41,141 nucleotides of DNA, taken from positions 1 to 41,141 of IMG/VR virus record IMGVR_UViG_3300032053_003431; one strand, given 5' to 3'. Below are positions 1-41,141 of the stretch, piece after piece (within the stretch, counting starts at the first letter, position 1; each line of letters begins with the position of its first letter). The translations under genes and the position numbers were made by a program. The stretch comes from a virus. The notes beneath the pieces were generated by a model that ran no database searches, was not told the origin of the DNA, and was given only the letters and a program-made list of their open reading frames with translations.

Positions 1-1
1 A

Positions 2-310
2 AAAAACTCGGAGGATCAGACAAAATCTACCGAAGATCTTCCTAAGAGCGGACTAAAAGAAAAGAAAGTTACCTCTACTAAGAATGATGAAAAGGATTAT
101 ATACAGCCTCCTACAGAAGACGAGGATCAATCAAGAGTTCCCTTTTTCAAAGAAGTTGACAAATTCAAAAAACTTTCTGAATTTCCAGTTGCTGGAGATA
201 AAGTTAAATATACTTATCCAAAACAGGACAAAAAAGAGAAAAAGCACATCGTTAAAGGTGGAAAAGGCAAAGAGCTCAAACTTGCAGCCACCAAAATTAA
301 AAAGAAGTAA
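2..310 (+). CDS. Lys-rich protein, C-terminal part (5' end outside window)
   Basis: The frame with codons starting at base 2 is open from the window edge to TAA at 308-310 and gives 102 residues of a larger protein. It is very rich in Lys, Glu, Asp and Ser, with a stretch containing PFFKEVDKF in the middle and a highly basic end (KIKKK). The first part looks disordered. No domain was recognised. A second open frame starting at base 84 overlaps it, but that one reads into the promoter at 322-349 and has less natural composition, so I take it as a shadow. Confidence 0.65.
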   Translation, partial: KNSEDQTKSTEDLPKSGLKEKKVTSTKNDEKDYIQPPTEDEDQSRVPFFKEVDKFKKLSEFPVAGDKVKYTYPKQDKKEKKHIVKGGKGKELKLAATKIKKK

Positions 311-321
311 TTTTATATCTC

Positions 322-349
322 TTGACAGTTTTTATATTTGTGTTAGTAT
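322..349 (+). promoter_or_regulatory. Sigma70-like promoter with extended -10 for the gene at 360
   Basis: TTGACA at 322-327, a 16-base spacer ending TGT, and TAGTAT at 344-349. Transcription would start near 356, only a few bases before ATG 360, so the mRNA should be leaderless or nearly so. The same arrangement recurs at other operon heads in the window. Confidence 0.7.
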
Positions 350-359
350 TGACACATAA

Positions 360-1301
360 ATGAAAACTGATCTAAAATCCACACTGTCAAGGTGTCAGAA
401 ACTAAAACCAGACTTACTTGTAATCTCTGATCTGAAATGGAAGTATTTGGTAAGAAGTACGTTAAGAGGTAAAAACATATTAATTTTGGGAGAAACCGGC
501 TGTGGGAAAACACTAGCTGTGACCAGTGTAGCCAACGCAGTTGGAAAATTGGAAAAGTTTGAGAAATTTAATTTGGGAAGCACTCAAGATCCTCGAAGTT
601 CATTGATTGGAAATACTCACTTCGATAAACAGACGGGCACAATATTCAACGAATCCACATTCGTCCGTACAATCAGAAACCCAGAATCAATAATTCTTCT
701 AGATGAAATAAGCCGTGCTCATCCTGATGCGTGGAATATTCTAATGTCTACATTAGATGACACTCAAAGATATTTGAGATTGGATGAGAAGATTGATAAT
801 GAAGTAGTTAAAGTGGAAACCGGTGTCACGTTTATAGCCACCGCAAACGTTGGAAACGAATATACTGCGACAAGAGTTATGGATAGAGCTTTATTGGATA
901 GATTTCCTGTTAAAATAGAAATGTCCCGACTCGGAAAACAAGAAGAATATGATTTGATGGTAAGACGGTTTAAATTGACTGAAAAAGATATGTTAAAAAC
1001 ATTATCTGATATAGTCGAAATAGCCGAACACGTTCACCAGAACAAAAATTCGACAGATTCTAAATTAACAAATTCCATATCCACACGAGGAGTTGTTGAA
1101 ATGACGGAATTGATTCAAGATGGATTTTCTTTAAAAGAAATCGCGGAGTGTGTCATTTATCCATTCTTCGACGACTCCGGTGGCGTGGATAGTGAAAGAA
1201 CGTATGTCAAACAACTGGTACAGAAATATGTTCCCATAGATGGAATATCTGCCACACCATTTACAGCTTCCCCAAAACCTAACTCTAACGCTCCTTTTTA
1301 A
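360..1301 (+). CDS. MoxR/CobS-like AAA+ ATPase
   Basis: AAA+ ATPase of the MoxR/CobS (AAA_5) type, 313 residues. Visible motifs are Walker A GETGCGKT (44-51), Walker B IILLDE with D115 and E116, a sensor-1 stretch FIATANVGN, and an arginine-finger region ALLDRF. Such ATPases remodel protein complexes and typically pair with a VWA-domain partner; here the VWA gene follows after one base. Similar genes are annotated as cobS in T4-like cyanophages, where the role is not settled, and I see no cobalamin pathway in this window. ATG 360 directly follows the promoter at 322-349. The AAA+ call is firm; the specific role is unknown. Confidence 0.85.
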   Translation: MKTDLKSTLSRCQKLKPDLLVISDLKWKYLVRSTLRGKNILILGETGCGKTLAVTSVANAVGKLEKFEKFNLGSTQDPRSSLIGNTHFDKQTGTIFNESTFVRTIRNPESIILLDEISRAHPDAWNILMSTLDDTQRYLRLDEKIDNEVVKVETGVTFIATANVGNEYTATRVMDRALLDRFPVKIEMSRLGKQEEYDLMVRRFKLTEKDMLKTLSDIVEIAEHVHQNKNSTDSKLTNSISTRGVVEMTELIQDGFSLKEIAECVIYPFFDDSGGVDSERTYVKQLVQKYVPIDGISATPFTASPKPNSNAPF

Positions 1302-1302
1302 A

Positions 1303-3405
1303 ATGGAAACATATTCCGATTTTTGGATAGATGACATAGACGTTCCGAGTTACTCTGATGAATCAGAAGGTGATTCATTTGACATTAACCTTATTAAATT
1401 GGCCAATTCAAAAAGAGCTATAAGTAATTTCGTGCATATTTTAACAAACAGTCAGATACAAGTATTATTCAATACAAAAGAAAAGAATGCTACGGATGGT
1501 AGAGTGGTATATTTGTCAGCGGATATAAAAGAGAAATCGGATTTTGATATTGCGGTAGGGTTAGCTTTACACGAAGGTTCTCACGTTCTATTAAGTGATT
1601 TTGAGATATTAGTTACATTGTGGGGTAGAATTCCACGATACCTATATGATATATCTGAAAAAAAAGGGTTGAATAAAGAACATGTCCTCATACTGTTAAA
1701 AACTATTCTTAATTATATTGAAGACAGGTTCGTAGATCAATATGTTTATAATATGGCTCCCGGCTATCGGGGATATTATATATCTATGTATAACGAATTT
1801 TGGAATTCTGATTCCATTTCCACCGGACTAGAATCTCAGCTATACAGAACTCCGTCTATAGATTCATATTTATATCGAATAATTAATTTAACAAACCCCT
1901 CCACCGATTTATCAGCTTTGCCAGATTTAAACAAAGTTCATGGTTTGATTGGATTGGATAATATATTAAGGTTAAAAACTCCCCGAGATAGGCTTTTGTT
2001 AGCGGATACTATAACCGAGATAGTGTTGAGAAACATATGTGAGACTCAATATAAAAAGGAACCGTCCGTTTCTTCTCCATCCGGAACACCCTCCTCAGAC
2101 AACTCTTCGGGAAATGAACCAGTGGGGAAAACTGATAAAACTCCGGATTCTAATAAATCTGTAGAGGATGTCATCGGAGGAAATTCGGATTCTTCATCGG
2201 TGGAAAAATCCGCAGAAAATATTTCAAAATATGTTGATAATATTGGAACCGATGACTCTCTTACTAAATCTAAATTAAACAAGATAGAGAAAGGATTTGA
2301 AAAACAAAAAGAATTTTTATCCGGAGAAGTTTATAAAAAGAAATTGACTCGACAGGAAGAAACGACTATATCCGCTATAGAACAAAGTGGAATGACACTC
2401 GTTAGAGTGGGATCTGACTTGATTAATGGAAATAACTATAGAGGTATAGAATGTATCATGGTTAAAAAATTGACCAGAGAGTTATTGTTTAGCTCTGAGT
2501 TTCCGCTGGCGTCTGGAGAAGCATCGGTTTACAATATTTCCAAACAAAAAACAGTGGATAAAACAATGGAAAATTCTATTCACTGTGGAATAAGATTGGG
2601 AAAAATTCTTGGAAATAGGCTTCAGTTAAGACGAGATATAAGAAATACCAAATTCATGAGAAAAACTTCCGGTAAAATCGACAGCCGAACAATATCGGAG
2701 TTAGGGTTTGATTCAGAAAATATATTCTATTCAAACCAAGTAGATAAATATAATAAATCTATATTACATATAAGTGTCGATGCTAGTTCTTCTATGAGAG
2801 GAGAAAAATGGTACAATACGATGACAGCTGTAGTTGCAATCTGCAAAGCAGCATCTATGATAGATAATTTAGAAGTGAGCGTCAGTCTTAGAACTACAGT
2901 GATAAGCATGAAAGGGAAAACCAATCCATATGTGATAATAATATATGATTCTAAGGTGGATAAGTTTAATAAAATACCAAACTATTTTAGTCATTTAAGA
3001 CCCAACAATACCACTCCGGAGGGTTTGTCATTTGAAGCGTTAATTGATAACTTGCCAAATAGAAGTTCGGATGAAGAGGGTTATTTCCTAAACTTTTCAG
3101 ATGGAATGCCATATTTTTCATCTACTGTAGATGGGTTTGAATTAAATTATTTTAATACTTTAGCACACAACCACACCAAGAAACAAGTTTCTTTTATAAG
3201 AAATAAGGGATATAAGATATTATCGTATTTTATAACAGATACACCTGACAATGTAGATTTATCCAATAAAAAAAATGAATCATATCTTAAAATTAGGAAC
3301 GCATTTAAAACAATGTATGGAAAAGATGCTTCTTTTGTGAACGTAAATAATATAGTAGAAATATCAAAAACGATGAATGCCCTCTTTTTGAGAAAAAATG
3401 ATTGA
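1303..3405 (+). CDS. CobT-like VWA-domain protein with HExxH motif
   Basis: A 700-residue partner of the upstream AAA+ ATPase. The N-terminal part contains ALHEGSH (H90, E91, H94), a zinc-metalloprotease-like HExxH. A Ser/Asp/Glu-rich, probably disordered linker lies around residues 255-330. The C-terminal part has a von Willebrand A MIDAS motif DASSS (D493-S497). MoxR-type ATPase plus VWA protein is an established chelatase/chaperone pairing (CobS-CobT, ChlI-ChlD, NorQ-NorD). An upstream in-frame ATG at 1240 lies inside the ATPase gene; ATG 1303, one base after that gene's stop, is the better start. Whether the HExxH is catalytic cannot be told from sequence. Confidence 0.8.
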   Translation: METYSDFWIDDIDVPSYSDESEGDSFDINLIKLANSKRAISNFVHILTNSQIQVLFNTKEKNATDGRVVYLSADIKEKSDFDIAVGLALHEGSHVLLSDFEILVTLWGRIPRYLYDISEKKGLNKEHVLILLKTILNYIEDRFVDQYVYNMAPGYRGYYISMYNEFWNSDSISTGLESQLYRTPSIDSYLYRIINLTNPSTDLSALPDLNKVHGLIGLDNILRLKTPRDRLLLADTITEIVLRNICETQYKKEPSVSSPSGTPSSDNSSGNEPVGKTDKTPDSNKSVEDVIGGNSDSSSVEKSAENISKYVDNIGTDDSLTKSKLNKIEKGFEKQKEFLSGEVYKKKLTRQEETTISAIEQSGMTLVRVGSDLINGNNYRGIECIMVKKLTRELLFSSEFPLASGEASVYNISKQKTVDKTMENSIHCGIRLGKILGNRLQLRRDIRNTKFMRKTSGKIDSRTISELGFDSENIFYSNQVDKYNKSILHISVDASSSMRGEKWYNTMTAVVAICKAASMIDNLEVSVSLRTTVISMKGKTNPYVIIIYDSKVDKFNKIPNYFSHLRPNNTTPEGLSFEALIDNLPNRSSDEEGYFLNFSDGMPYFSSTVDGFELNYFNTLAHNHTKKQVSFIRNKGYKILSYFITDTPDNVDLSNKKNESYLKIRNAFKTMYGKDASFVNVNNIVEISKTMNALFLRKND

Positions 3406-3422
3406 TGTAAGTAAAAAAACAG

Positions 3423-3450
3423 TTGACATCTTATGATAAGATGTTATAGT
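3423..3450 (+). promoter_or_regulatory. Promoter of the monocistronic gene at 3472
   Basis: TTGACA at 3423-3428, a 16-base spacer ending TGT, and TATAGT at 3445-3450, the best consensus match in the window. Predicted +1 is near 3457, giving a leader of about 15 bases. An ATG at 3433 lies between the -35 and -10 boxes, so it cannot be the start of the transcribed gene. Confidence 0.75.
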
Positions 3451-3471
3451 AAAGATGTAGGTTATAAAATT

Positions 3472-3858
3472 ATGAATACACAAAACACACCAAATAAAAC
3501 GGGACGGAAGAATAAAACCAAATTAGTAGTAAATTGGCCCACGTCTCATTTCACCATCAAGGAGCTCCACGCTTTAAACCCAGACTTTGTTGAGATCACG
3601 TTACGAGTGAGACTTCAAGGTTTTCTTGAGCGCTCGGAAGTTACAGAACTCGGAACTCTCCACATGGAAAAGGGACGACCAAAGTTGGTTTTCGCTAAGT
3701 CTCCAGTAAACGCCAAGGTAATTGAGTCGGCGAAGAACTCCGGAGTATTGTTCTCCGAATCTACCACTGTAAAAGTGACCGATATCACTTCTCCAACTCA
3801 GCCAGCTGTAACTCTCAAGAGTGAGCCAGCCAAGAAGTCCGTTGGACAACCAGCGTAA
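3472..3858 (+). CDS. Small basic protein, possible winged-helix DNA binder, probably highly expressed
   Basis: A 128-residue protein. Residues about 20-75 (WPTSHFTIKELHALNPDF onward, with LGTLHMEKGRPKLVFA later) suggest a helix-turn-helix followed by a beta wing, and both ends look disordered and basic. I do not recognise a named family. The gene stands alone with a strong promoter 22 bases upstream and two hairpins downstream. Its codons end in C or G far more often than its neighbours' do, a usual sign of high expression or different ancestry. I chose ATG 3472 because the in-frame ATG at 3433 falls inside the promoter. A structural or chromatin-like DNA-binding role is a guess. Confidence 0.75.
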   Translation: MNTQNTPNKTGRKNKTKLVVNWPTSHFTIKELHALNPDFVEITLRVRLQGFLERSEVTELGTLHMEKGRPKLVFAKSPVNAKVIESAKNSGVLFSESTTVKVTDITSPTQPAVTLKSEPAKKSVGQPA

Positions 3859-3860
3859 TA

Positions 3861-3910
3861 CGACACTTCGTTATGTCGGATAAAAGGTCGCATGGAAACG
3901 TGCGACCTTT
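3861..3910 (+). terminator. Double hairpin with intrinsic terminator after the gene at 3472
   Basis: A 5-bp hairpin CGACA (3861-3865) / TGTCG (3874-3878) is followed by a perfect 10-bp stem AAAGGTCGCA (3883-3892) / TGCGACCTTT (3901-3910) with an 8-base loop and a T-rich tail. The long stem could also stop the convergent minus-strand gene ending at 3909. Confidence 0.8.
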
Positions 3911-4130
3911 ATCTTTTATCATAGATTTTACCTATTTTTATATATTCATCCACATCATAATAGTTAATTCTAATTCTCTTGTTTAGATTTTTAATAACCG
4001 CAGCAGCTCTATTTTTGCTTCCATATATTATTGGAATATCTAACTCTGAGTCAAACAGTACACATGTGGTTGAATCTATTTCTATATAATGAAATAATGT
4101 TTCTTTTGGATTGATTTTTTTGTATGTCAT
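3909..4130 (-). CDS. Small unknown protein on the minus strand
   Basis: A 73-residue ORF that fills the gap between the terminator and the gene at 4151. It begins MTYKKINPKE and contains a central IPIIYGSKNRAAAVIKNLNKR stretch with the balanced composition of a real protein. I recognise no family. A longer start at 4160 is possible, but it would overlap the divergent gene's start codon. The + strand promoter at 4111-4138 overlaps the first codons, so the two genes would interfere. The gene ends on the shared terminator stem, which fits convergent transcription. Moderate confidence that it is real. Confidence 0.5.
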   Translation of the reverse strand: MTYKKINPKETLFHYIEIDSTTCVLFDSELDIPIIYGSKNRAAAVIKNLNKRIRINYYDVDEYIKIGKIYDKR

Positions 4131-4138
4131 GATATACT
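4111..4138 (+). promoter_or_regulatory. Extended -10 promoter for the gene at 4151
   Basis: TTGATT at 4111-4116, a 16-base spacer ending TGA, and TATACT at 4133-4138. ATG 4151 is 12 bases past the -10, so the leader would be only a few bases. It matches the pattern seen at 322, 11974, 17642, 35570 and 38871. Confidence 0.55.
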
Positions 4139-4150
4139 TTTCTAATAAAT

Positions 4151-5338
4151 ATGAATTCAACTAACAATTTTTTCGATATTCCTGATTTTGATTACGTCGG
4201 CGAGAAGAAAAAATTTATAGATAATATGAATTTTTTAAAGTTAATGTCGGTAGAGGAACAAACTTTCTATAAAAAATGGTATGAATTACAGAGCTACCAA
4301 TCGTTTATTTCCAATTCTTCTTTGGTAAAAGCAAAAATATGGAATCCATCCGATATAGAAGATGAAAAATTAACACTGGCCGAAATAGAAAATATAAACC
4401 CAACGATAGAGTTGGTGAATTCTGAGACAACGGAATCGGATTGGTTAATGTTGAGAATATTCTGTCACACTATGGAGTTTAGTCAGACTCCCGGACGATT
4501 TTTAAAGTTTATTATTCACGACGGAAATAATTCAGATCGTCGTTATTTAGGAGCCATATCTGTATCAAGCGACGTAATATCCATAAGTGATAGAGACAAC
4601 TACATAGGATGGAAATCTGAAAATAAGTTACAAGACCACAAAAGAATAAACAATAGCGCAATTGGAAGTTGTATCATGTCAACCCAACCGTTTGGATACA
4701 ATTTCTTAGGCGGGAAACTAGCGGCGTGTCTGGTAACCACGTCCACTGTTAGAGATTGTTGGAAAAAGACATATGATAACATTTTAGCAGGAATGACCAC
4801 TACCAGTTTATATGGAAGTTTTAGTATGTATAATGGATTAAAATGGTGGCATAAATGTGGGAGCAGTGCTGGAAAAATGTCTATTAAACCCGATGACAAC
4901 CGTTATAAAATCTGGCATCATTGGTTACAGGAGAATAAATCTGAAGAATATAAGAAATCCATGTTACAAAAAGAAGGTGTATCTGGACCAGTGACGGGGG
5001 CCAAATCTCGAACCATATCTATGATTTTTAGAGAATTGGGAATAAAATCGTCCGATTATATGCATGGATACCAGAGGGGCGTGTATTATTCGTCTTTTTA
5101 TGAGAATACTAAAGATTTTCTATGTGACAAATTAGAAGAGGATAAACTGATCATGAAACCATTGTTTATTAACGATAAAAGTGGCATACTTGACTGGTGG
5201 AGGCCAAAGGCTATGGAAAGATACAAACGGTTGAAATTAGAGGGGAAACTCAAAAAAGACATACTTTATTATAATTCTATGATAGGGATGTCATATTTAG
5301 AATCAAAAGAAAGGTATTTCGATGAAGTCGGAAGATAA
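4151..5338 (+). CDS. DUF4338 / DruA-like protein (long paralogue)
   Basis: A 395-residue protein. Its core RYLGAISVSSDVISISDRD, followed by NYIGW and later INNSAIGSC, matches the LGA.G.SS...RD.(F/W)(V/I)GW...NNSR pattern of DUF4338, the family of DruA from the Druantia defence system. It shares this core with the shorter gene at 7490. The N-terminal 110 residues and a C-terminal part with WWRPKAMERYKRL are extra. The biochemical role of DUF4338 is not known to me. It heads its own short operon with the gene at 5322, behind a near-leaderless promoter. Family assignment is from motif memory and is moderately sure. Confidence 0.65.
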   Translation: MNSTNNFFDIPDFDYVGEKKKFIDNMNFLKLMSVEEQTFYKKWYELQSYQSFISNSSLVKAKIWNPSDIEDEKLTLAEIENINPTIELVNSETTESDWLMLRIFCHTMEFSQTPGRFLKFIIHDGNNSDRRYLGAISVSSDVISISDRDNYIGWKSENKLQDHKRINNSAIGSCIMSTQPFGYNFLGGKLAACLVTTSTVRDCWKKTYDNILAGMTTTSLYGSFSMYNGLKWWHKCGSSAGKMSIKPDDNRYKIWHHWLQENKSEEYKKSMLQKEGVSGPVTGAKSRTISMIFRELGIKSSDYMHGYQRGVYYSSFYENTKDFLCDKLEEDKLIMKPLFINDKSGILDWWRPKAMERYKRLKLEGKLKKDILYYNSMIGMSYLESKERYFDEVGR

Positions 5339-5723
5339 AAACTTATTAAGAATATCAGAAAATGGAGATAAATCTATAGGATTATACACCGGAGGAGGAT
5401 TGTTGTTATCAAATGGTTATAATAGAGTTGTGTTCGGAGGTCGAGGGAATTATGTTGAATTTCGAGACGATCAGATTATAAGCGACACAATTTACATACC
5501 GCCCAATCAATTATATAGATTGACCGATTTAAGAGTATATTATGTAGAATTTAGAAGTAGAGGATTCTCAAATGTTAAAGTTTATTACCAACTTAAAACG
5601 GTTGCGTATGCTGATTACAAAATCGGCATGTTTTATATATCCGCATCCGATCTGTTTTTGGACGGAAAACCAATTTTAAAACCAAATACGAACAATGAAA
5701 AAAGTTCAGAGTTTTTTGAATAA
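5322..5723 (+). CDS. Unknown protein, predicted mostly beta
   Basis: A 133-residue protein whose start overlaps the end of the upstream DUF4338 gene by 17 bases, implying translational coupling. It is rich in Tyr, Gly and beta-prone residues, with GYNRVVFGGRGNYVEF near residues 32-47 and a later YYVEFRSRGFSNVKVYY stretch. No catalytic motif, signal peptide or membrane segment is visible. I do not recognise the family. The position suggests a functional link to the DUF4338 protein. Confidence 0.7.
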   Translation: MKSEDKNLLRISENGDKSIGLYTGGGLLLSNGYNRVVFGGRGNYVEFRDDQIISDTIYIPPNQLYRLTDLRVYYVEFRSRGFSNVKVYYQLKTVAYADYKIGMFYISASDLFLDGKPILKPNTNNEKSSEFFE

Positions 5724-5743
5724 ATTTAAAATAATGAAAAAGT

Positions 5744-5772
5744 TTGACATAGGTTTGATTTGAATGTAATCT
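5744..5772 (+). promoter_or_regulatory. Promoter of the monocistronic gene at 5833
   Basis: TTGACA at 5744-5749, a 17-base spacer ending ATG, and TAATCT at 5767-5772. Predicted +1 near 5779 leaves a leader of about 54 bases before ATG 5833. This is unlike the near-leaderless promoters elsewhere in the window. Confidence 0.6.
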
Positions 5773-5832
5773 ATTAACACTAAACCGATATGAACAATGT
5801 GTGAATATCGAAAGTTAAAAATAAGGAAAAAA

Positions 5833-6048
5833 ATGATAGCACGAAAAAATAAAAAGAACAGGACAGCGTTTGTTTACGATAGTTTTGCCGGACTAGAAAC
5901 GTTCGTTTCAAAGTCGTTCAAGAACGCAAAGCAAGGAACTCGACTCACCATCCGAGATGGTTTTGACCGAGTTGATCTGACAGGTCGCCAAGTTAAGACT
6001 CTTCAACGAGTGTTGGCCCGAGCATCAAGAATCGCAGCAACCGCGTAA
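5833..6048 (+). CDS. Small basic protein, probably highly expressed
   Basis: A 71-residue basic protein (MIARKNKKNR at the start, LQRVLARASRIAATA at the end) with TRLTIRDGFDRVDLTGRQV in the middle. I do not recognise it; nucleic-acid binding would suit its charge. ATG 5833 has an AAGGA Shine-Dalgarno five bases upstream, one of the few clear ones in the window. An in-frame ATG at 5797 has none, so I prefer 5833. Codons are G/C-rich compared with neighbours, the gene has its own promoter, and it ends in a double hairpin. This is the same organisation as the gene at 3472. Confidence 0.7.
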   Translation: MIARKNKKNRTAFVYDSFAGLETFVSKSFKNAKQGTRLTIRDGFDRVDLTGRQVKTLQRVLARASRIAATA

Positions 6049-6097
6049 TCCGAATAAGGATTCTTACGAAAGGGCCAGGAGTAAATTCCTGGCCCTT
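6047..6097 (+). terminator. Double hairpin with intrinsic terminator after the gene at 5833
   Basis: A short hairpin AATCC (6047-6051) / GGATT (6058-6062) overlaps the stop codon. It is followed by an 11-bp perfect stem, 6070-6080 pairing with 6087-6097 (AGGGCCAGGA / TCCTGGCCCT core), with loop GTAAAT and a pyrimidine tail. The layout mirrors the double hairpin at 3861-3910. Confidence 0.85.
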
Positions 6098-6107
6098 CTT
6101 ACTTGTT

Positions 6108-6380
6108 ATGTTAATACTCTTTACTTTTTTATTTACATCGATTTTTTGTTATATTTTCCCAAATATTATCCCAGTTGTTATTGGATTAATATCATGTTCT
6201 CTACTTTTTCAATCAGAATCCAATAGGATAAACTTGGAAAACATGCAATCAAATTTAGAATCTCAGCAGTCTTTAAATAAAAAATTAGAAAATGATATAA
6301 ATATTTTGAATAAAAACCAGTCCGTGATAGTATTACAACTGAAAAAGAAAACCAATAATCATGGCGAAAACAAAAAATAA
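6108..6380 (+). CDS. Small membrane protein with coiled-coil tail
   Basis: A 90-residue protein. Residues 1-35 are strongly hydrophobic (LILFTFLFTSIFCYIFP, then IIPVVIGLISCSLLF) and form one or two membrane segments. The rest, from about residue 36, is a polar Glu/Asn/Leu/Lys-rich coiled coil. This layout resembles small spanin-like or anchor proteins, but nothing specific supports that. It starts just after the terminator at 6097 without an evident promoter or Shine-Dalgarno. Its last 20 bases overlap the gp62-like gene. Confidence 0.6.
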   Translation: MLILFTFLFTSIFCYIFPNIIPVVIGLISCSLLFQSESNRINLENMQSNLESQQSLNKKLENDINILNKNQSVIVLQLKKKTNNHGENKK

Positions 6381-6843
6381 TTCCAACAGCACAATAAAGT
6401 TCAAGACTTTATTTGATCATGTAAATCAGATTAGAAATGTTAAAAACCAAGAATATTTCAAAGGGTTATCCGATCAGGACAAAAAGTCTTTCAACCATTA
6501 CATGATTTGTAGATTTCTGAGTATGGATTCTCGGTGCATTTATGAGGCATCATATCTGTCTAAAATATTTGATAAAATGGACAGTGAATCCTTTTATAAA
6601 GTATGTTGTGCCCTAATCCTACCAACTAAATTTACCCCATATATTAAAAGTAAAAACAAAAAGTTTCATTCTCGTCTGTTAGAGTTAGTTGGAAAAAAAT
6701 ATGAGATAAGCACCACAACTTCAAATGAATACTGTGAGATGTTGATCTCATCCGGCCATGAGGAAGAATTGAGGCAGATTTGTTCCAACTTTGGATTAAC
6801 AGAAAAAGAAATTGATAAGATCGTTACCAAAGATGAAAACTAA
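6361..6843 (+). CDS. 62: gp62-like clamp-loader small subunit
   Basis: A 160-residue protein resembling T4 gp62, the non-ATPase partner of gp44 that loads the gp45 clamp. Recognisable parts are an early FDHVNQIRNVKNQEYFKGLS then FNHYMICRFLSM region typical of marine T4-like gp62 proteins. A C-terminal LLELVGKKYEIS...EYCEML region aligns with the LLAKRYQVN...NYKSIL part of T4 gp62. In T4 genes 45-44-62 are adjacent; here 44 and 45 lie about 33 kb downstream. The next gene overlaps by 11 bases. The family is divergent, so this call rests on pattern memory. Confidence 0.7.
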   Translation: MAKTKNNSNSTIKFKTLFDHVNQIRNVKNQEYFKGLSDQDKKSFNHYMICRFLSMDSRCIYEASYLSKIFDKMDSESFYKVCCALILPTKFTPYIKSKNKKFHSRLLELVGKKYEISTTTSNEYCEMLISSGHEEELRQICSNFGLTEKEIDKIVTKDEN

Positions 6844-7489
6844 AAAATACATTGGAATATCGGGTGTCGCACGAGTTGGTAAAGATTTATACTCTGATAT
6901 TGCGGAGAGACTTTTATTAGATAAATATAATCTGTCTTCCGCCTCATTTGCGTTGGCATACTACATTAAAAAAGACTGTGAAGAATTTGTATCTGACAAA
7001 CTATCCATAAATGTTTGGTCAGAACTTACAGAGGATAAAGATATTTTTAGGCCACTTCTAGTTTGGTATGGCGGCATAAAACGAAAACAAAGCAAGGGGA
7101 GATATTGGATAGATAAGGTTGATGAGGATATCAAAAAAACTGACGTAGATGTAATACTTATAACCGACATAAGGTTTGCCGTTTATGACTACGACGAAAC
7201 ATATTGGTTAAAACATCAATTGGATGGTAAATTGGTTCATATAGCAAAATATTCTACTCTGGGGATTAACACCAATAGATTTGATCTTCCACAGACGGTT
7301 AAGAAGTTTGTAGACCCGGCGAATGATCAAGAAATGATAAACGATCCCACACTTAAAAAATGGAGTGACCATAGAATAGAATGGGAAGATGTATCAAAAA
7401 AACACTCGGAGAAATATTCTTCTATATTAACAGACCCATATCTTGTAGATATAGTTGACAAATCTTTGATTTCAATGAAAATTGTATAA
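6833..7489 (+). CDS. Deoxynucleoside monophosphate kinase-like P-loop protein
   Basis: A 218-residue protein opening with GISGVARVGKD, which matches the G(x)4GK P-loop of T4 gp1-type dNMP kinases (SGVKRSGKD in T4). A later VDVILITDIRFAVYDYDE stretch suits the second strand and Asp-Arg region of that fold. Such kinases convert dNMPs, including modified ones, to dNDPs for DNA synthesis. ATG 6833 overlaps the gp62-like gene by 11 bases; an upstream in-frame TTG at 6812 is less likely. The neighbour supports a DNA-metabolism role. Substrate cannot be read from sequence. Confidence 0.65.
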   Translation: MKTKKYIGISGVARVGKDLYSDIAERLLLDKYNLSSASFALAYYIKKDCEEFVSDKLSINVWSELTEDKDIFRPLLVWYGGIKRKQSKGRYWIDKVDEDIKKTDVDVILITDIRFAVYDYDETYWLKHQLDGKLVHIAKYSTLGINTNRFDLPQTVKKFVDPANDQEMINDPTLKKWSDHRIEWEDVSKKHSEKYSSILTDPYLVDIVDKSLISMKIV

Positions 7490-8251
7490 GTGAAAAATCT
7501 ATATAATACATCGGATAACTTTTTTGAAATAGAAAAACCAAATACTCAGGTTGTATTAGAATCGTGTATAAACCCTACTCAGAATAAACTGTTTAGGGAC
7601 ACAATTGACATTCACCATTCATATGTTAAGTATAAAGACTCTCCAACTAGAAATTTAAGGTATTTAGTCTACGAGGGAGTTTCGGGGAATCACATTGGAG
7701 CAATAGGGTTAAGTAGCGCTACAATTGCTGTAGCATGCAGAGATAAGTTCGTAGGTTGGAACAATGAAACTAAAATGAAGAATTTGAATAAACTTGCAAA
7801 TAACTCAAGATTCTGTTTAATACGACAAAACTCTACCATAAAAAACACCGCAAGCATGACACTAAAAGCCATCAGAATTGTTGGTTCAAAGGATTGGAAA
7901 TTAAGATATGGCGACGATTTGATATTGATAGAAACGTTCGTCCTACCAGAGAGAGAGGAAGAATATGATGGAAAGAAATTGAGAAATGGGAGTTGTTATA
8001 TATCAGATAATTGGATAAATGTTGGGATGACATCGGGAGCCAGCATCCAAAAATCTCCAATGCTGTTGTGGGCCAAGGAAACCGGTGAGAGAGGCCGCCT
8101 CGCCAGAGAAGATAAAAAAGAGTGTCTTAGGATATACGGAACGTATTTGGGGGATCACAATGGAAGCGGTTATAAAGTTACAGAAAGTAAGAAAAAGATA
8201 GTGTTTGTCAAACCCCTTGTCAAAAATTGGAAAAAGATTTTAAATTCATAA
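7490..8251 (+). CDS. DUF4338 / DruA-like protein (short paralogue)
   Basis: A 253-residue protein with the full DUF4338 pattern: HIGAIGLSSATIAVACRDKF then VGW, ANNSRFCLIR, a LRYGDDLILIETFV stretch, and a C-terminal NWINVGMTSG. This is the core of DruA (Druantia) and of related phage and transposon-borne proteins. It starts with GTG immediately after the previous stop. It shares its core with the gene at 4151 but lacks that gene's N- and C-terminal extensions. Molecular activity is unknown. Placement among nucleotide and DNA genes suggests an action on DNA (inference). Confidence 0.75.
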   Translation: MKNLYNTSDNFFEIEKPNTQVVLESCINPTQNKLFRDTIDIHHSYVKYKDSPTRNLRYLVYEGVSGNHIGAIGLSSATIAVACRDKFVGWNNETKMKNLNKLANNSRFCLIRQNSTIKNTASMTLKAIRIVGSKDWKLRYGDDLILIETFVLPEREEEYDGKKLRNGSCYISDNWINVGMTSGASIQKSPMLLWAKETGERGRLAREDKKECLRIYGTYLGDHNGSGYKVTESKKKIVFVKPLVKNWKKILNS

Positions 8252-8255
8252 ACAT

Positions 8256-9587
8256 ATGAGTGAATTTTTCGAATATAACAAACCTGACTTAGAATGTAAA
8301 TATAAAATTCTAGTTTGGCCAAACATAACCTATTCTGAGGATTTAGAAAAAGATTCTTATGTTGTAGTATTATCCAATGTAATCAGAGTAGTGAACAGTT
8401 TAATACCAGGTGTTTTTTGGACTATAATTACTCCTAAAGAAGTCAATAGTCTCAAGTTTGATAATACGGAACAGATAATTTATGATATGCCAACGTATCC
8501 TAACTCTATGAGAATACATTTTGATTTCAAGAAAGTATTAAATCTAATAGACTGGAAAAGGAAAGATTATGACATTGTGTATTCACATTTACCAGAACAC
8601 ACGCTTCAGTTATCAAATTTATTTTATAATCAAACAAATATACGCCCAAAATTCATAGGATATTGTCATTGGTATGAAGTATCTGAGAATACATCTTATT
8701 CAAAGAATGTTTTTTTAAATAACATATCGGGGACATTGGAAATGGAAGAATGTGGGGTTAATTCGTCATGGTTAAAGAATTTGATAATAGATAGAGCTGC
8801 CGAGTTTTATTCTGATAAAGTTTTGAAAAAACTTGAAAAAATAATCCAACCCCACTATTTGGGGGTGGAGGTGGACCCATCATCGAAAGCTTTCAAACAG
8901 ATTCCTAAGAGTATATTGTTTAATCACAGACCAAACGAATACACCGGCTGGGCAGATTTTTTAAAAACTATGGATTCTTTATATGAAGTAAGAAAGGATT
9001 TCACGGTGTATGTTACTCTAGCCGAAGAGGAACGTCCATATATAAAACGTGTAAATTTAAATAGAAAAGAATATGGAGATTTCCTGAAACAGATGCATGT
9101 GGGAGTAGGATATTTCAAAAATTATAGTGCTTGGTCACTATCAGTGACGGATGGATTAAGTAGGGGATTACCATACCTTCTCCCAAATAAACTGTGTTAT
9201 CCCGAAATGGTGGGACAAGATTATTCTTTGTTTTTCAATAATGAAAAACAATTTATAATTAAAATGAATTCCATATTAGACGATGTAGATTTCAAAAACA
9301 AGCACAATTCGGAATTGTCTAAGATAACATACGATCTTCAATGGGAAAACTCTGTAAAAAGATGGTTCAATAATTGGGATATATTCGAATTCACAGGACT
9401 TTCTTCTGTTACTCCTAAGTGTGATGAGATATATGAGTTTATAAAACTGAAAGGATACGTTTCCAAAGAAACTTTAATGGATTTCTTAGGCTGGGGAGTA
9501 AACATATCCATCACTCCTTATAGGACAATGTTGAGAAAAAGGTCGGACATAGTATTCTTAAAAGATGGATACTTATATAAGAAATAA
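8256..9587 (+). CDS. GT-B glycosyltransferase with possible C-terminal winged helix
   Basis: A 443-residue protein. The first 380 residues look like a GT-B (GT4-like) glycosyltransferase: an N-terminal Rossmann part ending near YSHLPEHTLQLS, then SILFNHRPNEYTGWADFLK, and the donor-side YFKNYSAWSLSVTDGLSRGLP where a GT4 enzyme has its E-x7-E region. Residues about 386-443 (EIYEFIKLKGYVSKETLMDF onward, ending DIVFLKDGYLYKK) look like a winged helix-turn-helix. A DNA-binding tail on a glycosyltransferase would suit a DNA-modifying enzyme; the neighbours are DNA-metabolism genes, not the sugar island. Function is inferred, not shown. Confidence 0.65.
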   Translation: MSEFFEYNKPDLECKYKILVWPNITYSEDLEKDSYVVVLSNVIRVVNSLIPGVFWTIITPKEVNSLKFDNTEQIIYDMPTYPNSMRIHFDFKKVLNLIDWKRKDYDIVYSHLPEHTLQLSNLFYNQTNIRPKFIGYCHWYEVSENTSYSKNVFLNNISGTLEMEECGVNSSWLKNLIIDRAAEFYSDKVLKKLEKIIQPHYLGVEVDPSSKAFKQIPKSILFNHRPNEYTGWADFLKTMDSLYEVRKDFTVYVTLAEEERPYIKRVNLNRKEYGDFLKQMHVGVGYFKNYSAWSLSVTDGLSRGLPYLLPNKLCYPEMVGQDYSLFFNNEKQFIIKMNSILDDVDFKNKHNSELSKITYDLQWENSVKRWFNNWDIFEFTGLSSVTPKCDEIYEFIKLKGYVSKETLMDFLGWGVNISITPYRTMLRKRSDIVFLKDGYLYKK

Positions 9588-9594
9588 TCTTCTC

Positions 9595-9620
9595 ATCTTT
9601 TCTAATCTTTTCTAATCTTA
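9595..9620. repeat. 10-bp direct repeats upstream of the ribbon-helix-helix ORF
   Basis: ATCTTTTCTA occurs at 9595-9604 and again at 9605-9614, followed by a partial copy ATCTTA at 9615-9620. The period of one helical turn places the copies on the same DNA face, as in operator iterons. Confidence 0.65.
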
Positions 9621-9638
9621 TCCACTACTTATGGATAA
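9618..9638. promoter_or_regulatory. Candidate operator palindrome
   Basis: TTATCCA (9618-9624) and TGGATAA (9632-9638) form a perfect 7-bp inverted repeat around a 7-base centre. It ends on the first base of the start codon at 9638. It could be an operator for the encoded ribbon-helix-helix protein or a hairpin over the start site. Confidence 0.5.
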
Positions 9639-9799
9639 TGGTTGATAAAGACAACGATAAAACTTCAATACAAGTCTCGGTGATCATTCGAGATTTGGTA
9701 AAAGAATTCTGCGATTCTAATGGTTTCAAAATGAATCGTTTCGTAGAAAAATCTATATTGGATGCCATATCCGGAAGTTATAACCTCAAAAAAGAATAA
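9638..9799 (+). CDS. Small ribbon-helix-helix-like protein
   Basis: A 53-residue ORF. A beta-like stretch TSIQVSVI is followed by helix RDLVKEFCDSNGF and a second helix MNRFVEKSILDAIS. This is the order and spacing of the Arc/MetJ/CopG ribbon-helix-helix fold, which binds palindromic or iterated operators as dimers. Just such repeats sit immediately upstream (9595-9638), suggesting autoregulation. The 10-bp repeats and palindrome leave no evident promoter consensus. The next ORF begins three bases after the stop. Confidence 0.6.
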   Translation: MVDKDNDKTSIQVSVIIRDLVKEFCDSNGFKMNRFVEKSILDAISGSYNLKKE

Positions 9800-9801
9800 C
9801 A

Positions 9802-9978
9802 ATGAAACTAACAAAATCCCAATCTGAAGCTAAGGTGTATGAACTAACTGAAAAACTTATATCCGTAAAAAAAGATCTGAAAGATGTAAATGTTGGATAT
9901 AAAGAAACAATCAAAGAAATAGAATCTGAAATTAAATCGGTTATTGAAGATTTTAATTTACAAACTCCTGCTGTATAA
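9802..9978 (+). CDS. Small coiled-coil protein
   Basis: A 58-residue ORF (MKLTKSQSEAKVYELTEKL onward) that is almost entirely predicted amphipathic helix with Lys, Glu, Ile and Val in heptad-like spacing, ending NLQTPAV. It follows the ribbon-helix-helix ORF by two bases and is probably co-transcribed. I do not recognise it. An antisense ORF across the same bases is hydrophobic and low-complexity, as expected for a shadow of a charged helix. Confidence 0.55.
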   Translation: MKLTKSQSEAKVYELTEKLISVKKDLKDVNVGYKETIKEIESEIKSVIEDFNLQTPAV

Positions 9979-10024
9979 GATGATATTATCCAGAAATAAA
10001 GTAAAAAATATAGCACTGTCTAAC

Positions 10025-10062
10025 GTTTTTAAAAAACTCGTTTTTAAAAAACTCGTTTTTAA
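10025..10062. repeat. 15-bp tandem repeat before the glycan island
   Basis: GTTTTTAAAAAACTC at 10025-10039 and 10040-10054, with a third partial copy GTTTTTAA at 10055-10062. Each unit is a T-tract/A-tract step and should be strongly bent or stiff. It lies 28-65 bases upstream of the first island gene (ATG 10090), where an UP-like or silencing element could act. No clear -35 box follows it. A TAAATT at 10080-10085 preceded by TGG is a weak extended -10. Confidence 0.7.
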
Positions 10063-10089
10063 TAGCGGGGGAAAATTGGTAAATTAATT

Positions 10090-10668
10090 ATGAAAAAGAA
10101 AAAAATACTATTGTTATCAGACGATTTAAGAATGTTCAGCGGGGTGGCTTGTCAAAGTAGGGAACTTGTTATGAGCACCATTCATAGATACGATTGGGTT
10201 CAAATTGCTGGAGCTATAAAACATCCCGAAACGGGAAAAATTGTAGACATGTGTAAAGCTGTAGCGGATCATACTAAGGTTTCGGATGCATACCTCAAAC
10301 TATATCCCTGTGATGGATATGGAAGTGAAGATGTGTTAACCGCTGTAATGGGGATGGAGAAGCCGGACGCCCTATTACATTTCACAGATCCTAGATTTTG
10401 GGCCTGGCTCTATCAGATAGAGAGGAGAATTAGAGAGAAAATTCCTCTAACCTACCTAAATATTTGGGACGACGTGCCATTTCCGATGTGGAACCTTCCT
10501 TTTTATGAAAGTTGTGACGCTCTCTTTTCCATAAGTAAACAGACTTACAATATTAATAAATGGGTTTTAAGACCTGAAAATTGTAGAACTGTGGACGGAG
10601 ATCTTGATAAAGAAGGAAATTTGATAAAAGATGAAGAACAAATTAAAAAGGAAATTGATAAAATATGA
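10090..10668 (+). CDS. Glycosyltransferase, N-terminal half (split GT-B)
   Basis: A 192-residue protein corresponding to the N-terminal (acceptor-side) Rossmann domain of a GT-B glycosyltransferase: KKILLLSDDLRMFSGVACQS at the start, KPDALLHFTDPRFWAW in the middle, and CDALFSISKQTYNI near residue 155. It stops in a charged linker, and the next gene continues with the typical linker/second-domain start HYVPHGINSDVF. The two genes share an ATGA overlap, so the halves are translationally coupled and probably assemble into one enzyme. First gene of the glycan island. Confidence 0.75.
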   Translation: MKKKKILLLSDDLRMFSGVACQSRELVMSTIHRYDWVQIAGAIKHPETGKIVDMCKAVADHTKVSDAYLKLYPCDGYGSEDVLTAVMGMEKPDALLHFTDPRFWAWLYQIERRIREKIPLTYLNIWDDVPFPMWNLPFYESCDALFSISKQTYNINKWVLRPENCRTVDGDLDKEGNLIKDEEQIKKEIDKI

Positions 10669-11642
10669 GTGTAAAAAATAAACATCTAATACATTATGTT
10701 CCTCATGGAATAAACAGCGACGTATTTTTTCCAATTCAAAAAAATGATGAAAGACTAGTCGCTTTCAGAAAAGGGCTGTTTGGAGATAAGGATTATGATT
10801 TCGTATGTTTTTATAATAGTAGAAATATTAACAGAAAACGGACGGCGAGCATAATGTTAGCGTTCAGATCTATGTGTGACAATTTACCGAAGGATATGTC
10901 GAAAAGAGCTATATTGGTATTGCATACTGAAAAAATATTGGATGCGGGTACTGATTTAGGAGTAATTGCTGAATCAATGTTAGCCGAACTTAATGTTTTA
11001 ATTTTAGAAAACAGATATTCTCCGGAAGACATGAATCTTCTATATAACATTGCAGATATCACAGTGAATATTAGTTCCAACGAAGGATTTGGGTTGAGCA
11101 TAGCGGAATCTATCATGACTGGAACTCCTGTGATTGTCAATGTCACCGGCGGGCTTCAAGATCAAATAGGACAAAAGGATGACAATGGAAATCCGATTGA
11201 GTTCGGTGTTAGTTTCGGTTCCAACAACGTAGGAAAATATAAAAGACATGGAGTTTGGGCTAAACCCGTCTGGCCTACAGCCAGAGTAATTCAGGGTTCT
11301 CCGGCTACCCCTTATATATTCGACGATCTATGTAAATGGGAAGATGTCGCTGACGCGATGATGTATTGGTATTTGATGGCTCCAGAATCCAGAGAGAAGT
11401 GTGGATTTGAAGGCCGCCGCTGGGCAATGAATGAGGGAGGATTGAATCACAAAAACCTGGCAGAACAGTTTATTAAATCTATGGATTTTACACTGGATAA
11501 TTTCGTCCCAGAAAAACCATACAGCTTACATGTAGATTCGGAGTATGTGGGACATACCATGCCAACTGGAGGTTTCGGATTTGAAATTCCTCCAATTGAT
11601 AAGATTCGTGTAATGGAAGAAATATTATCATTAAAACTATGA
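10665..11642 (+). CDS. Glycosyltransferase, C-terminal half (GT4-like donor domain)
   Basis: A 325-residue protein equal to the second Rossmann domain of a GT4 enzyme. It has HYVPHGINSDVFFP at residues about 9-22, FYNSRNINRKRT where nucleotide-sugar binding begins, and the E-x7-E donor motif in NEGFGLSIAESIMTGTP. It lacks an N-terminal domain, which the preceding gene supplies. Start ATG 10665 overlaps the upstream TGA by four bases. The C-terminal 50 residues (PTGGFGFEIPPIDKIR) are unusual for the family. Confidence 0.8.
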   Translation: MSVKNKHLIHYVPHGINSDVFFPIQKNDERLVAFRKGLFGDKDYDFVCFYNSRNINRKRTASIMLAFRSMCDNLPKDMSKRAILVLHTEKILDAGTDLGVIAESMLAELNVLILENRYSPEDMNLLYNIADITVNISSNEGFGLSIAESIMTGTPVIVNVTGGLQDQIGQKDDNGNPIEFGVSFGSNNVGKYKRHGVWAKPVWPTARVIQGSPATPYIFDDLCKWEDVADAMMYWYLMAPESREKCGFEGRRWAMNEGGLNHKNLAEQFIKSMDFTLDNFVPEKPYSLHVDSEYVGHTMPTGGFGFEIPPIDKIRVMEEILSLKL

Positions 11643-11977
11643 ACATACAATTATCAACAGACATATTAGATTCAGGAATTGAACCCCAAACTGGAAATAC
11701 ATCGATCTCACAAACTCAAATTACTGAGAAAAAATTGACATTTTTTGAAAAAATTAGAAATTTTAGAAATGAACTGAGATTATCAAAATCTCCACGCCTG
11801 TCGGCTTTTCAAAAAGAAATGCAGTTAAAGGCGGGAATTGTTCCAACATCCGTATGTAGAGTTTTTATAGGGGATGGAATGTCATTGGATATGTCGGAAT
11901 ACCCAACGGTAATGCAGTATTTAAAATTTAAGATATGTGGCTTCAGATATATCATTTTAAAGGATAAAATAAGTTGA
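11639..11977 (+). CDS. Unknown small protein
   Basis: A 112-residue protein coupled to the gene before it by an ATGA overlap. The first 35 residues are polar and Thr/Gln/Ser-rich, then comes a charged helix (LTFFEKIRNFRNELRLSKS), and the C-terminal part is mixed (MSEYPTVMQYLKFKICGFRY). No motif, signal peptide or membrane helix is seen and I recognise no family. Its stop codon overlaps the -35 box of the dUTPase promoter. Confidence 0.6.
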   Translation: MNIQLSTDILDSGIEPQTGNTSISQTQITEKKLTFFEKIRNFRNELRLSKSPRLSAFQKEMQLKAGIVPTSVCRVFIGDGMSLDMSEYPTVMQYLKFKICGFRYIILKDKIS

Positions 11978-12001
11978 TAAGTTTCAGAATATGGTTATAT
12001 T
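11974..12001 (+). promoter_or_regulatory. Promoter of the dUTPase gene
   Basis: TTGATA at 11974-11979, a 16-base spacer, and TATATT at 11996-12001. ATG 12010 is eight bases past the -10, so transcription would start within about two bases of the start codon. The -35 overlaps the stop codon of the preceding gene. Confidence 0.6.
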
Positions 12002-12009
12002 AGTGACAC

Positions 12010-12663
12010 ATGATTATACAAGTATTAAAAAATGACACATATAAGGATGAAGAAAGTCTGCCAAAATCCGCTACAGAACGTTCTACGGGAAAAGATATAG
12101 TCTCCACGTCCGATCCGGAAATTGTGGGCGTAAAAAATAAAATCTGGGACTATTATTACGATTCTATCGATTATATTCAATATAGAACTAACTTATTCGT
12201 CTCAGTTCAAAAAGATACAACTTTCGGCGTCCGTGGATCATTTGAAGATTATGATGTATTGGGATTTCCCAGATCATCCATTTCAAAATATAACTTGATG
12301 TTAGCTAATTCCATCTGTTTAATTGATGCTGATTATAGGGGAGAAGTGTTACTGAGGTTTAAATATATATGGCAACCATCGGATATGTTTTTTTACCACG
12401 ATAATAGTGTTACCGGAAAACTCGATTTAAATAAAATATATAAGAAGGGCGACAAAATTTGTCAGTTAAAAATAACAAAATCTGAGAATGTGAGTTTTAA
12501 ATTGGTAGATGTGTTAGATGACACTAATAGAGGAACCGGGGGGTTCGGAAGCACCGATACTTCTATAAAGATACCCACTCATATTACGGATTTATATCAA
12601 TCGTCACCGACATTAACTCCAAAAACAAAATACAGTGATTTAGTTAAAGAAAGAGAAAAATAA
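12010..12663 (+). CDS. dut: dUTPase (dUTP diphosphatase)
   Basis: Hydrolyses dUTP to dUMP and pyrophosphate, keeping uracil out of DNA and feeding dTMP synthesis. All five trimeric dUTPase motifs are visible: motif 1 ATERSTGKDIVS (about 21-32), motif 2 GFPRSSISKY, motif 3 LANSICLIDADYRGEV (98-113), motif 4 KGDKICQLKI, and the C-terminal motif 5 RGTGGFGSTD from R174. At 217 residues it is longer than usual (about 150), with an insert between motifs 1 and 2 and a tail of about 35 residues after motif 5. It sits inside the glycan island with its own near-leaderless promoter. Confidence 0.93.
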   Translation: MIIQVLKNDTYKDEESLPKSATERSTGKDIVSTSDPEIVGVKNKIWDYYYDSIDYIQYRTNLFVSVQKDTTFGVRGSFEDYDVLGFPRSSISKYNLMLANSICLIDADYRGEVLLRFKYIWQPSDMFFYHDNSVTGKLDLNKIYKKGDKICQLKITKSENVSFKLVDVLDDTNRGTGGFGSTDTSIKIPTHITDLYQSSPTLTPKTKYSDLVKEREK

Positions 12664-12667
12664 AAAT

Positions 12668-13981
12668 ATGAAACCAATGTGCATTTTACAATCCCCGCTT
12701 TTTACGAGAAGCGGATATGGCGAGTGGAGCCTGGCTATGGCCAAGTCTCTATTGAGATATGACAAGTTCGATTTAAAAATAGTTCCCACAAGATGGGGAG
12801 GTTGCCCATCGAAAAATACCATTGAGGATTTGAACGATGATGCAGAAAAGGAATTATTCAATAGAATAATACGGCAACAGATACAAAAACAACCTGAGGT
12901 TTTTATTCAAATATCAATACCCAATGAATTTCAGGCACCCGCGAAGTTCAACATTGGAATGACGGCTGGAATAGAGACTACTGTCCCTCCGGGGGAATGG
13001 ATCGAGGGTCTTAATAGAATGAACGCGAATTTCTTGTTATCCAAGTTTTCTAAAGATATATTACAGTCGGTCACGTTTACAAAACAAAATCCAAATGGAA
13101 CTAAAGAAGAAACAAAATCCACAAAACCTATGGAAGTGGTAAATTGGGGAGCTAATACTTCCATTTACAAGAAAACCTCTGAAAAATCTATTTCTCTAGA
13201 AGAAGAAATGTCTTTGGTGAAAGAAAATTTTTGTTTTCTGTTCGTAGGACAGTGGACTCACTCAAATTTATATGGAGATAGAAAAGATATAGGAATGTTG
13301 GTAAAAACATTCTGTGAAACTTTCAGAGGAAAGAAAGATAAGCCGGCCCTCATACTGAAAACGTCCGGAGTCTCTTTTTCTAAGATGGATAAACACGACA
13401 CTTTAACAAAAATACACAACATAAAGGCCCAAATTCCCGGAGGAGATTTACCTACAATTTATCTTCTTCATGGGGAGTTACCAGATGTTGATATGAACGC
13501 ATTGTTTAATCATGATAAAGTCAAGGTACACATCAGTTTTACACATGGAGAAGGTTATGGACACCCATTATTATTGGCAAGTTTAAGTGGGAAACCTATA
13601 ATGGCTCCGGATTGGAGCGGACATTTAGACTTTATGGATCAGTATACCGCTAATTTGTTGCCGGGAGAAGTAAAACTCATATCTCCAGAATCCGTAAATC
13701 AATGGCTTGTAAAAGAATCATCTTGGTTTTATGTAAATTATGATAAAGCCAAAGAAAAGATGTCGGGGATTGTAGAAAATTATGAAAAACTTTTACCTAA
13801 AGCTGAGAAATTGAGATTACAGAATATGGAGAAGTTTAGTAATGAGGCCATAGATAAACAGTTTCATTCCATGTTGGATAAACATGTTCCCGAGTTCTCC
13901 ATTGATCTTCCAATAGTTCTTCCAAAACTAAAGAAAATCTCATTGCCGAATTTGAAAAAAGTTGAGCCGGCTGTTGTATAA
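12668..13981 (+). CDS. GT-B glycosyltransferase (GT4-like)
   Basis: A 437-residue glycosyltransferase. It begins with MCILQSPLFTRSGYGEWSLA, a glycine-rich first loop typical of GT4 enzymes. The second domain opens with FCFLFVGQWTHSNLYGDRKD, and the donor region reads VHISFTHGEGYGHPLLLASL, close to the E-x7-E motif with only the first Glu obvious. The last 40 residues are Leu/Pro/Lys-rich. The product is probably cytoplasmic and acts on a glycan intermediate; donor and acceptor are unknown. The next gene starts one base after its stop. Confidence 0.8.
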   Translation: MKPMCILQSPLFTRSGYGEWSLAMAKSLLRYDKFDLKIVPTRWGGCPSKNTIEDLNDDAEKELFNRIIRQQIQKQPEVFIQISIPNEFQAPAKFNIGMTAGIETTVPPGEWIEGLNRMNANFLLSKFSKDILQSVTFTKQNPNGTKEETKSTKPMEVVNWGANTSIYKKTSEKSISLEEEMSLVKENFCFLFVGQWTHSNLYGDRKDIGMLVKTFCETFRGKKDKPALILKTSGVSFSKMDKHDTLTKIHNIKAQIPGGDLPTIYLLHGELPDVDMNALFNHDKVKVHISFTHGEGYGHPLLLASLSGKPIMAPDWSGHLDFMDQYTANLLPGEVKLISPESVNQWLVKESSWFYVNYDKAKEKMSGIVENYEKLLPKAEKLRLQNMEKFSNEAIDKQFHSMLDKHVPEFSIDLPIVLPKLKKISLPNLKKVEPAVV

Positions 13982-13982
13982 T

Positions 13983-14648
13983 ATGTCGGATACGCCTTTC
14001 ATATCATATCTGGTAACATGTAAAAATGAAGGATACCAACTGCAGTTTTTATTAGAACTTCTATACAAATACAAAGAAGGGGCCGAATGTATAATCTTGA
14101 CGGACGACGTTACTGATGTGGATACGTTGTCTGTAATTGATAATTGTAAGAGAAATCCATTTTTTAAAATAGAAAACCACGCTCTTAATAGAGACTATGG
14201 AGCCCATAAAAATGTAGGTAAGTCGTTTTGTTCCGGAAAATACATTTTTCAACTGGACGCAGACGAATCCCCTAGTTTGACGTTGATGGAAAATTTGAAG
14301 GATATATTAGAATCCAATCCAACTGTGGAACTTTTTTGGTTGCCTAGAATAAACGATTTCAAAGGGGTAACGGAAGAACATGCGAAAAAATGGGGTTGGA
14401 GATTAGACCCATATGAGGATAGACAAATTGTGAATTTTCCTGACCCCCAAACCAGAATTTTTAAGAATCTTCCTCATATAAAATGGGAAAAAAAGTTACA
14501 TGAGAGAATCACGGGTGCTAAGTTTGTGTCACATCTTCCAAATGAGTTTGAATTCTCATTGATACATAATAAAACTATGGAAAAACAAGAAGCCACGAAT
14601 TTGTGGTATGGAAAAAACTTCACGGCTTCAGAAAATGGAGGGACATGA
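13983..14648 (+). CDS. GT-A (GT2-like) glycosyltransferase
   Basis: A 221-residue family-2-like enzyme. It begins FISYLVTCKNEGYQLQFLLE, the classic CKNE opening of GT2. NRDYGAHKNVGKSFCSGKYI follows, then the metal-binding FQLDADESPS (DxD-type) motif. LHERITGAKFVSHLP near the end matches the H-E-R region found in GT2 enzymes of the LPS core type. ATG 13983 gives the natural N-terminus; an in-frame TTG at 13962 lies inside the preceding gene. Its stop overlaps the next start by ATGA. Confidence 0.82.
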   Translation: MSDTPFISYLVTCKNEGYQLQFLLELLYKYKEGAECIILTDDVTDVDTLSVIDNCKRNPFFKIENHALNRDYGAHKNVGKSFCSGKYIFQLDADESPSLTLMENLKDILESNPTVELFWLPRINDFKGVTEEHAKKWGWRLDPYEDRQIVNFPDPQTRIFKNLPHIKWEKKLHERITGAKFVSHLPNEFEFSLIHNKTMEKQEATNLWYGKNFTASENGGT

Positions 14649-15793
14649 TATTATTTTACAACGTATTCATAACAAACTCTCTTCCGGTTAACCAAGCTGG
14701 CTCTAAAATATTACCTGTAAAAAATAGAGGAAATCTTAGAAGCAGTGACAATTTAGATATACTCAAATATTCACTCGCTAGTGTAAGTAAAATCCACAAT
14801 TGGAGTCAAGTAATACTGTTCATAAAGTTGGATGATGAATATCATTCCCGCCAAGAAGAATTAACCAAGTTCATTCACTCGGAGTTCAAAAATCAATCTC
14901 TGATATTGAGATTTACAAGAAACGAGTATCAGAATGATTGGATAGAAACCTTTAATCTGTTTGACCCGAAAGATAGGTTAATATGGTTTTGTTGTAACCA
15001 CGACCATATTTTTATAGACTATGATATAGAATATTTAAATAAGTTGGTAGATTTGATGTATAAAGAAGAGAAATACTGTTCTCTAATATTTTCACATTGG
15101 CAAGAGAATATTCGTAATATAAAATTTGGGATGGATGCCCGATATAGGGGAGGAGGATTTAACCCTTTGCAACTACCCAGAGAGTATAAAATAGAGGAAT
15201 TTTATCTCTCAAATAGAGGAAATATAATAGATAGCATTCAGATAATCACGAAAGAGTTATATATAAACTGGTGGTTTGTTGGGAAATTTTGGGCTTCGTT
15301 TATCCCCCGGCCGGACTATTTCAATATCAGTCTGGCCCATAAAGAGGAACCTCTAGCTTGGCAAAAAGTTATAATTCCACTCAGAGAACTGTGCCGTCAT
15401 TTCGACGGTTATTCACATGTAGGAATAGGAAATAATCAGTGTCCATCATTAGAAATTCCTTTAGGATTTTTTGAGAATGATATAAAAATAAAGTTAGGTT
15501 TTCCAGTTGATAGAAAATATACAAACTTTAATCCTTGTAATCCCCATTATTTTGCCTATAATGAATTGGGAACAGACTATAAATTCTTACAAGAAGATAT
15601 TCCGTTTTTCTGGAAGAATAGAATATCAAATATAGAAACGAATCCGTCGATGGATGTTAATATGAACGTAGAAATGAGATTTAAGTCTATAGTGGAAAGT
15701 CTTTTTTATGAAGCGTTCCCAGTTGATACTGAGGTTATGCTGAAAATAATAAACTTATATATCGGTAAATATGGAGATTTTAGGGTAAAATGA
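14645..15793 (+). CDS. Putative glycosyltransferase, GT-A type
   Basis: A 382-residue protein. Features such as SRQEELTKFIHSEFKN and RLIWFCCNHDHIFIDYDIEY, with a D-x-D-like HDHIFIDYD, suggest a GT-A nucleotide-sugar enzyme, but I recognise no GT family. ATG 14645 is preceded by GGAGGG at very short spacing and forms an ATGA overlap with the gene before. An in-frame GTG at 14603 is less likely. The gene ends in another ATGA overlap with the three-domain enzyme. Its role is inferred from the neighbourhood. Confidence 0.6.
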   Translation: MILFYNVFITNSLPVNQAGSKILPVKNRGNLRSSDNLDILKYSLASVSKIHNWSQVILFIKLDDEYHSRQEELTKFIHSEFKNQSLILRFTRNEYQNDWIETFNLFDPKDRLIWFCCNHDHIFIDYDIEYLNKLVDLMYKEEKYCSLIFSHWQENIRNIKFGMDARYRGGGFNPLQLPREYKIEEFYLSNRGNIIDSIQIITKELYINWWFVGKFWASFIPRPDYFNISLAHKEEPLAWQKVIIPLRELCRHFDGYSHVGIGNNQCPSLEIPLGFFENDIKIKLGFPVDRKYTNFNPCNPHYFAYNELGTDYKFLQEDIPFFWKNRISNIETNPSMDVNMNVEMRFKSIVESLFYEAFPVDTEVMLKIINLYIGKYGDFRVK

Positions 15794-17640
15794 ACATAAT
15801 TATTCCAATCGGAGGAAAAGGTGAACGGTTTAAGAATGAAGGTTACACAACGCCAAAAGTTTTGATACCGGTATTAGGTCAAGAAATAATTTTTTGGGTT
15901 CTGGATAGACTGTGCATTGATGTAGAAAATACCATAACAATAATTTACAATAATGAACTTGAAAATTGTGGATTAGAGAGTAGAATTAGAAATCGTTACA
16001 ATAAATATAATTTTAACTTCATTAAAATGCCCCATCAATCCAATGGGCCAATAGAAACCATACTATACGGATTGAACAGACTAACCGAAGATCAGTTAGA
16101 TGAGACTCTTTTGATTCACGATGGAGATTCGTTTGTCAAAACTTCAATTTTAGACAAAGTTAAACCGGGAGAACATAAAATATTCTATACCATAAATGAT
16201 AACCCCAAACCTTTATTTTCCTATATAACGTTAAATGATGACAAAGTAACAAAGATAAGAGAGAAAGAAAAAATATCAGATAATGCTAATATTGGATGTT
16301 ATCAGTTTTCCAGTGGAAGATTTTTCAAAGATTGGGCGACAGAAATATCTCCTGCTGGATACATATCCGAAGTTTATAGAATAATGTTAATGGGGAAAGA
16401 AGTTGTATTGTCAGAAAAAATAGAGCCAGATGATTTCGTATGTCTGGGAACACCTGCGCAAATAATACAATTTTCTTCTAAAACAAAACAACTACCAAAA
16501 AGATTCTGTTTTGATTTGGATAATACGTTGGTTTCATACCCAGTTGATTCAGGCGACTACTCCACCGTCACACCAATTGAAAAAAACATAAAGTTTTTAA
16601 AATCGTTACATCAATCCGGACATTATATCATAATATATACCGCCAGAAGAATGAAAACACATGGATCTAATGTATCAAAAGTTATTCAAGATATTGGTAA
16701 AATAACTCTGGATACATTGGAAAAATTTGAAATTCCGTATGATGAGATATGTTTCGGAAAACCATATGCGGATTTTTACATTGATGACTTAGCGGTTAAC
16801 ATTCATGAGGACGTTGAGAAACAAACAGGATTTTACATAAACTCTGTAGAACCTAGACACTTCAATAGAGTGGAGTTTACTGATAAAACAGTAATTAAAC
16901 GATCCGATAAAGATTTATCTGGAGAAATTAATTTCTATAAACAGTGTCCCAATGAGTTAAAAAAATATTTTCCAACTCTCATAAGATCTACGGAAACTGA
17001 GTTAGAAACCGAAAAAATAGAAGGGAATTTGGTATCAAAAATGTATTGTAACTCATCGTTGCACGAGTGTCACATAGATACATTATTTAATGTGTTGAAT
17101 GCCATCCAATCGTGTAAATTTTTTGATATGGTTGACATTTATGAAAATTATTCTAACAAGTTGGTATCTAGATATAATACCTATGACTATTCCAGATTTG
17201 TCAATTCCAAAAAAACATTTGATAAAATAAACGAAAAACTAATAGAATATCAGTTGAGGAAATTGGGATGGATGTCTGTTATTCACGGAGATTTTGTTTT
17301 TTCAAATATATTTATAAACCCTAAAGATGAGGTGAAGTTGATAGATATGAGAGGAAAATTGGGAGACAAACTAACAATCTGCGGAGACATAAACTATGAT
17401 TACGCAAAATTTTACCAATCTCTCATAGGATATGATTTCATTCTTAACGACAGATATCCTCCAATGATGTATTCCAAAAAATGTATAGATTATTTTGAAT
17501 CTAAGTATAAAAAATTATACGGAGAAGAACAGCTTGAATATCTTAAATATATAACCGCTAGTTTATTATTTACCCTAATCCCCCTTCACAATAACAACAA
17601 ATGTCAGTCATATTATAATTTGATAGAATATCTGATATAG
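15790..17640 (+). CDS. Three-domain protein: sugar nucleotidyltransferase, HAD phosphatase, APH-like kinase
   Basis: A 616-residue fusion. Residues 1-230 form a nucleotidyltransferase (IIIPIGGKGERFKNEGYTTP with KV next, and LLIHDGDSFV). Residues about 236-345 form a HAD domain (D242 and D244 of FDLDNTLV, later FYIDDLAVN). Residues about 370-616 look like an APH/choline-kinase-type kinase (IHGDFVFSNIF with H499 and D501, then LIDMRGKLGD with D519). Phosphorylation, phosphate removal and NTP activation on one chain suggest that it prepares a nucleotide-activated sugar or polyol, by analogy with the HddA-GmhB-HddC heptose route; the kinase family differs. The exact substrate is unknown. Coupled upstream by ATGA and followed by a new promoter at 17642. 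Confidence 0.8.
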   Translation: MNIIIPIGGKGERFKNEGYTTPKVLIPVLGQEIIFWVLDRLCIDVENTITIIYNNELENCGLESRIRNRYNKYNFNFIKMPHQSNGPIETILYGLNRLTEDQLDETLLIHDGDSFVKTSILDKVKPGEHKIFYTINDNPKPLFSYITLNDDKVTKIREKEKISDNANIGCYQFSSGRFFKDWATEISPAGYISEVYRIMLMGKEVVLSEKIEPDDFVCLGTPAQIIQFSSKTKQLPKRFCFDLDNTLVSYPVDSGDYSTVTPIEKNIKFLKSLHQSGHYIIIYTARRMKTHGSNVSKVIQDIGKITLDTLEKFEIPYDEICFGKPYADFYIDDLAVNIHEDVEKQTGFYINSVEPRHFNRVEFTDKTVIKRSDKDLSGEINFYKQCPNELKKYFPTLIRSTETELETEKIEGNLVSKMYCNSSLHECHIDTLFNVLNAIQSCKFFDMVDIYENYSNKLVSRYNTYDYSRFVNSKKTFDKINEKLIEYQLRKLGWMSVIHGDFVFSNIFINPKDEVKLIDMRGKLGDKLTICGDINYDYAKFYQSLIGYDFILNDRYPPMMYSKKCIDYFESKYKKLYGEEQLEYLKYITASLLFTLIPLHNNNKCQSYYNLIEYLI

Positions 17641-17641
17641 T

Positions 17642-17669
17642 TTGACTTTATTATTCTCTGTGATAGTGT
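17642..17669 (+). promoter_or_regulatory. Promoter of the branched-sugar operon
   Basis: TTGACT at 17642-17647, a 16-base spacer ending TGA, and TAGTGT at 17664-17669. ATG 17679 lies nine bases past the -10, so the mRNA should be nearly leaderless. It directly follows the stop codon at 17640 and heads the run of genes to about 30068. Confidence 0.6.
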
Positions 17670-17678
17670 ATCTTACAT

Positions 17679-18758
17679 ATGAGTTTCGAAATATTAAAAT
17701 TTGAAGTTCCCGGAGGAAGTGCTGGAACTTCCCGAGAATTTTGCACTAGATTGAAAGACGCATATATAGAACCTATCTCCGCAACTGTAAACAACAAAAT
17801 TCAGAGTAATTATGTAAATGTCTGGCATGATAACATGAAAGTCGTCGCTGGAATAGACAAACAACTTCAGATTCAAGGTTCTCCGGGAACGATCTACGAC
17901 CCCAAAAGTTTAAACGATAGTGTTGTTTATGATGAATATGTAGATGATTCTATTTGTTTTATCCACGACGAAGCTGGTATAAATTACCAACATTTCTTTT
18001 TTTGTTTTTTTGGAAGATTCTATTATTTTGACGAACTTAGAAAAACACAAAAAATAAAACTTGGAATATTGGAAGATTTCTATACCGATGTGGGGAACAG
18101 CACTTTCATTAAAGAGTGGATTAATCTATGTTATGGGAAAGATGTAGAAATAGTGGTTCTCAAAAAAAATATAAGATACAAAATTAGAGATTTGATTCTT
18201 CCAAACGCATTTTATTGTTTTCCACAACCATCTGGTTATAGACATATCGTGGATATGATAAGGAAAGTGGTAGATAAGGTTGATCCATTTCCAGGAGAGT
18301 TAAAAAAAGGAGTTTATATATCAAGACAAGATACAATAAAAAGAGGTTGGTATCATGGCCGGGAAATGAAAAACGAATTGGAACTGATAGAGTTAATTAA
18401 AACTGAATTGGGGTTTGATATAATAGAGTTGATGGATTATAACATGGGGGACAAAATTAGAATATTCAAATCATATAAAAACATAATACAACAACACAGT
18501 GCATCTACTACTAATATTTTATTCTCAAACCCAAAGACCTATCATTTTTTGATAGAAAACCCTCAACAAAACTGGTGGTTGACACCAAAATGTGAAGAGT
18601 GGTCTACGATGACAAACTCTAGATTGATCAAAATTTCTGGTCAAGGAGAACTTCTAGAATCAGAAATGGACCCGAACAGTTTAGATCGTAATAACATTCC
18701 GTGGAGATTAAATAATGTGGAATCTATAGTCGATTCCATAAAACAATATATAGGATAA
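17679..18758 (+). CDS. GT61-family glycosyltransferase
   Basis: A 359-residue protein with the DUF563/GT61 signature. KKGVYISRQDTIKRGWYHGR followed by MKNELELIELIK matches the (V/I)YISR.....R...NE.EL pattern, and later IIQQHSASTTNILFSNPKT matches the G.ALTN..F motif. GT61 enzymes transfer sugars such as xylose and act on polysaccharides or glycoproteins. First gene behind the promoter at 17642; the next gene starts two bases after its stop. Donor unknown. Confidence 0.8.
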   Translation: MSFEILKFEVPGGSAGTSREFCTRLKDAYIEPISATVNNKIQSNYVNVWHDNMKVVAGIDKQLQIQGSPGTIYDPKSLNDSVVYDEYVDDSICFIHDEAGINYQHFFFCFFGRFYYFDELRKTQKIKLGILEDFYTDVGNSTFIKEWINLCYGKDVEIVVLKKNIRYKIRDLILPNAFYCFPQPSGYRHIVDMIRKVVDKVDPFPGELKKGVYISRQDTIKRGWYHGREMKNELELIELIKTELGFDIIELMDYNMGDKIRIFKSYKNIIQQHSASTTNILFSNPKTYHFLIENPQQNWWLTPKCEEWSTMTNSRLIKISGQGELLESEMDPNSLDRNNIPWRLNNVESIVDSIKQYIG

Positions 18759-18759
18759 C

Positions 18760-20070
18760 ATGCAAGAGATACTAAAACTAGTAAAAGAATTTATAGACAA
18801 AAAGTCCGCTGACAAAACTTGGTCACCCGGAAAAGATTGGGTTCAATATTCAGGACCAGTTTTTTCCAGTGATGAATACGTCGCTGCCATCAGTTCTTTG
18901 TTAGATGGTTGGTTGGTATTAGGGAAAGATGCCATTAGTTTTGAGAATGAGTTTCCTAAACAGTTTAATAAAAAGTATGGGATATTGACTAACAGTGGAA
19001 GTAGTTCAAATTTATTAATGTTATCTGCGTTAACTTCTAAAAGACTTTACAATTTAAAGAGAGGAACTCGGGTTATAACCCCAATAGCAGGCTTCCCGAC
19101 TACATTGAATCCTATATTTCAACTGGGATTCGAGCCCGTATTCGTGGATATAGACATTGATACACTTAACCTAAATTTGGATCAAGTAGAACAAGCGGTT
19201 AAACTAGGAGCCAAAATTATAACATTTGCCCATGTGTTGGGAAATCCACCTAATATGGATAGGTTGATGGATATAATAAATATCCACAAATTGATTTTTT
19301 TAGAAGATTGTTGTGATGCGTTAGGGTCTACTTATAAAGGAAATCCACTAGGAAGTTTTGGAGAAATGGCCAGCTGTAGTTTTTATCCGGCCCACCACAT
19401 AACTATGGGAGAAGGAGGTTTCGTAGCATGTAACACTCAGTTACAAGAAGTAGTAACCAGAAGTTTTAGAGAATGGGGACGAGGGTGTTATTGTGTTGGA
19501 AAAAAAGCTAATTTGTTAAAAAATGGATCGTGTGGAAAAAGATTCTCAAATTGGCTCCCAGAACTTCCAGATGAAATATTTGATCACAAGTATGTATATG
19601 ACGAAGTTGGTTACAACTTAAAGCCAATCGAGTTACAAGCATCAATCGGACTGGCTCAGATGAAAAAGTTGCCAGAAATTCATAGTAAAAGAAAATCTAA
19701 CCATTCTAGATTATTCAATATTTTTAAAAAATATGAGGAGTTTTTTGTATTACCTAAGGCTACAGAGGGGTCTGATCCGAGTTGGTTCGCTTTTGCGTTG
19801 ACAATCAAAGATGGTTCTCCGTTTAAAAGAAAAGATATCGTTGACCATTTTGAGAGTAACAAAATACAAACTCGCCCATATTTTGCCGGAAACATTATGT
19901 TACAGCCAGCATATGATGGATTGATGGATAAACGGGATGTGGTATCAAAGTTCCCAAACGCTAGAAAAGTTACAACTGACACATTTTTCTTAGGAACTAG
20001 TCCCGTGATAACCGAAGAACAGTTAAACTATATAGAAACTGTAACTAATAAATTTTTTACAACAAAATGA
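18760..20070 (+). CDS. rfbH: NDP-4-keto-6-deoxyglucose 3-dehydrase (RfbH/E1 type)
   Basis: A 436-residue DegT/DnrJ-fold enzyme, but not an aminotransferase. In SFYPAHHITMGEGG the PLP-binding lysine is replaced by H212, the hallmark of the C3-dehydrating enzymes E1/RfbH and ColD. Iron-sulfur cysteines are present as C185, C243, C245 and C258: C185 to C243 has 57 intervening residues, as I recall for E1, while the last spacing is 12 rather than 7. It should remove the 3-OH of a CDP-4-keto-6-deoxy-hexose using PMP and electrons from an E3-type reductase, which is not in the window. Product: NDP-4-keto-3,6-dideoxyhexose. Confidence 0.88.
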   Translation: MQEILKLVKEFIDKKSADKTWSPGKDWVQYSGPVFSSDEYVAAISSLLDGWLVLGKDAISFENEFPKQFNKKYGILTNSGSSSNLLMLSALTSKRLYNLKRGTRVITPIAGFPTTLNPIFQLGFEPVFVDIDIDTLNLNLDQVEQAVKLGAKIITFAHVLGNPPNMDRLMDIINIHKLIFLEDCCDALGSTYKGNPLGSFGEMASCSFYPAHHITMGEGGFVACNTQLQEVVTRSFREWGRGCYCVGKKANLLKNGSCGKRFSNWLPELPDEIFDHKYVYDEVGYNLKPIELQASIGLAQMKKLPEIHSKRKSNHSRLFNIFKKYEEFFVLPKATEGSDPSWFAFALTIKDGSPFKRKDIVDHFESNKIQTRPYFAGNIMLQPAYDGLMDKRDVVSKFPNARKVTTDTFFLGTSPVITEEQLNYIETVTNKFFTTK

Positions 20071-20990
20071 AATCCGATAAAATAGCCTGCTTATTTTTTA
20101 ACATATCGCTCGGAGTTAATAGGTATGAATCTGATAACTTCTTCGAACCAAACGCGGTGAAAAGCTTCAAACGTTGGAATCCTGACGTAGAAGTTCATGT
20201 AATAAATAATTCAAACTTTCACGAATATATGAAAGATTTGGAAATAGAAGAATATTACGAAGATATTGGGTTAATAATGTTGATGGTTATAAAACGGATG
20301 TTTGAAAAGTATAATTACAAAAAAATATTTCAACTCGGTATCGATACGATAACATGTTCTAGACTTGACGAGTTTATAGATAACTGCGTCGATGACATAA
20401 TATGCACAACCGGAACATTTCATTCTGTGGTAAATGAACATTATATTACTCCAATTTTGGAGTTTATCGAAGGAGATATGTTGTATAGAGATGTCGCGTC
20501 TATTAATGGAGACGTGGTTTGTATAAACAATAAAAGAGCAGCATCGGTGCTGTTAGATACCACATTAAAAATATACACGTCTCAGACATCTCAAGGTGGA
20601 TTGAATTATTGTTATATAAATCAGAAAGAATTGAAGTTATCTGTATCGATAGTAGATTTCCCATATTTTAAAACTAAGGTGGTATACAATATAAGATCTA
20701 AAGGTGTTGTTGGTGGATATTGTTTAGTTAGAGGAAATGTATTGGATGGCCGCCGGGGTAGAGTTATTTCGAATACATATCCATCTACATTATTTGTAGT
20801 TAAAGACGATAAACTTTTTACTCACGATGATAAACAGATAAAGGTGTTCCATTTTTGTGAAGGGTTAGGTTATAAAACGGACGATGTAGATGAACTAACA
20901 TATGACGAACAGATAAATGAGATGAAGACCATGTGGTTTAACGAACGTACTTTGGAATTTTTTAAAAATAAATGTGAGTGTATTTTTTAG
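20067..20990 (+). CDS. Putative glycosyltransferase (GT-A type)
   Basis: A 307-residue protein coupled to the 3-dehydrase by an ATGA overlap. The N-terminus (IACLFFNISLGVNRYESDNF), the acceptor-like KSFKRWNPDVEVHVINNSNF and YKKIFQLGIDTITCSRLDEF resemble GT8/GT-A nucleotide-sugar transferases in which D-x-(D/T) binds metal. A C-terminal KVFHFCEGLGYK stretch fits the HF.G..KPW motif of such enzymes only loosely. The role is inferred. A gap of 42 bases follows before the dehydratase. Confidence 0.6.
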   Translation: MKSDKIACLFFNISLGVNRYESDNFFEPNAVKSFKRWNPDVEVHVINNSNFHEYMKDLEIEEYYEDIGLIMLMVIKRMFEKYNYKKIFQLGIDTITCSRLDEFIDNCVDDIICTTGTFHSVVNEHYITPILEFIEGDMLYRDVASINGDVVCINNKRAASVLLDTTLKIYTSQTSQGGLNYCYINQKELKLSVSIVDFPYFKTKVVYNIRSKGVVGGYCLVRGNVLDGRRGRVISNTYPSTLFVVKDDKLFTHDDKQIKVFHFCEGLGYKTDDVDELTYDEQINEMKTMWFNERTLEFFKNKCECIF

Positions 20991-21032
20991 AATATAAAAA
21001 ATTCCACAATTTCATTGTAGATATGTATTTGT

Positions 21033-21986
21033 ATGATTAAAATTGTCTACATCACGGGTTGTCTTGGTTTCATAGGTTCATATGTAACCAGAGAATGTTT
21101 AAGGAAAGGTTGGTATGTTAAAGGGATCGACAAAATGACATACGCTGCTCGCCCGGAACTACTCGACGAGTTTTCAAAAAATCCAAAATTTCATTTTGAA
21201 AAAATGGATATATGTGACATAGATAGATTGGTAGATTGCGATTATTTTATTAACCTTGCTGCCGAAAGTCACGTAGACAATTCCATCAGAAAAAGCGAAG
21301 AATTTCTACATTCAAATGTAGATGGAGTTTATAACATATTAGAATTGTTAAGAATTTATCAAAGATCTTCTGATTCATCTCCCACTTTTATTCATTTTTC
21401 AACTGACGAGGTATATGGAGATATTGAAGTAGGAAGTCATACGGAATCAGATCCACTAAAACCAAGTAATCCATATTCAGCTACTAAAGCAGCTGCCGAT
21501 CAGTTAATCCTCGCCTGGTCGCGGACATATAACCTTCCATATGTCATTCTGCGACCCACAAACAATTATGGAATTGGACAATATGTTGAAAAGTTAATAC
21601 CAAAAACTAGTAAGTTTATTAAACTAAATCGTAGAGTTCCACTTCATAACAACGGAACCCCTCGTAGAACTTGGCTTCATGCACATGACACGGCTACATC
21701 TGTTATAAAAGTCATAGAATCGGGAATTAGAAATGAGATATATAACGTGTCCGGAAACTATGAAGATTCAAACATAAACATAATAAGAAAAATATTGACA
21801 GTTAAGTATGGAGTAGGGTATGATATCAATAAATACGTAGATTTCTCATATACTAGGGCAGGTCAAGATGTGAGGTATAGTTTGGACGATTCTAAATTAA
21901 GGTCGCTGGGTTGGTCAAATCAAATGAGTTTTGACTCGGAACTTCCTCAAATTATAGATTTTTACGATAACAATTTTATTTGGTAA
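21033..21986 (+). CDS. NDP-glucose 4,6-dehydratase (RmlB-like)
   Basis: A 317-residue extended SDR. The Rossmann glycine motif is TGCLGFIGS (8-16). The catalytic set is STDEVYG (T124, D125, E126) and YSATK (Y148, K152), which is the RmlB-type dehydratase arrangement, not a plain epimerase. NPYSATKAAADQL and RAGQDVRYSLD are further RmlB signatures. It oxidises C4, removes water at C5-C6 and gives NDP-4-keto-6-deoxyglucose, the substrate of the 3-dehydrase. RmlB normally uses dTDP-glucose while RfbH uses CDP sugars, so nucleotide specificity is an open point. No nucleotidyltransferase specific for this sugar was recognised nearby. Confidence 0.85.
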   Translation: MIKIVYITGCLGFIGSYVTRECLRKGWYVKGIDKMTYAARPELLDEFSKNPKFHFEKMDICDIDRLVDCDYFINLAAESHVDNSIRKSEEFLHSNVDGVYNILELLRIYQRSSDSSPTFIHFSTDEVYGDIEVGSHTESDPLKPSNPYSATKAAADQLILAWSRTYNLPYVILRPTNNYGIGQYVEKLIPKTSKFIKLNRRVPLHNNGTPRRTWLHAHDTATSVIKVIESGIRNEIYNVSGNYEDSNINIIRKILTVKYGVGYDINKYVDFSYTRAGQDVRYSLDDSKLRSLGWSNQMSFDSELPQIIDFYDNNFIW

Positions 21987-21996
21987 CATACCGTAT

Positions 21997-23814
21997 ATGA
22001 AAATTAAAGTAAGCGATCTTATAGCTGAATTTTTAGAAAAAGCAGGAATAGATACAATATTTGGAATAATAGGATCAGCGAACTCCCACATATTCAACTC
22101 CATAGATAAACGAGGTTACACAAAAATTATATGTGTTCATCATGAACAGGCAGCTGTTATGGCTATGGGTGCATACTTTCGATCTTCTGGAAGAATAGCT
22201 GCTTCATTGGTGACCGCTGGTGCGGGTTCATCAAACGCTATCACCGGAGTCGTCAGTAATTGGGCAGACTCAATTCCTGGAATAATACTCTCCGGACAAG
22301 AACAAGCTAAGTTTTTGGAACAATATGAGGGTATGAGAATGTATGGGATTCAGGGGTTTGATTCTCCAAAGATGGTTAAGGATACAACTAAACGCTCAAT
22401 CACAGTTAAAGATGAGACATCTGTTCAACATAACTTGGAAGCAGCTCACTTCATAACTCGAACCGGAAGACCGGGCCCAGTGTGGATCGACTTCCCAATG
22501 GATGTTCAATCAAAAATGGTGGAACCTAGAGAATGGAATTTTATATCTCCGTTTGTGGAAGAGGAATTAACTGATTCCGAGAATTTTATATTGGAACAAG
22601 TATTAGAACAAATGTCTCAAGCAAAAAGGCCAATTATTTGGGCTGGCCACGGGATCCGTCTAGCCGGGATGAAGAATGAGTTTAGACAGTTAGTATCAAA
22701 ACTCAAAATTCCTGTAATATTGTCTTGGAGTGGTATAGATTTGTTACACAATGACGACCCATATTATTTTGGAAGAGCTGGAGTTACCGCGATACGATAT
22801 TCCAACTTCATAGTTCAGAATTGTGATTTTTTATTGGCTATCGGAACCAGACTCTCTTTATTACAAGCAGGATACGATGCATCTCAATTTGCTAGATCCG
22901 CTAAAATTGTTGTGGTAGACGTTGATAAAACTGAATTAGATAGGTTTGGAAAATTGAAGAATAATATTGTTCTGCCCCACGATTGTAGAACGGTGATGAA
23001 GAAGTTATCTTCGTCTGAAAAATCTTATTTTAAACCTGAGTGGGTAGATTATTGTAACAAGATGAAATCAAAATATCCTCTACTTGAACCATATCATGTG
23101 GATAATGGATATGCAAATTCATATAAGTTTTTGGATTTTTTAAGCGACAAGCTAAAAGGTAACGAGGTTATCGTAACTGATATGGGCACTGGGTTGTTGA
23201 GTGGACACTATTCAATTAAGTTGAAGCCAGATAATATGATGTTTACTTCCTTGGGCTTAGGAGAAATGGGTTATGGATTGCCTGGAGCTATAGGAGCAGC
23301 TTTTGCAAATCCGGATAGAGATATCATATGTCTGAACTGTGACGGTGGAATGATGATGAACCTACAAGAACTCCAAACAATAATACATCACAAACTTAGA
23401 ATTAAAATTGTAGTGTTCAACAATGATGGATATTTGATGATTAAACATACTCAAAATTTATTATTCAAAGGAGAGAGAACAGCGGTTAGTAAAAATACCG
23501 GAGTAAGTTGTCCAGATTATAGTAAGTTAGGAGAATCTCTTGGATTTCATATAACTAAGCCAGTTAGGTTATGTGATGATACGCTGAGTTCAAAGATTGA
23601 TGATTTTCTATCTGACAACGGCCCAACTATAATGGAAGTGTTCATGGATCCTGAACAGGATTTTTTACCAAAAGTAAAGGGAGTAGTAAACGAAGATGGA
23701 TCTATAACTCCCGCAAGTCTTGAAGAAATGTCGCCGCTGTTGTCATATGAGGATATAGAAGAGGCTATGATTTCCGGAGTTGATCCGAAATCGAAAGTCA
23801 TAAAAAGACCATGA
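21997..23814 (+). CDS. Thiamine-diphosphate enzyme, YerE-like C-C branching enzyme
   Basis: A 605-residue ThDP enzyme of the acetolactate-synthase superfamily. The N-terminal pyrimidine domain has VHHEQAAVMAMGAY with catalytic E50. The middle domain has PIIWAGHGIRLAGM. The C-terminal pyrophosphate domain carries NCDGGMMMNLQELQ (CDG at 448-450) closing with VVFNNDGY. Next to a 3-dehydrase it resembles YerE, which decarboxylates pyruvate and adds the acyl unit to C4 of CDP-4-keto-3,6-dideoxyglucose in yersiniose synthesis. A true acetolactate synthase is unlikely, as no other branched-chain amino acid gene is present. Its ATGA overlap with the dehydrogenase ties it to the next two genes. Confidence 0.78.
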   Translation: MKIKVSDLIAEFLEKAGIDTIFGIIGSANSHIFNSIDKRGYTKIICVHHEQAAVMAMGAYFRSSGRIAASLVTAGAGSSNAITGVVSNWADSIPGIILSGQEQAKFLEQYEGMRMYGIQGFDSPKMVKDTTKRSITVKDETSVQHNLEAAHFITRTGRPGPVWIDFPMDVQSKMVEPREWNFISPFVEEELTDSENFILEQVLEQMSQAKRPIIWAGHGIRLAGMKNEFRQLVSKLKIPVILSWSGIDLLHNDDPYYFGRAGVTAIRYSNFIVQNCDFLLAIGTRLSLLQAGYDASQFARSAKIVVVDVDKTELDRFGKLKNNIVLPHDCRTVMKKLSSSEKSYFKPEWVDYCNKMKSKYPLLEPYHVDNGYANSYKFLDFLSDKLKGNEVIVTDMGTGLLSGHYSIKLKPDNMMFTSLGLGEMGYGLPGAIGAAFANPDRDIICLNCDGGMMMNLQELQTIIHHKLRIKIVVFNNDGYLMIKHTQNLLFKGERTAVSKNTGVSCPDYSKLGESLGFHITKPVRLCDDTLSSKIDDFLSDNGPTIMEVFMDPEQDFLPKVKGVVNEDGSITPASLEEMSPLLSYEDIEEAMISGVDPKSKVIKRP

Positions 23815-24662
23815 AAATTAAAGTTGGAATTATAGGAAGTGGCAATATAGGGACAGATCTTCTAATGAAGACTCTGAAATCCGATATAATTGAAACCACG
23901 GCTTTTGTGGGAAGACGTGAATCCTCAGATGGAATTAAAAAGGCTATTGACAGAGGGATAGTCACATCCACCGATGGGATAGATTTTTTTAGAAAAAATC
24001 CAAACATATGCGACGTTGTGTTTGATTGCACCAATGCTTTTTCTGCTATTGAGAATAACGAAGTTTTTTCTTATCAGGGGATAAAAATTGTAGATTTAAC
24101 TCCATCCAAGATCGGAGATATGTGCGTTCCTATCATAAATGGAGATATAATCAAAACCAAATCAAATGTGAATATGATAACTTGTGGAGGACAAGCATCT
24201 ATCCCAATATTAAACTTGTTATCTACGTTAATACCTAATCAAATTGATTATATAGAAATAGTTTCTCAAGTAGCATCATTGAGCGCAGGTATAGCTACTA
24301 GGGTGAATATAGACAAATATATTCATACGACAGAATCAGCAATTTCACTGTTTACGAACTGTAAAAGTTGTAAAGTTATATTAAATATAAACCCAGCAGA
24401 ACCGTGTGTGGATATGCAGACTACCATGTTTATAAAATCTAAGGGTCTAGATTTAAAATCCATATTGTCAGGAATAAAAGAAAGAATTGAGTTGGTAAGG
24501 AAATACGTTCCATATTATGATATGGTTATGGATCCAGTTATAAACGATGATGTATTAATTTTAAGCATCAGAGTCAGAGGCGCCGGAGATTATCTACCAA
24601 GGTATTCTGGAAATTTAGATATAATAAACTGTGCAGCAATAAACGTGGTGGAAAGATTATGA
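23811..24662 (+). CDS. Acylating acetaldehyde dehydrogenase homologue (DmpF/MhpF family)
   Basis: A 283-residue enzyme interconverting an aldehyde and its acyl-CoA with NAD. It has the Rossmann motif GIIGSGNIGTDL (7-17), the catalytic cysteine C125 in NMITCGGQASIP, ASLSAGIATRVNID, NPAEPCVDMQTT, and the C-terminal GAGDYLPRYSGNLDI. It is slightly shorter than the usual 300-312 residues, but every key motif is present. The family works in a complex with an HMGL-type aldolase, encoded immediately downstream with an ATGA overlap. Here it may run in the acyl-CoA to aldehyde direction to supply the aldolase (inference). Confidence 0.9.
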   Translation: MKIKVGIIGSGNIGTDLLMKTLKSDIIETTAFVGRRESSDGIKKAIDRGIVTSTDGIDFFRKNPNICDVVFDCTNAFSAIENNEVFSYQGIKIVDLTPSKIGDMCVPIINGDIIKTKSNVNMITCGGQASIPILNLLSTLIPNQIDYIEIVSQVASLSAGIATRVNIDKYIHTTESAISLFTNCKSCKVILNINPAEPCVDMQTTMFIKSKGLDLKSILSGIKERIELVRKYVPYYDMVMDPVINDDVLILSIRVRGAGDYLPRYSGNLDIINCAAINVVERL

Positions 24663-25666
24663 GCTTTATAACTATTAGTGATCCAACGTTGAGAGATGGA
24701 AACCATAGCGTTAATCATCAAATTAGCCTTAAAATGGTCGCTGAGTATTGTAGGTTCGCAGAATCTGCTAAAATACGAATCGTGGAAGTCGGTCATGGAA
24801 ACGGACTTGGGGCATCGTCGTTATTAATTGGACAAATGCCTCATACAGACCGCCAACTTCTTTATACCGCACGAGAAAACTTAATTGATTCACAATTGGG
24901 AGTACATGTTATTCCTGGAATCGCTACCATAGATAGGGATATCTCACCCGCAATTGATATAGGTGTGGATGTGTTTCGAGTAGGATGTCACGTAACAGAG
25001 GCTAATATCACACAGCCACATATAGAATTTATAAGAAACTCCGGTAAAACGGCAGTTGGCGTATTAATGATGACTGCTCTGGTGGATATAAAAACTTTGG
25101 TGAGCGAGGCTCAGAAGATGGAAAAGTATGGGGTGTCAGATATTATCATAATGGATTCCACAGGAACATACTTACCATCTGACGTATCGGAAAGAATAAA
25201 GGCTCTGAGGAATGGGTTAGTAGTTGGGGTTGGGTTTCATGCTCATAACAATTTAGGTATGGCGGTTGCTAACTCCCTCGCAGCAGCAGAGTCGGGTGCA
25301 ACTATAATAGATGCTACTATGAGAGGGTTTGGAGCCGGAGCTGGGAACACCCAACTTGAGGTTTTAATCCCGGTTCTTGAAAAAAGTGGGTTTTTAACTT
25401 ACGTTGATTTTAAAAGAGTCATAAAAGAAGCCAATACCGTAATGGAATATATGATTGTAAAACCACCCACAGTTTCTCCAATTAATATTTTAACTGGACT
25501 AAATAAACTGTTTTCGGGTTTCGAAAAACCCATTATGAAGGCAGCCTCTCTCTATAAAGTCGAATATTCCGAATTGGTACGTTTATTGGGGGAAAGAAAA
25601 CTGGTTGCGGGTCAGGAAGACCTTATCATGGAAGTAGCACAGAACTTATCCCTTCGGAATAAATAA
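24659..25666 (+). CDS. 4-hydroxy-2-oxovalerate aldolase homologue (DmpG family)
   Basis: A 335-residue HMGL-like TIM-barrel aldolase. SDPTLRDGNHSVNHQ gives R12 and D13, followed by EVGHGNGLGASS and the divalent-metal ligands H194 and H196 in GFHAHNNLGMAVANSLAA. RGFGAGAGNTQLEVL follows, and the C-terminal communication-domain end reads GQEDLIMEVAQNL. DmpG normally splits 4-hydroxy-2-oxovalerate into pyruvate and acetaldehyde, and it is reversible. Length and motifs match the family, so it should be active. In this cluster it could make a longer 2-oxo acid for the ThDP enzyme, or supply pyruvate to it. Confidence 0.9.
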   Translation: MSFITISDPTLRDGNHSVNHQISLKMVAEYCRFAESAKIRIVEVGHGNGLGASSLLIGQMPHTDRQLLYTARENLIDSQLGVHVIPGIATIDRDISPAIDIGVDVFRVGCHVTEANITQPHIEFIRNSGKTAVGVLMMTALVDIKTLVSEAQKMEKYGVSDIIIMDSTGTYLPSDVSERIKALRNGLVVGVGFHAHNNLGMAVANSLAAAESGATIIDATMRGFGAGAGNTQLEVLIPVLEKSGFLTYVDFKRVIKEANTVMEYMIVKPPTVSPINILTGLNKLFSGFEKPIMKAASLYKVEYSELVRLLGERKLVAGQEDLIMEVAQNLSLRNK

Positions 25667-26532
25667 TGAAAATTTTGATGACAGGAAGAAACGGATTCAT
25701 AGGTTCTAATTTAGCACTCACATTAGAATCTCATGGGCACGTCGTCTACTCACTTTCCTATCGAGATTCTTTTCCCGATGTAAGAGATGAAATACTAACT
25801 TTTAATCCTCAAGTTACAATTCACTGTGGTTGGTTTGGCGGAAACAATTACTCCCAGTCTAATGATATAGATCAATTTCATAAAAATATACCAAATGGAA
25901 TAAAATTGATAGAAATATTAAAAGATATAAAAAATGACCATACGTTTATAGGTTTTGGAACCACCTTTGAATATGGTTTAAAGAATCATGTTGTTGATGA
26001 AGAAGAGGTGGAGACTCCGGTGGATCTATATGGAATGTCAAAGTTAGTTTTTAAGAACTATTCTAGGTTGTTATGCGAAAAATATAATGTAAATTGGACG
26101 TGGATTAGACCCTGTTACACTTATGGTCCGGGAGATGTCAAAACCAGACTAATTCCGAAAGTTATAAATAACATCCTATCCTCTCAACCATTAATGTTTG
26201 ATGAGTGCAAATCCATTATAGATTATCTTTATATTGATGACTTTTCCAACGCTATTTTGAAATTAATAGACAACAAATCAATCGGGGTGTATAATGTCTG
26301 TTCAGGTCAGCAATATAAAATAAAAGATGTAATACTCAAGATATCAGAATTAATGAATTACGATTATAGAAAAATTATATTTGATCCGGAGTTGTATTCC
26401 AAAACATCCAAACCTCAGTTTATCTGTGCTGACAACTCTAAACTTAGATATACTATAGATTGGGAACCTACAACTAAAATTGAAGTGGGATTATCTAAAA
26501 CTATAGAGAACATTAAAAAGAACCGATTATGA
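25666..26532 (+). CDS. SDR-type NAD-dependent epimerase/reductase
   Basis: A 288-residue extended SDR with GRNGFIGS (7-14) and a YGMSK catalytic motif near residue 124. FGTTFEYG stands in the position of the usual S/T motif. WIRPCYTYGPGD and DYLYIDDFSNAI are typical of sugar-nucleotide SDRs. In the pathway it is a candidate for reducing the ketone left by the ThDP enzyme, the YerF role, or for epimerisation. Start ATG 25666 shares one base with the aldolase stop (TAATG), and its end overlaps the methyltransferase. Confidence 0.83.
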   Translation: MKILMTGRNGFIGSNLALTLESHGHVVYSLSYRDSFPDVRDEILTFNPQVTIHCGWFGGNNYSQSNDIDQFHKNIPNGIKLIEILKDIKNDHTFIGFGTTFEYGLKNHVVDEEEVETPVDLYGMSKLVFKNYSRLLCEKYNVNWTWIRPCYTYGPGDVKTRLIPKVINNILSSQPLMFDECKSIIDYLYIDDFSNAILKLIDNKSIGVYNVCSGQQYKIKDVILKISELMNYDYRKIIFDPELYSKTSKPQFICADNSKLRYTIDWEPTTKIEVGLSKTIENIKKNRL

Positions 26533-27158
26533 AAGATTTAGTAAAATTAAATGAAGATAATTGGCACTGGCCTATCAGAGATGTAACCAGTTGGGAGGGA
26601 CAGAAGAAACAATCTGAGATATTCGAGAATATAAAACCATATGTCAAAAACCGACGAGTGATGATACAAGCCGGTGGAAATTGTGGATTTATATTAAGCA
26701 AATTTGTCGATAAATTTGAACACATTTATACATTCGAGCCAGACCCGGTGAATTTTTATTGTTTAAATTTAAACGTGACTTCAAAAAATGTCACAAAATT
26801 CCAATCCTGTTTGGGATCAGATAACAAACTAGTAGGAATAGAAGACCATCCCACAGATATAGGGGGTGTACATGTAAAAGGAGAGGGATTCACCCCATGT
26901 ATACAAATAGATAGTCTCAAGTTAAACGGGTGCGATTTGATTCAGTTGGATGTCGAAGGTTATGAATATGATGCTTTATTGGGAGCCACCAACACAATTC
27001 AACGGTTCAAACCAACTTTGTGTTTGGAATGGTGTGAAAAATGGGCTAATAGATACAATGTTCAATATTCTCATCTAGAAAGTTTATTGGAATCCCTAAA
27101 TTATAAACACGTTTCAAATTCGGGAGTGGATAAAATTTATACATATAAATCACAATGA
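26529..27158 (+). CDS. FkbM-family methyltransferase
   Basis: A 209-residue SAM-dependent methyltransferase. IQAGGNCGFILSKF is motif I, YTFEPDPVNFYCL gives the acidic ribose-binding residue, and LIQLDVEGYEYDALLGA is the FkbM hallmark. FkbM enzymes O-methylate hydroxyls on sugars and polyketides. It lies between two SDR genes with ATGA overlaps on both sides, so it most likely methylates the branched sugar or the finished glycan. Position of methylation is unknown. Confidence 0.85.
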   Translation: MKDLVKLNEDNWHWPIRDVTSWEGQKKQSEIFENIKPYVKNRRVMIQAGGNCGFILSKFVDKFEHIYTFEPDPVNFYCLNLNVTSKNVTKFQSCLGSDNKLVGIEDHPTDIGGVHVKGEGFTPCIQIDSLKLNGCDLIQLDVEGYEYDALLGATNTIQRFKPTLCLEWCEKWANRYNVQYSHLESLLESLNYKHVSNSGVDKIYTYKSQ

Positions 27159-27994
27159 ATATTTTAGTTACAGGAAGCGACGGGTTTATTGGATCAAACG
27201 TAATTCGGTTATTATCATCGGATTCAAACCTAAAATTATTTCCCGGAAACAGAAAGTCGGTTAATCTATACTCACAAAAATCTGTAGAAAGTTTTATTGA
27301 TAAAAACGAAATAACTGATATCGTACATTGTGCTATAGAAGGGGGTCATAAAAACGACAAAGTTGAAATGTTTTATAACAATTTGTTGATGTTTGAAAAT
27401 TTGAAAAGACAATCTCATAAAATAAGAACGTTTATAAATATTGCAAGCGGCGCTGAGTATGATAGGAGACATTCCCTCTATGATGTTTCGACTTATGATT
27501 TAGGAAACTCCATACCCGAAGATTATTATGGATTATCCAAATATTTAATTTCGATGCGGGTAAGAGAAATGATAGGAGGAGTAAATCTTAGAGTGTTCGG
27601 GTGCTTTGGAAGAGGAGAACGCCCAGATAGAATGATCAGTTCGAGTTTAAAAAACTACATAAATGGAAAACCAATAGTAATACACCAAGATAGGTTTATG
27701 GATTTTTTTTACATAGATGATCTGGTATATGTGATTAATAAATTTTTATATAGAGATGATTCTGAATATTCATATTCGGAGAAAGATTTAAACATGTCAT
27801 ACGATATAAAGTTTAAATTGTCTGAGGTGGCTAGAATAATAAACAATTTGGATGATAAAAAAGTTCCAATTGTAATACAAGATGCCACTGCTGGAAACGA
27901 TTATTGTGGAATGCCTCCGAGGTGGCCTTTCCAACACCATTTCATAGGATGGGGAAGAGGAATAACAGAATATTACAAGTCGATGAAAGTATGA
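27155..27994 (+). CDS. SDR-type NAD-dependent epimerase/reductase
   Basis: A 279-residue extended SDR with TGSDGFIGS (6-14), a NIASGAEYD serine region and YYGLSKY (catalytic Tyr and Lys) near residue 129. DFFYIDDLVYV is a further family motif. It is a paralogue of the gene at 25666 but clearly diverged. In a pathway whose branch contains carbonyl groups, two separate reductases would be reasonable. Its ATGA overlaps join the methyltransferase before and the transferase after. Substrate is inferred from context only. Confidence 0.82.
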   Translation: MNILVTGSDGFIGSNVIRLLSSDSNLKLFPGNRKSVNLYSQKSVESFIDKNEITDIVHCAIEGGHKNDKVEMFYNNLLMFENLKRQSHKIRTFINIASGAEYDRRHSLYDVSTYDLGNSIPEDYYGLSKYLISMRVREMIGGVNLRVFGCFGRGERPDRMISSSLKNYINGKPIVIHQDRFMDFFYIDDLVYVINKFLYRDDSEYSYSEKDLNMSYDIKFKLSEVARIINNLDDKKVPIVIQDATAGNDYCGMPPRWPFQHHFIGWGRGITEYYKSMKV

Positions 27995-28932
27995 ACATAA
28001 AAGTATCAATGCATCTAATGCCGTGGGAAATGGATCATGCTCTGTTGATAGCAGATAGACTTAGACAGAGTAGTTATAACATAGATCCATCTGACACGGT
28101 ATATGTAGATACAGCATTGAATTTATCATCACTGTTAATAGATTGGGAGAAATCAAAATTGCCCAAAGAATTTTTCATAGAAAAGTATAACACATTTTCA
28201 AAAATTGTGGAAGGACGTATTATCCATAGACCATTTGTTTATGCTGGTGGCGGATTATATGGACACCTAGACCTACAGAAATCAGTAATTCAAGATAACA
28301 TAGATTATTACCTTACAATATGTCCAGACATAGATTTTTCTACTTCTCTGTTATATTATATGATAGAAACTGCGAAAAGGGTAAAAAACAAATATTTCAT
28401 AGTAACTCCCCAGATATTTCGATGTTGGGATAGTAGTTGGGATATGTTGGTGAATGAAAGATTTTTAAAATATGACTATAAAGATTGTATAGATGTAGAT
28501 ATATACGATATTAGAAATCAGATGAATGAGACACAATCTGAAGTGTCTTCGTTTCAAATACAAGATTTCAAATTCGCTGGTTGGTTTGATTTGTACAACA
28601 AAGATTTTTATGAAAAAATGGTGCCCGCTCGTCCGGAGTGGTCTGGATATGGCCCCTGGGATTTTTATGCGATTAACGTATCATCTTTCGCTAAATCTAG
28701 AGGCGTTGATGTAGTTCAACATGTAGTTAAGGATGAAATTGTATGGTTTTATGATGTTGGGAAACTAAAAAACACGGAAGAATATGGAGCCGATGGTTTG
28801 TTGAAAACAACTTATACCAAATTTTTAACTCGGAAAATTGATAAAGTTTCTCAAGCGGTTGACATCCGAAGTAAACTAAATCTTTACATCAACGAGTGGA
28901 TAAAGTATGCTACGGATTCTAAAATAATATGA
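27991..28932 (+). CDS. Putative glycosyltransferase of unknown family
   Basis: A 313-residue protein opening [20 protein letters not shown], with a [12 protein letters not shown] stretch and, later, [20 protein letters not shown], where a GT-A enzyme often has its D/E-rich acceptor motif. I cannot place it in a CAZy family. ATG 27991 forms an ATGA overlap with the SDR gene; an upstream in-frame ATG at 27904 lies inside that gene. It overlaps the next gene by ATGA. Glycan assembly is likely from position. Confidence 0.5.
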
Positions 28933-30068
28933 ATCAAAATTCTAATAGAATAAGAAGTGTGGGGAAACAGACATATGGGCATGATAATATAGACATATAT
29001 TATTGGGGAGAAAATACTTGGTTGGATATAGGAGATTACTGTTCCATATCAGGACATATATTAGTCTATCTAGGAGGAAACCATCGGATAGATTGGGCCA
29101 CAACATATCCGTTTGGACACGTAAATAAGAATACGTTTAATATGTTTGATGGAAAAGGTCACCCAGGAACCAAGGGAGATGTAAAAATTGGAAATGATGT
29201 TTGGATAGGAACATATGTTACCATTATGAGCGGAGTAACTATAGGAGATGGAGCATGTATAGCTTGCAATTCGGTAGTGACAAAAGATGTGCCTCCATAT
29301 GGCATCGCCGGTGGCAACCCTGCCAAGTTAATAAAAAACAGGTTTTCAGATGATATCATCAAAAAGTTTCTTTATCATAAGTGGTGGGAATTAGACGTTT
29401 CAACAATAAATAAAATTTCTCCCTTGTTATGTTCCGATAAATTTGATATATTATTTGAGACTTTGGAAAAACTTAAAAAACCTATGATAGACTTGGAAAA
29501 CAAGATTAATGATCTATATCGAACTCCGTCTGATATAAATGAACATATACCTACCCTTATAAAATTCGCTTCGGAGTGCGAACATATCACCGAAATGGGA
29601 GTAAGAGGAATTTTTACAACTTGGGTATTTTTAGGAGCCAGCCCCAAAAAATTGGTAAGTTATGATTTATACAATCCCTCACATTATGGATCAAACATAC
29701 AAGACGTTTATGATGTAGCTGAATCATATGGAATAGATTTTAAATTCGTGGAATCAGATGTGTTAAAGGTTACAATAGATCAGACCGACCTTTTATTTTT
29801 AGACACATGGCACTCATATGATCAATTAAAAGGAGAACTAGCTCTACATTCTTCAAAAGTAAACAAATATATTGTAATGCATGATACCACCACTTATGCT
29901 CATAAAAATGAAGCATTGACATCCGAACATTCTGAAATCGTGGAGGTGGAAACCGGAAAAGGAATTTGGCCAGCGGTGGAAGAATTTTTAGCCTCTACAA
30001 CAGAATGGGAACTTTTAGAGAGACACATAAATAACAATGGATTGACCGTTTTAAAAAGAATAAAATAA
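28929..30068 (+). CDS. Left-handed beta-helix acyltransferase fused to a methyltransferase-like domain
   Basis: A 379-residue two-domain protein. Residues 1-145 form a hexapeptide-repeat acyltransferase ([40 protein letters not shown], then [18 protein letters not shown]), as in CatB/WbbJ-like O- or N-acetyltransferases; the first part holds the coil disruption with H residues. Residues about 210-379 resemble a SAM-dependent methyltransferase or its relatives: [46 protein letters not shown] and IVMHDTTTY. This suits transfer of two modifications to one sugar. The fusion is uncommon to my knowledge. Ends the ATGA-linked run. Confidence 0.8.
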
Positions 30069-30070
30069 AT

Positions 30071-30099
30071 TTGGAATACCCAATCAGTATATGTATAAT
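30071..30099 (+). promoter_or_regulatory. Candidate promoter before the gene at 30102
   Basis: TTGGAA at 30071-30076, a 17-base spacer ending TG, and a consensus TATAAT at 30094-30099. The -10 ends only two bases before ATG 30102, so the predicted start of transcription would fall inside the gene. Either the real -10 is shifted upstream or the site is coincidental. Confidence 0.35.
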
Positions 30100-30101
30100 T
30101 T

Positions 30102-30689
30102 ATGAATGAAGATGCCTCAGAATTTGATAAAAATGGATTTTTTACATCCGAGAAAGTTACTCATTTTAATTGCGAAATTTTAAAATCGACATTATGTAAT
30201 TTTTTGAAAACCAAATCAGTATTAGATTTGGGATGTGGGGATGGGTTTTATATCAAACACTTAGAGCCAGTTTGTTTGAAGGTACAGGGATATGATGGAA
30301 ACCCATACACTAAAAAATTGACAGGTGGGTTAGGAGATTCTTCTGATTTATCACAAGTTCAAAATTTTTATAAATATGATTGGGTTATCTCATTTGAGAC
30401 GGGGGAACATATACCGGTTGAGTTTGAAGGAAATTTTATAAACAATTTATGTAGACACGCTAAAGAAGGAATAATTCTTTCTTGGGCATCAATTGATCAA
30501 GAAGGCCAACCTCAACCAGGAACGGGTCATGTAAATTGTAGACCAAATAGTTATTTGATAGAAAAAATGTACGAAAAAAGTTTTTTGTGCGATTATAATC
30601 GCACTAATTTTTTTAGACATAAAATGGATTTATGGTGGTTAAAGTTTAATTTGATGGTTTTTTATAAAGTGGATAGTTTAATAATATGA
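30102..30689 (+). CDS. Class I SAM-dependent methyltransferase
   Basis: A 195-residue protein with motif I VLDLGCGDGFYIKHLEP (about 41-57), then VQGYDGNPYTKK with the acidic ribose contact, and WVISFETGEHIP and GIILSWASIDQEGQPQPGTG further on. These are the motifs of the Methyltransf_11/23-type small-molecule methyltransferases found in polysaccharide clusters. It probably methylates a sugar or glycan end. Overlaps the next gene by ATGA. Confidence 0.82.
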   Translation: MNEDASEFDKNGFFTSEKVTHFNCEILKSTLCNFLKTKSVLDLGCGDGFYIKHLEPVCLKVQGYDGNPYTKKLTGGLGDSSDLSQVQNFYKYDWVISFETGEHIPVEFEGNFINNLCRHAKEGIILSWASIDQEGQPQPGTGHVNCRPNSYLIEKMYEKSFLCDYNRTNFFRHKMDLWWLKFNLMVFYKVDSLII

Positions 30690-31696
30690 AAAAAAGTATA
30701 TTGATAACGGGTGTCGCGGGTCTAATTGGTTCGAGATTGGCTGACTGGATTGTAAAAAATAAACCAGAGTATGACGTTATTGGAATAGACGACCTCTCCG
30801 GAGGGTATATAGAAAATGTAGACCCTTCCATAAAATTCCATAACATAATACTTGGTGCCAAAGAACATGATTTGGGAGTGGAATCAATTTTTTCAAAATA
30901 TAATCCGGAATATGTTTTTCATTTTGCTGCATATGCGGCCGAATGTTTAAGTCCTTTCATAAGAAAATACAATTATCAAAACAATTTGATAGCTACCGCT
31001 GACGTAGTAAATAATTGTATTAAATATGGTGTAAAAAGATTGGTCTTCACATCAACCCTGGCGGTATATGGCGACGCAGTTCCTCCGTTTGATGAAACCA
31101 TGACTCCTTTACCTATTGATCCGTATGGAGTTTCAAAATATGCATGTGAGTTGGATATTAGAATTGCGGGAAAACAACATGGGTTGGATTGGTGCGTTCT
31201 CCGACCACACAATGTTTACGGCGTAAAGCAAAATATTTGGGATAAATATAGAAACGTATTAGGAATCTGGATGTATCAACATTTAAACAATGAACCAATG
31301 TCAATATTCGGAGATGGTTCACAAACGAGAGCATTTAGTTTTATCGACGACAGTGTTCCGTGTATGTGGAACGCAGCTGTTTTACCAGAAGCATCTAAAC
31401 AGATTATAAATTTAGGAGGGAAAACTCACACGACTATAAAAGAAGCATGTGAAACTTTACAATCTATAATAGGAGGAGGAACTATATCATATAAAGAAGC
31501 CCGCCACGAAGTTAAAAACGCTTACGTTACATGGCAGAAATCTGTGAATATTTTGGGATATGTTGAAAATTATACTTTGGAACAAGGTCTATCCTCAATG
31601 TGGAATTGGGCTCAAAGACAACAAAAAAGACAAAGATTTGAATGGAATAAATTTGAACTAAATAATGGAGTATATTCATATTGGAAAACAAAATGA
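30686..31696 (+). CDS. GalE-like NDP-sugar epimerase
   Basis: A 336-residue extended SDR: LITGVAGLIGSRLADWI at the start, FTSTLAVYGD (Ser/Thr), DPYGVSKYACELD (catalytic Tyr and Lys), LRPHNVYGVKQN and FGDGSQTRAFSFIDD. These match UDP-glucose/N-acetylglucosamine 4-epimerases and related enzymes. It interconverts C4 configuration of an NDP-sugar donor for the island's transferases; the exact substrate is unknown. It follows and precedes other island genes by ATGA overlaps. Confidence 0.85.
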   Translation: MKKSILITGVAGLIGSRLADWIVKNKPEYDVIGIDDLSGGYIENVDPSIKFHNIILGAKEHDLGVESIFSKYNPEYVFHFAAYAAECLSPFIRKYNYQNNLIATADVVNNCIKYGVKRLVFTSTLAVYGDAVPPFDETMTPLPIDPYGVSKYACELDIRIAGKQHGLDWCVLRPHNVYGVKQNIWDKYRNVLGIWMYQHLNNEPMSIFGDGSQTRAFSFIDDSVPCMWNAAVLPEASKQIINLGGKTHTTIKEACETLQSIIGGGTISYKEARHEVKNAYVTWQKSVNILGYVENYTLEQGLSSMWNWAQRQQKRQRFEWNKFELNNGVYSYWKTK

Positions 31697-32430
31697 AAAT
31701 AAACTTACTAGCAAGACACTGTAACTTCTCAGCAAATAGTGCTAACAAAAAGAATCGGCCGGAGTGGTTTGATAAAGAGAAGATATTTCAATCATTGATG
31801 AATTCCATAGAAGATGATGAACGGATCAACGTCACTATATTATTTGATGGAGATGTAAGCACACATTTTCTTAAAAATGAAAAAAGGTGTAAAATTGTGG
31901 AGAAAAAGGGGGGAAACGATGGCCAGAGTTTTTTGAACTTATTAGAATACACCAAGGCTCAGAATTACTCAGACGGTGATATAATTTATTTTGTAGAAGA
32001 TGATTATTTTCATAGAGCAGGATGGCAAGATGTTTTAATCGATGGGTTCGAACATTTAAGTTGTGATTATTTTACTTTATATGATCACAATGACAAATAC
32101 ACGTATACTGCATACGAGACACTTCAATCTTCAATATACCCAACTAAGTATTGTCATTGGAGAACTTGTCCGTCCACAACTAACACGTATGCCATGTTAG
32201 CATCAACTTTTAGAAAACATTATCAACATCATGTAGATTATTGTGATTTGTCTAGGGGTTATACAAGGGATCACGATAAGTTTCTAAATCTGTGGAAAAT
32301 AGGCTCTAACCTAGTATCATCTATTCCGGGATATTCGACTCATTGTGAAAATGAATACATGTCTCCAGTTGTGGATTGGGCTTTAAAATTTAAAAACTTG
32401 ACATATGATTACGATATGTCGAACAGATAA
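31693..32430 (+). CDS. Putative GT-A glycosyltransferase
   Basis: A 245-residue protein beginning MKINLLARHCNFSANSANKK, with IIYFVEDDYFHRAGWQDVLI near residues 97-116. The EDDY there sits where GT-A enzymes have DxD. TTNTYAMLASTFRKHY follows. ATG 31693 forms an ATGA overlap with the epimerase, which fits better than an in-frame TTG at 31681. No CAZy family assigned; a glycosyltransferase role is likely. Confidence 0.65.
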   Translation: MKINLLARHCNFSANSANKKNRPEWFDKEKIFQSLMNSIEDDERINVTILFDGDVSTHFLKNEKRCKIVEKKGGNDGQSFLNLLEYTKAQNYSDGDIIYFVEDDYFHRAGWQDVLIDGFEHLSCDYFTLYDHNDKYTYTAYETLQSSIYPTKYCHWRTCPSTTNTYAMLASTFRKHYQHHVDYCDLSRGYTRDHDKFLNLWKIGSNLVSSIPGYSTHCENEYMSPVVDWALKFKNLTYDYDMSNR

Positions 32431-32434
32431 TATT

Positions 32435-33247
32435 ATGTCAATATCTACAATAATACCATCCTATAAAAATCCAAAGTTCCTTGATGCTTGTATACATTCT
32501 TGTATTAAAGGAAAAAAAAATGAAACGACGAAAATAATAGTTGTCGTTGATGGGTTCATCGGAGAATCTCAACATGTTCTAAATAAATACGAGGGGGGAA
32601 TTGAGATACTTGATCTTGGTCAAAACATGGGTATGGATAAAGCTATAAATTATGGTGTGTGGAATTGTGAAAGTGAAAATATATTCGTTGTGAACGATGA
32701 CCAAATTTTCTCTGATAACTGGGATGTTGATTTATCTGAGTTGAACTTGGAAAAAACGGTATATACCATAGAACAGATCGAAAGATCACACGGAATATTC
32801 GGATTCACTGTAAATAACTTTGGAGACACAGTTGATACATTTAATCAATCAAAATTCGATGATTTTGTTAAGGTAAATAAAAGCGACAAATCCACCGAAT
32901 CCGGGCGGATATTTCCATTCTTGATGAAGAAAAAATGGTTTATGTCAGCCGGAGGGTTTGAAGATTTTAAATCTCCGTTTTGGACGGACGTGGATTTCTT
33001 TTTGAAACTAGAGTTAATGGGGTTAGAATTCAGAAGAACATATAAAACCATGTTGTTTCACTGGGGATCATCTGCAACTAAAAACAGAGTCGATTCGGAA
33101 GCAATAAAATTTAAATCGAGTGAAGGACCGGCCGCACAACTGTTTTACTATAAATGGGGATACATGCCACAGATGGGAGGAAATAATTATAAAAATACAA
33201 AATATCCACATTCACAAACTGAGGTTAAAGGAGTAATTTTTAACTAA
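32435..33247 (+). CDS. GT2-family glycosyltransferase
   Basis: A 270-residue enzyme with a classic GT2 N-terminus, MSISTIIPSYKNPKFLDACI, then TKIIVVVDGFIGESQ, DLGQNMGMDKAINYG and the metal-binding FVVNDDQIFSDNW. FWTDVDFFLKLELMGLEFRR gives the acceptor-side ED-type motif. ATG 32435 lies four bases after the previous stop; an in-frame ATG at 32405 is inside the preceding gene and would add non-family residues. Confidence 0.85.
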   Translation: MSISTIIPSYKNPKFLDACIHSCIKGKKNETTKIIVVVDGFIGESQHVLNKYEGGIEILDLGQNMGMDKAINYGVWNCESENIFVVNDDQIFSDNWDVDLSELNLEKTVYTIEQIERSHGIFGFTVNNFGDTVDTFNQSKFDDFVKVNKSDKSTESGRIFPFLMKKKWFMSAGGFEDFKSPFWTDVDFFLKLELMGLEFRRTYKTMLFHWGSSATKNRVDSEAIKFKSSEGPAAQLFYYKWGYMPQMGGNNYKNTKYPHSQTEVKGVIFN

Positions 33248-33594
33248 TGAACTTAGAATTCATATTTTTTAATGTCCTTTTTTTGTTAATCTGGTTTAAA
33301 ACCGAAGCGTTCTTGGAATATTCTAAATTACTTGGATTAACAAAACTATTCCGTATAGATAAATTTGAAAAATTAAAAAGTGAAGATTTTGAGTTAACCT
33401 ACCATTCATTTTTAAAAAAACATGTCGCTAGTGGAAAATATAGTAGATTTTTTTTCAATCTGATCACATGTCCAATATGTCTAATGTGTTGGTCTTGTGT
33501 TCCAGTGTTATATTTACATGGGATAGGAATATATAGTCTTTATGTAGTGTCTATTTTGTTTATATACTATTTATTCTCAAAAGTAATGAGATGA
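33247..33594 (+). CDS. Small membrane protein with CPxC motif
   Basis: A 115-residue protein with a hydrophobic N-terminal segment (EFIFFNVLFLLIWF), a cytoplasmic charged stretch, then TCPICLMCW and a long hydrophobic C-terminal region. This gives two or three membrane segments, with cysteines at the start of the second. Such CPxC membrane proteins are common in large phages and are usually of unknown function. Start ATG 33247 shares one base with the previous stop (TAATG). Confidence 0.7.
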   Translation: MNLEFIFFNVLFLLIWFKTEAFLEYSKLLGLTKLFRIDKFEKLKSEDFELTYHSFLKKHVASGKYSRFFFNLITCPICLMCWSCVPVLYLHGIGIYSLYVVSILFIYYLFSKVMR

Positions 33595-33872
33595 ATATAA
33601 ATAATTTTACAGACTTTTACAATCTTATAAAATCGTGCGGGCTTCAATCCGTTTCTCCGTTCAACAATTTTATATCTACCGTAGAACAATATGTATCTAT
33701 ATGTGAATGTGATAACCCTTCGTTAAAAGCTGCTAAATTAGCAGATTCTATTAACATATATGAGAGCATTATATCGGGAGCAGTTTCTTCATATATAAAC
33801 ACATTTAAATCGAAAAAATCGGTTTCAGTTATACATTTTTACAACAGAGGGAGATTGGTCAGAACGTACTAA
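33591..33872 (+). CDS. Unknown small protein
   Basis: A 93-residue, mostly helical protein (INNFTDFYNLIKSCGLQSVS at the start, VSSYINTFKSKKSVSVIHFY near the end) coupled to the membrane-protein gene by ATGA. I recognise no motif or family. Its stop codon overlaps that of the convergent nuclease gene by four bases, and no terminator lies between them. Confidence 0.65.
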   Translation: MNINNFTDFYNLIKSCGLQSVSPFNNFISTVEQYVSICECDNPSLKAAKLADSINIYESIISGAVSSYINTFKSKKSVSVIHFYNRGRLVRTY

Positions 33873-34759
33873 TCTTTATCAGCTTTACCATCACAATTAA
33901 TTTTTTTATGGGGACAATATTTACAATTTTTCTTTGCTTTTCCGGGTACTTTTGGGAATACTCCGTTTTCTTTGTATTGCCCGTCTTCGTTAAAGCATTC
34001 ATTTATAAACATAATAAACCCATTGATCGACTTAGCGATTGAAGGTTTGTTGTGGGTAGGTATAAATTTCTGAATTCTACTCTGAGGATATGAGACGTTT
34101 TCATACAGTTTTCTTTTCAATATGAAAAATTCTACTTCTATATCATCCAGCGGAACATCAAACTTTTTAGAATAAAATGCTTTGTATAGAAGAAGTTGAC
34201 TATATTTGCTTTCATCCGCCTTCATATGATCATTCCACCCGGTGGCAGAAGTTTTAAAATCTATTATTTTATATTTATTTGTTTCTTTGTCTCTTAAAAC
34301 TAGATCTATGAAAGCTACAAATTGAACGTTGTTTTTAATATCCACTTCCAATGGAAATTCTGTTCCTATAAACTCATATTTTTTACTGGGAAAATTTCTC
34401 AGACGTATAGCAGTAGATGTAAACGTTTTTATCACATCCTCGGCGTCAAAGCAGAATTCGGTATATTCGTCTTCCGTATATTTTACTGGATTATTTTTTT
34501 CCCCACCTTGTAACTCTCTATCGAACGCGGGTTTAAATATGTCATATAAGTTCAATGAATCTGCTTCCGAATTTCCTTTGGTATATAGAAGTTTTATATA
34601 TTCCTGGACCGCTTCGTGTATCGCTGTTCCGAAGGACATGTTTATAGACCCCTCATACACTCTTAATCCCTTCAAATAATCAAGTTTCCATCTATTGGGA
34701 CAGTTAAACCAATTTGCATATTGGGAATAACTGACACGCTTCTTTTTAATCTCTTCCAT
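33869..34759 (-). CDS. PD-(D/E)XK nuclease of the RecB/Cas4 type with Fe-S cysteines
   Basis: A 296-residue nuclease. The active-site pattern is FGTAIHEAVQEY (H48), then IDLVLRD with D152, IIDFKTS with D167 and K169, and the QLLLY motif at 188-192. Four cysteines, C20 in the N-terminal FNCPNRW and C279, C282 and C289 at the C-terminus (CKYCPHKKINC), fit the 4Fe-4S cluster seen in Cas4, AddB and related exonucleases. It is a likely DNA end-processing or recombination nuclease. It is the only sizeable gene on the minus strand, reads convergently to the glycan island, and has its own promoter. Confidence 0.88.
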   Translation of the reverse strand: MEEIKKKRVSYSQYANWFNCPNRWKLDYLKGLRVYEGSINMSFGTAIHEAVQEYIKLLYTKGNSEADSLNLYDIFKPAFDRELQGGEKNNPVKYTEDEYTEFCFDAEDVIKTFTSTAIRLRNFPSKKYEFIGTEFPLEVDIKNNVQFVAFIDLVLRDKETNKYKIIDFKTSATGWNDHMKADESKYSQLLLYKAFYSKKFDVPLDDIEVEFFILKRKLYENVSYPQSRIQKFIPTHNKPSIAKSINGFIMFINECFNEDGQYKENGVFPKVPGKAKKNCKYCPHKKINCDGKADKD

Positions 34760-34765
34760 CCATAC

Positions 34766-34794
34766 AATGTATGTTAAATTTGTGAAGTTGTCTA
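34766..34794 (-). promoter_or_regulatory. Promoter of the minus-strand nuclease
   Basis: On the minus strand, TAGACA (34789-34794), a 17-base spacer and TACATT (34766-34771). The start codon at 34759 lies six bases past the -10, again giving a near-leaderless transcript. It has no TG before the -10. Confidence 0.5.
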
Positions 34795-34808
34795 CTACTT
34801 ATAATTGT

Positions 34809-35573
34809 ATGAAATATATAATTGTTTTGATAACATTGATTGCTTTAAACCTTCTAGCGTCTGAAGTTGAGATGTCATATTATCCATTAAAATATTCCGG
34901 AAAAATGGAGAACGTTGTGTTTTATGATTCCGGAAAGTTTGAAACCAATAATATAGTAATCGGAAAAACTTATCAGTTTAATAAGTGTCAATTGGATTTC
35001 AATACAGAAACGAATTCTTTTTTGGATTTAGCGTTATCCGATGACACGTTGATTCATATAGATGAGGGATCTCAGTTTAAATTTCATACATTTCTAACGT
35101 CTGTGGAAAACACCGACGACTTACCAACCATAGCAAGAATATCAAACCAAAATTACATATGCTCTCTAATGGTTGGAATGGTGGACATAGTCAACTCTTC
35201 TACCAATGGGACATTTTTATTACAAACTCCCAGAATAACAATTGTTTTAAAAAAAGGAAAATATAGAGTTGTAGTTCAGGGAAAAACCACGGTTATAGCA
35301 GTGTTGGAGGGAAAGGCGGTTATTTATAAAATCATAGAATCGAAGGAACTTGAAATAAAAGAAAACAGTTTTGCACATGTAACCACATATTTTAGCCTCA
35401 GTGGGAAGGGGATTGATGTGTTAAATAATGGAAGGCCCACTGCGAACGTTCGCCCAATACAACTCGACGATGTAGACAAAATAAAATCCAGTTGTGACGA
35501 TCTGACATCTTCAAAATCTAAAATTTTGTTTTCTATAGTAGATAAAAAGGTTCTTGGAATAAAGATTCGTTGA
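34809..35573 (+). CDS. Secreted FecR-like protein
   Basis: A 254-residue protein with a signal peptide (KYIIVLITLIALNLLA, likely cleaved near residue 18) and no lipobox. Its body contains FecR-type repeats: LSDDTLIHIDEGSQFKFHTF, a LQTPRITIVLKKGKYRVVVQ segment, and TVIAVLEGKAVIYK. FecR folds in bacteria take part in periplasmic sensing and scaffold assembly. A phage-encoded copy is unusual to my knowledge and could act in the host envelope. An in-frame ATG at 34767 precedes, but ATG 34809 gives the signal peptide. Ends on the promoter for 35604. Confidence 0.7.
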   Translation: MKYIIVLITLIALNLLASEVEMSYYPLKYSGKMENVVFYDSGKFETNNIVIGKTYQFNKCQLDFNTETNSFLDLALSDDTLIHIDEGSQFKFHTFLTSVENTDDLPTIARISNQNYICSLMVGMVDIVNSSTNGTFLLQTPRITIVLKKGKYRVVVQGKTTVIAVLEGKAVIYKIIESKELEIKENSFAHVTTYFSLSGKGIDVLNNGRPTANVRPIQLDDVDKIKSSCDDLTSSKSKILFSIVDKKVLGIKIR

Positions 35574-35597
35574 CACTTATAATGTTTATGTTACTAT
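35570..35597 (+). promoter_or_regulatory. Promoter for the gene at 35604 and the polymerase
   Basis: TTGACA at 35570-35575, a 16-base spacer ending TGT, and TACTAT at 35592-35597. ATG 35604 is six bases past the -10, so transcription should begin at or within a base of the A of ATG. The -35 overlaps the stop of the preceding gene. Confidence 0.7.
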
Positions 35598-35603
35598 TTG
35601 AGA

Positions 35604-35927
35604 ATGACTTTAGACCAACTACATTCTCTTACCGAAGAAGAATTACTGATGTTGCTGTATATTGTAAATAATGTACCAACTAGAATATTAACGTATGAGA
35701 TAAGTCCCAATCTATTGTGTTCCATTAGAGATGCTTCGTTACTACAATTTGTTATTGACGCGGAAAAAGATTTAACCGACTCTGGAAAATCTATACATTC
35801 CTCATTAAAAAACAAATTGGGAATAACCCAGCCCCCCGCAGAAGCTCCAATTACAGCATCCGCAGAAGCTCCAATTACAGCATCCGCAGAAGCTCCAATT
35901 ACATCATCCGAAGAATCTTTGAAATAA
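35604..35927 (+). CDS. Unknown protein with repetitive C-terminus
   Basis: A 107-residue protein. The first 70 residues are helical (MTLDQLHSLTEEELLMLLYI onward). The rest is a low-complexity tail built from three copies of AEAPITAS, encoded by 24-bp tandem repeats at 35837-35908. ATG 35604 fits the promoter immediately upstream; a TTG at 35598 is less likely. It precedes the polymerase gene directly (one base gap to GTG 35929). No function recognised. Confidence 0.65.
   Translation: MTLDQLHSLTEEELLMLLYIVNNVPTRILTYEISPNLLCSIRDASLLQFVIDAEKDLTDSGKSIHSSLKNKLGITQPPAEAPITASAEAPITASAEAPITSSEESLK
35837..35908 (+). repeat. 24-bp tandem repeat, three copies
   Basis: The unit CGCAGAAGCTCCAATTACAG plus CATC occurs at 35837-35860 and 35861-35884, with a one-mismatch copy at 35885-35908. 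It keeps the reading frame and encodes repeated AEAPITAS. Copy number could vary by slippage. Confidence 0.85.
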
Positions 35928-35928
35928 C

Positions 35929-37674
35929 GTGTATCAAAATATATTTCATTCTAGAAAAGACGACACTATCATAATTTGGGATGATAAAGTTGGAAAAATT
36001 GTTATTCCCGCTGGCCAGGCTAGATATGCTTATAGAAAAAAGGATGGCGGAATTTACAAATCTCTATATGGAGATGAGTTGGAAAAAGTAACACATTTTT
36101 CTCCAAACGACCCATCGTTATTTGAATCAGATGTCCCACTAACGACTAGAGTTTTGATCGACGCGTATGAAGGCGACGATGAACCATCCACGGGACATAG
36201 AGTTGTCTGTTTGGACATAGAAACCGACGTGGAAGATGGATTTCCAAATATTCAAGAAGGTGATAAAGAAATAACCGCTATAGCTATATATGACGACGTT
36301 TCAAAACACGAAACAGCAATGATTTTGGATAAAGATAGGTTACTTCAAGATTCTGAAACAGCTGGAACATCGATACTCTCGTTTGACAACGAAGAATCTC
36401 TTATTTCACATTTTATAACAAAAATGGAGGAAATTCAACCAACCATTATCACCGGTTGGAATATAGGAAGTTTCGACATGCCCTACCTCTATAATAGAAT
36501 TTGTAGAGTGATGGATAAACGCGTTATTCAGAGACTTTCTCCAATAGGAACGGTTTATATAAACAAGTTTTCAAAAGAACTTAATATAGCTGGAGTTTCC
36601 ATTTTAGATTATATCGTTCTGTATAAAAAATTTATTGGTAGAAACGAATCAAGTTATGCTTTGGGAGTCATAGGTAAAAAGGTAGTGAATATGGATAAGA
36701 TCACATATAAGGGTAGTTTAAACGATTTATATAGATCTGATATTAAGAAGTATATCGAATATAACTTGAATGACGTAAGGATAGTGGTTGCTTTGGATGA
36801 AAAATTGAAGTTTATAGACCTCGCCAGAAACATCTGTCATACAGGTCACGTTCCATATGAATTTTTCGGGATGTCAAGTCGTTACATTGAGGGGGCTATG
36901 TTATTATATCTAAGGAGACAGAAATTGGTATCTTCTAATAAACCAGTGAACATAGAGGAAGAAGAAGGTTCTAATCCATCCGATGAAGAGGACGAAGAGG
37001 GATTTGAAGGAGCATATGTCAAAGAACCGATCCCTGGAAGATATGATTGGGTATTTGACTTGGATTTGACTTCTATGTATCCAAACATCATGATTAGCTT
37101 AAATATTAGTCCCGAAACGGTGGTGTCTAAAGTTGAAAATTGGAATATCGAAAAATATTTAAAAAATGAAATTTTGGAAATAAAAGTCGCTGGTGAAAAT
37201 TATACATTGGAAGAATTTAAATCGATGATGTTAGAGAAGAAATTTTCCATCGCTTCCAATGGAGTTATTTATAGTAGAGATAAGGTGGGATTGATTCCGA
37301 GTATTTTGATAAAATGGTTCGATGAAAGAAAAGAGATGAGGAAAAAGGCTAAAAAATTCGCAGATGAAAAGAATTGGGAAAAATACGAATTTTATGATCA
37401 GAGACAAAAGGTTCAGAAAATCCTTCTTAACAGCGCCTATGGAGTTTTAGGATTGCCAGTATTTAGATTTTACAATAAAGATAACGCCTCAGCGGTGACA
37501 TTATGTGGACAAGATATAATAAAAACAACCGACAAAGTAATAAATCAATTTTATAAAAATATATTGGGTAGAAGGTATAAAGTAACATATGACGATGGAT
37601 CATCGGAACTCTTCTATGAACACGAATTGGATAAAAATGTCATTGATAATTATGAAAAATATTGTAAAAATTGA
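35929..37674 (+). CDS. 43: Family-B DNA polymerase, N-terminal part (T4 gp43-like)
   Basis: The first 581 residues of a T4-type replicative DNA polymerase. Exo I is LDIETD (D96, E98), Exo II contains NIGSFDMPY (D183), and Exo III is the later YNLNDVRIV. Polymerase motif A is DLDLTSMYP (D379), and motif B is KVQKILLNSAYG (K497-Y504). Motif C is missing here and is found in the next frame. The last 35 residues (RYKVTYDDGSSELF onward) have no counterpart in T4 gp43 at this point. Start is GTG, one base after the previous stop. Together with the gene at 37637 the total is about 890 residues, near T4's 898. Confidence 0.9.
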   Translation: MYQNIFHSRKDDTIIIWDDKVGKIVIPAGQARYAYRKKDGGIYKSLYGDELEKVTHFSPNDPSLFESDVPLTTRVLIDAYEGDDEPSTGHRVVCLDIETDVEDGFPNIQEGDKEITAIAIYDDVSKHETAMILDKDRLLQDSETAGTSILSFDNEESLISHFITKMEEIQPTIITGWNIGSFDMPYLYNRICRVMDKRVIQRLSPIGTVYINKFSKELNIAGVSILDYIVLYKKFIGRNESSYALGVIGKKVVNMDKITYKGSLNDLYRSDIKKYIEYNLNDVRIVVALDEKLKFIDLARNICHTGHVPYEFFGMSSRYIEGAMLLYLRRQKLVSSNKPVNIEEEEGSNPSDEEDEEGFEGAYVKEPIPGRYDWVFDLDLTSMYPNIMISLNISPETVVSKVENWNIEKYLKNEILEIKVAGENYTLEEFKSMMLEKKFSIASNGVIYSRDKVGLIPSILIKWFDERKEMRKKAKKFADEKNWEKYEFYDQRQKVQKILLNSAYGVLGLPVFRFYNKDNASAVTLCGQDIIKTTDKVINQFYKNILGRRYKVTYDDGSSELFYEHELDKNVIDNYEKYCKN

Positions 37675-38575
37675 AGAAATTGATCAATGTGATCATGTAT
37701 TATATGTAGACACAGACTCAGCGTTCGCATCAGCTGTCCCAATTATCCAAAAAACCATGTCAAATGTGGATTTGAATGATGAAAAACAAATGACCGATGC
37801 TATATTGAAAATCGCATCAGATGTTCAGATATATGTCAATAAGTTTTATGACGTAATGGCTCAAAAGTTCTTTAATATTGAACAACATAGATTTGATATT
37901 AAACAAGAAGTCATTTCTAAATCTAGTTTTTGGTTGGCTAAGAAGAGATATTGTCAACTCATAATAAACAAGGGTGGAGTCGTTTGTGATGAAATGGAAG
38001 TTAAAGGAATAGATGTAGTAAGAACTAGTTTCCCTGCTACATTTAGAAAGTTCATGAATAAGTTTTTGATGGATATGCTTAAAAAAGTGGATAGAAAAGA
38101 AGTGGATGATACGATCATACAATTTTTAGAAAATATCAAAGAATTAAACATATTGGATTTGGCCAAAACTACATCTGTAAAGTTTTCAAGTCAAGCTACG
38201 AGAAAAGAGTATAACCCAAAATCCAGAAAACCATTTCAAATAATACTTGGTTCTCCTGCACAAGTAAAATCTGCTCTGATGTATAATGATTTGTTGAAAC
38301 ATTGGGGGTTGACTAAACATGTTCCTCCTATTTTTAATGGTCAAAAAATCAAATATGTATATCTCAAAGAAAATTCATTTGGAATTGATGCTATGGCGTT
38401 GAAAGCTGATGGAACTGATCCGAAAGAAATTTTAGAGTTTGTGGAAAAGTATATTGACCGAACCGCAATGTATGATCACGAACTAAAGAGCAAGCTGGTA
38501 GCATTTTATTCCATTTTGAAATGGGATTATCCAAGTTTGGGGAGTAAAAAGGCTGCTGAATTTTTTGAATTTTAA
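37637..38575 (+). CDS. 43: Family-B DNA polymerase, C-terminal part (motif C, palm-thumb)
   Basis: Continues the polymerase in the +1 frame. Motif C is YVDTDSAF (D25, D27 from ATG 37637), followed by palm and thumb regions with FWLAKKRYCQLI and KGIDVVRTS (KxY-type motif). The likely start is ATG 37637 or ATG 37652, overlapping the first part by 38 or 23 bases. It would be 312 or 307 residues. Deleting one A from the AAAAA at 37666-37670 would join both frames into a smooth sequence, so a sequencing indel or natural frameshift cannot be excluded. The C-terminus is a typical PIP-like end, AAEFFEF, for clamp binding. Confidence 0.85.
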   Translation: MSLIIMKNIVKIEEIDQCDHVLYVDTDSAFASAVPIIQKTMSNVDLNDEKQMTDAILKIASDVQIYVNKFYDVMAQKFFNIEQHRFDIKQEVISKSSFWLAKKRYCQLIINKGGVVCDEMEVKGIDVVRTSFPATFRKFMNKFLMDMLKKVDRKEVDDTIIQFLENIKELNILDLAKTTSVKFSSQATRKEYNPKSRKPFQIILGSPAQVKSALMYNDLLKHWGLTKHVPPIFNGQKIKYVYLKENSFGIDAMALKADGTDPKEILEFVEKYIDRTAMYDHELKSKLVAFYSILKWDYPSLGSKKAAEFFEF

Positions 38576-38580
38576 AACAT

Positions 38581-38892
38581 ATGATAATAGATATTCCTGA
38601 TATTAATAAATCGATATATGTCCGTATATCTATGTTTTTTAAATGGAATTGTCCAATCACCCGTCACATCTATGGTTGGTATTTTGGGAGAACACAATTT
38701 AGAAAATTCATATTTCCAGCTATTAAAAATTTTGATTATAAAGGATTCTCAGAAGAGATCATGAGCATCCAACCAATGTCTGAACCCAAAGACCAAGTCT
38801 TTTATGTGGATTATGTATATACTAAGAAGAAAAGATGGTATCAATTTTGGAAGAAATCTCCTATAAAAAATAGACAATTAGACAATGAATGA
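38581..38892 (+). CDS. Unknown small protein after the polymerase
   Basis: A 103-residue protein, basic and aromatic-rich (ISMFFKWNCPITRHIYGWYF, and later KKKRWYQFWKKSPIKNRQ). I recognise no family. Starts five bases after the polymerase stop. The clamp promoter at 38871-38898 overlaps its last codons and continues past its stop. Possibly a small replication-associated protein, by position only. Confidence 0.6.
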   Translation: MIIDIPDINKSIYVRISMFFKWNCPITRHIYGWYFGRTQFRKFIFPAIKNFDYKGFSEEIMSIQPMSEPKDQVFYVDYVYTKKKRWYQFWKKSPIKNRQLDNE

Positions 38893-38898
38893 TAGTAT
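38871..38898 (+). promoter_or_regulatory. Promoter of the sliding-clamp operon
   Basis: TAGACA at 38871-38876, a 16-base spacer ending TGA, and TAGTAT at 38893-38898. ATG 38908 lies nine bases past the -10, so the transcript would be near-leaderless. It overlaps the 3' end of the preceding gene. Confidence 0.6.
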
Positions 38899-38907
38899 TA
38901 TAAACAT

Positions 38908-39648
38908 ATGAACAAAAAAACAATCGAAACATTTATCAAAAAATATTCCTTAAATGGAGTGATAGAATCCGTAAAGTGGGTGGTAGACTCAAAAAATAAA
39001 ACCCTAACGACAAATGCTATTACGGAAGAAAAGAACGTATTGATTGATGTGAAAATGGAGGATTTCACTTCGATTGACGAAGATATCGAAATAGGAATTT
39101 ATGAAACTTCTAAATTGGTCAAGATGTTATCGGTGTTGTCTGACGAAATGACTATATCCATTAACAAAAAGGACGACGAAATCAAATCTCTCGGACTTTC
39201 TGACACAACCACCGATGTTCAGTTCGTTACCGCTGATTTATCCGTTATCCCAAGTTCACCGGCTTTGAAAAAACTTCCTGATTTCGGAGTTGAAATATCT
39301 ATGGATGAAGAGTTCGTAAATAAGTTTATCAAAGCTAAATCAGCATTACCTGAGGTTGACACTTTTACGTTAAAAATGAACAAGAAAAACAAACTTGAAA
39401 TGGTGATAGGATATTCAGAACTAAACAGCAATAGGATTACGTTGTCACTTACAACAGCTGATGGGAAAAATGTTGTGACAAAAAACATTAGTTTTAACGC
39501 TAAATATCTAAAGGAAATCCTTACTTCAAATAGTGATTGCCCAAATGCTAAGTTAATGGTTAGTGACGCCGGAATTTCAAAAATCGAGTTCTCAAATGAC
39601 AGTTTTAGGTCAACGTATTACATGGTAGAAGTAAAAAGTGCTGATTAA
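38908..39648 (+). CDS. 45: Sliding clamp (gp45-like)
   Basis: A 246-residue protein with the PCNA-like pattern of T4-type clamps (T4 gp45 is 228): an N-terminal IETFIKKYSLNGVIESVKWV, a LSDEMTISINKKDDEIKSL stretch, and a C-terminal SFNAKYLKEILTSNSDCPNA half-domain repeat ending in FRSTYYMVEV. The clamp is a ring that gives the polymerase processivity and in T4 also serves late transcription. It heads the 45-44 operon, as in T4, but gp62 is elsewhere (6361). Confidence 0.85.
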   Translation: MNKKTIETFIKKYSLNGVIESVKWVVDSKNKTLTTNAITEEKNVLIDVKMEDFTSIDEDIEIGIYETSKLVKMLSVLSDEMTISINKKDDEIKSLGLSDTTTDVQFVTADLSVIPSSPALKKLPDFGVEISMDEEFVNKFIKAKSALPEVDTFTLKMNKKNKLEMVIGYSELNSNRITLSLTTADGKNVVTKNISFNAKYLKEILTSNSDCPNAKLMVSDAGISKIEFSNDSFRSTYYMVEVKSAD

Positions 39649-39651
39649 TAT

Positions 39652-40602
39652 ATGAGTTTTTTATTAGAAGAAGTTCCTACTAAGTCAAACTCAAAACATA
39701 CTTTGTGGGTTGAGAAATATAGGCCGGCTGTATTGGATGATTATATAGGGAATGATCAATTGAGGGAGACTGTTAAATCTTTTATAGATAAGGGAGACGT
39801 TCCACATCTTCTTTTTTATGGAAGCGCTGGAGGTGGTAAAACCGCATTGGCTAAACTAATCACCAAGAATATATCATGTGACGTTTTGTATATAAACTCC
39901 AGTGATGAAACGGGGGTTGATAATGTAAGAGGTAAAATCAAGGGATTCGCATCTACTTCTGGATTCAACAAACTAAAAATTATTATATTGGACGAAAGCG
40001 ACTTTTTAAGCACGGAGAGTCAAGCTGCTCTGAGAAATTTAATGGAAACGTTTAGCTTAACTACTAGGTTTATCTTGACATGTAATTATCATGAAAAGAT
40101 AATATCTCCAATAATTTCCAGATGTCAAACTTTTGAAATAATACCACCATCTAAAAAAGCGGTAGCAATACATTTAAATAACATTCTCGATATGGAATCC
40201 GTAGAACATACGATGGAAGACATTGGATATATTGTAAACACGTATTATCCAGATATTAGGAAAATTTTGAATTTTGCACAACAAAGTTCTCTGGGTGGAA
40301 AAATAAAAATAAGTTCAGATAAATCATTAGCATCCGATTTGCAGGATAGAATTATTTCTATTTTAAAAAGTGGATCATTAACTGCCTTCGCGGAAATAAG
40401 ACAGTTGATTGCAGATAATGATATTTCCATGTTTGATGAATATTATTCTCTGTTATATAGAAAAGTATCCGAGTATTCCAAGAACAAAGATGTAGCGGTT
40501 ATTATGACTATCGCTGAATATCTACACCAAAGTTGTCTGGTGGTAGATAAGGAAATTACGTTCATGGCATGTATAGGAGCAATATTAAAAACCATAAAGT
40601 GA
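39652..40602 (+). CDS. 44: Clamp-loader ATPase subunit (gp44-like)
   Basis: A 316-residue AAA+ ATPase (T4 gp44 is 319). It has a box II WVEKYRPAVLDDYIG, Walker A GSAGGGKT with K63, Walker B IILDESDF (D114, E115), a sensor-1 FILTCNYHEKI, and the SRC motif ISRCQTFEI that contacts neighbouring subunits and DNA. It opens and loads the gp45 ring with gp62. Starts three bases after the clamp gene and ends in a GTGA overlap with the next gene. Confidence 0.95.
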   Translation: MSFLLEEVPTKSNSKHTLWVEKYRPAVLDDYIGNDQLRETVKSFIDKGDVPHLLFYGSAGGGKTALAKLITKNISCDVLYINSSDETGVDNVRGKIKGFASTSGFNKLKIIILDESDFLSTESQAALRNLMETFSLTTRFILTCNYHEKIISPIISRCQTFEIIPPSKKAVAIHLNNILDMESVEHTMEDIGYIVNTYYPDIRKILNFAQQSSLGGKIKISSDKSLASDLQDRIISILKSGSLTAFAEIRQLIADNDISMFDEYYSLLYRKVSEYSKNKDVAVIMTIAEYLHQSCLVVDKEITFMACIGAILKTIK

Positions 40603-41126
40603 AATCTTTAAAGAAAATTTTATCCGAATTAAAAATAGATCCATCGGTTGATCATCTCTCAAAAATAGAAGATGTAAATCAAACCGTTAAAAAATATTCT
40701 TTTGAGATAGGGGGAAACAAGTATATAGTTGCATTTATAACTGATTTTTTTGATAATAAATCGTTTTTAGGGGTAAACTTTAAAAATATAACTGCTATTG
40801 AGAAATTGAAATCTAAAAAACACGATTCTAAACAAGACCTTTACTCGGATATGGATCGTGCAAAATATGGTCTAACAAATACAGGAAATTCCATGATGGT
40901 TTTTAATGAAATATTCAACGTGGTTGGAAAATATATTGTTTCAAAAAAACCTACATATTTCTCATATGAGGCGGTAGAGGATAATAGAAAAAAACTATAT
41001 TCTTCTCTTATTAAAAGAATCGAGAAAACCCTTCCCATAAAATTCAATAGAATACTTGTGAATCCTTTGAGTGGGGATAGTATTTCCGCAACATCTCAAT
41101 TAACGGTGTATGAAATATTAATATGA
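40599..41126 (+). CDS. Conserved phage protein of unknown function after the clamp loader
   Basis: A 175-residue protein starting with GTG 40599 in a GTGA overlap with the clamp-loader stop; an upstream in-frame ATG at 40569 is possible. It contains RAKYGLTNTGNSMMVFNEIF and KPTYFSYEAVEDNRKKLYSS. This pattern (KYGLT.TGN...VF then a KP....E...RKKLY) recurs, as I recall, in uncharacterised proteins of large phages. It may be an ADP-ribosyl- or nuclease-like family, but I will not assign one. The gene end overlaps the next start (ATGA). Confidence 0.7.
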   Translation: MKSLKKILSELKIDPSVDHLSKIEDVNQTVKKYSFEIGGNKYIVAFITDFFDNKSFLGVNFKNITAIEKLKSKKHDSKQDLYSDMDRAKYGLTNTGNSMMVFNEIFNVVGKYIVSKKPTYFSYEAVEDNRKKLYSSLIKRIEKTLPIKFNRILVNPLSGDSISATSQLTVYEILI

Positions 41127-41141
41127 ACGTATTAAAAAATA
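41123..41141 (+). CDS. Start of a further gene, cut by the window end
   Basis: ATG 41123 shares an ATGA overlap with the preceding stop, the arrangement used by most genes here. Only the first six codons (MNVLKN) fall in the window, so nothing can be said of its product. Confidence 0.45.

What the first reader, a model, noticed from the sequence alone, without database searches (positions are those of the whole stretch)
4151..8251. Two DUF4338 (DruA-like) paralogues in one phage region
Genes at 4151 and 7490 share the DUF4338 core but differ in extensions. DruA belongs to the Druantia anti-phage system, so phage copies could be decoys, inhibitors, or enzymes that act on DNA. Their neighbours are clamp-loader and dNMP kinase genes, which favours DNA-related work.
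Basis: partly seen in the sequence, partly recalled or inferred. Interest (0 to 1): 0.6.

Follow-up and report, generated by a model that had tools for sequence, protein, structure and literature searches.

The report
Phage DruA genes resemble Mom enzymes
Two genes in this large environmental phage look like a bacterial anti-phage defence protein, but their shape and their genetic neighbours suggest they are relatives of Mom, the phage Mu enzyme that chemically disguises phage DNA, working beside the phage's own DNA-copying machinery.

Summary
Both ORFs (4151-5338, 395 aa; 7490-8251, 253 aa) exceed the Pfam cut-off for PF14236 (DruA/DUF4338). They are not recent duplicates. DruA1 belongs to the subtype of genuine Druantia type I DruA (LGGKL, TTS motifs). 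DruA2 belongs to a different subtype (NNxRF, ETFV, GxxYxAdNW) otherwise found as insertion-sequence passengers in bacteria.

DruA2's AlphaFold model matches GNAT acyltransferases in the PDB (E 5.6e-6) and phage Mom among viral models (E 5.2e-8). Profile comparison gives homology to Mom (E 1.7e-9), with most Mom-invariant residues shared.

The pair is conserved in 41 other viral contigs. Relatives carry a true Mom gene in the same block: 22 of 29 DruA-bearing contigs against 1 of 21 gp44-bearing contigs without DruA. Mom can overlap DruA2 or DruA1 by a few bases. The window ends just short of where Mom lies in its closest relatives.

Most likely this is a replisome-linked DNA acyl-modification cassette that shields phage DNA. 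A decoy or inhibitor of Druantia is poorly supported. That DUF4338 is GNAT-like, and that cyanophages carry DruA-like genes, was already published. The Mom kinship, the operon and the two subtypes look new. The chemistry is untested.

The parts
4151..5338 (+). DruA1: 395-aa DUF4338 protein of the Druantia-DruA subtype; predicted GNAT-related core with a TQPxGxNxLGGKL loop and TTSLYG, plus helical N- and C-terminal extensions
   Evidence: PF14236 81 bits; PADLOC DruA 8.8e-23; AF2 pLDDT 90.9; at least 566 viral relatives
7490..8251 (+). DruA2: 253-aa DUF4338 protein of the ETFV subtype (GTG start); Mom-related GNAT-fold protein
   Evidence: PF14236 88.6 bits; Foldseek GNATs 5.6e-6 and Mom 5.2e-8; hhalign to Mom 1.7e-9
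6361..6843 (+). gp62-type clamp-loader subunit between the two DruA genes
   Evidence: PHROG 225 8.4e-14; conserved between DruA1 and DruA2 in relatives
6812..7489 (+). deoxynucleoside monophosphate kinase-like gene, abutting DruA2
   Evidence: PHROG 139 2.4e-9
360..1301 (+). MoxR/CobS-like AAA ATPase upstream of DruA1; the gene block that follows Mom in relatives
   Evidence: PF07728 2.6e-16; synteny
1240..3405 (+). Partner of the AAA ATPase, VWA-like by its DASSS motif (inference; no Pfam hit); real start probably near 1303
   Evidence: no family; synteny
3433..3858 (+). Unknown protein, conserved before DruA1 in relatives
5322..6380 (+). Three small unknown ORFs (5322-5723, 5797-6048, 6108-6380) between DruA1 and gp62
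2..310 (+). Cut-off 3' end of a gene whose relatives lie directly between Mom and the AAA ATPase; places Mom just off the left end of the window (inferred)
35929..38575 (+). DNA polymerase (gp43-like), split here by a frame change; follows the DruA/Mom cluster directly in some relatives
   Evidence: PHROG 262 4.7e-125 and PHROG 1918 3e-45
38908..40602 (+). Sliding-clamp-like gene (38908-39648, named by position; its PHROG has no known function) and gp44 clamp loader (39652-40602); DruA1 sits between them in other relatives
   Evidence: PHROG 168 6.2e-74 for gp44

Best explanation
DruA1 and DruA2 are GNAT-related proteins of a phage DNA-modification cassette that also contains Mom. Proposed working: Mom and DruA2 bind an acyl-CoA at the beta4-alpha3 loop and transfer or rework an acyl-type group on a base of newly replicated phage DNA. 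DruA1, whose gene lies inside the polymerase / clamp / clamp-loader block, couples this to the replisome or performs a further step. The modified DNA would then resist host nucleases. Shown here: DUF4338 membership, the predicted GNAT fold and Mom homology of DruA2, conservation of the pair, and linkage to Mom and replication genes in relatives. Inferred: that the substrate is DNA, the donor and product, the division of labour, the presence of Mom in this very phage, and the protective purpose.
For: Fold: the listed PDB matches of the DruA2 model are GNAT-type acyltransferases (best E 5.6e-6, prob 1.00), and Mom of Salmonella phage FSL SP-031 is its second-best viral match (5.2e-8). Sequence: DruA2 family against Mom by hhalign gives 1.7e-6, rising to 1.7e-9, score 70.5, when bacterial members are added; the highest of 240 column-shuffled controls scored 48.5, and for the first comparison the best of 250 controls was 31.8 against 49.1. 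A Mom HMM hits some DruA2 genes directly (8.9e-9). Residues: DruA2 H43, R107, N119, T149, G167, Y170, N174, G179 align with Mom H58, R111, N121, S146, G156, Y159, N163, G168; nearly all are constant in phage and bacterial members. Context: 22 of 29 DruA-bearing contigs have Mom over the cut-off against 1 of 21 gp44-bearing contigs without DruA (p 3e-7); among contigs of 100 kb or more 15/18 against 1/9 (p 6e-4). All 10 records with both subtypes at full length have Mom. Mom ORFs abut or overlap DruA2 in 9 contigs and DruA1 in 5. The local Mom genes keep the Mom-invariant residues. DruA1 lies between gp44 and gp62 in cyanophages and between clamp and gp44 in other contigs. The ORF at the window's left edge is the gene that follows Mom in its nearest relatives.
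Against: The Asp of Mom (D149) is Q, L or E in DruA2, so the chemistry may differ. DruA1 lacks the Mom-type His and Arg, gives no direct match to Mom (E 0.23), and only weak GNAT or HAT structural matches (1.4e-3), so it may not be an enzyme at all. The DruA2 model is of moderate confidence (pLDDT 76.5). Isolated cyanophages and pelagiphages with DruA1 mostly lack Mom (1 of 6). The contigs compared are related fragments, so the Fisher p-values overstate independence. Many GNATs act on proteins. No Mom gene is inside the window.
Confidence: 0.6

Rival explanations
1. The DruA proteins are GNAT enzymes that act on proteins (replisome, RNA polymerase or host factors), and Mom is only a neighbour.
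For: GNATs commonly modify proteins. Published authors treated a DUF4338/GNAT domain fused to DndF as a possible protein-targeting effector (PMC10853773). DruA1 sits among replisome genes.
Against: DruA2's nearest enzyme relative is a DNA modifier, and its genes overlap with Mom in several lineages.
Confidence: 0.2
2. DruA1 (and possibly DruA2) is a non-catalytic DNA-binding or partner protein that targets Mom or the replisome, keeping a GNAT-like fold without activity. This can hold together with the best explanation.
For: DruA1 lacks the Mom-type His and Arg but strongly conserves other motifs and long helical extensions.
Against: The conserved glycine-rich TQPxGxNxLGGKL loop lies where GNATs bind the CoA pyrophosphate (between predicted beta 169-177 and helix 187-194), which argues for ligand binding. 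DruA2 keeps most of the Mom-type residues.
Confidence: 0.3
3. The phage copies are decoys or inhibitors of host Druantia type I.
For: DruA1 is the nearest relative of genuine Druantia DruA in the tree and matches the PADLOC DruA model.
Against: DruA1 is found in at least 566 viral stretches and in Kyanoviridae inside replication operons, not as a sporadic accessory gene. Identity to Druantia DruA is only about 26%. DruA2 belongs to a non-Druantia subtype. Decoying would not explain the linkage to Mom.
Confidence: 0.06
4. The genes are parts of an inter-phage or superinfection-exclusion defence carried by the phage.
For: DUF4338 occurs in Druantia and fused to some DndF.
Against: No relative of druB-E was recognised among the ten genes around DruA1 and DruA2. 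The order of genes follows replication blocks.
Confidence: 0.05

Closest known systems
Mom of phage Mu (PF25680), the DNA-adenine modifying GNAT
   Same: GNAT-type fold; collinear motifs H-Y, R, N, S/T, GxxYxAxN, G in DruA2; found in one gene block in relatives
   Different: D149 of Mom is replaced in DruA2; overall identity about 20%; DruA1 lacks His and Arg and has long extensions; product unknown
DruA of Druantia type I (e.g. L226 Pseudomonas putida plasmid, L227 Nitrosococcus plasmid)
   Same: PF14236; DruA1 shares the LGGKL and TTS..S.YN motifs and is the sister group in the tree
   Different: No druB, C, D or E recognised around the phage genes; replication operon instead of a defence island; about 26% identity
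DruA-like proteins of cyanophages (T4-like GC 1216; Phold paper PMC12774648)
   Same: Relatives of DruA1, set between gp44 and gp62
   Different: Known there only by structural resemblance to DruA; most lack Mom and DruA2
IS-borne DUF4338 genes (next to IS4 or IS66 transposase genes, fused to an ISAs1 transposase in one case)
   Same: Same ETFV subtype as DruA2 (hhalign 2.1e-36)
   Different: Passenger genes of bacterial insertion sequences, up to many copies per genome
GNAT (DUF4338) domain fused to some DndF proteins (PMC10853773)
   Same: Same Pfam family, already called GNAT by those authors
   Different: Fused defence protein; Mom is not mentioned in that paper

Membership tests
PF14236 DruA/DUF4338 | Score over the curated cut-off (27 bits) | tested here: met
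   81 and 88.6 bits
GNAT fold (DruA2) | Structural match to solved GNATs | tested here: met
   Best E 5.6e-6, prob 1.00, on a model of pLDDT 76.5
GNAT fold (DruA1) | Structural match to solved GNATs | tested here: inconclusive
   Best 1.4e-3 to p300; a 158-aa M. jannaschii domain (3eo4) prob 0.98, E 0.017
Mom (PF25680) | Score over the curated cut-off | tested here: not met
   Neither window protein matches PF25680; a relative's DruA2 reaches 13.9 bits only
Mom (PF25680) | Profile homology and order of invariant residues | tested here: met
   DruA2 only: hhalign 1.7e-9; residues shared except D149 and E108. DruA1: no match
Mom (PF25680) | Converts adenine in DNA to the Mom-modified base | not testable with these tools
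   Needs LC-MS/MS or enzyme assay
Druantia type I | druA with druB, C, D and helicase druE in one operon | tested here: not met
   Ten genes around DruA1 and DruA2 scanned with Pfam and PHROGs, none a DruE-type helicase or recognised Dru protein; genuine systems used as yardstick show them
Druantia type I DruA | Sequence motifs of genuine DruA | tested here: met
   DruA1 only: LGGKL, TTS, S-YN-LK; tree support 0.925
Anti-Druantia decoy | Blocks Druantia protection | not tested
   Bench test only

The most novel reading that the evidence does not exclude
These phages run a multi-GNAT DNA hypermodification pathway (Mom, DruA2, DruA1) attached to the replisome and producing a base modification more complex than Mu's, and Druantia's DruA descends from the same DNA-modifying stock, so that Druantia type I would write or read an acyl mark on DNA.
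Probability: 0.3. Interest if true: 0.85.

Novelty: new variant of a known kind. Interest (0 to 1): 0.62.

Why it matters
DruA has no published biochemical role that I could find in the library searched. Kinship with Mom gives Druantia type I and hundreds of aquatic T4-like phages a concrete hypothesis: acyl modification of DNA bases. It predicts an undetected modified base in widespread aquatic phages and explains why DruA-like genes sit in replication operons. The same test (LC-MS/MS of virion DNA with and without each gene) would bear on a defence system and on phage DNA protection at once.

Tried and rejected
Recent local duplication: rejected, since each copy belongs to a separate subtype shared with bacterial genes. 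Direct Mom match for DruA1: none. PDB sequence match for DruA2: none. tblastn of DruA2 in isolated phages: none, so its phage relatives are all from IMG/VR. First genome-contig scan with the phage DruA2 profile found nothing; a scan with the bacterial subtype found over 500. Adding the local Mom genes to the Mom alignment lowered the DruA2-Mom score (39.3 against 49.1), so the link rests on the diverse Mom set. The Mom active-site paper and the Iyer 2009 and 2013 papers are not held, so catalytic roles of Mom residues are known to me from memory only and were not used as tests. The annotation of one cyanophage homologue as 'methylcarbamoylase mom' was taken as a lead, not evidence.

Full report
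Observation. Two ORFs on the + strand, 4151-5338 and 7490-8251, match Pfam PF14236 (DruA, formerly DUF4338) at 81 and 88.6 bits against a cut-off of 27. The window is a 41-kb virus record. Between the two genes lie three small unknown ORFs, a gp62-type clamp-loader subunit and a dNMP kinase-like gene.

Two subtypes, not one duplication. Bacterial members were brought in as yardsticks. DruA genes of Druantia type I loci on two plasmids, with partner Dru proteins found by PADLOC, share with window DruA1 the LGGKL loop and TTS..S.YN motif. Bacterial DUF4338 genes lying beside IS4 or IS66 transposase genes, or fused to an ISAs1 transposase, share with DruA2 the NNxRF, N..S, ETFV and GxxYxAaNWxxxGxTxG motifs. 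In a tree rooted on Mom, phage DruA1 with its cyanophage and pelagiphage relatives groups with Druantia DruA (0.925), and DruA2 stands apart. The alignment is very divergent, so deep branches are only indicative.

What the fold is. AlphaFold models were made from alignments of viral relatives: DruA1 pLDDT 90.9, DruA2 76.5. DruA2's listed PDB matches are GNAT-type acyltransferases, best E 5.6e-6. Its second-best match among viral models is Mom of a Salmonella phage, E 5.2e-8. DruA1 gives only weak matches to p300/HBO1-type acetyltransferases and GNATs, though its beta 169-177 / glycine-rich loop / helix 187-194 arrangement is what a GNAT CoA loop would look like (inference).

Homology to Mom. 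An alignment of 13 diverse phage Mom proteins matched the DruA2 family at E 1.7e-6, prob 90%. With bacterial members added the match rises to E 1.7e-9, prob 96%, score 70.5, running from before the His-Tyr motif to the C-terminal K..Y.YPL motif. Column-shuffled controls reached at most 48.5, and 31.8 for the first comparison; shuffles in blocks of 10 to 20 columns keep real motif pieces and are therefore strict. A Mom HMM picks out some DruA2 genes by itself (8.9e-9; 1.5e-8 for a DruA2-like gene of another lineage). Mom's D149 is the main invariant residue not kept, and its E108 aligns with an invariant Asn.

Gene neighbourhood. Both subtypes occur together in 41 other viral contigs, nearly always on one strand and 1.3-8.5 kb apart. 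A search for Mom in 26 DruA-bearing contigs found it over the cut-off in 22. Of 25 contigs chosen only by similarity to the window's gp44, 21 lacked DruA, and one of these had Mom. Combined, 22/29 against 1/21; for contigs of 100 kb or more, 15/18 against 1/9. The sequences are related and many contigs incomplete, so these are not independent trials. Mom abuts or overlaps DruA2 in nine contigs and DruA1 in five. In L067 the order is DruA2, Mom, Mom, DruA1, DNA polymerase, clamp, gp44, all on one strand. A short DruA2-like gene followed by two Mom genes appears in another lineage. The local Mom genes keep the Mom-invariant residues almost throughout.

This window. No Mom gene lies inside it. 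In its near relatives L005 and L082, Mom lies about 1 kb before the MoxR-like gene with one gene between, and the truncated ORF at window positions 2-310 is the end of that intervening gene. Mom is therefore expected just beyond the left edge; this is an inference.

Breadth. DruA1 relatives: at least 566 viral stretches. In cyanophages the relative lies between gp44 and gp62. Pelagibacter phage HTVC008M has two DUF4338 genes, one by CobS and peptidase genes and one directly after DNA polymerase. Isolated Kyanoviridae with DruA1 mostly lack Mom (1 of 6), so DruA1 can act without Mom.

What was known. A comparative-genomics paper on DNA phosphorothioate systems calls DUF4338 a GNAT domain when fused to DndF (PMC10853773). 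The Phold authors noted DruA-like proteins in six Synechococcus phages (PMC12774648). Mom as a DNA-modifying GNAT in phages is reviewed in PMC7824862. In the open-access library I found no paper linking DruA or DUF4338 to Mom; subscription papers were not searchable.

Conclusion. A replisome-linked DNA acyl-modification cassette best fits fold, homology and context. That DruA2 is a Mom-related GNAT is about 0.9 likely; that the pair serves DNA modification about 0.6; the exact role of DruA1 is open.

Noticed in passing
window 35929-38575: DNA polymerase gene is split into two overlapping ORFs by a frame change near 37670, while 43 of 47 sequences with both parts have it in one ORF. Real split, frameshifting or assembly error not decided.
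   Followed up: partly
window 8256-33247: A block of about 25 kb of sugar and glycan genes (GT61, DegT aminotransferase, epimerases) that includes a TPP enzyme, an acylating acetaldehyde dehydrogenase and a DmpG-type aldolase in a row at 21997-25666.
   Followed up: partly
L375-L392, L334-L337, L229: ETFV-type DUF4338 genes behave as insertion-sequence passengers: beside IS4 or IS66 transposase genes, fused to ISAs1, and in many copies in one Accumulibacter MAG.
   Followed up: partly
window 360-3405: MoxR-like ATPase and its VWA-like partner are conserved beside DruA1 and Mom in the window's relatives; CobS and peptidase genes hold this place in pelagiphages.
   Followed up: partly
BFVD A0A3G4ZXG3: The best viral structural match of DruA2 is an uncharacterised 469-aa protein of a giant virus (Faunusvirus), E 1.9e-10.
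   Followed up: no
L397 3536-4660 and L230 4902-6044: Pelagibacter phage HTVC008M carries two DUF4338 genes, one directly downstream of DNA polymerase.
   Followed up: partly
window 33869-34759: A PD-(D/E)XK nuclease gene on the minus strand, opposite to nearly all other genes.
   Followed up: no
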